Shown here piece by piece: positions 1-43,229 of a DNA stretch of 43,229 bases. Position 1 is the first letter of the stretch. The number at the start of each line of letters is the position of its first letter. The translations under genes were made by a program, and so were the position numbers. The stretch comes from Verrucomicrobiota bacterium (GTDB lineage Bacteria; Verrucomicrobiota; Verrucomicrobiia; Opitutales; UBA2995). The notes beneath the pieces were generated by a model. It was given only the letters and a program-made list of their open reading frames with translations. It made no database searches and was not told the DNA's origin. Where the stretch lies: assembly GCA_027622555.1 (NCBI GenBank), contig JAQBYJ010000039.1, forward strand, positions 1 to 43,229. The letters are read 5' to 3'.

Positions 1-70
1 CTGGTTTTCCAAAACTTTATCATGCGCATTTTACGGACAACCAGCGGCTTTTCGAACAGGGTCAAGCTAC

Positions 71-126
71 CTTCCTACAGATGAGGTCGCATCTTTTTAG
101 TAGGAAGGCAGCTTGCTGCCGATCTC
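71..126. repeat. REP-like two-hairpin repeat, copy 1
   Basis: An outer inverted pair CTTCCTAC (71-78) / GTAGGAAG (100-107) encloses a small GATG/CATC hairpin (80-83/90-93). It is followed directly by the hairpin GGCAG-CTTG-CTGCC (107-120) and the tail GATCTC. The same architecture recurs at 7641-7695 with a compensated stem, so this is a dispersed intergenic element. The rest of 1-163 shows no gene. Confidence 0.6.
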
Positions 127-250
127 TTCTGGAACGGTGATTTTAGGCGTGGCCAAAGATTGATTGTATAGTTTTAGTCCCAAAATCTCCGAGTATCCAC
201 GCTTTGGTCCTTTATCAATCCAACTACCAACTCATTTCCTACGCTTCCCA

Positions 251-1711
251 ATGACTGTAGAAACCGCCTTTAACAAAGATCTCTTTTTTATCATCTTCGG
301 CTTTTATATGCTCGGCATGGTTGTGCTGGGCTGGTGGGTGTCCCGCGGGCAGAAGTCGGGAGATGACTTTTTATTGGGTGGGCGAAAAGTGCCTTTTTTG
401 TTGGTGCTCGGAACCACGATCGCCACGATGGTTGGAACCGGCTCAAGCATGGGAGCAGTGGGCAAAGCTTACTCGCTCGGATGGGCGGGTGCGTTGTTTG
501 CCATTGGGGGTGCCGCAGGTCTGTTCTTTTTGGCGAAGTTTTTTGCTGATGTTCGCAAGTACAAGTTCATGACCTTCTCGGAGGAGATGTCGTTTTACTA
601 CGGTGGAAACCGTTTGATAAAAGGCATCGTTGGTGTGGCCATTTTCTTTGCCTCGGTTGGCTGGTTGGGCACGCACATACTGGGAGGCAGCCTTTACCTG
701 AATTGGGTAGCGGGAATCGACATGACTACAGCGAAGATCATAGTCGCTTCCGGGTTTACCATTTATGTGATCATCGGCGGCTACACGGCTGTGGTTTGGA
801 CAGACACGATTCAGGCGGTGATTCTGTTTTTCGGATTCATTTTGATGGGAGTTCTCTGTCTTAATAAAATCGATGCCTGGAACAACGCAGACGTGCTGTT
901 CAATGCCCGGTATTTCACCTTCCTGGATTCCAATCAGTTTTTGGCATCTCTGACAGTGGCTCTCAGCATATTCATCAGCACCGCTACCGTGCCTTCCTTT
1001 CGTCAGCGCATCTACTCCTCAAAAGATAAGAAAACCGTGCAAAAGAGTTTCTATATCTCAGCACTGTTGTATCTGTTGTTCGCGGTTATCCCGGTCATAG
1101 TTGGAATCACCGCATTCAACCTGATTCCGGATATCGCACGAGCGGACCAGGCGTTTCCGGAACTGGTGACAAAGATCCTTCCGGCCAGTATAGGTATTAT
1201 TGTTCTCATCGCAGGATTAAGCGCGGTGATATCCTCTGCGAGCTCCGATGCGATTGCAGGGACCTCCATTCTGTTGCGCGATGTCTTTATTTTGCTGACG
1301 GGTAAAATGCCACCCAAAGAAAAGGCCATCACCTACTCACGATATGGCGCAACCATCACATCCGTATTCGCCGTACTTTTCTCCATGTTGTCCGACAACA
1401 TTTTCGACTACATCAAAAACATGGTTGGCATCGTGATGAGTGGAATGTTCGTCTGCTGTATGTTTGGGAAATTCTGGAAACGAAGTACCTGGCAGGGCGG
1501 AGTAGCTGCCCTCGTTACCGGATCAGCAACCGCGCTCATCGTTATCTTTGTGCCAGCATGGAAAGCCTACTTTGGTGGAGTGACAATTCCCTCGGTCGTG
1601 GTTTCCAGCATCTGTTGCGTAGTCGTAAGTCTACTCACACCTCCTAATTCCATATCGGAGGAAGAAGCGTTGGCATCTCTGGAAAAAGAACGGGAAGTGT
1701 TTAGTTCGTGA
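251..1711 (+). CDS. Sodium:solute symporter (SSS family)
   Basis: Integral inner-membrane protein of 486 residues expected to couple Na+ influx to uptake of a small organic solute such as a sugar, sugar acid or amino acid; the substrate cannot be read from sequence. About 13 hydrophobic helices are visible. The family signature lies around IIGGYTAVVWTDTIQAV in the first half, and 'GRKVPFLLVLGTTIATMVGTG' is the usual TM2 region. The open frame extends upstream to a TTG at 164, but those 29 residues are hydrophilic and lack family character. The ATG at 251 begins 'MTVETAFNKDLFFIIFGFYM', just before TM1, so I chose it. It stands alone, with REP-like sequence on both sides and a convergent gene downstream. 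Confidence 0.9.
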   Translation: MTVETAFNKDLFFIIFGFYMLGMVVLGWWVSRGQKSGDDFLLGGRKVPFLLVLGTTIATMVGTGSSMGAVGKAYSLGWAGALFAIGGAAGLFFLAKFFADVRKYKFMTFSEEMSFYYGGNRLIKGIVGVAIFFASVGWLGTHILGGSLYLNWVAGIDMTTAKIIVASGFTIYVIIGGYTAVVWTDTIQAVILFFGFILMGVLCLNKIDAWNNADVLFNARYFTFLDSNQFLASLTVALSIFISTATVPSFRQRIYSSKDKKTVQKSFYISALLYLLFAVIPVIVGITAFNLIPDIARADQAFPELVTKILPASIGIIVLIAGLSAVISSASSDAIAGTSILLRDVFILLTGKMPPKEKAITYSRYGATITSVFAVLFSMLSDNIFDYIKNMVGIVMSGMFVCCMFGKFWKRSTWQGGVAALVTGSATALIVIFVPAWKAYFGGVTIPSVVVSSICCVVVSLLTPPNSISEEEALASLEKEREVFSS

Positions 1712-1803
1712 TCGGAGCATTTTTATTAAAAACAGTCGCTGATTCAGGTCGGTTGTTGCTTCCGTCTGTTCGTTCCTCGAAACGCCATAAACCGTCGATT
1801 TCA

Positions 1804-1833
1804 GGACGGCTCGCTCGGCGATCGAGCCCTACC
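1804..1833. repeat. REP-like hairpin
   Basis: Contains the stem GGCTCG (1808-1813) / CGAGCC (1823-1828) around a 9-nt loop, flanked by GGAC and CTACC. Its style resembles the intergenic hairpins at 71-126 and 7641-7695 but the sequence class differs. It lies between the convergent symporter and F5/8-domain genes. Confidence 0.4.
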
Positions 1834-1891
1834 AATTTTAGGAAAATTACGACTACCAACAGTTAAATGCTCTAAGTCCAAGTAGTACAGA

Positions 1892-1923
1892 AAAAACCCC
1901 GCGCCTTTTGACACGGGGTTTTT
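1892..1923. terminator. Bidirectional intrinsic terminator
   Basis: Perfect 10-bp stem AAAAACCCCG / CGGGGTTTTT with a 12-nt loop. On the minus strand it lies 20 bp after the F5/8-domain gene stop and ends in a T run. On the plus strand it can also stop transcripts from the symporter. Confidence 0.85.
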
Positions 1924-1942
1924 GAAAATCGATGAATCTAAA

Positions 1943-2608
1943 TTAACGACCGAATACCTGTGCTTCGATGTAATGATTCATGGTATCGGTAGAATTGCCT
2001 TGTGAGTAAAAGCGAACGTGCTGGCCCTTGACTCCCTTGGCATCGATAACCTTGCCTTCGTGAGTTTCAATATAGGCTTTATCTCCACCTCTACCGAGAC
2101 CAGCTGAGTTGTCGTGATCGCTGTTAAAGACGGTTTTTACTCCGCTTCCAAACTCGGCATCGTCAGACACCTGGACAATCACGTCGTGGTAAGCACGCGC
2201 TTGTGAATGGTAGTGCCAGAGAGCGATAACAAAGATCTCCTTAGATTCTTCCAAATCAATTTGCACCCACTGCAGTTCAGGACCCAGCTCAACGTAGTAA
2301 CCTTCGTCAGCGTCTTTGTCCCCGTCTGTAAGGAACTCGAGTTCGCCGATGATAGGCCAATCGTCACTGGAGGTAACTTCTTTGCCTTCGGAGACATTTT
2401 CCACGTCATCAGGAACCATAATTGCAGGCCGCTCTCCTATGGTGGTTTTTTCCAAATGCGAGATTCCTTTAATTGGAACCGGCGTACCTGAGAATTTAGG
2501 TTTTGGGAGCTCAAGCTCTAAAGCCTTCTCCGCCTGAGCAGCGGTGAGCGAGAACAAGTAGGCTCCAATAAATACGGAAGCCGTGATAATACGTACTATA
2601 TTTTTCAT
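1943..2608 (-). CDS. Secreted F5/8 type C (discoidin)-like domain protein
   Basis: Secreted protein of about 221 residues with one beta-sandwich domain resembling coagulation factor 5/8 type C domains, which usually bind carbohydrate or surfaces. Visible support is the domain core 'LQWVQIDLEESKEIFVIALWHYH' followed by 'HDVIVQVSDDAEF' and the C-terminal 'GQHVRFYSQGN...NHYIEAQVFG'. The reading frame runs back to 2671 inside the preceding oxidoreductase gene. I chose the ATG at 2608, the first after that gene's stop, because it gives a clean signal peptide (KNIVRIITASVFIGAYLFSLTAAQA). It is the last gene of the DoxX - Gfo/Idh operon and is followed by a strong terminator. The exact ligand is unknown. 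Confidence 0.75.
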   Translation of the reverse strand: MKNIVRIITASVFIGAYLFSLTAAQAEKALELELPKPKFSGTPVPIKGISHLEKTTIGERPAIMVPDDVENVSEGKEVTSSDDWPIIGELEFLTDGDKDADEGYYVELGPELQWVQIDLEESKEIFVIALWHYHSQARAYHDVIVQVSDDAEFGSGVKTVFNSDHDNSAGLGRGGDKAYIETHEGKVIDAKGVKGQHVRFYSQGNSTDTMNHYIEAQVFGR

Positions 2609-2612
2609 AGAG

Positions 2613-3986
2613 TTATGCATGGAAATCTTCATCAGTAAAGGTGAGTCGACGACCCGCTTCGATCGCTTCATTAACCTTCAAAACAGCCGCTTCACACTGA
2701 AGTGCTTCATGGCCGGGGCAATTCAACGTGTCTTCGCCACGGATGGTGTTAAGGAAATTTTCAATGTGAGGCTGGTGAATATAGCCCTCCAAAGTCGCAT
2801 TTACCGCGAACGCATCCAGAGCAGCGGTTTCGCGCACATCTACGGTAGATGATTTTTCTTGTCTCACTGGTAATGGAATTTCCCAAGGTCTCACGTTATT
2901 TGCTCCTTCTTTCTTTAGGAACCCTTGTTCGACGTATTTGTTCCAGTCAGGTGCACTTGCTTCACGAAAAACAGTGGTATACTTCGGGTTCTCGGACATT
3001 TTGATCGAGCCCTGGTCACCCATGAAGTATTCGAAGTATCCACCACCAGCACTGGTGGTTGTGAGGACTTGATAGAACGCTCTCACAGGTCCTTGAGCTG
3101 TATCGAACTCATAGATAGCCATCACGTTATCATGCCATTCCAAACTGTCGTAATAATCAGCTCCCCCACTCGCGGTAACCGCCTTGGGATTCGCGCCGAG
3201 GAACCAGCCATAGATATCGATCTGGTGAGCACCCAAGTCTGAAATGGGTCCTCCACCAAGGCCTTTGAACCAACGCCAGTTGCGAAACTGGTGCATGCCT
3301 TCAAACCCAAACTCCTTGAGAATATCATCGGAGATAGCATATTTTTCCGGCCATCCAAGCGGTTCGGTAACCGCGCGGTTCCACTGCCCATTTACGTTGG
3401 TGATACGACCACAGAGCTGGTTATCATCTATGAGATGCTTCTTAACAAACTGATAGCGGGGATTGCTTCGACGCTGGTGGCCGATCTGCAGAAGTTTACC
3501 TGTTTTCTCAGCTGTGCGAACCATGGATACCGCACCTTCGTGCGTATTGGACATCATCTTTTCGCAATAAACATTAATTCCCGCCTCGAGACAGGCATTG
3601 GTCATCGGTGCATGCCAGAAGTCAGGCGTGGCGATAAACACCGCATCGAGGTCCGGCTGCTTATCCAGCATCTCCCTGAAGTCCGTGTATGGAGTCGGCT
3701 TTTGCCCGCTCTTTCTCCAGAGGCCTATACCACGCTTCAAATTAAAACTTTCCCAAATGTCACAAACAGCCACCACGTTGAGACCGGGAAGTTTCATCAG
3801 TGATTGCATAAGCACCTGGCCCTGCGCACCCACTCCAATCTGAGCGATGTTGATATTGTCCATCTTTGACTCACCACCTACACCAAAGAGGGGAAGGTTT
3901 TTAGACAGCATCAGACCGGCTCCACCGGCGACACTGGTTTTTAAAAAGCTACGGCGATCAACGCCGAATCCTGTTTCGTTATTCAT
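2613..3986 (-). CDS. Tat-exported Gfo/Idh/MocA family oxidoreductase
   Basis: NAD(P)-dependent oxidoreductase of 457 residues, probably acting on a sugar or polyol in the periplasm. The N-terminus carries a twin-arginine signal (RRSFLK at 11-16, hydrophobic stretch to about residue 36). A Rossmann fold follows with GVGAQG at 51-56, then 'FIATPDFWHAPM' and CEKMMS (141-146), which takes the place of the family's EKP loop. The C-terminal alpha/beta domain includes 'GGGPISDLGAHQIDIYGWFLG'. This long, Tat-exported subtype is common in Verrucomicrobiota and Planctomycetota. It sits 18 bp after the DoxX gene and a few bases before the F5/8-domain gene, so the three are probably co-transcribed. Substrate unknown. 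Confidence 0.88.
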   Translation of the reverse strand: MNNETGFGVDRRSFLKTSVAGGAGLMLSKNLPLFGVGGESKMDNINIAQIGVGAQGQVLMQSLMKLPGLNVVAVCDIWESFNLKRGIGLWRKSGQKPTPYTDFREMLDKQPDLDAVFIATPDFWHAPMTNACLEAGINVYCEKMMSNTHEGAVSMVRTAEKTGKLLQIGHQRRSNPRYQFVKKHLIDDNQLCGRITNVNGQWNRAVTEPLGWPEKYAISDDILKEFGFEGMHQFRNWRWFKGLGGGPISDLGAHQIDIYGWFLGANPKAVTASGGADYYDSLEWHDNVMAIYEFDTAQGPVRAFYQVLTTTSAGGGYFEYFMGDQGSIKMSENPKYTTVFREASAPDWNKYVEQGFLKKEGANNVRPWEIPLPVRQEKSSTVDVRETAALDAFAVNATLEGYIHQPHIENFLNTIRGEDTLNCPGHEALQCEAAVLKVNEAIEAGRRLTFTDEDFHA

Positions 3987-4004
3987 GATTAATTGGGGCT
4001 TGGG

Positions 4005-4460
4005 TTAATCTTTTAACAACACCCATTTGGCATTCGTTATGGTTTTTAGAGCCATCACACAGATAATCACATGAATTCCTAACCAGGCGATTCCATGCTG
4101 CTCGTCTATAGCCATCATACCAATGGATAATCCAACATAAAGCAACAGCGATACAATCAAAGATATCCGCAACTTGATGCCAAGAAGCAGGGTAATCGAG
4201 AGTATCAGCATAATGTAACCCATCGGCAGGGCAAATAGCTTGGCAGCCCAACCAGGGATGATGGAGCCAGCAGCAATTCCGCCTGCCATACCGTTCATCT
4301 TGCCGTAGTAGTTTCCGAAGCTGTAATTACCTGGAGACCCAAATTTATCCAAACCGGCGAATAGCCAGCGGAAGGCAAGAAACAAGCGAAGGGCAAGGAA
4401 CGCCCAGGTTTCGTTGCATGAATTAGCACTTTGGGTAGATGATGTCGAATTTTCACTCAT
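4005..4460 (-). CDS. DoxX-like four-helix membrane protein
   Basis: Inner-membrane protein of 151 residues. After a polar N-terminus (about 1-22) come four hydrophobic segments, with the DoxX-type start 'LRLFLAFRWLFAGLDKFG' and later 'LPMGYIMLILSITLLLGIKLRISLIVSLLLYVG' and 'GIHVIICVMALKTI'. DoxX proteins are linked to quinone/thiol redox functions in several bacteria, but this member's role is not known. It is the first gene of the operon with the Tat-exported oxidoreductase (18-bp gap), so it might link that enzyme to membrane redox carriers. That link is inference from position only. Confidence 0.72.
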   Translation of the reverse strand: MSENSTSSTQSANSCNETWAFLALRLFLAFRWLFAGLDKFGSPGNYSFGNYYGKMNGMAGGIAAGSIIPGWAAKLFALPMGYIMLILSITLLLGIKLRISLIVSLLLYVGLSIGMMAIDEQHGIAWLGIHVIICVMALKTITNAKWVLLKD

Positions 4461-4672
4461 AACTTGTAGGTGTCTTTAAAAAGAAAAAAAACAAATTAGA
4501 TAACTTCTAAGCACTGAACCAAACAAATTCGTCATGGATTGGAAAATTCTGTGACAATGTCTACCATTTTGGCCGAATTCGACTGGAGATGGCATTGAAA
4601 TTCGCAGAATGCTGACGGCGTTAGTTGTTTTTACATGGACGGTTAAGCATAATTTGCCAAAAACCATCACCC

Positions 4673-5434
4673 GTGACTCAAGCCCCAAACCACATTTCAT
4701 TTTACCTGAGTATCCCTTGTTTCAACGAGGGAGATCGTTTGGCTCAATTTCTGCCGGGGCTTTGTACGGCTATCTCCAAATCGGACCTATCGGTTGAAGT
4801 ACAGATCGTCGACGATGGTTCGGAGTTTTATGATCAAGGACATTACCGATCGTTGATGGACCTGCTTCGTCCCACTTTCCCATTTTTAAAGGCACCCATC
4901 ACTTTGGAAGAAAACAGAGGAAAAGGAAATGCGGTTTATGCGGGATGGGCAGAAGCGGGTGATGCAGATATGGTGGCCTTCGCCGATGCGGATGGCGCAG
5001 TTAAACCCAATGAGGTGGTTCGTGTGCTTACACTCATAGCTAATGATTCATCTTCTCATCAAAAGCTTTACGCAGCGAGCCGCGTTAAAAATGAAGAAAC
5101 AAATGTACACCGGCGTGCCATTCGCAACCTGGGTGGACTCACTTTTCGCTGGCTACGCAAACGACTCTTCTCTTTTCCTATCGAAGATACGCAATGCGGA
5201 TTTAAGGTCGTTCCTCGCCAGTTCTTTGCCGATAATAAAGACCGTTTAAAAGAAGGAAGATTCGCATTTGATATCGAGCTGCTCTACCATGCCCAGAATG
5301 CAGGCCTGCAATTGACCGAAGTCCCCATAACCTGGGCCGATGTGAAAGGCGGACACATCAACCTGCTGAGTTCTTTCGGGTTGTTTAAAGACCTTCTCAA
5401 ACTCAAAGGCCGTCTGGATAGGGAAGCAGATTGA
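4673..5434 (+). CDS. GT2 family glycosyltransferase (dolichyl-phosphate/Alg5-like)
   Basis: GT-A fold glycosyltransferase of about 253 residues that likely moves a sugar from a nucleotide sugar to a polyprenyl phosphate or similar acceptor. Visible motifs are 'LSIPCFNEGDRL' near the N-terminus, the acidic 'VDDGSEF', the metal-binding 'FADADGAVKP' and 'EDTQCGFKVVPRQFF', a signature of Alg5/DPM1-like enzymes. No C-terminal membrane helices are seen. The frame opens at a TTG (4625), but the conserved region begins only a few residues after the GTG at 4673, so I prefer the GTG; no clear ribosome-binding site decides this. It is followed by arfB after 38 bp. Confidence 0.8.
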   Translation: MTQAPNHISFYLSIPCFNEGDRLAQFLPGLCTAISKSDLSVEVQIVDDGSEFYDQGHYRSLMDLLRPTFPFLKAPITLEENRGKGNAVYAGWAEAGDADMVAFADADGAVKPNEVVRVLTLIANDSSSHQKLYAASRVKNEETNVHRRAIRNLGGLTFRWLRKRLFSFPIEDTQCGFKVVPRQFFADNKDRLKEGRFAFDIELLYHAQNAGLQLTEVPITWADVKGGHINLLSSFGLFKDLLKLKGRLDREAD

Positions 5435-5472
5435 AATATGAGCAAATGGCTCAATTTACTTTCACTTAATGG

Positions 5473-5886
5473 ATGAGAATTTCACGGACAGTTACCTTAT
5501 CGGAGGATGAGATAGAAATCATTGCGATACGAGCGAGTGGTCCGGGTGGACAAAACGTCAATAAGGTATCAACGGCCATCCAGCTGTTCTTTAATATACA
5601 CAACTCCAGTTTGAGCAATCAGCTCAAGGAACGACTGCTCAAACTAAACGACAGCCGGATTAGCTCGGAAGGCATGGTCGTAATTAAGGCTCAATCCCAC
5701 CGCAGCCAGGAGAAAAACAAAGAGGCGGCAAAAGAGCGTTTGAAAGTACTTATTCTATCGGCGCTAAAAGAACCTAAAAAGCGTAAACCTACCAAGCCTT
5801 CCCGGGCGGCCCGTGAGCGTCGGATAGAGGGAAAGAAAAAAAACAGTCGAAACAAACAACTCAGGGGGCGAGTAAAGTTCGATTAG
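5473..5886 (+). CDS. arfB: Alternative ribosome-rescue peptidyl-tRNA hydrolase ArfB
   Basis: Codon-independent ribosome-rescue factor of 137 residues. It enters the empty A site of a stalled ribosome and releases the peptide from peptidyl-tRNA. The RF-1-like domain carries the catalytic GGQ motif at 25-27 within 'SGPGGQNVNKVSTAIQL'. The C-terminus, from about residue 100, is a lysine/arginine-rich tail (KKRKPTKPSRAARERR and onward), which in ArfB inserts into the mRNA channel. Length matches the family. It lies downstream of a glycosyltransferase with no functional link apparent, and is convergent with the SDR gene. Confidence 0.93.
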   Translation: MRISRTVTLSEDEIEIIAIRASGPGGQNVNKVSTAIQLFFNIHNSSLSNQLKERLLKLNDSRISSEGMVVIKAQSHRSQEKNKEAAKERLKVLILSALKEPKKRKPTKPSRAARERRIEGKKKNSRNKQLRGRVKFD

Positions 5887-5959
5887 GAAACTTTTACGTA
5901 TGGAAAAGACGCCCGGATTTCGCCAGACGCCTATTAATTTAAAAAATCAATACAAACTA

Positions 5960-6703
5960 CTACGCTGATCCAGCCAACATCTCGGCCGTTCCTCTTTCGA
6001 GTGTTTTGGCTCCCGCTTCATAGGGTTCCATAAATCCGACAGCAACAGGATCCGGGAAGATATCCTCTTTCCCGGCCTCCATACCATCGAGGATAGCGTC
6101 GGACACAGATTCAGGAGTGGCTTTATCCATTTGCAGACCGGCAGCCATATCGGTATCGACCGGTCCCGGGTATACGCCAACTACTTGAATGTTCTTGCCC
6201 CTGGTCAAACGTAGGCCCTGCGTAAGCGAATGAACCGCTGCTTTGCTGTCACTGTATGTAGGAAACGGTGGGAAGTTTACCAAGCTAGCCATGCTACCAA
6301 TATTGATAAGGGCCCCTCCTCCATTGCCTTCAACTATCGGAACGAAAGCACGAGCCACATTTAAAGCACCCCAATAGTTTACTTCATGTTCCTGTCTTGC
6401 CGCGCTCAGGTCATCGGCAAACAGATCCGTTTGAGCCGCGTATCCGGCGTTGTTGATAACAATTTGAACATCCCCCGCAAGCGAGGCCACGTGAGCAACC
6501 TGATCAACCTGGGTAACGTCCAGTGATACAGGAACCACCTGATCAGAATTGCTCTCCATCAGGGACTTCAATGAGTCGGTGTTTCTGGCAGTAGCATAAA
6601 CTTTGGAAGCTCCCCGTTTTAACAAGCCCTCTACTAACGCACGGCCAATGCCGCGATTACTTCCGGTAACGAGCGCTACCTTTCCTTCAATTTTCGTTTT
6701 CAT
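5960..6703 (-). CDS. Short-chain dehydrogenase/reductase (classical SDR)
   Basis: Cytoplasmic NAD(P)(H)-dependent oxidoreductase of 247 residues. The cofactor motif TGSNRGIG is at 13-20, NNAG at 84-87, catalytic Ser in 'INIGSMAS' (137 or 140), and the YxxxK pair at Tyr150/Lys154. Arg after the second Gly of the cofactor loop and 'ATARN' after beta-2 favour NADP(H), but this is inference. It lies 47 bp downstream of the pirin gene on the same strand and is probably in the same transcript. Its physiological substrate cannot be told. Confidence 0.9.
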   Translation of the reverse strand: MKTKIEGKVALVTGSNRGIGRALVEGLLKRGASKVYATARNTDSLKSLMESNSDQVVPVSLDVTQVDQVAHVASLAGDVQIVINNAGYAAQTDLFADDLSAARQEHEVNYWGALNVARAFVPIVEGNGGGALINIGSMASLVNFPPFPTYSDSKAAVHSLTQGLRLTRGKNIQVVGVYPGPVDTDMAAGLQMDKATPESVSDAILDGMEAGKEDIFPDPVAVGFMEPYEAGAKTLERGTAEMLAGSA

Positions 6704-6750
6704 AATAAAAATTATTAGTGGTTTTGTGAGGTAAGTCCCCGCTTTGGAAA

Positions 6751-7488
6751 TTACCTTTCAGTTTCTTTTGAATACCATTCATTTCGCCGCATGGGGAGGT
6801 CGAAATACAACAATTCAACAGAGCTCTTGGTTTTAATCGTTTGGGCTGCTTCATTCTTTAAAGCAAGTCCATCCCCGCGGCGGAGCGTCAGATCTCCCAC
6901 GATTGCCTCTCCATCGACGACTTGCAACCACCCCAATCGATTTTCCGATCCCGGAATTTCAAGCTCCAGGGATGAATCCAAGATCGTATTTAGTATGCGG
7001 GCGTCCTGCCGAATATCGACAATTCCTTCCTCACCTTCAGGAGAAGCCAACGTAAGCCATTTGTTTTTACGCTGCTCCAAGTCAAAGTCCTGCTCCTGAT
7101 ATCTGGGAGGTAAGCCAAGCCTGTCGGGCTGAATCCAGATCTGCAACAAGCGTGCCGGTTCGGTTTCCGAAGGATTGAACTCACTATGATAAATACCGGT
7201 TCCTGCCCCCATCAACTGAACACGTCCAGGATGAACCTGAGATGAATTTCCGGTGCTGTCCTTATGGGCAAGCGCTCCTTCGGTTACATAAGAGAAAATC
7301 TCCATGTCCCGGTGCGGATGCGTCGGAAACCCGCCGCCTCCCGCTATTGTATCATCGTTCATAACACGCAGCGGACCCCATTGCATGTGGTCAGGATCGT
7401 GATATTCCCCAAACGAGAAGGTATGGTAAGTATCCAACCAATCAAATTGCATATGACCACGTTCTTCTGCTTTGCGTATAACTTTCAT
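6751..7488 (-). CDS. Pirin family bicupin protein
   Basis: Cupin protein of 245 residues, likely cytosolic and iron-dependent. Pirins have been reported as quercetin dioxygenases or as regulators of central metabolism; the role here is open. The metal site is intact: His57 and His59 in 'FPTHPHRDMEIFSYV', with His101 and Glu103 in 'GTGIYHSEFNPS'. The usual N-terminal 'TFSFGEYHDPDHMQWGPLRVMNDD' is present. The second cupin domain has the usual 'GDGLAL' region near residue 215. A purine-rich stretch just before the ATG can serve as ribosome-binding site. It is the first gene of a two-gene unit with the SDR. Confidence 0.92.
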   Translation of the reverse strand: MKVIRKAEERGHMQFDWLDTYHTFSFGEYHDPDHMQWGPLRVMNDDTIAGGGGFPTHPHRDMEIFSYVTEGALAHKDSTGNSSQVHPGRVQLMGAGTGIYHSEFNPSETEPARLLQIWIQPDRLGLPPRYQEQDFDLEQRKNKWLTLASPEGEEGIVDIRQDARILNTILDSSLELEIPGSENRLGWLQVVDGEAIVGDLTLRRGDGLALKNEAAQTIKTKSSVELLYFDLPMRRNEWYSKETER

Positions 7489-7531
7489 TACTTCTTTCTC
7501 CTACTATTTCTGTTTTTTTTTAAATGAAACT

Positions 7532-7551
7532 CCCCGACGCAAGCATCGGGG
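7532..7551. repeat. CCCCGA..TCGGGG hairpin, copy 1
   Basis: CCCCGACGCAAGCATCGGGG, an inverted repeat with CCCCGA/TCGGGG arms. An almost identical 20-mer with one base change in the loop side occurs at 7726-7745, so it is a dispersed hairpin element and not a gene-specific terminator. Confidence 0.65.
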
Positions 7552-7640
7552 TATCTGAAATACAAGAACAAGCTCTTTTCTCTTTTGCTCGCAAGAATCC
7601 AGCAGACATCGTTGGTATTCGATTCGCGACCAAGGTCACT

Positions 7641-7695
7641 CCTACAACTACTTTCGCATGTCAAAATGTAGGAAGCTAGCTTGCTGGCGATCTCC
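7641..7695. repeat. REP-like two-hairpin repeat, copy 2
   Basis: CCTACA (7641-7646) pairs with TGTAGG (7667-7672), then GCTAG-CTTG-CTGGC (7675-7688) and GATCTC follow. Compared with copy 1 at 71-126, the second stem has changed on both sides but still pairs (one G-T wobble), which suggests the structure itself is maintained. Confidence 0.6.
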
Positions 7696-7725
7696 GCGAT
7701 TTCAACCTTTCCCTTCAGTCACCGA

Positions 7726-7745
7726 CCCCGACGCAAGCTTCGGGG
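7726..7745. repeat. CCCCGA..TCGGGG hairpin, copy 2
   Basis: CCCCGACGCAAGCTTCGGGG, matching 7532-7551 in 19 of 20 positions. The two copies bracket the two-hairpin repeat at 7641-7695. Confidence 0.65.
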
Positions 7746-8078
7746 AATAACAAGTTAAAATCAAGCGAAGCGTTTCCGCCGTCCGGGACAAACAAGAGTG
7801 AACGAACTATGAGATCGAGAGCGCACTCCTTTCCAGCAGACAAAAAGAAACTCGAAGGATGATATTAAGATAGGTGGCGCAGTATGAATTTTCCTTACAC
7901 CTTAAACCAGACCGGTTTTGTTAAACTAAATTCGCAGCAAGCAAGCCGGCATGGCACTAGTCCAGCGAGCGATTCCGAATCCGGAGGTTGATTAGTTGGA
8001 ATAGTATTTCCCGCTTCCATTATGGAAAAACGAAGGCTGGTGCTTCCAGTAAATAAAGCGTTGACGAAGTCATTTAAT

Positions 8079-8098
8079 TGCATCTTTGTGCACCTTAA
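8079..8098 (+). promoter_or_regulatory. Putative LacI operator O1 (before GH16)
   Basis: TTGCATCTTTGTGCACCTTA, 66 bp upstream of the GH16 start. It matches the five-copy consensus TTGCATNNNTGTGCACCTTA found only at the beta-glucan genes. It contains the imperfect dyad TGCAt..tgTGCA. A TTGACG at 8061-8066 places the left half of the site at the expected -10 position, so a bound repressor would block the promoter. Confidence 0.65.
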
Positions 8099-8164
8099 AA
8101 TCTCTAGAAATTTTCCATCTTGATGGAGAAACTCTATTGACTGAGCCGCCAAGGAATTACCCCA

Positions 8165-9805
8165 ATGAACATAAGAAAACGAGTTAGCAAAACAACGCCG
8201 ATCATTATGGCAGTGTTAGCTTGCGTACTAAGTTTCCAGCTGTCGTTACAGGCTGATGACCATCTGACTCTCGTCTGGAGTGACGAATTTGAATACACTG
8301 GCCTGCCCGACACAAACAAGTGGAGTTACGATGTAGGAGGCCACGGCTGGGGAAATAACGAGCTTCAGTACTACACGGAGGGTCGCATTGAAAATGTGAA
8401 GGTCGAGAACGGTGTCCTGACGATTGAAGCGCGAAAAGAAAGTTTTCAAGGCAGCGGCTATACATCTACCCGACTGGTATCGAGAAACAAGGGCGACTGG
8501 AAATACGGACGCTTTGAAATCCGGGCCAAGCTGCCAAGGGGACGTGGAACCTGGCCCGCGATCTGGATGTTGCCGACTGATTGGGTTTATGGTGGTTGGC
8601 CAGGCAGCGGCGAGATCGACATCATGGAGCACGTAGGCTACGATATGAACCGGGTCCATGGCACCATTCATACGGAAGCGTTTAACCACACTAAAGGTAC
8701 ACAAATCGGCACAAGTATTGTAGCGAGCAATGTAGACACAGAATTCCATGTCTACTCACTGGAATGGTGGCCTGACCGCATTGATGTTTTCCTGGATGGG
8801 GAACGCTACTTTTCCGTTTCTGACAATGGGTCCGGTTTTGCCGCCTGGCCATTTGACCAACGCTTCCACTTAATAATGAACATCGCCGTAGGAGGAAATT
8901 GGGGAGGCGCCCAGGGCATTGATGACTCCATTTATCCTCAACGCATGGAAGTGGACTACGTGCGTGTCTATGAGTTAGTTGAGCCTGTTGAAGAACCAGG
9001 CATTGTTGTGCCAGCAAGAATTGAAGCGGAGGATCTCAGCGCGCAATTCGGCATGCAACTCGAGCAAACATCCGACATAGGCGGCGGTTTTAACGCAGGT
9101 TTCCTGGGTGACGGAGACTGGGCTGAGTATAAGTTGGATGTCCAATTTCCTGGTCAGTATGCGTTTGATCTCCGCTACGCGAGTCTCAACGGGACGGCAG
9201 CGGTTAACCTTAGCCTGGGTTCAGGCAGCCCCATCCATTCCGGAACCTTGGCAGCAACAGGAGGATGGCAATCGTGGACTACACAGCGGGTAGCACTCAT
9301 GGATCTGTCTGCAGGAGAACACATACTCAGAGTTACGATCGAGGCTCCGAGCGGAGAAGATCTAAACTACAACTGGATCGATGCAGTCCTACTGGAATCA
9401 GCTATTCTGGACGATCCTTATGGAGACCCGGATATTGACGGTATTCCAAATATTTTTGAGCACGCATTCTTACTTGATGAACAGGCAACGGATTCGCAAG
9501 AGATGCTTCCTCATGTGCATTCCGATAAAAGAGGAAACAGCGTATTTGCAAGGATCACCTATCGACAACGCTCAGGAGGCACTGGCGCAACGGGCACTCA
9601 TTACCATGCCGGAGGAGTCACCTATCAGGTGGAAACATCCAGCACCCTTCAATCAGACTCCTGGTTATCAGGAACTAATCTATTCAGACTAATTGGCGAT
9701 CCCATTGATAATGGTGATGGTTCCGAATCCGTAACCGTTGAATTTGCCTTTCCCGTAAGCAACTCCGGTCAATTCCTCCGCCTGAACCTGATCACAGACT
9801 CGTAA
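8165..9805 (+). CDS. Secreted GH16 beta-1,3-glucanase (laminarinase) with CBM6
   Basis: Secreted endo-beta-glucanase of 546 residues, expected to cut laminarin. Order: basic n-region and signal peptide to about residue 30; GH16 domain about 33-273 with the catalytic GEIDIMEHVG (nucleophile Glu150, Asp152, acid/base Glu155) and closing 'YPQRMEVDYVRVYE'; CBM6-like domain about 280-412 ('ARIEAEDLSAQFG...GGGFNAGFLGDGDWAEYKLDV...YNWIDAVLLE'); then 'DPDIDGIPNIFEHAF', a calcium-loop-like linker, and a C-terminal beta domain of a type often seen at the end of secreted verrucomicrobial proteins. The extra beta-strand bulge in GEIDIMEH is typical of laminarinases and not of kappa-carrageenases or agarases. 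It begins a plus-strand run of four secreted proteins and has the conserved operator upstream. Confidence 0.93.
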   Translation: MNIRKRVSKTTPIIMAVLACVLSFQLSLQADDHLTLVWSDEFEYTGLPDTNKWSYDVGGHGWGNNELQYYTEGRIENVKVENGVLTIEARKESFQGSGYTSTRLVSRNKGDWKYGRFEIRAKLPRGRGTWPAIWMLPTDWVYGGWPGSGEIDIMEHVGYDMNRVHGTIHTEAFNHTKGTQIGTSIVASNVDTEFHVYSLEWWPDRIDVFLDGERYFSVSDNGSGFAAWPFDQRFHLIMNIAVGGNWGGAQGIDDSIYPQRMEVDYVRVYELVEPVEEPGIVVPARIEAEDLSAQFGMQLEQTSDIGGGFNAGFLGDGDWAEYKLDVQFPGQYAFDLRYASLNGTAAVNLSLGSGSPIHSGTLAATGGWQSWTTQRVALMDLSAGEHILRVTIEAPSGEDLNYNWIDAVLLESAILDDPYGDPDIDGIPNIFEHAFLLDEQATDSQEMLPHVHSDKRGNSVFARITYRQRSGGTGATGTHYHAGGVTYQVETSSTLQSDSWLSGTNLFRLIGDPIDNGDGSESVTVEFAFPVSNSGQFLRLNLITDS

Positions 9806-9849
9806 TTGTATTTGCTACAATCATAGTCGGCACCATCTACTACTCACTG

Positions 9850-10920
9850 ATGAAACTCTGTCTGCTCGCACTCCTTCTGTTTCCAACCCTGATACTATCC
9901 GGTGCATCCGTATTCACCGTCAAAGGCAGACAAATTCACCTTAATGGAGAACCGTTTCACATAAAAGGAGTCTGCTACAACGCTGCATCCATCGGCGAAA
10001 CAGGCACAGAGACTCCTTACGGCGACTACTATACGGACAACTATCTATCACTCACCGAACGGGACGCCAAGAACCTGCGGAAGCTGGGAGCTAACGTACA
10101 ACGCAGCTACGGGTGGACTCCCGGCGAAAACCATAAACGCTACCTCGACCGAGCCTACAATAACGCGGAGCAATCCGTTTATATGTTTATCAATCGCTGG
10201 ATCGATCCTCACACTGACTGGGGAAATGCAGCGGCTGTAAAGGAAATCACGAAATCATGGATGACGATCGTCGAAGAAACAAAGGATCATCCTGCTATCA
10301 TCGGCTACTTGCTCGGAAACGAGCACAACAACGAAGCCGGAAACGGAGCTAACCCGTTATTCTGGCAGGCCATGGAAACGATAGCGGCCGCCGTGAAAAA
10401 AGCCGCGCCCGGTAAATTGGTTTCTGTACCCATAACGGATCGCATCGACGAAGTGACCCAGGTCGACGCCACCCTGAAATCCATAGATTTCTGGAGTATC
10501 CAAGTCTATCGCTCCACGACCTTAGGTACCTTTTTCGAAGAGTACAAAACCGCGAGTAGCAAACCGGTCGTTCTGACCGAATACGGCTACGACGCGTTCG
10601 ACAACAACACTGGCCAAGTATATCCCGACAACGCCACCTACCAGGCAGAGGTGGTTGAGAGCATGATCAGTGAGATAAACAGTAATAGCGATGTTTGCGC
10701 GGGTGGCTGTATCTTTGAATACCGGGACGAATGGTGGAAATCGAAAGGTAGTATTCACGAACAGGACCCAGGTGGATTTCCTGCATTGGGCATGCCAGAC
10801 AAAGTTTTGAATGAGGAATGGTGGGGCATTTATTCTGCGACCAAGAATGGAGAACTACCGGATAAGCTGTCTCCACGAATGCTGAAATATCGGTTGGAGA
10901 AACTTTGGGCGACCCACTAG
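9850..10920 (+). CDS. Secreted clan GH-A glycosidase (beta-1,3-glucan-type, first of tandem pair)
   Basis: Secreted TIM-barrel glycosidase of 356 residues, probably acting on beta-1,3-glucan. Signal peptide about 1-20 ending at ASVFTV; 'ILNGEPFHIKGVCYN'-type N-terminal strand; acid/base Glu158 in 'GYLLGNEHNN'; nucleophile Glu244 in 'PVVLTEYGYDAF'; aromatic 'FEYRDEWWK' and 'LNEEWWGIYSA' near the C-terminus. The barrel is clan GH-A and recalls GH72 glucanosyltransferases and the newer endo-beta-1,3-glucanase families such as GH158; I cannot assign the family without a search. It starts 44 bp after GH16 with no operator of its own, so it is likely co-transcribed with it. The next gene is a close paralogue. 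Confidence 0.78.
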   Translation: MKLCLLALLLFPTLILSGASVFTVKGRQIHLNGEPFHIKGVCYNAASIGETGTETPYGDYYTDNYLSLTERDAKNLRKLGANVQRSYGWTPGENHKRYLDRAYNNAEQSVYMFINRWIDPHTDWGNAAAVKEITKSWMTIVEETKDHPAIIGYLLGNEHNNEAGNGANPLFWQAMETIAAAVKKAAPGKLVSVPITDRIDEVTQVDATLKSIDFWSIQVYRSTTLGTFFEEYKTASSKPVVLTEYGYDAFDNNTGQVYPDNATYQAEVVESMISEINSNSDVCAGGCIFEYRDEWWKSKGSIHEQDPGGFPALGMPDKVLNEEWWGIYSATKNGELPDKLSPRMLKYRLEKLWATH

Positions 10921-11047
10921 GAATACCCAAAAGGCTTAGCCATCTATACTGATATACGGTCGCTTAATTAGCCGGTATAGCCAAAACTTTTCCAGCCGTT
11001 CATCTTCATCCGGTTCCTATCAAAAAGAGGGTTGATTAAACTATTAA

Positions 11048-11067
11048 TTGCATTATTGAGCACCTTA
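11048..11067 (+). promoter_or_regulatory. Putative LacI operator O2 (before second GH-A gene)
   Basis: TTGCATTATTGAGCACCTTA, ending 29 bp before the start of the second GH-A gene. One change from consensus in the right half (GAGCA for GTGCA). A TTGATT at 11032-11037 precedes it at about the distance seen for O1, again placing the site over a likely -10 element. Confidence 0.62.
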
Positions 11068-11096
11068 TTAAAAAGATACTTTAGCACAATTACCCC

Positions 11097-12458
11097 ATGA
11101 AATTCTTCCAGATAATACTCCTGTTTACCTCCGGACTTTCCCTATCCGGCGCCTCGGTATTTACGGTTGAAGAAAAACAAATTCTGTTGAATGGAGAACC
11201 CTTCCGGATCAAAGGCATTTGTTATAGCCCTAATCAGATCGGACAATCCGGTACTCTAACCCCCTTTGGAGATTTCTTTACTGGCTTATTCTTTGCCACC
11301 ACCGGTCCAGATAATGCAAATATGCGCAGAATGGGCGCCAATGTTCAGCGAGGCTACGGCTGGTCTGTCGGTAGCAGCCATACTGCCTACCTCGACCGCA
11401 GTTATAATGATGGGATAAATCCCATGTATGTATTTATAAACCGATGGATAGATCCAAGTACAGACTGGGATAATACTGCTGCTGTGAATGCCATAGTAAA
11501 CGATTGGGTCGCCATAGCAGAAGAGACGAAAGATCACCCAGGTGTCATCGGATATTTGTTTGGAAATGAAGCAAATGTTCAATCCGGGAACGCAACAAAA
11601 GCGTCGTTCTGGAACACCATGGAAACCATAGCTGCAGCCATAAAGGAAGTTGCACCGGACAAGCTGGTTTCGTTTCCCATTACAGATGCTCTCAGTTCGG
11701 TTCAAATTGTTGATGAACTAGTGCCATCGATTGATTTCTGGAGTATCCAGGTATACCGCTCAACCACCTTTGGCACTTTCTTCGAAGAATACAAACTCGC
11801 GAGCGACAAACCGGTCGTTCTTACCGAATTCGGCTACGATGCCTATGACAATACAGCCGAAAGCGAATACCCGGATAACGCCTCATTTTCCGCCGATGTG
11901 GTAGAAGGCATGCTTAAAGAAATCGAAGCCAATAGCGATGTGTGCGCAGGTGGGATGATATTTTCCTACCGCGATGAATGGTGGAAAGCACAAGGTAGCC
12001 TAACAGCACAGGACAACGGCGGAATCGTCGCCGGAGGCATGCCCGATGGGTTTTTAAACGAGGAATGGTGGGGAATATATTCAGCCGAGAACAATGGTTT
12101 TCTACCTGATAAGCTGACACCTCGGGCTCTCTATTACCGTCTGATTTCTCTGTGGAATCCTGTCCCTGAATTTGATGCTAAAGTCACTCTGGATGACACC
12201 GGCCTGGTGATTGAGTATGATCGCGATGAGGATGATCGTGACTTTCGTTACGAAGTACAAATCAGCAACGACCTCAATAACTGGACAGCCATTGCTGACA
12301 ATGCCGATTCGGTAGCTCTGGAGGCAGTCGAAGGAGAAAATTTGACGATTACAGAGACCGTGATTGAGGGCGTAGCGAGAATCCGCATTGAAGACTCAGG
12401 GTTCCTGGAAAGAGGAAGCGGTACTTTCGTTCGAGCCGGCGTGGGTGGAAGAAATTAA
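11097..12458 (+). CDS. Secreted clan GH-A glycosidase with extra C-terminal domain (second of tandem pair)
   Basis: Paralogue of the preceding enzyme with 453 residues. Residues 1-350 align without large gaps, including acid/base Glu158 ('GYLFGNEANV') and nucleophile Glu244 ('PVVLTEFGYDAY') at identical numbers, the block 'SIDFWSIQVYRSTT' and the signal peptide ending at ASVFTV. It differs by an added C-terminal beta domain, about 360-453 ('YEVQISNDLNNWTAIADN...FVRAGVGGR'), of a kind often found at the end of secreted verrucomicrobial proteins. The acid/base neighbourhood differs (NEANV against NEHNN), which may alter chain-length preference. It has its own operator copy and 176-bp upstream region, so it can be transcribed separately. 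Likely an extracellular beta-1,3-glucan-active enzyme. Confidence 0.78.
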   Translation: MKFFQIILLFTSGLSLSGASVFTVEEKQILLNGEPFRIKGICYSPNQIGQSGTLTPFGDFFTGLFFATTGPDNANMRRMGANVQRGYGWSVGSSHTAYLDRSYNDGINPMYVFINRWIDPSTDWDNTAAVNAIVNDWVAIAEETKDHPGVIGYLFGNEANVQSGNATKASFWNTMETIAAAIKEVAPDKLVSFPITDALSSVQIVDELVPSIDFWSIQVYRSTTFGTFFEEYKLASDKPVVLTEFGYDAYDNTAESEYPDNASFSADVVEGMLKEIEANSDVCAGGMIFSYRDEWWKAQGSLTAQDNGGIVAGGMPDGFLNEEWWGIYSAENNGFLPDKLTPRALYYRLISLWNPVPEFDAKVTLDDTGLVIEYDRDEDDRDFRYEVQISNDLNNWTAIADNADSVALEAVEGENLTITETVIEGVARIRIEDSGFLERGSGTFVRAGVGGRN

Positions 12459-12536
12459 TCTAGCGGAACAAGCGTTATTTCCATTAGAAGGCCACGGAAA
12501 ACCAACGGAAACGCATTGAATTATCAGCCAAATTAA

Positions 12537-12556
12537 TAAGGTGCACATTAATGCAA
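12537..12556 (-). promoter_or_regulatory. Putative LacI operator O3 (before five-module protein)
   Basis: Reads TTGCATTAATGTGCACCTTA on the minus strand, upstream of a plus-strand gene, so it is the only copy pointing away from its gene. A TTGACG lies just downstream at 12565-12570. The motif ends about 117 bp before the chosen start. Confidence 0.62.
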
Positions 12557-12673
12557 ATTTTTTATTGACGATGGCAATACTCAAGCTCTAACTCGTTCAA
12601 TACTTCGACTACCCCGTACTGGGGAAATTAATCAGCATCCCCGAAAACAAGGATGCAACAATCAGAACATCAA

Positions 12674-15600
12674 ATGAATATACAACGCGCATTCCTGACA
12701 TTAATCTGTCTTTGCTTCGGGGCATCTTTCTCGAACGCTCAACTCGCCATGCCCCTCACTTTCGATGAGGCCATGACATTTACATTTACCGATTTCGGAC
12801 CGGATGTTGAAAACGACGGACGTCCGACAGATAAAGTGACGACCGTCGCAGCAGACCCTGATGCGGCTGAGAACATGGTCGCCGCCGCCATCAAGCCGGC
12901 AGGTGCTCAAACCTGGTCGGGGGTTACCTTTTGGGATGCTACCAAAGTTCCCGTTTCCGAATCGGAAACGAGAATCTCAGTTCGCGTTCGGACACCAGCG
13001 GCCAATACACCCATCCTACTCAAGATTGAAAACAATCTATCTCCTTCCCACTTCGTAGAGAAGATTGTTAACTCAACGAAGGCCGGTGAATGGGAAATAC
13101 TCACCTTTGATTATGCGAGTCCAACGGGTGGAGAATTGGATTTCAATGAGCTCCTGCCCGTCTATAACCGGATTTCCATATTCTTCAATTTTGGCGCCGG
13201 CGGAGGTGCAACAGACACCACTTACCATTTTGAGGACGTCACTTTAGGGGCACCGGAAATCTTAAACCTCCCCTTTGATTTTGAATCCGACACCCTCGCC
13301 TACGATTTTGGTGAAGGAGGCGGCTTTGGCGGCGGAGTGTCGACTATTATAGACAACCCCCAAATGGTGGAACCCAATACCAGTGCCAAGGTAGCACAAA
13401 TGGTAAAAAATGCACCTGAAACTTGGGCAGGCAGCACACTGGTCTTAGATGGCCCTCTTAATTTCGGCAATGGTTCAAGAATTTCACTGGACGTATTTTC
13501 ACCACGTGCGGGCGTTCCCGTTCTCATGAAATTGGAAGGAGCAGTGCCAGCTGAAGTATCTATGGATACTACCATGGCAAATGCATGGGAAACACTCACT
13601 TACGATTTCGCGGGCAAAACGGCAGCGGAGTATACAGGTATTAGCTTATTCTTTGATTTTGGCACCGCGGGCGACGGCTCGGCCAATTTCACCTTCCTTT
13701 TTGATAATCTTCAATTAGCACCCGAATTAGTTACGCTACCGCTCGATTTCGAAAACGATAGTGTATTTTACCTTTTCAACAATTTTGGTGGAGCTGCAGC
13801 TAGCCGCGTAGCAAACCCTGATGCTTCAGGCATAAATACCAGCGACTTCGTAGGATGTGCAGTCAAAAGCGCACCTGAGGTATGGGCAGGATCTACCATG
13901 AATTTCCCTGGTGGCCTGGACTTCTCGGAGAGCAGTGTTTTCAAAATGAAAGTATGGTCTCCCAGAGCAGGTGTGCCCGTACTATTTAAATTGGAACCCA
14001 GTGGAGATCCGGCGATAGAAGTCTCGGTAAACACAACCGTGGCCAATGCGTGGGAAGAGCTGACCTTCGATTTCACCGGACAAACAGACGGCGAACTCAA
14101 CGGAATATCTTTCTTCTTTGATTTCGGAGCTGTCGGCGATGGCACTGAGAATTTCACTTTCTATTTTGACGATGTGGCCCTGGAAGGAGTTGGCGGAGGC
14201 TTAGACCCAGTCGTCCTGCCAGTCACCTTCGATTCAGGAGTGGGTTACGGCCTCACTGACTTTGGAAACATGGCACCCACCGTCATTGGTGACGATCCGG
14301 TTGAAGGAGCATCTAATCCGGTTGCCATCGCAACTCGACCCGATAACGCAGAGACCTGGGCCGGAACAACAGTCGGAGAGCCTGATGGTTTCGCAAGTCC
14401 ATTTCCGTTCTCCCACGAAGCGACTCAAATATCGGTGCGCATTTATGCTCCTGCCATGGGGATCCCGGTCCGCTTGAAAGTTGAAAATGCGGCTAACAAC
14501 GCCATCTCAGCTGAGACTGAAGCAACCACCACGGTAGCAAACATGTGGGAAACTCTGGTCTTTGACTTTGGTCAACCCGCAGAAGGAACTTCAGCAGTAA
14601 GCCTGGATAACACCTACAATAAGGTGAGCATCTTCTTCAATTTCGGCACAGCCGGTGCCACAGCAGGAGAGCAAATCTTCTACTGGGATGACATCATCTG
14701 GACAGGAGAGACCAATGAAGGGCTCGGGGGTCCCGCAAGACCATCGCTGCCAATCACATTCCAGCTGCCTCCTGAAGAAGTGGACTATACCGTCACGGAC
14801 TTCGAAGGAAATGTATCGGTTATAGGAGCTGATCCTGTAGATGCGACCAACGTCGCGGTTGCCACTCAAAAGAGCGGAAATGCCAAGCCATGGGCAGGAA
14901 CCACTATGAGTACTCCTGCTGGACTCGCTGAAGCGATTCCGGTTACGGCAACGAATACGAAAATGTCCGTCAGAGTTTATTCACCGGATGCAAACATCCC
15001 GGTTCGCTTAAAAATCGAGGATAAGGATGACGCTACTCACTCAGTGGAAACCGAAGCCATGACAACCGTCGCAAACGAATGGGAAACCCTGGTATTTGAT
15101 TTCGCAAACGAAGCAACGGGCACTGCAGCACTGAACCTGGATTACACCTTCAATCTGGCATCTATATTCTTCAACTTTGGCACAACCGGTGCCGACGCTG
15201 GTGAGAAAATCTACTACTGGGACGATGTTATGTTTGTTGAAACAGCAGACGATACTCCCAGAGCCGTGGGTGAAGACGCTGGATCTAACACAATTACTCT
15301 CGCAGCTGATCCTACGCCCGATGTTGTAGTTGGTCTGCTGGTTTTTGATGATGGTGGAAATGAATTGGGTAAAATTGCCTCTATTGCCGGACGAGTACTT
15401 ACCTTGAAAAACCCGTTAGCCATTGCCATTCCGGCCAATGCTCGTTTAACCTTTGTCGTGGATAATACCCCTGTCACTTCAGGTGGACAACTGGTAAATA
15501 TCTCTACTCGTGGTCAGGTTGGATCAGCAGACGCTGCTTTATTTGCCAGTTTTGTTATTGGTAAAGATACACAACAGGTTCTCATTAATGGTATTGGTGC

Positions 15601-15877
15601 GGATGAGCTTACAACTGTTCCCGGTGCCCTTGTAGATCCTATTCTTGAGATCAGAAATGCGGCAACCAACGAACTGATGGATTCCAACGATAGTTGGGAG
15701 AGTGATCAGAAGGATGCGATAAACGCATTGTGGCCTACAGATAGAAATCCTTTAAAGGATGGAAGCAAAGCTGCAGGAATTCTTATAACCCTGCCAACGG
15801 GTCAATGGTCAGCTATTCTCCGAGGAGTAGGCGACACCACTGGAGTTGGGCAGATTGAGGTCTTCGAAGTCGACTAA
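12674..15877 (+). CDS. Secreted protein with five tandem carbohydrate-binding-like modules
   Basis: Secreted protein of 1067 residues (1074 if the ATG at 12653 is used; the later ATG gives 'MNIQRAFLTLICLCFGASFSNA', a compact signal peptide). Numbering from 12653, five modules of about 155-175 residues start near residues 33, 206, 362, 522 and 699, each opening 'LPxxFxxx'. Each repeats W(A/S)GST or WAGTT, 'RVYSPxAGVPVLLKLE', 'ANxWETLTFDF' and 'SxFFNFGTxG...FYxDDV', ending as a beta-sandwich would. About 866-945 is a small beta domain. About 945-1074 is the 'VNISTRGQVGSADAALFASFVIG' C-terminal domain typical of secreted verrucomicrobial proteins. No catalytic acid pair is recognisable, so binding or tethering of glucan is the likely role. 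I do not recognise a named family for the module. Modules 4 and 5 and modules 2 and 3 pair as most alike. Confidence 0.8.
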   Translation: MNIQRAFLTLICLCFGASFSNAQLAMPLTFDEAMTFTFTDFGPDVENDGRPTDKVTTVAADPDAAENMVAAAIKPAGAQTWSGVTFWDATKVPVSESETRISVRVRTPAANTPILLKIENNLSPSHFVEKIVNSTKAGEWEILTFDYASPTGGELDFNELLPVYNRISIFFNFGAGGGATDTTYHFEDVTLGAPEILNLPFDFESDTLAYDFGEGGGFGGGVSTIIDNPQMVEPNTSAKVAQMVKNAPETWAGSTLVLDGPLNFGNGSRISLDVFSPRAGVPVLMKLEGAVPAEVSMDTTMANAWETLTYDFAGKTAAEYTGISLFFDFGTAGDGSANFTFLFDNLQLAPELVTLPLDFENDSVFYLFNNFGGAAASRVANPDASGINTSDFVGCAVKSAPEVWAGSTMNFPGGLDFSESSVFKMKVWSPRAGVPVLFKLEPSGDPAIEVSVNTTVANAWEELTFDFTGQTDGELNGISFFFDFGAVGDGTENFTFYFDDVALEGVGGGLDPVVLPVTFDSGVGYGLTDFGNMAPTVIGDDPVEGASNPVAIATRPDNAETWAGTTVGEPDGFASPFPFSHEATQISVRIYAPAMGIPVRLKVENAANNAISAETEATTTVANMWETLVFDFGQPAEGTSAVSLDNTYNKVSIFFNFGTAGATAGEQIFYWDDIIWTGETNEGLGGPARPSLPITFQLPPEEVDYTVTDFEGNVSVIGADPVDATNVAVATQKSGNAKPWAGTTMSTPAGLAEAIPVTATNTKMSVRVYSPDANIPVRLKIEDKDDATHSVETEAMTTVANEWETLVFDFANEATGTAALNLDYTFNLASIFFNFGTTGADAGEKIYYWDDVMFVETADDTPRAVGEDAGSNTITLAADPTPDVVVGLLVFDDGGNELGKIASIAGRVLTLKNPLAIAIPANARLTFVVDNTPVTSGGQLVNISTRGQVGSADAALFASFVIGKDTQQVLINGIGADELTTVPGALVDPILEIRNAATNELMDSNDSWESDQKDAINALWPTDRNPLKDGSKAAGILITLPTGQWSAILRGVGDTTGVGQIEVFEVD

Positions 15878-15928
15878 GTTTAAGTCTACTTTGAATCAAT
15901 AAAAACTAATATCTAATAAACATTTATA

Positions 15929-15964
15929 GCTGGGCAGGCGGTAAACCTGCCCAGCATCGTTTTT
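15929..15964 (+). terminator. Intrinsic terminator after the five-module gene
   Basis: Perfect 10-bp stem GCTGGGCAGG / CCTGCCCAGC (15929-15938 / 15946-15955), 7-nt loop, then ATCGTTTTT. It closes the plus-strand run of secreted beta-glucan proteins. Confidence 0.88.
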
Positions 15965-16151
15965 ACAGTATGCTTCCTGGCGTAGGCCAAAGACCCAGAT
16001 ACAAACTTTGAGTGAAACCACTCTCCTGGAGGGAAGATAAAAGATCCGAAAAACAGTGAGAAATACATCCAAAAGCACGGCAGCCAAGTGGTTGAAAAAT
16101 GTGCCACGAGAAAGCCAAAGCATTTTTTCAAAGAGTGAGGGCGACCGAAAA

Positions 16152-16211
16152 GGTGCCGCCATAATAGAAGTCTTTGAAGTGGCTGACAATTTAGAACCAA
16201 CTAATAACTAA
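16152..16211 (+). pseudogene. Decayed 3' end of a second secreted protein gene
   Basis: In frame this reads GAAIIEVFEVADNLEPTNN then TAA. The first part matches the end of the five-module protein (GVGQIEVFEVD) and the usual closing strand of this C-terminal domain family. Upstream in the same frame the match is lost and a stop occurs at 16038-16040. It looks like the last piece of a duplicated or former gene, with its own hairpin after it. The match is short, so chance cannot be excluded. Confidence 0.4.
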
Positions 16212-16218
16212 GTATCAT

Positions 16219-16243
16219 TGTCAGGTCATGGGGTGACCTGACA
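16219..16243. terminator. Hairpin, probable bidirectional terminator
   Basis: TGTCAGGTCA (16219-16228) / TGACCTGACA (16234-16243), a perfect 10-bp stem with a 5-nt loop. It lies between convergent units, 41 bp past the stop of the minus-strand GH17 lipoprotein gene. The flanks are only moderately T-rich (TTGTTTGTT on the plus strand), so termination strength is uncertain. Confidence 0.6.
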
Positions 16244-16284
16244 TTGTTTGTTATAGGAAGGCGGATTATCAACTCAGTATGATT

Positions 16285-17328
16285 TTAGCGACCCGACGCT
16301 TTCGGATGACGATCAACCGTGTATAGTCCCCAGTGTTTCTCAGCTCCAGCAGGATCATTGGGATTGCCTTTCCAATCCTCGTCAAAGGCTTCGAACCAGA
16401 AGGTGGTGATGTTCATGGCATCGGTCCATTTCATCAATTCCCCGAAATGCCTGGCCTGATTGACTTCATTGGCCTGCTCAGGAAACTCGGAGGCGACCGT
16501 AGGCCAGCCAGCCTCCAGGATTGCCAGAGGAACATTTGGGATCGCTTGCTGAACAGCCATCAGGTTCTCGATGGAATAGGCAAGGGCTTCATCTATGGTT
16601 TTATGTTCCCAAATCGGGTAAGTATGAACACCGGCAAAATCAACAACTGCGGAAAGCGCAGCCGCATGGTTTATCCACGCCACATAATTGTCGGCAGTCG
16701 AAACCGGTTGCTGGATCGCTTCCTTGGTCAATTGGATATAATTCACCATGCTTTCGATAGAAACAAGATGATCATTCCAATCGACCAGGGCTTCGTTACC
16801 TATGTTAACGGCAACTACAATTTCTGGATACTGCTGAGCCAGCTCGATGGCGCGTCCCACTTCGGTGACATTGGCTAGGCGATTGGATTCTAACTTGGTA
16901 GCCCGTATCGGTTCTGTTAACCAGGCACACCCTTCATGGTTGCTCAGCTCTGCATCCAACCAGGCCCCTAACATCACCTTAATAGGCAAGTCGTACTTTT
17001 TAATCTGCTGTAGAACCATCTCAGAATTTTCCTGACTGTCGTAAAGTCGGATGAGCGGAATTTCCAATTCATTCGACAGGATTAAAAGGTCTTCCAGAAT
17101 TTCTTCCGGAGAAGGATTATTGGGGCCATCACCACGATCAGGATATTGTCCGTTACGAAAACCTGAATAAGCAATGGCTTTGTGAAAGTCGGCTATCAAA
17201 GCATCGGATTTTTGTGGTAGGAAGAAGGAGGCTTTCTCATGAGTGACAATTTCTTTTTCCATAGATATACAACCAGACCCCAGAGCGGCCAAAATACTAA
17301 CAGTAAGGATTGAAAGTCTGAGTGACAT
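16285..17328 (-). CDS. GH17 beta-1,3-glucanase, predicted lipoprotein
   Basis: Predicted membrane-anchored glycosidase of 347 residues for beta-1,3-glucan or its oligosaccharides. The N-terminus MSLRLSILTVSILAALGSGC is a lipoprotein signal with the lipidated Cys20. The GH17 barrel shows acid/base Glu179 in 'VVAVNIGNEALVDWN' and nucleophile Glu272 in 'LAILEAGWPT', both family hallmarks, with 'FAGVHTYPIW' and 'TTFWFEAFDEDWKG' on the way. It is the last gene of a minus-strand operon, 29 bp after the GPH symporter. Position and lipid anchor fit trimming of imported oligosaccharides in the periplasm or at the outer membrane. Confidence 0.92.
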   Translation of the reverse strand: MSLRLSILTVSILAALGSGCISMEKEIVTHEKASFFLPQKSDALIADFHKAIAYSGFRNGQYPDRGDGPNNPSPEEILEDLLILSNELEIPLIRLYDSQENSEMVLQQIKKYDLPIKVMLGAWLDAELSNHEGCAWLTEPIRATKLESNRLANVTEVGRAIELAQQYPEIVVAVNIGNEALVDWNDHLVSIESMVNYIQLTKEAIQQPVSTADNYVAWINHAAALSAVVDFAGVHTYPIWEHKTIDEALAYSIENLMAVQQAIPNVPLAILEAGWPTVASEFPEQANEVNQARHFGELMKWTDAMNITTFWFEAFDEDWKGNPNDPAGAEKHWGLYTVDRHPKASGR

Positions 17329-17357
17329 ATTGCAGCACGCCCATGAGGACTTCCTCC

Positions 17358-18809
17358 CTAAACGTGACCGCGACGAGCTTCCAATTCAGCCCTCACTTCG
17401 TGAGCTCTTTCTTCAGTAATAGGATAAAAATACACCGCCAAAATAGCTAAAGCGGACGTTACGAAAGGAACTACTACATCAAATAAGCGCATAAGAAACA
17501 AGGTGCGGTCGGATTGATTACCTTCAAAAGCGACATCAAATCCTGTGGCATTGAGAGCAAAGCCTGAAAGCAACAATACAAAGGCCATGCCCAATTTCAC
17601 CACCCACCAGAATATAGAGCCGAACATACCTTCACGTCGTTGACCGGTTTCCAATTCGTCCACATCGCAAACATCAGCAATCATGGAACCCATTAGGGTG
17701 AAAAGACAACCCAGTCCAAAGGCAATGAACGGTGCGCAAACAAGAATGAGGTAAGGGTGCTCCGGGCTATAACAGAACCATTTGAGTCCATAGCCAAACA
17801 GAGAAATCCCCACCGATATAAAAAACGTTTTCTTCTTACCAAGCTTGGTGGCTACCCAGGATACTAAAAGAATAACGGTGAACGTCGACACTGCCATGAC
17901 GGTTCCAAAGACACCCATCAGGTTGGCTCCCAGATCTTTGTCTCCACCATAGACATAATAAATTAGAACATAGGATGTAAATGAGGCGACGAGTTGATAG
18001 CCATTAAAAACAAGAAATGTTGCCGCACATAGCAAAACAAAGGATTTGCTTTTGATTGTCTTTAACAGTCCTTTGAAGAAGTCAGCACCATGGGTTAAAA
18101 ATCCCTCTAATGCGCGCGTTTGTTGGATCGGACTTGGAGCTTTTTCCATATCCGCAAGACCCCTTTCTCTGGTTAAAAGAGCAGGCAAAACTCCTACAAG
18201 AATTACGAACACTCCGATCATGATCGCTAAACTTCGAGCACCGTCTACTGCAGTGGGAAAGAAGCGATCATTTTCCATAAATGCATAGAACCAGGGAAGA
18301 GCAATCCAGACAAATTGCCCCATGGCATTGGCAATCCCGAGGACACGGGTTCTTTCGTGGTAATCAGGAGTCAGTTCGTAGCCCAAGGCAACCCATGGAG
18401 TCGCAAACATGGTGTAAGCCAAATAAAAGAGGATGGAACCGATCAGAAAAAACCAGAAATAGAATTGTTCGCTGTGGCCAGGCGGCAATTGCCAAAGTCC
18501 TGCAAACAGAATTCCAGCGAATATGGCTCCAAAGAGAATGTATGGCCTACGCCTCCCCCACCGGGACTTCGTATTGTCGGAAATATAACCCATGAGCGGG
18601 TCAGTAAGTGCGTCCGTCAATCGCGGCAGTGCCATAAGTGTTCCCACCAGGGCAGGATTCATTCCAAGACCCAGAACCAGAACAATCGACATCATACTGA
18701 TGGCCGCTCCGAGCAGGTTGTTTACCAAAGATCCAAAACCGTAGGCGATCTTTTGATACAGACTTATACGGTCTCCAGGTGCCGTTGAATAGTGTTTGGA
18801 TTCGCTCAC
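17358..18809 (-). CDS. GPH family (MFS) sugar:cation symporter
   Basis: Inner-membrane symporter of 483 residues with about 12 membrane segments, belonging to the glycoside-pentoside-hexuronide:cation group. The family loop is visible at 66-89: 'DALTDPLMGYISDN', then KSRWGRRRPY. In this context it should carry glucose, laminaribiose or short beta-1,3-glucooligosaccharides into the cytoplasm, with Na+ or H+. The start is a GTG at 18809; the nearest in-frame ATG lies inside TM1, so the GTG is right. It lies 28 bp after the cytoplasmic GH17 gene and 29 bp before the lipoprotein GH17 gene, placing import between the two hydrolysis steps. Confidence 0.92.
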   Translation of the reverse strand: MSESKHYSTAPGDRISLYQKIAYGFGSLVNNLLGAAISMMSIVLVLGLGMNPALVGTLMALPRLTDALTDPLMGYISDNTKSRWGRRRPYILFGAIFAGILFAGLWQLPPGHSEQFYFWFFLIGSILFYLAYTMFATPWVALGYELTPDYHERTRVLGIANAMGQFVWIALPWFYAFMENDRFFPTAVDGARSLAIMIGVFVILVGVLPALLTRERGLADMEKAPSPIQQTRALEGFLTHGADFFKGLLKTIKSKSFVLLCAATFLVFNGYQLVASFTSYVLIYYVYGGDKDLGANLMGVFGTVMAVSTFTVILLVSWVATKLGKKKTFFISVGISLFGYGLKWFCYSPEHPYLILVCAPFIAFGLGCLFTLMGSMIADVCDVDELETGQRREGMFGSIFWWVVKLGMAFVLLLSGFALNATGFDVAFEGNQSDRTLFLMRLFDVVVPFVTSALAILAVYFYPITEERAHEVRAELEARRGHV

Positions 18810-18837
18810 AGTTGCTTTTGGTTAAATTTAGATGACC

Positions 18838-19728
18838 TTAACTGATATACTTTAAACAACCTTTAGAATTCCAGAGCCCCCAGTATGCTCCGACATCTCC
18901 TTCATCCCCTCTCTTCCAGGCTTCATCAAACGAAGAAAAGTAAAACATGTCGACCTTATCTTCTCCGGCCCAGTTTTGCACATTCACAAAGTAGCGTAAT
19001 GCATTGGTATCCGAAGGTACTGAATCGCCAAACTGTTTACCCGCATTGGGCCAGCCAGTTTCTGTAACGATGACTGGCTTATCACCCGCCGCCTTCTTAA
19101 CACGTTGATACATGTCCTTAATATATAGCAAAGCGTAATCCGAGTGGCACCCCTCCCAATAAGGATAACAATTTGCCAGGATAATGTCGCATGCATCTGT
19201 AAGTTTCGGTCGGTTACAAAATTCGTAATAGGCATCTACATAACCTACCTGACAATCGGGTAGCTCACGCTTTGCTAATTGAATGAATTCAAGTAGCACA
19301 TCCTCAGACATTTCGTTACGGTAAAGAACTTCATTTCCTACTGCCACGATGTCGGCAAGTCCTGCTCGACCAATCTCAAGTAAATTATCCATTTCCCGTC
19401 GGTTCTTATCATCATCTTTTCCAAGCCACGCACCGACCATGGTCTTCAGTCCCATCTCTTTGGCGATTCCCGGAATGAGTTCATTTCCGTCGGTACAGGA
19501 AAAGGTTCTAATCCATTTAACATGAGGCTGGATGATACTCAATCGCTCTCGGATCTGTGCTTCACCAATCACATGACCCGGCCCCTGCCCTTCCGTATAG
19601 GCACTGAAAGCTATCCCGTGCAAACCAAGATCAAGCACACCGGAAAAGGCACTTAACAGCTCTTCTTGGGACACATTCGACGAATGAAGTCCTGATAAAA
19701 TTTTAATACCTTCGATGCTAACTGACAT
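18838..19728 (-). CDS. GH17 family beta-1,3-glucosidase/glucanase, cytoplasmic
   Basis: GH17 barrel of 296 residues without signal peptide or membrane segment, so it should act in the cytoplasm. Acid/base Glu133 in 'DIVAVGNEVLYRNE', nucleophile Glu223 in 'PVIVTETGWPNAG', and 'DMFYFSSFDEAWKRG...YWGLW' at the C-terminus. Bacterial GH17 proteins include hydrolases and transglycosylases. With a symporter directly after it, trimming of imported oligosaccharides is the natural reading. It differs clearly from the lipoprotein GH17 in the same operon, so the two are not a recent duplication. The scar of a GH16 gene lies just upstream. Confidence 0.9.
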   Translation of the reverse strand: MSVSIEGIKILSGLHSSNVSQEELLSAFSGVLDLGLHGIAFSAYTEGQGPGHVIGEAQIRERLSIIQPHVKWIRTFSCTDGNELIPGIAKEMGLKTMVGAWLGKDDDKNRREMDNLLEIGRAGLADIVAVGNEVLYRNEMSEDVLLEFIQLAKRELPDCQVGYVDAYYEFCNRPKLTDACDIILANCYPYWEGCHSDYALLYIKDMYQRVKKAAGDKPVIVTETGWPNAGKQFGDSVPSDTNALRYFVNVQNWAGEDKVDMFYFSSFDEAWKRGDEGDVGAYWGLWNSKGCLKYIS

Positions 19729-19800
19729 TTATATGATCTCTAATTTTTTTTAATTTAATAGCGGCTACGAGTAATCGATATCACAGTCCGCGGCTTAAGG

Positions 19801-19950
19801 TTAACGCTGATAGACGCGGACATAATCCACCTCCATGCGCAGAGGAAAGGTCTTTTCGGACTTCGAACAACTCTGGAGAAACAGGGATAGCAGGAAAGCA
19901 ATCGCCATAAGCTGGTTTCCGGAATTCGAGTTTTCTTGGGAGGCACACAT
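19801..19950 (-). pseudogene. GH16 gene scar: lipoprotein signal fused to the last 15 residues
   Basis: A 49-codon frame remains in front of the GH17 operon. It starts MCASQENSNSGNQL, continues as a lipoprotein-type signal AIAFLLSLFLQSCSK, and then jumps to TFPLRMEVDYVRVYQR and a stop. That ending is the closing strand of a GH16 domain (the intact GH16 here has YPQRMEVDYVRVYE). The catalytic domain, some 240 codons, is missing and the frame is kept, so an in-frame deletion of a former lipoprotein GH16 is the simplest explanation. The operator at 19963-19982 is still in front of it. It may still be translated as a short leader peptide. Confidence 0.75.
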
Positions 19951-19962
19951 TGAGTAGATTTT

Positions 19963-19982
19963 TAAGGTGCAATATAATGCAA
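19963..19982 (-). promoter_or_regulatory. Putative LacI operator O4 (before GH17-symporter-GH17 operon)
   Basis: Reads TTGCATTATATTGCACCTTA on the minus strand, ending 12 bp before the GH16 scar and pointing towards the operon. On the minus strand a TTGATC (complement of 19995-20000) is followed after 17 bp by TTATAT, which lies inside the site. This gives the clearest promoter/operator overlap of the five. Confidence 0.65.
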
Positions 19983-20028
19983 TTATTAAAGCCTGATCAA
20001 TCTTTAATTTACAGAGATACAGCTTAAC

Positions 20029-21072
20029 TCAAACTAGCGCGGCCGAAGATTTTCCAATAATCGTCTGGCCTGAAATCTGAATATGCCTGCGTGGTGCGGT
20101 CGGGTTCTCAATGGTCCTTTTCAAACACACTATAGACGAGATCCCCAGGTCTTTGAATGCCACCCTTACAGTGGTGATTTGCGGAACTCCATGCGGACGA
20201 ATAATTCCATCAAACCCAGTCACCGAACAGTCCCCCGGAACAGAAACACCGTGTTTTTTTAGTTCATTCACCAGATGGTAGGCCTGGTGATCAGCCGCAC
20301 AAACCCAGGCCGTTACCCCTCGCTTCACAAATGCCGCAACTTTGACCCCCAGGCCTTCAAGGCTGATTTGTTCATCATGACGTACGTTCAGCACCAGCTT
20401 GGGATCAAACTCCAGACCGAGCCGATACAAATATTCAACGTAGGCTCCAAGCCGCCTTTCAACCCAGGGAGCATCAATGGCATATTTCCAACTTAGAAAG
20501 CCGATTCGCTGATGCCCCAAATGATGCAAATGACGCACCATGGCGCCAATACCACGTGTCTGATCCGGGTTAACGGAATCCAATTCAAGCTCATCGTAAT
20601 GATCTAACACCGAAACGGTCGGAAACTTGGTCATTAGATTTCTCACCGCTTCGGTATGAAAGGGATAAATCAACACCACTCCCTTCCAGGTAGAAGAGTT
20701 TCCATTGGGTACAATTTTACGCGGCCTTGGACCCGGTAAAAAACTGGAGGGCTCAACATAGTGAACCTCTATAAGCAATTTCTCGGCTGCCGCTTTCTCG
20801 CTGATGCCATTGATGATTTCAGCGGCGGTATCGACCTGTTTTTTTGCCGATTCATCCACGCCAACCAAGACCGATATGGTATTGCGCGCAGATTTTTTGG
20901 GCGATTGGGCATTTCGAGGGGCGGAGTAGCTGTAGCCAAGCTTCGCTGCCAACTGAAATACTTTGGCCCGTGTTTGCGGATTGATCTTCGGATGATTGGT
21001 GAAACATCGAGATACCGTGGTACGCGAAAGGTTTAACTTCTCTGCGATGGTTTGTTGATCTACTTTAGCCAA
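20029..21072 (-). CDS. LacI family transcriptional regulator
   Basis: Transcriptional regulator of 347 residues. The helix-turn-helix spans about 7-26 ('TIAEKLNLSRTTVSRCFTNHP'), followed by the hinge region 'TRAKVFQLAAKLGYS' and a periplasmic-binding-protein-like ligand domain from about residue 68 with 'GVVLIYP', 'HLGHQRIGFLSW', 'CSVTGFDGI' and 'QITTVRVAFKDLGI'. It probably binds a beta-1,3-glucan oligosaccharide or its product and controls the flanking genes through the five-copy motif. The start is a TTG at 21072; GAGAAG about 10 bases upstream can be its ribosome-binding site and no ATG is available. A weak start codon suits a low-copy repressor. It stands alone between the GH17 operon and the receptor gene, with no operator copy of its own. 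Confidence 0.92.
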   Translation of the reverse strand: MAKVDQQTIAEKLNLSRTTVSRCFTNHPKINPQTRAKVFQLAAKLGYSYSAPRNAQSPKKSARNTISVLVGVDESAKKQVDTAAEIINGISEKAAAEKLLIEVHYVEPSSFLPGPRPRKIVPNGNSSTWKGVVLIYPFHTEAVRNLMTKFPTVSVLDHYDELELDSVNPDQTRGIGAMVRHLHHLGHQRIGFLSWKYAIDAPWVERRLGAYVEYLYRLGLEFDPKLVLNVRHDEQISLEGLGVKVAAFVKRGVTAWVCAADHQAYHLVNELKKHGVSVPGDCSVTGFDGIIRPHGVPQITTVRVAFKDLGISSIVCLKRTIENPTAPRRHIQISGQTIIGKSSAALV

Positions 21073-21137
21073 TGGTGTGCTTCTCGTTAGGGGTTAAATT
21101 TTAGTTCAGATTAATTTGTTGGAAGAAACCAGAAAAA

Positions 21138-21167
21138 AAGCCGCCGTCTCGTTAAAGACAGCGGCTT
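21138..21167 (-). terminator. Intrinsic terminator of the TonB receptor gene
   Basis: AAGCCGC / GCGGCTT plus GTCT / AGAC with one mismatch and a 6-nt loop. On the minus strand it lies 20 bp after the receptor stop and is followed by a run of seven T. Confidence 0.9.
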
Positions 21168-21187
21168 ATTAAGTAGATCAGTTACTT

Positions 21188-24175
21188 TTAAAAATAAATT
21201 CCAAACTGCAACCGCCACGACAATCCGGGAGCATACAACAGACCATATTGGTCGGTATCGTCTAAAAGATTATCGACGTTCAACTGAGCAAAAACCTCAT
21301 TCTTGTCATTGAACATAGTGCTATACTTCACCATTCCGTTCAACGTCAGACGGGCATCCGTAACGGCCTGAATTTTCTTACCGGACTCGTTCTGCTTTTT
21401 CTGTCCTGCGGTCGTGAAGGCAGATGCATATTCTCTTTCACTTTCCCAGGCACCACCCAGAGCAAATTGCCAGCCTTTCATGGCCGAATCTTCATCCATG
21501 CGGATCGTGCCCCAGAAAGTCATGGCATGCTCGGGGGTGTCATCAAGTGATTCACCTTTTCCGTAGCCGATACCCGACCATGTTCCGGTGTCTTGACTGG
21601 GCTGTCCACCGCTGCCTCCTGGATAAACTTCTTCGTTTGAGAAAGTGGAAAGCCCCCAGTTTGTATTTGGGAAGTACCACTCGGCCCATCGGTCCCAGTT
21701 GCCATCCGTATAATCGTAGGTGGCAAAATTACCTGGATTGAGAATTTCTCTTTCAACATTGGAGTAATTAAAAATGAACTGCATGTTGTCGGTGGGTGAT
21801 AGCATAATCTGCATTTCCCACCCGCTGGACTGGTCAGAAATAGTCTGGTAGAAGTCACCACTAGACCAGTCCATTCCTGCTGTGTTAACCAACGGGTCGT
21901 CGAAACCATTATAGAGCCATCCCGGCCAGGGATCCAGGTCCGTCCTCTGTTCAATCGGCAGGGCAAACTCTCGGTTAAGCGCTGCGAATACGCCGTCCAG
22001 AAATGCAGCCCCATCAGCTTCGGATCCATTGATATACCATAGGCCTGTATTTTCGTCCCGCCATACTGCTCCCGACGCTCTGGCGGCCAGGTATTCGGGC
22101 AATGCTGCCTGAAGATAGCGGTTATCAGTTTTGATCTGAGGATTGAAATCGTCGAGACGGTAAACAATGTCTGCATTGCGATCAAAATCACCGCGAGCTG
22201 GTGCGGGTGCCCACCAGTAACTGAAAGGGACTCCCTGCCTTTCAATTTTAAAGACGCTGGTTGTGGCCGCCAGTTTTCCATCGAAGAGGCTTAGCTTTAA
22301 ACCAACCTCTTCAGACTCAGCTGTAGCGGCATTCAAGGGAATACCATAGCCGTCAACACGTCCTTCAAAATTGGGCTGAACTCCCTCTGAACCCAATGCA
22401 AACAGAGTCACCCCATTGAATACTTCATAACTGACTCCCCATTGAGCACTATCATGAGACAACTCGGGGCTTGAGCTCGTAAAATCGGAGCTCGGGTTCC
22501 GAAAATCGGTCCGACCGGCCTCAACGGAGTTTGTGTCTTTACGTAATCCCGCCACCACAAACAGGCGGTCATTGAGAAATCGCCCTGAGTATACCAGGTA
22601 TTGTCCCTCATTGGTAGCGTCGTTCGTCGAACGAAAACTCGGAGTCATCGGTTCATCGATAGCACCGTCACCCTGGATGCCGAATTGAATCGGCGAAGGA
22701 TCGGTGGGATCTTTCCAGTTCCAACCATCGCGGATGGGATCGAGGGGTTCACCGGTTACCAGTCCCCGGGCTTCGGTTCCGATACCAAAAATATCATTTT
22801 TCGCATTCTCATACATGTATCCCGCCAGGAAGGAATGCTCCGAATTAAGCCACTTCGAGTCTTCGAAAATCCGCTTAGAATAGGTCATCTCCACACGGGC
22901 CTGGTCGCGGTCAGTATCTTCCTCAATTTCAGACCAGGAATATTGAAAACTGGCATTCTCTACCTCCGCTTCCACATCCGTGGAGGATCCATCAATAATC
23001 TGGCGGGCGGTTATTGTTTTGCGTAGTGACTCAGGACCCGAATTCTGTGAGATTCCACCAAAAACATCCCGAAAACTGAAATCAGCACTGGCTGTATTGA
23101 AACCAGCTTTAAAGTAGAGATTTTCCACTATTTCCTGAGTGAGGTCCAAAAGTATATTAGAGGACTCGGTATTCAGATAGGTGTCGGGGCCCGACCACCG
23201 GAAAGTGCGAATATCCTTACCCGGAAATTCTAAAAATCCAAATGTCTCCAAACGATCGGTCTGAGTGATGGGGATACCTTCGATGCTCGGAGCGCGAACA
23301 CTTAGGAACCCAATTCCACTCGATTCCGCCTCTCCGAATTCCAGGTCAAGGAGGATACTTGTCCTGGAAGAAGGGGTCCACAAAAAGGAAGGGGAAGCAA
23401 ACCAGTGAGTGCTATTCTTAAGGTCGGTATAGTCGTCACTATCCTCCCAGGCAAAATTGACCCGGTAGGCAAGCCCGTTATCCGGGTTTCCTAAAGGACC
23501 GGTTACATCCGCGGTTACGCGATAAAGATTATCCGACCCGACGGTGACGCCATAATGTTGGAAGGGTTCGAGTAGCGGTTTTTTGGCTACATAATTTACC
23601 AGTCCACCAAAGTTTCCGATACCATACAATAGAGCAGACGGACCGCGAATTACTTCTATACGATCGATGTTGACTGAATCGGTGGCAAACTGTCTCCGGA
23701 ATCCATTGCGAAGCACGTTGTCGGTCACAAACCCTCGCACCTTGAAAGAGGTCTCTGATTTATTATCCGTGACACCCTCCGGACTGTTTACACCTCCGAT
23801 TCCTGAAAACGAGTCTGCGTTAAGCGCATCATTTTGGGATTGTAGAAGGATGCCAGCGCTGTAACGGAGAGATTCGCGCAGGTCAGTTGATCCTGTGTCT
23901 TCGATAAACTCAGAAGTCAGCACTTCAATCGACAGGGGAATGTCCTGAATGGCGGCACTTACCCGAGTCCCTGAAATCGCATTAGTGGCAAAGTAGCCAG
24001 AATCGGTCGATTCATCGATTTCGAAAGGGGAGAGAACGTATATATCGTTTTCTTCCTCTTCGTCGTTTTGAGCCGAGGCCGCAGGCATTAGAAATCCAGA
24101 AAGCAAAATACTCGCTCCAAATAAAAAAAGGATGCGTCGTGGGTAGCCTATAGAGGTAGTTGATTTAATCTTCAT
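21188..24175 (-). CDS. TonB-dependent outer-membrane receptor (glucan uptake)
   Basis: Outer-membrane active transporter of about 995 residues. I prefer the ATG at 24175 over the upstream 24232, as it begins 'MKIKSTTSIGYPRRILFLFGASILLSGFLMPAASAQ', a normal signal peptide. Next come an acidic TonB-box region ('DIYVLSPFEIDES'), the plug ('ISGTRVSAAIQDIPLSIEVLTSEFIEDTG...VRGFVTDNVLRNGF...IEVIRGPSALLYGIGNFGGLVNYVAKKPL') and a beta-barrel ending in Phe ('LSWRLQFGIYF'). The plug style resembles FhuA-type receptors as used widely in Opitutae, and no SusD partner is nearby. Divergent from the phosphorylase gene with an operator between them, so import of beta-1,3-glucan oligosaccharides is the likely role; siderophore uptake is the alternative suggested by homology alone. 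Confidence 0.92.
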   Translation of the reverse strand: MKIKSTTSIGYPRRILFLFGASILLSGFLMPAASAQNDEEEENDIYVLSPFEIDESTDSGYFATNAISGTRVSAAIQDIPLSIEVLTSEFIEDTGSTDLRESLRYSAGILLQSQNDALNADSFSGIGGVNSPEGVTDNKSETSFKVRGFVTDNVLRNGFRRQFATDSVNIDRIEVIRGPSALLYGIGNFGGLVNYVAKKPLLEPFQHYGVTVGSDNLYRVTADVTGPLGNPDNGLAYRVNFAWEDSDDYTDLKNSTHWFASPSFLWTPSSRTSILLDLEFGEAESSGIGFLSVRAPSIEGIPITQTDRLETFGFLEFPGKDIRTFRWSGPDTYLNTESSNILLDLTQEIVENLYFKAGFNTASADFSFRDVFGGISQNSGPESLRKTITARQIIDGSSTDVEAEVENASFQYSWSEIEEDTDRDQARVEMTYSKRIFEDSKWLNSEHSFLAGYMYENAKNDIFGIGTEARGLVTGEPLDPIRDGWNWKDPTDPSPIQFGIQGDGAIDEPMTPSFRSTNDATNEGQYLVYSGRFLNDRLFVVAGLRKDTNSVEAGRTDFRNPSSDFTSSSPELSHDSAQWGVSYEVFNGVTLFALGSEGVQPNFEGRVDGYGIPLNAATAESEEVGLKLSLFDGKLAATTSVFKIERQGVPFSYWWAPAPARGDFDRNADIVYRLDDFNPQIKTDNRYLQAALPEYLAARASGAVWRDENTGLWYINGSEADGAAFLDGVFAALNREFALPIEQRTDLDPWPGWLYNGFDDPLVNTAGMDWSSGDFYQTISDQSSGWEMQIMLSPTDNMQFIFNYSNVEREILNPGNFATYDYTDGNWDRWAEWYFPNTNWGLSTFSNEEVYPGGSGGQPSQDTGTWSGIGYGKGESLDDTPEHAMTFWGTIRMDEDSAMKGWQFALGGAWESEREYASAFTTAGQKKQNESGKKIQAVTDARLTLNGMVKYSTMFNDKNEVFAQLNVDNLLDDTDQYGLLYAPGLSWRLQFGIYF

Positions 24176-24278
24176 AGTAACTGATATTTTTGGTAACCGC
24201 GCAAATTCAATAATTCGCCAGAATTGCCACATTTCCGCACCAGTGTCAGAGTATATCTGGATACAGTCAAGGATTTTA

Positions 24279-24298
24279 TTGCATCATTGTGCACCTTA
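24279..24298 (+). promoter_or_regulatory. Putative LacI operator O5 (between receptor and phosphorylase)
   Basis: TTGCATCATTGTGCACCTTA in the divergent region. It is about 100 bp upstream of the receptor start on one side and about 170 bp upstream of the phosphorylase start on the other. One bound repressor or activator here could act on both genes. Confidence 0.65.
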
Positions 24299-24342
24299 AT
24301 ATTTATTCCTTTATATCTGCTTACCAATTCCTTATGGAGTTA

Positions 24343-24372
24343 TTGATAGACATTCAATGAACTTTTTATTAA
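24343..24372 (+). promoter_or_regulatory. Possible promoter of the phosphorylase gene
   Basis: TTGATA (24343-24348) and TATTAA (24367-24372) with an 18-bp spacer, lying between the full operator and the half operator. Match to a sigma-70 consensus only; weakly supported. Confidence 0.35.
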
Positions 24373-24384
24373 TTTATGTTTGCA

Positions 24385-24404
24385 TTTAATTGCATCTTAT
24401 TTGA
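24385..24404 (+). promoter_or_regulatory. Half operator O5b
   Basis: TTTAATTGCATCTTATTTGA repeats the left flank and left half of O1 (TTTAATTGCATCTT) but lacks the TGCACC half. It lies 106 bp downstream of O5, near ten helical turns, so a second, weaker contact or DNA loop is possible. Confidence 0.35.
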
Positions 24405-24470
24405 TTTTCCACCCAGCACAAGGGGAGAGATAAAGTTCCTTCGCAACCCATCTATGTTTTGTACTCACGC

Positions 24471-27400
24471 ATGCAAGTTTCAAATAACGATAGTAACATC
24501 CTTCCGTCCCTAAACTGGCCGAAAAGCGGATGCCCGAATCTCCTCCAGGAAAAAAAGAAACGGTTCCTGGAAGTGGATGGGGTACACCGCATGCCAGATT
24601 TTCTAATCAACCTGGTTAGTCCAAAGGATCAGTGGATGTACATCACCAGCAATGGTGCGTTGACGGCAGGTAGGGTAAATTCTGACCACGCGCTATTTCC
24701 ATATTACACTCAAGACAAATTGATGGATCTGGAAGAGACCACTGGAAGCTTCACTTCCATTTGGGTTTATGGAAAATCCCCTGGGAGTGACTGTAACTGG
24801 AAACCGTTTTCAAAAGACCGAGGACAATTTGGCGCCATAGAGCGCACCGTTTACAAAAGCCCTGAAGGTGACGAGATCATATTTGAAGAGACTAATACAA
24901 CATTGGATCTACAGTTTTCGTATCACTGGTCTTTCAGTTCAAAGTATGGATTTGTGCGCCAAATTGAACTCCTCAACACTGGGGCAACTCAAACCAAAGT
25001 TAGAATACTCGACGGCCTCCGGAACCTGGTTCCCCATGGCTTCAATCAGAATTTTTTAAATCGCTTCAGTAATCTCGCCGATGCTTACAAGAAAAGTGAA
25101 CTATTGGATCCTGAAAAAATCGGCATCTATTATTTAAGCTCTATCCCTACGGATCGGGCAGAGCCAAGCGAGGGGCTCAAGGCAACTGTCGCCTGGTCGC
25201 TTAACTATGATGCCGATCAGGTGCTACTTAGTGAAGGTCAGCTGGACGCTTTCTCATCCAACCAGCCGGTCTCTAACGAATCCGATGTGCGTGGTCAAAA
25301 GAGCTGCTACCTCTTGTCGAAACATGCGACGCTGGAGGCAGGCGAGAGTTTCCAAGGCTGGATCGTGGCAGACATCGATCAAGACGCGGGCGAAATAGAA
25401 CAACTGAGACGTGAACATGAAGATCCTGCAAGATTGGCCGATTCACTTCAGGAAGATATAAAAAAAGGCCACCACGATCTGCAGATAAAACTGGCTGCCG
25501 CAGACGGATACCAACTCACCAACGATTCACGTCGATGCTCAAGGCATCTCTCCAATGTGTTATTCAACATTATGCGGGGTGGAATCTTTGCGAACAATTA
25601 CGAGATCTCAAAAAACGATTTTCTCAGGCACCTGCAGAATGTAAACGTGCCGGCGTATTTAAAATTCGACAGCCTGTTAAAACAGCTTCCCGAAACCCTG
25701 CGTCTAAACGAGTTTCTCGATAAGGTTAAGGAGACAGCCGATTCAGATCTACTTCGGATCGCAGTAGAATATCTGCCATTAACATTTAGTCGACGGCATG
25801 GGGATCCCAGCCGACCTTGGAATGCCTTCTCGATCGAAACTACAGACGCCGAAGGAAACCCAATACTTACTTATCAAGGAAACTGGAGAGACATCTTTCA
25901 AAACTGGGAAGCCCTCGCCTACTCTTTCCCCGAGTTTCTGCAGGGGATGATTTTCAGGTTTCTAAACGCGACGACCATCGATGGCTACAACCCCTATCGC
26001 TTGACCAAGGAAGGAGTAGACTGGGAAATCATCGAACCAGATGAGCCTTGGTCAAACATAGGCTATTGGGGTGATCATCAGATTATCTATCTACTCAAGC
26101 TACTTGAACTCTCCGCCCGATACAGTCCAAAGGAGCTGGTAGAAGTCCTCGGGGTTCCATCATTCGTCTGCGTGGACGTGCCTTATAAAATTGGTAGCTT
26201 TTCAGAAATCTGGAAAGATTCGCGAAACACAGTTACCTTTGACGAAGAAAAACAGACAGCAACGGAGGAGCGAGTCGCAAACCTGGGCACGGATGGGAAA
26301 CTATTAGCAAACAGAGATGGAACTATTCTTAAATTTTCGTTACTTGAAAAACTATTGATCCCCCTACTTTCAAAGATCTCCAACTTCGTTCCCGAGGGAG
26401 GTATTTGGATGAATACCCAACGACCCGAATGGAACGACGCGAACAATGCGCTGGTGGGGAATGGATTGTCGGTCGTAACCCTGGGATACATTCACAGGTA
26501 CCTAGATTTTCTGATTTCATTTTTAGATAACGACTCTTTGCCACATACTTTCCAGTTCTCGGCACCGGTTTCTCAGTTTCTGGAAAGACTCCAGCAAACA
26601 CTTTCAACTCACTCGGCAAAACTGAACCGCCCATTTAGTGACAGCGAACGATATGAAATAACGGAAGCACTCGGCCAAGCAGGATCAGACTACAGAGAGC
26701 AAGTCTACGCCAAAGACTTCGAAACGGAGGGCAAATCCATCGCGCTCAACAACGTGCTCACATTTTTCAAGACAACAAAAACATGGATAAAGCACTCATT
26801 GGATGCCAACAGAAGAGAAGACGGCTTATACCATTCCTACAATTTATTGAAGAAGGCACCCAACTCCATTGGAGTCGATTATTTGTATGAAATGCTCGAA
26901 GGGCAGGTCTCAATTCTAAGCTCGAAAAGCCTCAGTGCAAACAAAGCAGCCGACCTTCTCGATACGTTAAGAAAAAGCTCAATATACCAGGAAGAGAGAA
27001 ACAGTTACATGCTTTATCCCGACCGCGCTCTACCGACCTTTCTCGAGAAAAACATAATTGATAAGGAGCAGGTTGATGCGTCTAAAATAATTGAACATCT
27101 TCTGAAATCAAAGAACAAACAAATCGCTTACACAGACGTTCGAGGTCAAGTGCGCTTCAATGGTAGTTTTAAAAATACAGGAGATCTGAGAGAGCATTTG
27201 CAGCTATTGAAACAGGATGTTCTCTCCGGGTTCAAAGAGGAGGAGTTTAGCAAACTCGAAACCATTTTTGAAAACACCTTTCAGCATGATTCGTTTACAG
27301 GAAGATCGGGAACTTTCTTCGCTTACGAAGGCCTGGGCAGCATCTATTGGCACATGGTCTCAAAACTACTTCTAGCCATTCAGGAAAACTACCTCGTAGC

Positions 27401-27950
27401 CAAACAACTGGAAGCGGATGAAGATATATTCCAGCGCTTTAAGCATCATTACAATGAAACTCTAGAAGGATTGGGAATCTATCAAGAACCGGCCGAATAT
27501 GGAGCGTTTCCATCTGACGCTTATTCCCATACACCTAAACACGCTGGCGCTCAACAGCCAGGAATGACCGGTCAAGTAAAGGAGGATATTCTGATCCGTT
27601 GGGGAGAGCTAGGCATACAAATCAGGCAATCTTGTTTAAGTTTTGAGCCAAAACTCCTTCGTCAAAGTGAATTTCTTGATGAACCTGCCGAATTCGCATA
27701 TTACACGCTGGATGGCACCGAAAAACATTTAAAATTGAAATCGGGAGAACTGGCATTTAGCTACTGCCAAACACCGGTTGTTTACGAGTTGTCGGATACG
27801 AGTGGAATAACCGTCACACGCGTCGATGGTTCATCAGAAGTTCTTCAAAATAATCAACTCACAAAAAAAATCAGTCGGGCAGTCTTCGATAGATCAGGGG
27901 AGTTAGAGAGCATTCGGATTCGCATTCCCGAGAATTCCCTCTTGAGGTGA
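24471..27950 (+). CDS. Beta-1,3-glucan phosphorylase (GH149/GH161-type, GH94-like)
   Basis: Cytoplasmic inverting phosphorylase of about 1159 residues that should split beta-1,3-glucooligosaccharides with phosphate to glucose-1-phosphate. No signal peptide. An N-terminal beta-sandwich region ('PDFLINLVSPKDQWMYITSNGALTAGRVNSDHALFPYYTQDKL') precedes an (alpha/alpha) barrel with 'MRGGIFANNYEISKNDFLRHL', 'TYQGNWRDIFQNWEALAYS' (about 470) and 'DGYNPYRLTKEGVDWE'. 'RPEWNDANNALVGNG' (Asp near 656) corresponds to the GDWNDG motif carrying the catalytic Asp of GH94 enzymes. The length (over 1100 residues) fits GH149 or GH161 and exceeds classical cellobiose phosphorylase. The frame opens at a TTG (24459), but the ATG at 24471 seems the better start. 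Divergent from the receptor. Confidence 0.82.
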   Translation: MQVSNNDSNILPSLNWPKSGCPNLLQEKKKRFLEVDGVHRMPDFLINLVSPKDQWMYITSNGALTAGRVNSDHALFPYYTQDKLMDLEETTGSFTSIWVYGKSPGSDCNWKPFSKDRGQFGAIERTVYKSPEGDEIIFEETNTTLDLQFSYHWSFSSKYGFVRQIELLNTGATQTKVRILDGLRNLVPHGFNQNFLNRFSNLADAYKKSELLDPEKIGIYYLSSIPTDRAEPSEGLKATVAWSLNYDADQVLLSEGQLDAFSSNQPVSNESDVRGQKSCYLLSKHATLEAGESFQGWIVADIDQDAGEIEQLRREHEDPARLADSLQEDIKKGHHDLQIKLAAADGYQLTNDSRRCSRHLSNVLFNIMRGGIFANNYEISKNDFLRHLQNVNVPAYLKFDSLLKQLPETLRLNEFLDKVKETADSDLLRIAVEYLPLTFSRRHGDPSRPWNAFSIETTDAEGNPILTYQGNWRDIFQNWEALAYSFPEFLQGMIFRFLNATTIDGYNPYRLTKEGVDWEIIEPDEPWSNIGYWGDHQIIYLLKLLELSARYSPKELVEVLGVPSFVCVDVPYKIGSFSEIWKDSRNTVTFDEEKQTATEERVANLGTDGKLLANRDGTILKFSLLEKLLIPLLSKISNFVPEGGIWMNTQRPEWNDANNALVGNGLSVVTLGYIHRYLDFLISFLDNDSLPHTFQFSAPVSQFLERLQQTLSTHSAKLNRPFSDSERYEITEALGQAGSDYREQVYAKDFETEGKSIALNNVLTFFKTTKTWIKHSLDANRREDGLYHSYNLLKKAPNSIGVDYLYEMLEGQVSILSSKSLSANKAADLLDTLRKSSIYQEERNSYMLYPDRALPTFLEKNIIDKEQVDASKIIEHLLKSKNKQIAYTDVRGQVRFNGSFKNTGDLREHLQLLKQDVLSGFKEEEFSKLETIFENTFQHDSFTGRSGTFFAYEGLGSIYWHMVSKLLLAIQENYLVAKQLEADEDIFQRFKHHYNETLEGLGIYQEPAEYGAFPSDAYSHTPKHAGAQQPGMTGQVKEDILIRWGELGIQIRQSCLSFEPKLLRQSEFLDEPAEFAYYTLDGTEKHLKLKSGELAFSYCQTPVVYELSDTSGITVTRVDGSSEVLQNNQLTKKISRAVFDRSGELESIRIRIPENSLLR

Positions 27951-27959
27951 AGAGTTCTT

Positions 27960-28715
27960 CTAATTGAAGTTGAAGGGTTGTTGAACCCGAATACAGGTGG
28001 GTTTCCCATCTCGAAGAGGAGACTCAAAAGAAGTTCCGCGCATCGTTAATAATCCGCTCATGGAGACATCCTCATCATCGCTACGAATGACACGCGGGAA
28101 ATGGACCTTCCCTTCCGGTCCGACGTAGAATTCAACCAAGCAACTGCCTTGGGGACGGACACCCTCCTCAGACGAGTAAATCCTAAGTTTTCCTTCTTTA
28201 ATTTTAAGAGGCGTATCCAAATCCTTGGGCTTACTTAGTTGATACACAAACCGACCAGGCGCGACTTGGTAGAAGCGTCTCGCGGCGGCATCTGAAGCAC
28301 TATCGCCGAAGGGAACAATTCCCGAACCGGACTGCCAAATACGTTGTTCAACATCAAAGAAATTTACGTAGACAGCCGCTTTTGAACGAGTCGGAGAGCC
28401 ATTCACCACAGCCGGACTAAATTTGGCCTCGTGGATCGCTTTCAGAGCTGGCGACAGTAAGCCGTTGTGAGAGGCTTCAACTGGCATCGAATCGAGAATG
28501 GAACCCTGGTCGTCTACCTCGATCAGAATCTTGGCATACGGATTGGTTATATGCAAAGCCTTCAATTCATCCGGTATCTGGACCTGCAATTTACCTTCCA
28601 AACGGATCGGTTGATCTTCCACTTTCTGGCTAAAAGCAAATGTAGTAACACCAAAAATAATTAGTGAGACCATACAAAAAGTAATTTTCTGATTTGTAAC
28701 GGTTTTGTTTTTCAT
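27960..28715 (-). CDS. Exported protein with two TonB C-terminal-like domains
   Basis: Exported protein of 251 residues, possibly an energy-transducer-like partner of TonB receptors; the exact role is not known. An N-terminal hydrophobic segment (about 11-29, ending AFSQ) can be a signal peptide or anchor. Two related domains follow: about 38-120 ('AKILIEVDDQGSILDSMPVEASHNGLLSPALKAIHEAKFSPAVVNGSPT') and about 170-251 ('GSCLVEFYVGPEGKVHFPRVIRSDDEDV...GTSFESPLRDGKPTCIRVQQPFNF'). Both show the TonB-C order: strand, dG-turn, V.S.d, aromatic-F-P, dGkp. It lacks the proline-rich spacer of TonB, so a periplasmic adaptor is as likely. It converges on the phosphorylase gene with a 9-bp gap. Confidence 0.68.
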   Translation of the reverse strand: MKNKTVTNQKITFCMVSLIIFGVTTFAFSQKVEDQPIRLEGKLQVQIPDELKALHITNPYAKILIEVDDQGSILDSMPVEASHNGLLSPALKAIHEAKFSPAVVNGSPTRSKAAVYVNFFDVEQRIWQSGSGIVPFGDSASDAAARRFYQVAPGRFVYQLSKPKDLDTPLKIKEGKLRIYSSEEGVRPQGSCLVEFYVGPEGKVHFPRVIRSDDEDVSMSGLLTMRGTSFESPLRDGKPTCIRVQQPFNFN

Positions 28716-28959
28716 AATGCATACGAGAGCTTTGCGACAATTAACCGGTGAAATCGAAATAGCGACTCACGATAATTTACATGTCAAATGGATCAGATTC
28801 AACCATGCATATCCGCTTCGACATTTGCTTCAAGTTGATTGATATAAAAGAGGTTCTATTGTGGAGTTACGAGTGCTAATACCCTTGGCCAAGACAATTT
28901 GTTTCAGAGTTTGTACTTCTTTCCCAAGACACCGTAGCAAACAAACGGTGGACCATTGC

Positions 28960-29925
28960 TTATGGTTGTTTAAGAATCCGAATGGAAGGATGGTTTTGTT
29001 CGAAATCCTGCAGGGCCGTTTCGTCTGCAAATGAGAGTCCGGTCGAAAGTGCATCCGCCTCCGTGGCGGTGGGAGCGATCACCGAAAGGCTCTGCCAATG
29101 CGTTTTAGGCAGCCCACTGAAAGGGTCGATGAGGTGATGGTAGTTTCCATCGTTAGAAAAGAGACTTCCGTAACTTCCACTCGTCGCAAGTGCTGTGTTA
29201 TCCACTTCCGCCGTAAGGACCAATTCGCCAGGTTTGGAAGCATCCTTGATTCCGATTTTCCATGGACGTTGCTCCGGATGACATCCGATTGCCCGAGTCT
29301 CGCCAAGTTCTACCAAGGCGTGCTGAAAGCCCTCCTCTTTCAGTATGTCGGTTACCCGGTCGGTGATAAATCCTTGAGCAATTCCGTTGAGTGTTAGGCA
29401 GGAACCGGGTTGATCAAATTGGATGGAAGAAGAGTCGTAGTTAAGATGACACCAACCCACTTTTTCAAGCGCCTCCTGGACGGTCGAGCTATTGGGTCCG
29501 GTAGTCGCATTTGGAAATTTCCTGAAATGGTCCGAGTAAACCGACCAGAGCGGTTGGACGGTTGGATCAAAGAGCCCACCTGTAATTCTATGAGCTCTTT
29601 CTACGGCCTTGAGCAGTGGAAGCCAGTCCGCAGAGGGCGAGTTCAACCGACCGTTCACGTTGAGGCGAGACAACTCTGATTCACCATCATAGATACTGAA
29701 TAGAGACTCCAGCCGACGCATCTCTTTGAAACACATTTGCAGTACCGCCTGGGCAGTTTTTGGAGCATCCGTAAAAAGGGTAAAGTTGCCAACTGCCCCA
29801 AGCGTGTAACCTTGCCATCGAACAGGGTGCAGCCGCTGAGAGTTAGTCAGGCCATCGGCCAATTGCCAGAGCGACAAACCGGCTGCGTGTGTCGCCACAA
29901 TTTTTATGAAACGCCGACGTTGCAT
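28960..29925 (-). CDS. apbE: FAD:protein FMN transferase ApbE
   Basis: Flavin transferase of 321 residues that attaches FMN from FAD to a Thr in an SGAT-type motif of periplasmic proteins. The N-terminus MQRRRFIKIVATHAAGLSL is a Tat-like export signal. ApbE features are visible: 'ETRAIGCHPEQRPWKIGIKDAS', 'TALATSGSYGSLFSNDGNYHHLIDPFSGLP' and 'VIAPTATEADALSTGLSF'. Its start overlaps the stop of the PepSY protein by one base (TGATG). Two genes upstream encodes an FMN-binding domain with the acceptor motif DGISGATLS, which is the obvious substrate in this operon. Confidence 0.93.
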   Translation of the reverse strand: MQRRRFIKIVATHAAGLSLWQLADGLTNSQRLHPVRWQGYTLGAVGNFTLFTDAPKTAQAVLQMCFKEMRRLESLFSIYDGESELSRLNVNGRLNSPSADWLPLLKAVERAHRITGGLFDPTVQPLWSVYSDHFRKFPNATTGPNSSTVQEALEKVGWCHLNYDSSSIQFDQPGSCLTLNGIAQGFITDRVTDILKEEGFQHALVELGETRAIGCHPEQRPWKIGIKDASKPGELVLTAEVDNTALATSGSYGSLFSNDGNYHHLIDPFSGLPKTHWQSLSVIAPTATEADALSTGLSFADETALQDFEQNHPSIRILKQP

Positions 29926-30692
29926 CAGTTGTCGGGTGAAATCGTTTGGCTCCGAGACTTGCGCAGCCAGCCTCCGATTCCGCTAGAGATTAAGATCACA
30001 ATAGCGATTGCGGTCAGGTCCATAGCCGTGCGACCTCCCCAACCTAAAAAGCGACCGGAATGCACATCGAGAAGAAAACGATATAGTGAAACCCCTCCAC
30101 CTTGGTAGGCCAAAAGTAAGGCAGACTCTTGACTCGGATCGAGCGCAATGGTTTCCAGTGGCTCGACAGTATAAGATCCTTCGTAGGGCTTGAAATTGAG
30201 CCAATCCTCGTCCGCGATCCAGTTTCCATTTTCAGCCACCAGAACCGCCCGACCATCTGAAGTATAACCCATGGCTGTCAAATTTTCGAAGGGCAGTTGC
30301 CTGGTTCCAAGCGTTTCGACCCACTCCCCATCAACCGTGAACATTATAAGATACGGAACCGTGACCACCACGTTGATCGGTTCACCTTCGAAGATCCCAA
30401 CTATTTTTCCGCTATCGGTAATGGGTTTCTGGTTTATAAAAATTCTATCGTTAACCACGCTCACGGTGTTCTTATCATTTAATCGATAGGATTGAATAGC
30501 CTCGCCTCCGACCATCCCATAGCGCTTGAGAATCGTGCTGTTTCGTATTTTTACATGATCCATTCGAAACCACTCCGTATGATTAAGGGCGAAGCCTGTG
30601 ATCGAAAGGATGAGAAGAAAAGTCGCAGACAGAAATCCCAACCAGCGGTGGAAAGCAAGGATTGCACGTTTGCCTGGAAGGTGAAATTTCAT
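29925..30692 (-). CDS. PepSY-associated transmembrane protein (PiuB-like)
   Basis: Inner-membrane protein of 255 residues. TM1 is about 10-36 ('AILAFHRWLGFLSATFLLILSITGFALNHTEWF'), a large periplasmic part follows, and 'LLDVHSGRFLGWGGRTAMDLTAIAIVILISSGIGGWLRK' forms the C-terminal TM. The HRWLG and DVHSGRF motifs are typical of PepSY-TM proteins, several of which are iron-regulated and work as membrane electron carriers or reductases. It overlaps the preceding FMN-binding gene by 4 bases (ATGA) and the following apbE by 1 base, so all three are translationally coupled. Probable role: carrying electrons across the membrane to or from the flavoprotein; this is inference. Confidence 0.82.
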   Translation of the reverse strand: MKFHLPGKRAILAFHRWLGFLSATFLLILSITGFALNHTEWFRMDHVKIRNSTILKRYGMVGGEAIQSYRLNDKNTVSVVNDRIFINQKPITDSGKIVGIFEGEPINVVVTVPYLIMFTVDGEWVETLGTRQLPFENLTAMGYTSDGRAVLVAENGNWIADEDWLNFKPYEGSYTVEPLETIALDPSQESALLLAYQGGGVSLYRFLLDVHSGRFLGWGGRTAMDLTAIAIVILISSGIGGWLRKSRSQTISPDN

Positions 30693-31213
30693 GGCTCGAC
30701 TTGTTCAGAGAGAAAAAGGGCCAGACGGGAGAGCCGTGTCAGGGCATTGACCGAAAGAGTAGCCCCACTAATGCCGTCAATTCCTTTATCCAGTTTTTGT
30801 TTGTCATCCAGTTGAAGCCCATTGAATTGATCGGTAAAGAAGGAGTACTGCACTTCCTGGCCGTGACTCTCCCTATAAATAAGGACCTGCATTTCCAATA
30901 ATTCCCCTTCTTCAATCAAAAATCCGGCGGTGATCGGTTTGACCTTTCCGATCTCTTCAAGAATCCATGCCGTGCGGTTATCCTTCTGCCAATAGCGGAT
31001 GCGGAGTCCACTGAAATCGCGACTGAGAATTTTCTTTATCGAAGCTTTAAGTTCCTTGTTTAGCCAAAGAAGTTTTTGCTCAGGCTCTCCTTCAAAACTA
31101 CGTTTGATAAATGCGTTGGGTTCCAGATAAACGACTTCGGCTGACCATGCTGATTGGACGAACAAAGTCAGAAGACCTATAAGAAGGAGGGGAGTTGTCC
31201 GTCGTCGAATCAT
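30689..31213 (-). CDS. Exported FMN-binding domain protein
   Basis: Periplasmic flavoprotein of 174 residues. I use the ATG at 31213, which gives 'MIRRRTTPLLLIGLLTLFVQSAWSA' as signal peptide; the longer frame runs back into the porin gene to 31393 and its first 60 residues have no sensible content. The C-terminal FMN_bind domain ends with DGISGATLSVNALTR, where Thr152 is the expected covalent FMN site as in RnfG/NqrC. 'RIRYWQKDNRTAWILEEIGKVKPITAGFLIEEG' fits the first half of such domains. No strong ribosome-binding site is visible. It lies in an operon with a PepSY membrane protein and ApbE, which should flavinylate it. Confidence 0.85.
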   Translation of the reverse strand: MIRRRTTPLLLIGLLTLFVQSAWSAEVVYLEPNAFIKRSFEGEPEQKLLWLNKELKASIKKILSRDFSGLRIRYWQKDNRTAWILEEIGKVKPITAGFLIEEGELLEMQVLIYRESHGQEVQYSFFTDQFNGLQLDDKQKLDKGIDGISGATLSVNALTRLSRLALFLSEQVEP

Positions 31214-31278
31214 CGAAAGAATAAAGGAACGCAAAGCAGAGAGTACTTCAAGGCAATCACCGTTCGTAATTAAACCAC

Positions 31279-32586
31279 CTAAAACTGGTAACCCAGGCCC
31301 AAGTTGAAAGCGGTACTGCCCTTTCCACGCAGTTGCCTGGATTTTGAAATGTCCTGTAAATCGACTTTGAATACAACCTGATCGGTCGGCCAATAATTAA
31401 TCCCCAATTCACTAATCTCATTGAAGCTGAGGAAAGATCCGGTGAAATATTCGTATTCGCTATATCGAATATAAATACCGAGGTCACCAAATTCATCGCT
31501 CAATTCCCAGCGGTAGGACGGCTCGAAATAATAGCCATATTGTGTTTCGGCATCAGCGTTGGTCGTTCCATCCAGGTCCCAATGCGAGTAAAGCGCCCGA
31601 AGGCGAAAGCCGCCACTCGAATAGTCCGCATGAGCTGAAGTGAGAAGGCCTGATACATCGACACTAGAACTTTGAGAGAGATTTCCTTGATGGAAGGCAG
31701 ACAAACCCAACTCCAGACCAGCGACACCGGTATACTTGATACGTCCGACGAAGGCCGCTTCGTTGTTGATTGCTTGGGCGACTTTTTGGCGGCCACTTCG
31801 AATGTTGCCGCTTGGGCCGACATCAAGTCCGGAGACGACTCCACCCTCGACGGACATTCCGTTATCAAAGCGGTAGGTGCCTTTGATTCCAGCTTCCCAC
31901 CAGGTTGACGGAATAATCCGGGATTCTACGTTATTTCGTTCGACCCCGTAAAAAGTATTAGGCTCATGGATTTCATTGATGATACCTATGGGCATGAGGA
32001 ATAACCCGGCGTCGGTGCTAAAATTCTCACTCCAATCCATTCGAATAAATGCTTGCTCGAGTTCAACCTCACCAGGTCCGTCCGCAGAGGATAGCGCGTG
32101 TTCGAGTTCGAGTTCCGAACTGAACGTGATCCAATCATTGAACTCGTGGTTGAAGAAAAGCACGAACCGATGGAAATCGATTTGATCACTGGCATTACTG
32201 AAAAAGTTCGCATGCAGCTCGCCATACCCACCAATGGAAGTTTTATCCCACCATCCTAGACCACCGGAACCGCCATGGCCCATTTCTTCAACCGCCAGAG
32301 CGGTAGCTTCCAACTGCTGACGAGTAACTTGTACTTCCTCGCGAGCGGTCTCAGCTTCTGTCTTCGCGCTAGCCACCGCCAGTTTCGTGCCTTCTACCGC
32401 GCTGCTCGTTGCAGATACTTCTTTTTTGTTGGCTTCCACCATCGCAGTGAGCTCAGCGATTTGCTTCTGCTGAGCCTGGATTATGCGCCACATTTCCTCC
32501 ACAGACGGTGTATCTTGGCCTGACAAAGAGCAAATTGCAGATAATGCCATCACTAACCCAGTCGGGATCAATTGGTATAATTTCAT
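31279..32586 (-). CDS. Porin with N-terminal coiled coil (phosphate-selective-porin-like)
   Basis: Outer-membrane channel of 435 residues. Signal peptide about 1-23 ('LIPTGLVMALSAICSLSG'), then a coiled-coil segment of about 28-100 rich in Ala, Glu, Lys and Gln ('IQAQQKQIAELTAMVEANKKEVSATSSAV'), then a barrel beginning 'IGGYGELHANFF' and ending 'AFNLGLGYQF' with terminal Phe. The 'GGYGELH' start and 'FHRFVLFFNHEFNDWITFSSELELEHA' are usual for OprO/P-like porins. First gene of the operon with FMN-binding, PepSY and ApbE proteins; a Fur-type palindrome lies upstream. Expected substrate in this context is iron or its ligands, but no substrate motif can be read. Confidence 0.85.
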   Translation of the reverse strand: MKLYQLIPTGLVMALSAICSLSGQDTPSVEEMWRIIQAQQKQIAELTAMVEANKKEVSATSSAVEGTKLAVASAKTEAETAREEVQVTRQQLEATALAVEEMGHGGSGGLGWWDKTSIGGYGELHANFFSNASDQIDFHRFVLFFNHEFNDWITFSSELELEHALSSADGPGEVELEQAFIRMDWSENFSTDAGLFLMPIGIINEIHEPNTFYGVERNNVESRIIPSTWWEAGIKGTYRFDNGMSVEGGVVSGLDVGPSGNIRSGRQKVAQAINNEAAFVGRIKYTGVAGLELGLSAFHQGNLSQSSSVDVSGLLTSAHADYSSGGFRLRALYSHWDLDGTTNADAETQYGYYFEPSYRWELSDEFGDLGIYIRYSEYEYFTGSFLSFNEISELGINYWPTDQVVFKVDLQDISKSRQLRGKGSTAFNLGLGYQF

Positions 32587-32657
32587 ATTAAATCAGAGGT
32601 CTTCAAAATGGAAAGTTGAGTTTTAAAAAGGACGGAAAACAGAGAGTCAATAAATTT

Positions 32658-32674
32658 ATGAGATTGAATCTCAT
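32658..32674. promoter_or_regulatory. Fur-box-like palindrome
   Basis: ATGAGATT-G-AATCTCAT, a perfect 8-bp inverted repeat around one base. The inner part, TGAGATT-G-AATCTCA, is the 7-1-7 arrangement of Fur boxes (TGATAAT-N-ATTATCA) and is followed by TTTCATTA, a further half-site-like run. It lies 72 bp upstream of the porin start and would place the four-gene operon under iron control. Confidence 0.6.
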
Positions 32675-32867
32675 TTTCATTAGAGTCGCTCAGGTCGGAT
32701 CATTTACTCACAATGAGAGGAGTTAAAAATCTTCAGATACCACTAGTATGGCAGAAGGAAATAGGGGACGGTCTTGTCAGGCGTCAGGTTGTTATTATTC
32801 TTCTTTAGCCGGAAACATCAGAATGTCGCACACTGGCGCCATCGATACCCTGCACTTGAATGCAAAA

Positions 32868-33215
32868 CTAGCCGCGCTTCCTAAAAAGCATAAACTGATT
32901 CCCCTCTGTATCCACGCACATAGCGAGGTGCGGAGGCTCTCCATTTTCCGGCTTCGGCTCGTTGGTTAATTCCCCTCCGGCGTCAACCACTTCAGCAGCG
33001 CCGACCAGAACGTCCGCCACCTGAAAACTCATTCCGGTCCAGGTTCGTTTTCCTTCACCACCACTGTGAATTCCGATGATTGAACCGCATAACTCGAGCT
33101 CGGCCATGATCTCAATCTTTTTAGTCACTACCGCCCCAAGAACGGTCGTATAAAACTCCACAGCCCGATCCATATCCGCTGCCCAGATGAGGTATTTAAC
33201 GCGTTCTACTAGCAT
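32868..33215 (-). CDS. VOC (glyoxalase/bleomycin-resistance-like) family protein
   Basis: Small cytoplasmic protein of 115 residues with the two beta-alpha-beta-beta-beta halves of the vicinal oxygen chelate fold: 'ERVKYLIWAADMDRAVEFYTTVLGA' and 'GMSFQVADVLVGAAEVVDAGGELTNEPKPE...AMCVDTEGNQFMLFRKR'. The C-terminal 'DTEGNQFMLF' is typical of small VOC proteins of unknown substrate. Isolated on the minus strand between the sulfate-activation gene and the porin operon; the 223 bp upstream hold no gene I can support. Function cannot be set beyond the fold. Confidence 0.85.
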   Translation of the reverse strand: MLVERVKYLIWAADMDRAVEFYTTVLGAVVTKKIEIMAELELCGSIIGIHSGGEGKRTWTGMSFQVADVLVGAAEVVDAGGELTNEPKPENGEPPHLAMCVDTEGNQFMLFRKRG

Positions 33216-33438
33216 AGGCCTAAACTCGGAGACATCTTAGAATCCTGCAAGACCACACTTAAGAATTTCCTCGTGCAGAAGATGGTGTGTATTAACAGGG
33301 CACCAACCAACAGATCGCCAGGGGAAATAGGTCGTGGCTCAGAAAGTGAGCTCCCCGCATCTGCTGAACTAACCCAAAAACTATTCCACCCACAAGAGAG
33401 GTTCGCGTAATAACCTGTGCTCAAAAATCAAAAGGTCG

Positions 33439-35151
33439 CTACCGGATATAACCCATGTTTTCCAGTTTCACCAAAATACGATGAGCAGCCAGTTCAGGTG
33501 AGAGCTTTTGAGTATCGATTATAATTTCGGCGCTTTCCGGTTCTTCGTAAGGATCATCAATTCCGGTGAATTCCTTAATCAACCCGGCCCGAGCTTTGGC
33601 ATACAGACCTTTGCGATCCCTCTTCTCACAAACTTCAATCGGAGTAGCGACGAAGATCAGTACAAAGCCTCCAACCGCCTCAATCATTTGCCGGACTTTC
33701 CGGCGAGTGACCCGGTATGGTGCAATAGGTGCACACACAGCTATGCCACCATTTTTAGTTATCTCGGAAGCAACATACCCGATGCGTTCAATATTCAAGT
33801 TGCGGTGTTCTTTCGAGAACCCCAGCTCGCTGGAAAGGTTTTTCCGAACAAGATCGCCATCGAGCAAAGTTACCTGGCGTCCTCCGATCTCCAGTAACTT
33901 GACAAGAAGGGCGTTGGCGATGGTTGATTTCCCGGATCCCGACAAGCCGGTAAAGAATAAGGTAACTCCCTGCTTGTGTTTGGGCGGGTACATTTTTCGC
34001 AGTTCCTCCACGATTTCCGGATACGAAAACCATTCCGGCATCTCAAGACCCTCACTCAGACGACGGCGAAACTCGGTCCCGGTGATTGTTTTGATTTTCA
34101 TGTCCGGGGTAGTCTCCTCAACGGTCATGTATTGAGCCTTATCCTCCACGTAAACCATTTGCTGAAACGGCACCAGGGAGATATCCATTTCCTTTTCGTG
34201 TTTGGAAAAAAGTTCCTGCGCTTCGTAAGGACCGTAGTACGGTTGGCCATCCGGTGTTTTCCCCGGACCAGCATGATCGCGTCCCACAATAAAATGCGTG
34301 CAGCCAAAATTCTTGCGAATCAGCCCATGCCACACCGCCTCCCTCGGACCAGCCATGCGCATGGCCAGGTTAAGCAGACTTAAGGACGTCGTTTGCTCGG
34401 GATATTTTTCAAGAATGCGTTCGTAACAACGAACACGCGTAAAATGATCCACATCTCCCTTGCGCGTCATGCCAACAACCGGATGGATGAGGAGATTTGC
34501 TTCGTTTTCATGAGCAGCGCGAAAGGTGATTTCCTGGTGAGCTCGATGCATGGGATTGCGCGTTTGAAACGCCACCACCTTGCGCCAACCCAGTTTGCGG
34601 AAGCGTCCTCTAAGTTCGGAGGGAGAATCGCGAAGCAATTTGAAATCGTAATGAGTGGGAGGCTCCAGGCCACTTAGCTTGCCGCCAATATACACATCGT
34701 TCGAATGATTCAGTAAGTAATCGACACCGGGATGCGCGTCAATTTCACAACCGTAAACCAGGTTAGCTTCTTCCAGCTTATCCGGTTTCCAGATGTCCTC
34801 AACTTTCAAGGTAGCGATAATGACGCCTTCCAGATCGCGAAGGGCAATGTCCTCGCCGGACGTCAGGGAATCGGCGAATTCCTCGGTGACATCCAGATTG
34901 ATGGGGATGGGCCAAAGAATCTTTGATTTCAACCGCATGTCTTTTAACACACCGATGTAATCCTCCTGATTAAGAAATCCTTCGAGCGGTGAAAATGCCC
35001 CGTTTAGTATGAGCTCGATATCACAAAGCTGCCTTTCGGTCATGTCCCAGGATTTGTACTCCCTGGCCTTTATCTTTTCCTCTTCGGCCGTAGATTCACC
35101 GAGATACAGCTCTTTTAAAACGCCGCCATGTGGTTCTTTGAATGCTCCCAT
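33439..35151 (-). CDS. sat-cysC: Bifunctional ATP sulfurylase / APS kinase
   Basis: Cytoplasmic enzyme of 570 residues that activates sulfate to APS and phosphorylates it to PAPS. The N-terminal PUA-like and ATP-sulfurylase part spans about 1-390 with QTRNPMHRAH (196-205) and GRDHAGPG (290-297), both active-site motifs. The C-terminal APS kinase runs about 394-570 with the P-loop GLSGSGKST (402-410), 'LDGDLVRKNL' (430-439) and 'NIERIGYVA'. Both catalytic sets are intact. The ATPS-then-APSK order is that of Aquifex- and fungal-like fusions and is opposite to animal PAPSS. No PAPS reductase or sulfotransferase lies beside it, so the fate of PAPS (assimilation or sulfation) is not shown here. 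Confidence 0.95.
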   Translation of the reverse strand: MGAFKEPHGGVLKELYLGESTAEEEKIKAREYKSWDMTERQLCDIELILNGAFSPLEGFLNQEDYIGVLKDMRLKSKILWPIPINLDVTEEFADSLTSGEDIALRDLEGVIIATLKVEDIWKPDKLEEANLVYGCEIDAHPGVDYLLNHSNDVYIGGKLSGLEPPTHYDFKLLRDSPSELRGRFRKLGWRKVVAFQTRNPMHRAHQEITFRAAHENEANLLIHPVVGMTRKGDVDHFTRVRCYERILEKYPEQTTSLSLLNLAMRMAGPREAVWHGLIRKNFGCTHFIVGRDHAGPGKTPDGQPYYGPYEAQELFSKHEKEMDISLVPFQQMVYVEDKAQYMTVEETTPDMKIKTITGTEFRRRLSEGLEMPEWFSYPEIVEELRKMYPPKHKQGVTLFFTGLSGSGKSTIANALLVKLLEIGGRQVTLLDGDLVRKNLSSELGFSKEHRNLNIERIGYVASEITKNGGIAVCAPIAPYRVTRRKVRQMIEAVGGFVLIFVATPIEVCEKRDRKGLYAKARAGLIKEFTGIDDPYEEPESAEIIIDTQKLSPELAAHRILVKLENMGYIR

Positions 35152-35315
35152 ATTGGATTGAATTAAGGTTACAGATGGTGAGTTGCCAACCGAAGAAACA
35201 AATACAGGGCAACCCCTTACAATTGTTATTATTATTCATCCATCCGAATCCTTCAAGTCCGTTTATACAGAGCGGAAAAGTACTTTCAAACAAGCGATGG
35301 ATAAGTCCGCTAAAA

Positions 35316-36692
35316 CTAAAGGCTTTCGACAAACCGAATCACCAACCCACGTTGCTCAGCAGTTAACCTTTTAAACTCCTGCTTGCTGGCTTCCGCTTCA
35401 CCGCCGTGCCAAAGGATCGCTTCTTCCACATTCCGAGCGCGCCCATCGTGAAGCAAACGCGTGTGCTTGTTAACCTTAGATAATAAGCCAATTCCCCAAA
35501 GAGGTGGAGTACGCCACTCCGTTCCCGAAGCTTCAAAATCGGGCCGACCATCGGCAAGCCCTTTCCCCATATCATGAAGCAGGAGATCTGTGTATGGACG
35601 GATGGATTGTTCAGCCAATACAGTAACCGGGTAGTCCTTAGCTGTTTCCAAACGAGGTGTATGGCAGGCAACGCAACGCAACTGACTGAATAGTTCCTTG
35701 CCTTGATTAAATTTAGTTCGATCTTCGATTCGCGCCGCTGGAACAGCGAGTGTCTGCATATAAAAAACAACATCCTCCAGGTCTCGATCCGATAACTCAG
35801 GAGAACCTCCACTCGGAAACTTTTCCGAAAGGTTCTGGGATTCAGAATAATTTTCCCCGGGAAAAAGTGAATTGGTTATCCCAATATCTCCAAGAAACGC
35901 TCCGGCTGTTTGGTCAGTGAGAGTGGCCTTGTTCGCCTTCCAGCCAAAACGGCCGAGCTCCTTCTTTCCTAGGCTCGGACTCCAAACCCAATTAGGTCGC
36001 CCCGATATCCCGTCGCCGTCTTTATCATCCGGGTCAGATCGACTTAAAATATCGTCCTTGGATACCGCGTCTAAAAGCCCGAGCCCAAACACGACCGAAG
36101 CAACCCTGGGTGAGCTAAGCAATTCAGCATGCGGATCTCCATAAGCCCATTGAGTAAGAGAATAGTTTGGATCCAGCATTTGATAAGATTTTCCATCGGG
36201 ATAAAATCCGTCTATGATTTTGTATTGAATGCGAACGCTGGCTTCAGGCATAGCGCCGGGCAATGCACGTACGCTGACCTGGGTACCATAAACCGGATCA
36301 GGGCGCGGCGAATTATGCTCCGAAGTTCCTGGAATACTTATGCGCATTAACCAGCCATCGGGCACGGCGGTTTCTTCGGGTGGCTGACCGCGGCCATCTT
36401 TAAAATGACAGGTCGAGCAGGAACGTACATTGAATAAAGGTCCCAGCCCATCGCGGCCATTTACCTCGGACGAGGCATCTACCCAATTGGTATTGAAGAA
36501 TGCATTTCCTGCAAAAAAACGCGGATGTTGTTCAATTGGCAAATTCGTTGCCGGAAACCCAAAGGCATTAACAGACTCATCAAAAACGGTAGTCCCACCA
36601 CCTGTGAGCAAATCGCCAATACAAGGTAAACCAACATTTAGCGTTACGAGTATTGAGCAAACGACTCTTGCTCGTTGGAGCCCAAAAACCAT
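35316..36692 (-). CDS. Di-haem oxidoreductase (DUF1111, 'thiol oxidoreductase'-like c-type cytochrome)
   Basis: Exported cytochrome of 458 residues with an N-terminal hydrophobic export signal (about 8-25). Two haem c sites are visible: CSTCH (92-96, 'NVRSCSTCHFKDGRG') and CVACH (340-344, 'QLRCVACHTPRLET'). 'FNTNWVDASSEVNGRDGLGPLFN' before the first site and 'LLHDMGKGLADGRPDFEASGTEWRTPPLWGIG' near the end are characteristic of the family. It starts 6 bp after the imelysin stop. This pairing recurs in iron-uptake-type loci of many bacteria, so a role in redox handling of iron at the cell surface or periplasm is likely, though the exact reaction is unknown. Confidence 0.9.
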   Translation of the reverse strand: MVFGLQRARVVCSILVTLNVGLPCIGDLLTGGGTTVFDESVNAFGFPATNLPIEQHPRFFAGNAFFNTNWVDASSEVNGRDGLGPLFNVRSCSTCHFKDGRGQPPEETAVPDGWLMRISIPGTSEHNSPRPDPVYGTQVSVRALPGAMPEASVRIQYKIIDGFYPDGKSYQMLDPNYSLTQWAYGDPHAELLSSPRVASVVFGLGLLDAVSKDDILSRSDPDDKDGDGISGRPNWVWSPSLGKKELGRFGWKANKATLTDQTAGAFLGDIGITNSLFPGENYSESQNLSEKFPSGGSPELSDRDLEDVVFYMQTLAVPAARIEDRTKFNQGKELFSQLRCVACHTPRLETAKDYPVTVLAEQSIRPYTDLLLHDMGKGLADGRPDFEASGTEWRTPPLWGIGLLSKVNKHTRLLHDGRARNVEEAILWHGGEAEASKQEFKRLTAEQRGLVIRFVESL

Positions 36693-36698
36693 GGCCCG

Positions 36699-37889
36699 TT
36701 ATCCGCGTTTCACATCCAGCTCAAGAAGTTCCTCAGCATCAGCCAAAGCGTATACCAAACTCCACAAAGCACTCACTGCTTCTTGAACTTGAACCTGTTT
36801 GGGGGATCCATCCGCCGCCACGATAGCCTGGTCGAAAGGTGCCTCGATGGCTTCTACTTTTTCTTTTGCCACATAAAACTTTTGCTTAACTGCATCAGCG
36901 GCAGCCTGATCGGCTTCCGCAATTACATCATACAGCCCCTTCCCTTCAACTTGGGGACCATAAACGGGTTTGAAGGCTCCAAATAAAATGGCTTCAAGCC
37001 CTTCCATGTTTGCTATAAAATCGAAGTGCGTCGTATCACTAAAACAGGAATGCTCGTCTTCTTGCGACTTTGAACGCAAAGCAAGAGACATACGCTCGGC
37101 CGCCAGCTCCCGTCCTGCCAATGAACTAACACCACGCATGACTAATTTCATAAGCGTCGTCGGACGCTTCAGGAAAAAGTCGCCCGAGGCGTTATCGTAA
37201 TTGGACATGCTCCATTGATCTGCTACCGCCACCAGATGGCTTCGCAACAGTTCCGTAGCCGCGACTAAATAATTCATCCGTCTGTCGGCATTGGGGGCCA
37301 CTGTGAAATCGGTCCACTTGCGCTGCCCCGGACCATCGACAAACCGATCTTGTCCCCAAAGTAAAAACTCAATCGCATGCCAACCTGTGGATATATTGGT
37401 TTCTCCACCAACCACATTCAATTGACGCAACAAGCGACTGTTAATTTCAGGATAATCCTTAAGGTTATTGATAATGCCAGACCCTGGATCATCCTCAGTA
37501 TAGTCGATGTAGCTTTCATCTATCGGCCACGCATTGATCAGTTCCTCCAGTTCCATCTGATCAATCGGTCCATCCGAAAAACGATAAACTTCCGTCCGCC
37601 CATAGACCTTGCGGGCCTCTATCCAGGATTTCTTAAGTTCTCCAAAGGACACTTCTCCCGGTTCCTTCCGGAACCGATACACTGCCATATTAAATCTGAC
37701 TGTTTCCTTTACCGAGTCCGAATAGAGATACCAGGCAAGCGTTGCATAATTACTAAGAAATTCAAAAGCGATCTCATTTGAAAATGGTTGACCTTCCGGA
37801 GTCGGTGGAGCCACCTCGAAATCCGCTCGCAGAACAGGGGCAGGAATCCAGACCAACAGGACAATCAGAATTAAACGCGGGGACATCAT
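36699..37889 (-). CDS. Imelysin family (IrpA/EfeO-like, M75) protein
   Basis: Exported protein of 396 residues from the imelysin fold, linked with iron uptake in several bacteria (IrpA, EfeO relatives). Signal peptide 'MMSPRLILIVLLVWIPAPVLRA'. The family's GxHxxE motif is intact as GWHAIEFLLWG at 169-179, followed by 'QDRFVDGPGQRKWTDF'. The C-terminal half repeats the helical bundle ('FDFIANMEGLEAILFGAFKP'). A GGAGG lies 12 bases before the start. Forms a two-gene unit with the di-haem oxidoreductase. No Fur-type site was seen in the 95 bp upstream, although a GGAACGTTCC palindrome lies there. Confidence 0.9.
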   Translation of the reverse strand: MMSPRLILIVLLVWIPAPVLRADFEVAPPTPEGQPFSNEIAFEFLSNYATLAWYLYSDSVKETVRFNMAVYRFRKEPGEVSFGELKKSWIEARKVYGRTEVYRFSDGPIDQMELEELINAWPIDESYIDYTEDDPGSGIINNLKDYPEINSRLLRQLNVVGGETNISTGWHAIEFLLWGQDRFVDGPGQRKWTDFTVAPNADRRMNYLVAATELLRSHLVAVADQWSMSNYDNASGDFFLKRPTTLMKLVMRGVSSLAGRELAAERMSLALRSKSQEDEHSCFSDTTHFDFIANMEGLEAILFGAFKPVYGPQVEGKGLYDVIAEADQAAADAVKQKFYVAKEKVEAIEAPFDQAIVAADGSPKQVQVQEAVSALWSLVYALADAEELLELDVKRG

Positions 37890-37984
37890 TTTTCAATAAG
37901 ACCTCCAATTGCAATGGAACGTTCCGCACTTGGCAATCTTTGACGTGCTAAATCTCAGATGCCTCTGATCGAAATAGGCGCGGC

Positions 37985-38956
37985 TTATTTTGCCTCTCGC
38001 AACGGCATTTCGTTTTCGCCGTCTACCACACGCTTAATTAGGAAATTGGGACGTCGTAAGACTTCGTGGTAAATACGGCCAACATACTCACCGATGAGAC
38101 CCAGACCAGTACACAGAACCCCAATTACCAATATCAACGATAGCAAAAATAACCCAATAGAGCTAATCTGAATCTGAAAAAGGAAGGCCGATAAAAAGAG
38201 TGCGACTAAGCATATGAAGCCCGTACAAAAGACGCCAAAGCCCAGTAAAGTCAAAGTTTGCAGAGGCCAAAGAGAGAACCCGGTAATCAAATCAAAATTC
38301 AGCTCCATAAGGTTAAAGTAGTTATAACGCGATTTCCCGGAACTTCTACCCTCATGGGCTACTTCCACCTCCGCAGGATTCGAAGCGAACTTGTAAGCCA
38401 AGGCTGAAACAAAAACTGACCTTTCACGAGACCTCACCACGGCCTTGATTATGGATCCGCTATATGCTCTCAACATGCATCCCTGATCAGTTATGCGTAT
38501 GTTAGTTATTTTTTCACGAATGTAGTTGTTCAACCGTGAACTCCACCGCCTCATCCAAGAATCTTTTCTGTTACTACGTATTCCACCCACATAATCGTGA
38601 CCCCTGTCCATCAATTCAAGTAGTTTCGGAATTTCCTCCGGTGGATTCTGTAAATCTGCATCCAACGTTACCGCAATTTTCCCGCGTGCGAATTCAAAAC
38701 CAGCACAGATGGCATTAAACTGTCCGTAGTTCCCATTGAACTCAACCAACCTGACCTTACCGTGGTAATCCTCACAAAACGCTTCAAGCAAGTCCAGGGA
38801 ATCATCAGTGCTTCCATCATCAACGAATATTACCTCGTAGCTTCTTCCAAGTGTTTCCAGTACCGCAAGAAGTCGATAAAACAGTTTGGGCAAGCAGTCT
38901 TCCTCGTTGAACACGGGAATTACAACCGAGATCTCGGGTGATTGATGATTTTTCAT
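37985..38956 (-). CDS. GT2 polyprenyl-phosphate glycosyltransferase (ArnC/GtrB-like)
   Basis: Inner-membrane glycosyltransferase of 323 residues that should load a sugar from a nucleotide sugar onto undecaprenyl phosphate. GT-A motifs: 'VVIPVFNEEDCLPKL' (12-26), 'VIFVDDGSTDDSL', 'VTLDADLQNPPEEIPKL' and 'ITDQGCMLRAYS'. Two C-terminal membrane segments follow at about 232-290 and the protein ends 'GRIYHEVLRRPNFLIKRVVDGE'. This matches ArnC, GtrB and related enzymes. It is 22 bp downstream of the ArnT-like GT39 gene, so donor synthesis and transfer are encoded together. The sugar is not shown: no ArnA/ArnB genes for aminoarabinose are in the window. Confidence 0.9.
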   Translation of the reverse strand: MKNHQSPEISVVIPVFNEEDCLPKLFYRLLAVLETLGRSYEVIFVDDGSTDDSLDLLEAFCEDYHGKVRLVEFNGNYGQFNAICAGFEFARGKIAVTLDADLQNPPEEIPKLLELMDRGHDYVGGIRSNRKDSWMRRWSSRLNNYIREKITNIRITDQGCMLRAYSGSIIKAVVRSRERSVFVSALAYKFASNPAEVEVAHEGRSSGKSRYNYFNLMELNFDLITGFSLWPLQTLTLLGFGVFCTGFICLVALFLSAFLFQIQISSIGLFLLSLILVIGVLCTGLGLIGEYVGRIYHEVLRRPNFLIKRVVDGENEMPLREAK

Positions 38957-38978
38957 TTTTGAAAAAGATTAATTGAAG

Positions 38979-40691
38979 TTAAGTAATACTATCAGGGACT
39001 AGGAGGAGTGACAGAGGGATTGCCTTCATCGGTTCCCCCGGAGACGGTTTATTACTGATCAACACATAATTTTTGTCCCGAAAAATTAAAAATCCTTTTA
39101 GGGCCGGATAATCACGTGCAATCCGCCGGAGATGTTTGCTTCTGGCGACGGCGAATATTCGTGAATCACCTTCCCAACGAATTCGAAAAACTGTTTCTCC
39201 AACAAATCGGCTCGAGTGATCTTCTAACGTCAACCCAAAGTTGATGTCCCTCGACCAAGAATCGACAACACTCACTTTCTGATTCAGATAAAACGGAAGA
39301 TCCTGATGGTAATCAGATAAACAAAACACTTGATCCCCGTCCACTTGCATAGACAGAAGCTTTAATGCAACCGTCTTGGAGGATTTTAGGTCAACGTGCT
39401 TCAATAGAGGATTAAGAAGCAACAAGCATACAAACCAGGTTGAAAACGGCACCAACAACACGAGCTTTGTTTTGTATTTGGAAGTTAATACAGAAGTCGC
39501 AATCCCACCAACCACGAGAAAAAGGCAAAGACAAACAAACAGACGATCAGCTGCGGGAGTTAAATCTAGACCGCTAAAATGTAGAGCGAAAGGCAAGAGG
39601 AGCCCAGGAAATAGTGTCAACAGAGCCGTGGAATGCATGCCAATTTTTAGACCCTTTGGGTGGGAATTGACAAAAATGGCAATCAATAGTGAGAGGGCCG
39701 GAAATATTGGAAGAATGTAGGGAATGAGTTTCGAGCTGGAAGCAGAAAAAAAGCCAATGACAAAGATGATCCATATAACGAGGAAAAGAGTTGTTTCTCG
39801 TTGCTCGTTTTTCCTCCATCTCGTTTTTAAAAGATCGAAGAGAGTTCCAGGCAAAAATCCAAGCCATGGAATAAGTCCCACCGCACCGTAGACAAAGAAG
39901 AACCAGATCGGTTTGTTCCGACCGTGCCCTTCTTCCATGAAACGCAAAAAATGTTCATGGACAAAATAATACCATGCGAACTCTGAATGCTGCTGCCAGG
40001 CCAGGAAGTGCCAAGGTCCCGCTATTAGCATAAAAACCAGAATCCCCCAACCCAGATAACAAGGAAACAACTTCTTCCAACGTTGAGTGATTAACAGCCA
40101 AACTCCAATGATAGCTACTGGAATGAGCACTCCAATTAGACCTTTGGTCAGAACCGCCAGAGCACTCCAAATATAGAATGCCAGAATCAAGTTTCTCCGC
40201 AGCGGGCCCCTTTCCTCGCTGATCGCAACTAAGAAAGTCAGCAGTGCGAATGTAATAAATACGGACACAGCCATATCTATCACAACCAGCTGACTTATTG
40301 AAAAGTACATAAGCGAGGTAGATAAAATCGCAACTGAGATAAGACCAACCGAGCGATTATAGAGCCGTCGGCCAGCGACATATACACCTAAGCATCCTGC
40401 AAGCGCAAAAGCAGCCGGCCAGAACCGGGCAGCCTTTTCATTCAGTCCACCCACTTTTAAAGCGAGGGCTTGGAGCCAATAAAACAATGGAGGCTTGTCA
40501 AAATAGAGCACCCCGTTGACGCGTGGGCTGACCCAACTGCCGTCTTCCAACATTTCACGGGGTATCTCCGAATATCTACCTTCATCGGGATTTCCGAGAG
40601 GACGAACTCCATTTGTCCCAAAGAATAGGATACAAAGCAAAAAGCAGATCAAAGTAATATCCCTAAAAACTAACTTTCCGGTATGGGTCAC
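38979..40691 (-). CDS. GT39/ArnT-like membrane glycosyltransferase
   Basis: Polytopic inner-membrane glycosyltransferase of 570 residues using a polyprenyl-phosphate sugar as donor. About 12 hydrophobic helices and a C-terminal periplasmic domain. The catalytic loop after TM1 has 'RPLGNPDEGRYSEIPREML', with the Asp-Glu pair and RY of ArnT/PMT enzymes, then 'GVLYFDKPPLFYWLQAL'. ArnT relatives modify lipid A or other envelope glycans. The start is a GTG at 40691; no ATG is available before TM1. It is divergent from the two-component genes, and a PmrA-box-like repeat lies 65-81 bp upstream. Together with the GT2 gene this forms an envelope-modification operon. Confidence 0.88.
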   Translation of the reverse strand: MTHTGKLVFRDITLICFLLCILFFGTNGVRPLGNPDEGRYSEIPREMLEDGSWVSPRVNGVLYFDKPPLFYWLQALALKVGGLNEKAARFWPAAFALAGCLGVYVAGRRLYNRSVGLISVAILSTSLMYFSISQLVVIDMAVSVFITFALLTFLVAISEERGPLRRNLILAFYIWSALAVLTKGLIGVLIPVAIIGVWLLITQRWKKLFPCYLGWGILVFMLIAGPWHFLAWQQHSEFAWYYFVHEHFLRFMEEGHGRNKPIWFFFVYGAVGLIPWLGFLPGTLFDLLKTRWRKNEQRETTLFLVIWIIFVIGFFSASSSKLIPYILPIFPALSLLIAIFVNSHPKGLKIGMHSTALLTLFPGLLLPFALHFSGLDLTPAADRLFVCLCLFLVVGGIATSVLTSKYKTKLVLLVPFSTWFVCLLLLNPLLKHVDLKSSKTVALKLLSMQVDGDQVFCLSDYHQDLPFYLNQKVSVVDSWSRDINFGLTLEDHSSRFVGETVFRIRWEGDSRIFAVARSKHLRRIARDYPALKGFLIFRDKNYVLISNKPSPGEPMKAIPLSLLLVPDSIT

Positions 40692-40755
40692 AGCGTATTA
40701 TATTTTTTCATACATCGGCTAATCCAAAGTATGGTCGCAAATTTATGACCGGAAG

Positions 40756-40772
40756 CTTAACGTTCCCTTAAG
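40756..40772. promoter_or_regulatory. PmrA-box-like direct repeat (GT39 side)
   Basis: CTTAAC-GTTCC-CTTAAG, two hexamers with a 5-bp spacer, the form of the enterobacterial PmrA box (YTTAAK-N5-YTTAAK). It is 65 bp from the GT39 start, suiting an OmpR-type dimer binding head to tail on one face of the helix. Confidence 0.55.
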
Positions 40773-40860
40773 TGTAACAAAAATCTGAAAAGAACTCGTA
40801 AGATTCCCTTTAAAGCGGTTTTGGATGGGACTGAAAAAAGTTGATAACAGAATGGGGTAT

Positions 40861-40878
40861 CATTAAGGCTACATTAAG
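40861..40878. promoter_or_regulatory. Direct repeat before the response regulator
   Basis: CATTAAG-GCTA-CATTAAG, an exact 7-bp direct repeat with 11-bp period (ATTAAG-N5-ATTAAG). It is 45 bp upstream of the response-regulator start and has the same period and TTAAG core as the site at 40756-40772, which suggests autoregulation. Confidence 0.55.
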
Positions 40879-40922
40879 GAAAGAATGGTTTGATTACACG
40901 TTACAAATTCACCTGCTAACTT

Positions 40923-41597
40923 ATGAAAGTACTTATAATAGAAGATTCACAGCGTCTGCTACGGTCTTTAACCCACGGCCTTAAAAAGCAGGGATTCTCG
41001 GTGGACGCTGCGTCAGATGGACGAGATGGGCTCGATTTTGCGTTGTTCAACAATTACGACGTGATTCTTCTCGACCTCATGCTGCCAGGGATAGACGGCC
41101 TCACCATTTTAAGGAAATTGAGGGCGTCGGGAAAGCAGACCCACATTCTCATCCTTTCTGCCAGTGATCAGGTAGATGACCGGATTCGAGGGCTTCGCCT
41201 GGGAGCAGATGATTATATGATAAAACCGTTTTCCTTCGATGAACTGATCGCCCGCATTCAGACCTTGGTTCGGAGAAAATATGAAGCCAAGTCTCCCGAA
41301 GTCAGCGTTGACGGTGTGATAGTAAACACAGCCAATAAAGAGGTGACCTGCAACGGAAACGTGGTTACATTAACTCCTGGTGAATATGCGATTTTGGAAC
41401 ACCTCATGCTCAACCGGGGACGGGTACTTTCCAAGGATCAATTGTTGGATGCCGTCCACGACAGCGAGTCCTATGCCAGCCGAAATGTGATAGAGGTTCT
41501 AGTTTGCAATTTAAGGAAGAAACTCGATCATAACGGGAATCCATCGATTATTAAAACAAAGCGTGGTTACGGCTATCTGATAGATCAAAGCGCATAA
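40923..41597 (+). CDS. OmpR/PhoB family response regulator
   Basis: DNA-binding response regulator of 224 residues. Receiver domain 1-115 with acidic residues 'IIEDSQ' (7-8), phosphoacceptor Asp51 in 'VILLDLMLPGIDG' and conserved Lys in 'DDYMIKPFSFDEL'. The winged-helix domain (about 128-222) ends with 'SRNVIEVLVCNLRKKLDHNGNPSIIKTKRGYGYLID'. Followed after 2 bp by the histidine kinase gene, clearly its partner. Direct repeats on both sides of the divergent promoter region are plausible targets, one in front of its own gene and one in front of the GT39-GT2 operon, the arrangement expected of a PmrA-like regulator. Confidence 0.95.
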   Translation: MKVLIIEDSQRLLRSLTHGLKKQGFSVDAASDGRDGLDFALFNNYDVILLDLMLPGIDGLTILRKLRASGKQTHILILSASDQVDDRIRGLRLGADDYMIKPFSFDELIARIQTLVRRKYEAKSPEVSVDGVIVNTANKEVTCNGNVVTLTPGEYAILEHLMLNRGRVLSKDQLLDAVHDSESYASRNVIEVLVCNLRKKLDHNGNPSIIKTKRGYGYLIDQSA

Positions 41598-41599
41598 AA

Positions 41600-43051
41600 G
41601 TGAAATCGATCCGACATGAGCTAACGGTCCGCCTTTTAATAGGGACATCTCTACTGCTTATCGCAGCGAGTACGGTTCTTTGCATACTTGTTAGGTCTAT
41701 TCTTTTGGACGGTTTTGATAATAATCTACGAACAAAAGCAAAGACGATCAACGCCCTGACCATGAGGGAAGGGAATCGTATCGAAAGCGAGATTCATGAA
41801 GATTCAATGCCTGAGTTTAGCGACGAAGAGAATCCGGAATTCTTTCAAATTGCCTTTCAGGACGGTACAGTGATTAACAGGTCGGAATCCATGGAGGATT
41901 TTGACGGATCAGTCCCAGACCTTGGAGAAACCCTTGATGCAATCGGAAACATCAAGTTGGAGGATGGAGAAGAAGGGCGTTATGTCCTGATCAGAACTAA
42001 ACCCATCAATGAAGTAGAGGTGGATGAGGAGGAGGAAATTGAGGAGGATGAGATCATTTTTGAAATTCCGGCTTCCATAAACCCGGAAGCGGCAACCGTA
42101 ACTATTTTTGTAGCAAAAAGCAGGGAAGATTTGGACCAAATGCTTGCCTTTATTTTCCTTACCATTGGTGGCATCGACCTACTGATTCTGGCAGGCATTT
42201 TTTTAGTCGTTCGAATATCCGTGAACAAGGGATTACAACCCATCGACAACATCAATGCCCAAATAGAGAGCATAGACCCTGACGACTTAGCAAAACGGAT
42301 CAGCCTAAAGGACCCTCCATCCGAATTGAGGAGCATCATTCAAACGCTGAACGAACTGCTTGAACGTATGGATGAGACCATTGTTCGTGAAAGAAGATTT
42401 ACCAGCGATGTCGCCCATGAACTCCGGACACCGGTCTCGGAACTTAGAACCGCCTGTGAAGTGGGCGTCATGTCTCTAGAAGACGAGGAAACTACCAGAA
42501 TATTTTTTGAGGATATCAATGATGTCTCCCAACAAATGGAGAAGATTGTCAGCAACCTGCTTTCACTTAGTCGATGGGATCAGGACGCAACACCCATCAA
42601 TTATGAAAAGGTGGAATTGGGTGACCTGGTTAGAGATTGTTGGGACCACTGCAAAGCTGAGGCACAAGGGAAAAAGATAGAACTTGATTGCAGGATCGAT
42701 TCAAAAACCACCATTTCCACTGATAAAGAAAAACTCCAAATGATCCTTCAAAATCTTTTGGAAAACGCAGTAGCCTACAGCGTTCCTGGAAGCCGGATTC
42801 GCTGCATGGTTGAACCGGGGAATCCATCCATAAATCTAATTGTGGAAAACCAAGCGGCCAACCTTTGCAGGGAAGATTTGCGTCACCTCTTTGATCGTTT
42901 CTGGAGGAAGGACAAAGCCAGGAGTGAGGTAAACCACTCTGGATTAGGATTGGCCATCGTCAAAGCGTTGGCCGATATTATGGATATCGAAGTGCATCCA
43001 GAACTGATGGATGATCGATGGTTCCGCATGCGTTTGAAAATCCGCATTTAA
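41600..43051 (+). CDS. Sensor histidine kinase with acidic periplasmic domain
   Basis: Membrane sensor kinase of 483 residues starting at a GTG 2 bp after the regulator stop. TM1 about 10-33, periplasmic domain about 37-183, TM2 about 184-205, HAMP about 206-260, H-box 'FTSDVAHELRTPVSELR' with His273, N-box 'LLENAVAYS' with Asn389, F-box 'FDRFWRKD', G2 box GLGLAIV (448-454). The usual G1 motif DxGxG is replaced by 'VENQAANLCREDL', a variant known from some heavy-metal-type kinases. The periplasmic domain has 12 acidic residues in 18 (138-155, around DEEEEIEEDE), including several ExxE pairs, and a second acidic run at 62-80. This suggests sensing of metal cations or cationic peptides, as in PmrB or PhoQ. 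Confidence 0.92.
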   Translation: MKSIRHELTVRLLIGTSLLLIAASTVLCILVRSILLDGFDNNLRTKAKTINALTMREGNRIESEIHEDSMPEFSDEENPEFFQIAFQDGTVINRSESMEDFDGSVPDLGETLDAIGNIKLEDGEEGRYVLIRTKPINEVEVDEEEEIEEDEIIFEIPASINPEAATVTIFVAKSREDLDQMLAFIFLTIGGIDLLILAGIFLVVRISVNKGLQPIDNINAQIESIDPDDLAKRISLKDPPSELRSIIQTLNELLERMDETIVRERRFTSDVAHELRTPVSELRTACEVGVMSLEDEETTRIFFEDINDVSQQMEKIVSNLLSLSRWDQDATPINYEKVELGDLVRDCWDHCKAEAQGKKIELDCRIDSKTTISTDKEKLQMILQNLLENAVAYSVPGSRIRCMVEPGNPSINLIVENQAANLCREDLRHLFDRFWRKDKARSEVNHSGLGLAIVKALADIMDIEVHPELMDDRWFRMRLKIRI

Positions 43052-43229
43052 TACCCGGAGTTGCCGTAGGTTGTAACTTTTTACTCTTCGGGCCCCCGGA
43101 GGACACTAAAAAGTACTTCTTTTTACAAACATAACAGAAACCCTGAATTCGTGAGATAAAATTGAATAAAAAGATGGAACCTGTTGGGGTTCAGTGGCTA
43201 AAGTAGCCTTGAACATAAAAAACCGAAAC
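43052..43229. other. Window end, no gene seen
   Basis: An imperfect GC-rich hairpin (CTTCGGG..CCCGGAG, about 43087-43102) lies 36 bp after the kinase stop but lacks a T run. Nothing else can be supported in the remaining bases. Confidence 0.4.

Follow-up and report, generated by a model that had tools for sequence, protein, structure and literature searches.

Organization of the divergent locus

The locus described here raises the question of whether two TTAAG-type direct repeats in a single intergenic gap are operators that link a two-component system to genes for envelope sugar transfer, and whether such a link represents a PmrA-controlled Arn system outside Proteobacteria. The window, i.e., the whole stretch of 43,229 nucleotides that was analysed, is an entire contig (C39) from the draft genome (G000; 6.0 Mb, completeness 96%) of a Verrucomicrobiota bacterium of the order Opitutales. 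A gap of 231 bp (40692-40922) separates a GT39/GT2 glycosyltransferase pair on the minus strand from a regulator/sensor pair on the plus strand:

37985..38956, minus strand: GT2-family ArnC-like polyprenyl-phosphate-sugar synthase, 323 aa (identity to E. coli ArnC; PDB matches)
38979..40691, minus strand: GT39-family ArnT-like polyprenyl-phosphate-sugar transferase, 570 aa (Pfam PMT, PMT_2, Arnt_C; match to ArnT 5ezm)
40923..41597, plus strand: OmpR/PhoB-type response regulator, 224 aa (Pfam Response_reg, Trans_reg_C; NCBIfam; alignment)
41600..43051, plus strand: sensor histidine kinase, 483 aa (Pfam HAMP, HisKA, HATPase_c)

The kinase gene starts 2 bp past the regulator stop codon, and the GT2 gene begins 22 bp beyond GT39, both glycosyltransferases being encoded in one operon. 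After a 95-bp gap GT2 is followed on the same strand by imelysin and di-haem oxidoreductase genes (35316-37889), which may be transcribed by read-through from the GT39 promoter. Elsewhere in the window, positions 8165-24232 encode GH16, GH17 and GH72/GH2-like enzymes, an MFS sugar transporter, a LacI regulator and a TonB receptor; such a gene content suggests a locus for the utilisation of beta-1,3-glucan (laminarin).

Two operator-like repeats in the intergenic gap

The initial annotation had reported one repeat with an 11-bp period near the GT39 gene and another near the regulator gene, and both were found in place:

40755..40772, minus strand: predicted operator of the GT39-GT2 operon, CTTAAGG-gaac-GTTAAGC, two head-to-tail half-sites (CTTAACgttccCTTAAG at 40756-40772; rare exact core, half-sites kept in the same-genus genome G002)
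40862..40879, plus strand: predicted autoregulatory operator of the regulator-sensor operon, ATTAAGG-ctac-ATTAAGG (ATTAAGgctacATTAAG at 40862-40878; kept before the regulator in G002, G251 and the MAG OFTM265)

Read along the gene that each precedes, both boxes have the form NTTAAG-N5-NTTAAG. The PmrA consensus YTTAAK-N5-YTTAAK is matched perfectly by the regulator box only, and only on the strand opposite its gene, while the GT39 box has one mismatch to it on either strand. Resemblance to this consensus alone proves nothing, because sites with up to two mismatches are as common in the window as expected (41 found vs. 44), a lack of enrichment that would suit an origin of the boxes as chance A+T-rich repeats. 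The exact core TTAAG-N6-TTAAG is, however, rare: the 6.0-Mb genome contains seven copies, two of them inside the 231-bp gap. The Poisson chance of two exact cores within 231 bp is about 4e-8, and when the gap was dinucleotide-shuffled 20,000 times, one shuffle held two. Over the whole genome the exact core is no more frequent at spacing 6 than at other spacings (seven sites vs. a mean of 7.6 per spacing); these sites stand out by placement, not by number. Six of the seven are intergenic and upstream in gene orientation, compared with 3/28 pairs at other spacings (p = 3e-4), and the excess persists after removal of the two discovery sites (p = 0.004).

Orthologues of the regulator are encoded in the window, in G002, in G251 and in the Opitutales MAG OFTM265 (genome G372); the last of these was the only one added by the widest scan of genome contigs. 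Contig C568 of G002 carries the regulator (85% identity), GT39 (60%) and GT2 genes in the same order as the window, together with the boxes CTTAACaacttCTTAAG and ATTAAGgatctATTAAG. All 24 half-site columns are identical between the window and G002, vs. 86 of the 207 other gap columns (42%; Fisher p = 4e-9). Loss of the repeats from relatives with the same gene order had been named as evidence against a regulatory link; no such loss was seen, because G002, the sole relative having that order (n = 1), keeps both. The proposed arrangement, an OmpR-type regulator divergent from ArnT-like GT39 and ArnC-like GT2 genes and linked to them by repeats, thus stands as a conserved one, present in G002 too. 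The boxes ATTAAGctactGTTAAG and GTTAAGcaactGTTAAG are located 68 and 67 bp before the start codons of the G251 (68% identity) and OFTM265 (67% identity) regulators, respectively, and the box-to-start distance in all four orthologues is 61-68 bp. For most of the order's remaining regulators, which are 40-50% identical, no autoregulatory box was found.

The exact sites are therefore rare, paired, oriented, conserved and, as described below, at a fixed distance from a -10 element, all of which leaves a chance origin with a negligible probability; it was rejected on the conservation of the boxes in G002, G251 and the OFTM265 MAG. The boxes look like real switches of a kind known from Salmonella and Streptococcus, here in an environmental bacterium.

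As a separate observation, TTAA repeats with an 11-bp period occur 52-54 bp before the start codons of other regulators, upstream of 1501 in L018 (a genome of the order Opitutales) and of 5001 in L077 and L082 (Chloroflexi).

Promoter geometry

Alignment of 16 upstream-placed sites revealed a peak in the mean TATAAT match (3.44/6) exactly 9 nt after the box, which none of 5000 shuffles reached at any offset. No such peak arose when the test was repeated on 21 core sites of regulator-free genomes, and when all 37 sites in regulator-bearing genomes were taken irrespective of placement the peak was again at 9 nt (2.49). The fixed offset indicates that the box stands in place of the -35 element. 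Two -10 elements are predicted from this peak in the gap:

40740..40745, minus strand: predicted -10 element of the GT39 promoter, TAAATT, 9 nt beyond the 18-bp box
40889..40894, plus strand: predicted -10 element of the regulator promoter, TTTGAT, 9 nt beyond the 18-bp box

Identity of the regulator

The regulator scores 185.7 bits against the PmrA/BasR model NF007928 (cut-off 330) and 212.5 bits against the CusR/CopR/CzcR model TIGR01387 (cut-off 279), while the kinase reaches 204 of the 293 bits needed for TIGR01386. The PmrA-type regulator implied by the initial annotation is not borne out: orthology with PmrA was rejected on a score of 186 bits that is far under the cut-off and lower than that for the CusR/CopR subfamily. 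The best reading of these sequences is that the regulator is neither PmrA, CiaR nor CusR by family tests and probably works like PmrA or CiaR.

In PmrA, Asn188 and Asn196 make base-specific contacts (PMC4660055). Both residues, as well as the wing arginine (Arg210), are present at the PmrA positions in the window and G002 regulators; position 196 is Lys in the G251 and OFTM265 proteins. Among about 120 related regulators, TTAA boxes were found for 8/31 with Asn, Tyr or Lys at position 196 and for 0/90 with other residues, and the association holds with the four orthologues counted once (p = 6e-4). Regulators with Arg or Ser at this position have no box within 250 bp upstream.

The boxes could instead be real operators of another, paralogous OmpR-type regulator, several of which are encoded in the genome; one well-placed box also occurs in G004, in which no orthologue was detected. 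Such an assignment is improbable, since the box precedes all four orthologues and is missing before the paralogues examined, and six related genomes without an orthologue contain no exact copy of it.

Glycosyltransferases and the Arn pathway

The GT2 protein shares 41% identity with E. coli ArnC along 318 aa, and its top PDB matches are ArnC structures; its score against the ArnC model NF007986 (295.6 bits) does not reach the cut-off of 529. The sole PDB match of the GT39 protein is ArnT 5ezm (E 1e-48, nearly full length), and against the ArnT NCBIfam model it likewise falls short (221.6 bits, cut-off 567). The critical residues of ArnT are Asp55, Arg58, Glu84, Lys85, Asp158, Lys203, Arg270 and Tyr345 (PMC8306577). 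Seven of the eight are kept in GT39 (Asp55, Arg58, Lys85, Asp158, Lys203, Arg270 and Tyr345), and Glu84 is replaced by Asp.

A search with E. coli ArnA revealed no formyltransferase-decarboxylase fusion in the 96%-complete genome; the matches were the Met-tRNA formyltransferase Fmt and a decarboxylase-like epimerase (38%), a separate protein encoded on another contig. Beside the GT39-GT2 pair there is no arnB, arnD, arnE or arnF, and neither a complete arn operon nor an EptA-type gene was found there. A full Ara4N pathway was rejected on the ArnA result, and aminoarabinose is an unlikely substrate because the ArnA formyltransferase was not found. A genuine Arn system, with PmrA-like control, Ara4N on lipid A and polymyxin tolerance, would account for the ArnC identity, the ArnT-like residues and the PmrA-type box, but the missing bifunctional ArnA, the lack of the other arn genes next to the pair and the scores far under both equivalog cut-offs make it very improbable. 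Of the Arn-like switch suggested earlier, the conserved operator-like link to ArnT/ArnC-like genes holds up, while the true Arn pathway does not. A sugar other than Ara4N is used in Francisella and is suspected for the Xanthomonas ArnT (PMC8306577); the safer reading is that the GT39-GT2 pair also uses such a sugar.

A proposed small regulon beyond the glycosyltransferases

Outside the window, exact sites of G000 precede genes for an acidic secreted protein of 248 aa, an LtaS-like sulfatase-fold protein, an LpxL-like acyltransferase and a DUF3450 protein, the last adjoining an ExbB-like gene; the LtaS-like, LpxL-like and DUF3450 sites have a poor -10 at the expected offset. A homologue of the 248-aa protein (37%; 248/395 aa, secreted) is encoded in the OFTM265 MAG with a box 90 bp upstream, and none was found in six other genomes searched. 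The upstream neighbour of the regulator in G251 encodes a PepSY protein that is 47% identical to one of the OFTM265 MAG, and both have a box. The box of the G002 PepSY gene is degenerate, and no PepSY homologue was found in four same-genus genomes without a detected regulator.

The recurrent targets are thus the two-component genes, the small PepSY protein and the acidic secreted protein. The GT39-GT2 operon is seen as a box target only in the genus of the window (two genomes), and no box accompanies the GT39 homologues found elsewhere in the order. The set of genes with a box is wider than the Arn-like operon of the initial annotation: in G251 and the OFTM265 MAG the box serves the regulator, the PepSY protein and further envelope genes, and GT39 is not adjacent.

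The refined motif RTTAAGS-N4-RTTAAGS occurs exactly in 3, 3, 2 and 4 copies (12) in the four regulator genomes and in none of six same-genus or same-family genomes in which no regulator was found; this count is supportive and not independent, because the motif was refined partly after some of these sites were known. Sites with one mismatch to it show no enrichment in placement (6/36 well placed in regulator genomes vs. 5/20 in genomes without it) and were therefore dropped.

These neighbourhoods also bear on a different role, that of a mainly metal-stress (Cus/Cop-type) system for which the glycosyltransferases would be a lineage-specific recruited target and lipid A modification would not be the function. 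The highest-scoring models for the regulator and the kinase are those of the heavy-metal subfamilies (TIGR01387 and TIGR01386, respectively), the OFTM265 regulator is preceded by an RND efflux pump and a Cys/His-rich protein, one G251 box precedes an outer-membrane efflux protein, and in the window GT2 is followed by the imelysin and di-haem oxidoreductase genes. Nevertheless, both scores are under the curated cut-offs (212 of 279 and 204 of 293), most CusR/CopR-like regulators have Arg196 and no TTAA box, and the conserved divergent operator of the window belongs to glycosyltransferases and not to efflux genes, so that a metal-stress role is unlikely, if less so than the alternatives above.

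Several related sites were recorded in addition. The genes L324:498-1463 (G000, C11) and L231:319-1227 (G004, C170) encode proteins that are 60% identical and outer-membrane-like by eye, and both are preceded by a TTAAG-type repeat with a -10-like hexamer at the regulon offset; G004, an 88% complete draft, has no regulator orthologue that we could find despite the box before the L231 gene. In G002 (C357), L212:2880-2908 contains three consecutive TTAAG half-sites with an 11-bp period, 81-92 bp before a gene whose 373-aa product matches no Pfam family and looks barrel-like by eye. Three genomes of family f10 (G091, G038 and G111) carry 3-6 copies each of GTTAAGCG-NN-(A/G)TTAAGC-type sites, vs. 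an order average of about 0.3, and these possibly represent a separate regulon with a related operator.

Proposed regulatory mechanism

The sites, their conservation, spacing and orientation, and the families of the encoded proteins are observed features of the locus. They point to a likely function as an autoregulated envelope-stress two-component system that activates a GT39-GT2 operon for polyprenyl-phosphate-sugar transfer, resembling PmrA/CiaR or RaxRH-arnT systems and lying outside PmrA and Arn proper. For binding, activation, signal, sugar and acceptor we infer the following scheme from the sequence. The gap would contain two promoters facing in opposite directions, each equipped with a separate operator for the adjacent regulator. 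The sensor kinase would detect an envelope condition and phosphorylate the regulator. Its periplasmic domain is acidic and has several ExxE motifs, one of which recurs at an equivalent position in three orthologues (ENPE-FFQ, ESPE-YFQ and EDLE-YFQ), an alignment made by eye of a motif that is easily found in acidic sequence. Such motifs bind metals in PmrB and ColS (PMC8306577), and the acidic, ExxE-bearing domain suggests cations or cationic peptides as the signal.

A phosphorylated regulator dimer is predicted to bind the two TTAAG half-sites, 11 bp apart on one DNA face, at the -35 position and to recruit RNA polymerase to the -10 element 9 nt on (class II activation). Occupation of one operator would autoregulate the two-component genes, and that of the other would turn on GT39-GT2. 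GT2 could then load a sugar onto undecaprenyl phosphate, and at the periplasmic face GT39 could pass this non-Ara4N sugar to an acceptor in the envelope, possibly a lipid A phosphate.

More tentatively, and with somewhat more doubt than support, the data may describe a small non-proteobacterial envelope-stress regulon, probably of Opitutales, with a CiaR/PmrA-type operator, strict -10 spacing and ArnC/ArnT-like lipid A remodelling with a non-Ara4N sugar, its targets rewired between genera and its operator and regulator constant. A limited full-text literature search found no described envelope-stress regulon for this group. The operators and promoters of the two-component system are predicted here to the single-base level, and the response gains testable candidate members in the conserved secreted protein and the PepSY protein. 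Should the proposal be true, Proteobacteria are not alone in regulating the remodelling of lipid A or glycans, and one TTAAG operator with its promoter geometry is common to streptococci, proteobacteria and the lineage of the window.

Comparison with known systems

PmrA/BasR of enterobacteria and Acinetobacter shares with the present system TTAA half-sites 11 bp apart, Asn188 and Asn196, and, as proposed here, control of envelope-modification genes; Acinetobacter PmrA also binds TTTAAG-N5-TTTAAG. It differs in that the regulator box here fits YTTAAK only when read against its gene. The PmrA-box likeness first proposed is right as to TTAA half-sites at 11 bp, but the boxes are equally CiaR-like, and gene orientation and -10 spacing fit CiaR best.

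In Streptococcus, the CiaR promoter consists of NTTAAG-N5-TTTAAG with a -10 element 10 nt after the last TTTAAG, and a csRNA search for CiaR used TTTAAG-N5-TTTAAG followed by TATAAT at 10 nt (PMC3091779). CiaRH thus has a direct repeat with the same distance to the -10 element as found here, and its recognition helix in CiaR, VVEVYVSKVRKKL, is similar to VIEVMVCKLRAKL, which two of the orthologues have. CiaRH is, however, a Gram-positive system with other targets. The TTAAG cores and spacing of the CiaR-type pattern are present over the 16 aligned sites; the second half-site mostly starts with G or A, not T, and the first base of either half-site is mostly A or G here vs. T in CiaR.

The ArnC/ArnT and FlmF1/FlmF2-type donor synthases likewise combine a GT2 polyprenyl-phosphate-sugar synthase with a GT39 transferase. 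ArnC/ArnT differ in that the proteins here are under the equivalog cut-offs and have Asp for ArnT Glu84. Literature searches on Verrucomicrobia with aminoarabinose or ArnT yielded nothing relevant.

Xanthomonas RaxRH, encoded with arnT-lpxE-eptA, is orthologous to Pseudomonas ColRS (PMC8306577). As in the window, its two-component genes adjoin an ArnT-like gene, the sensor has ExxE motifs and the sugar is thought to be non-Ara4N. It belongs to Gammaproteobacteria and has lpxE and eptA where an ArnC-like GT2 is found here, and no TTAAG box is described for it in the literature consulted. Because raxRH-arnT has already been described, the regulator-arnT logic has a precedent. A two-component system beside arnT is therefore known in Xanthomonadales; what is new is the lineage, the operator-promoter geometry and the conserved small regulon.
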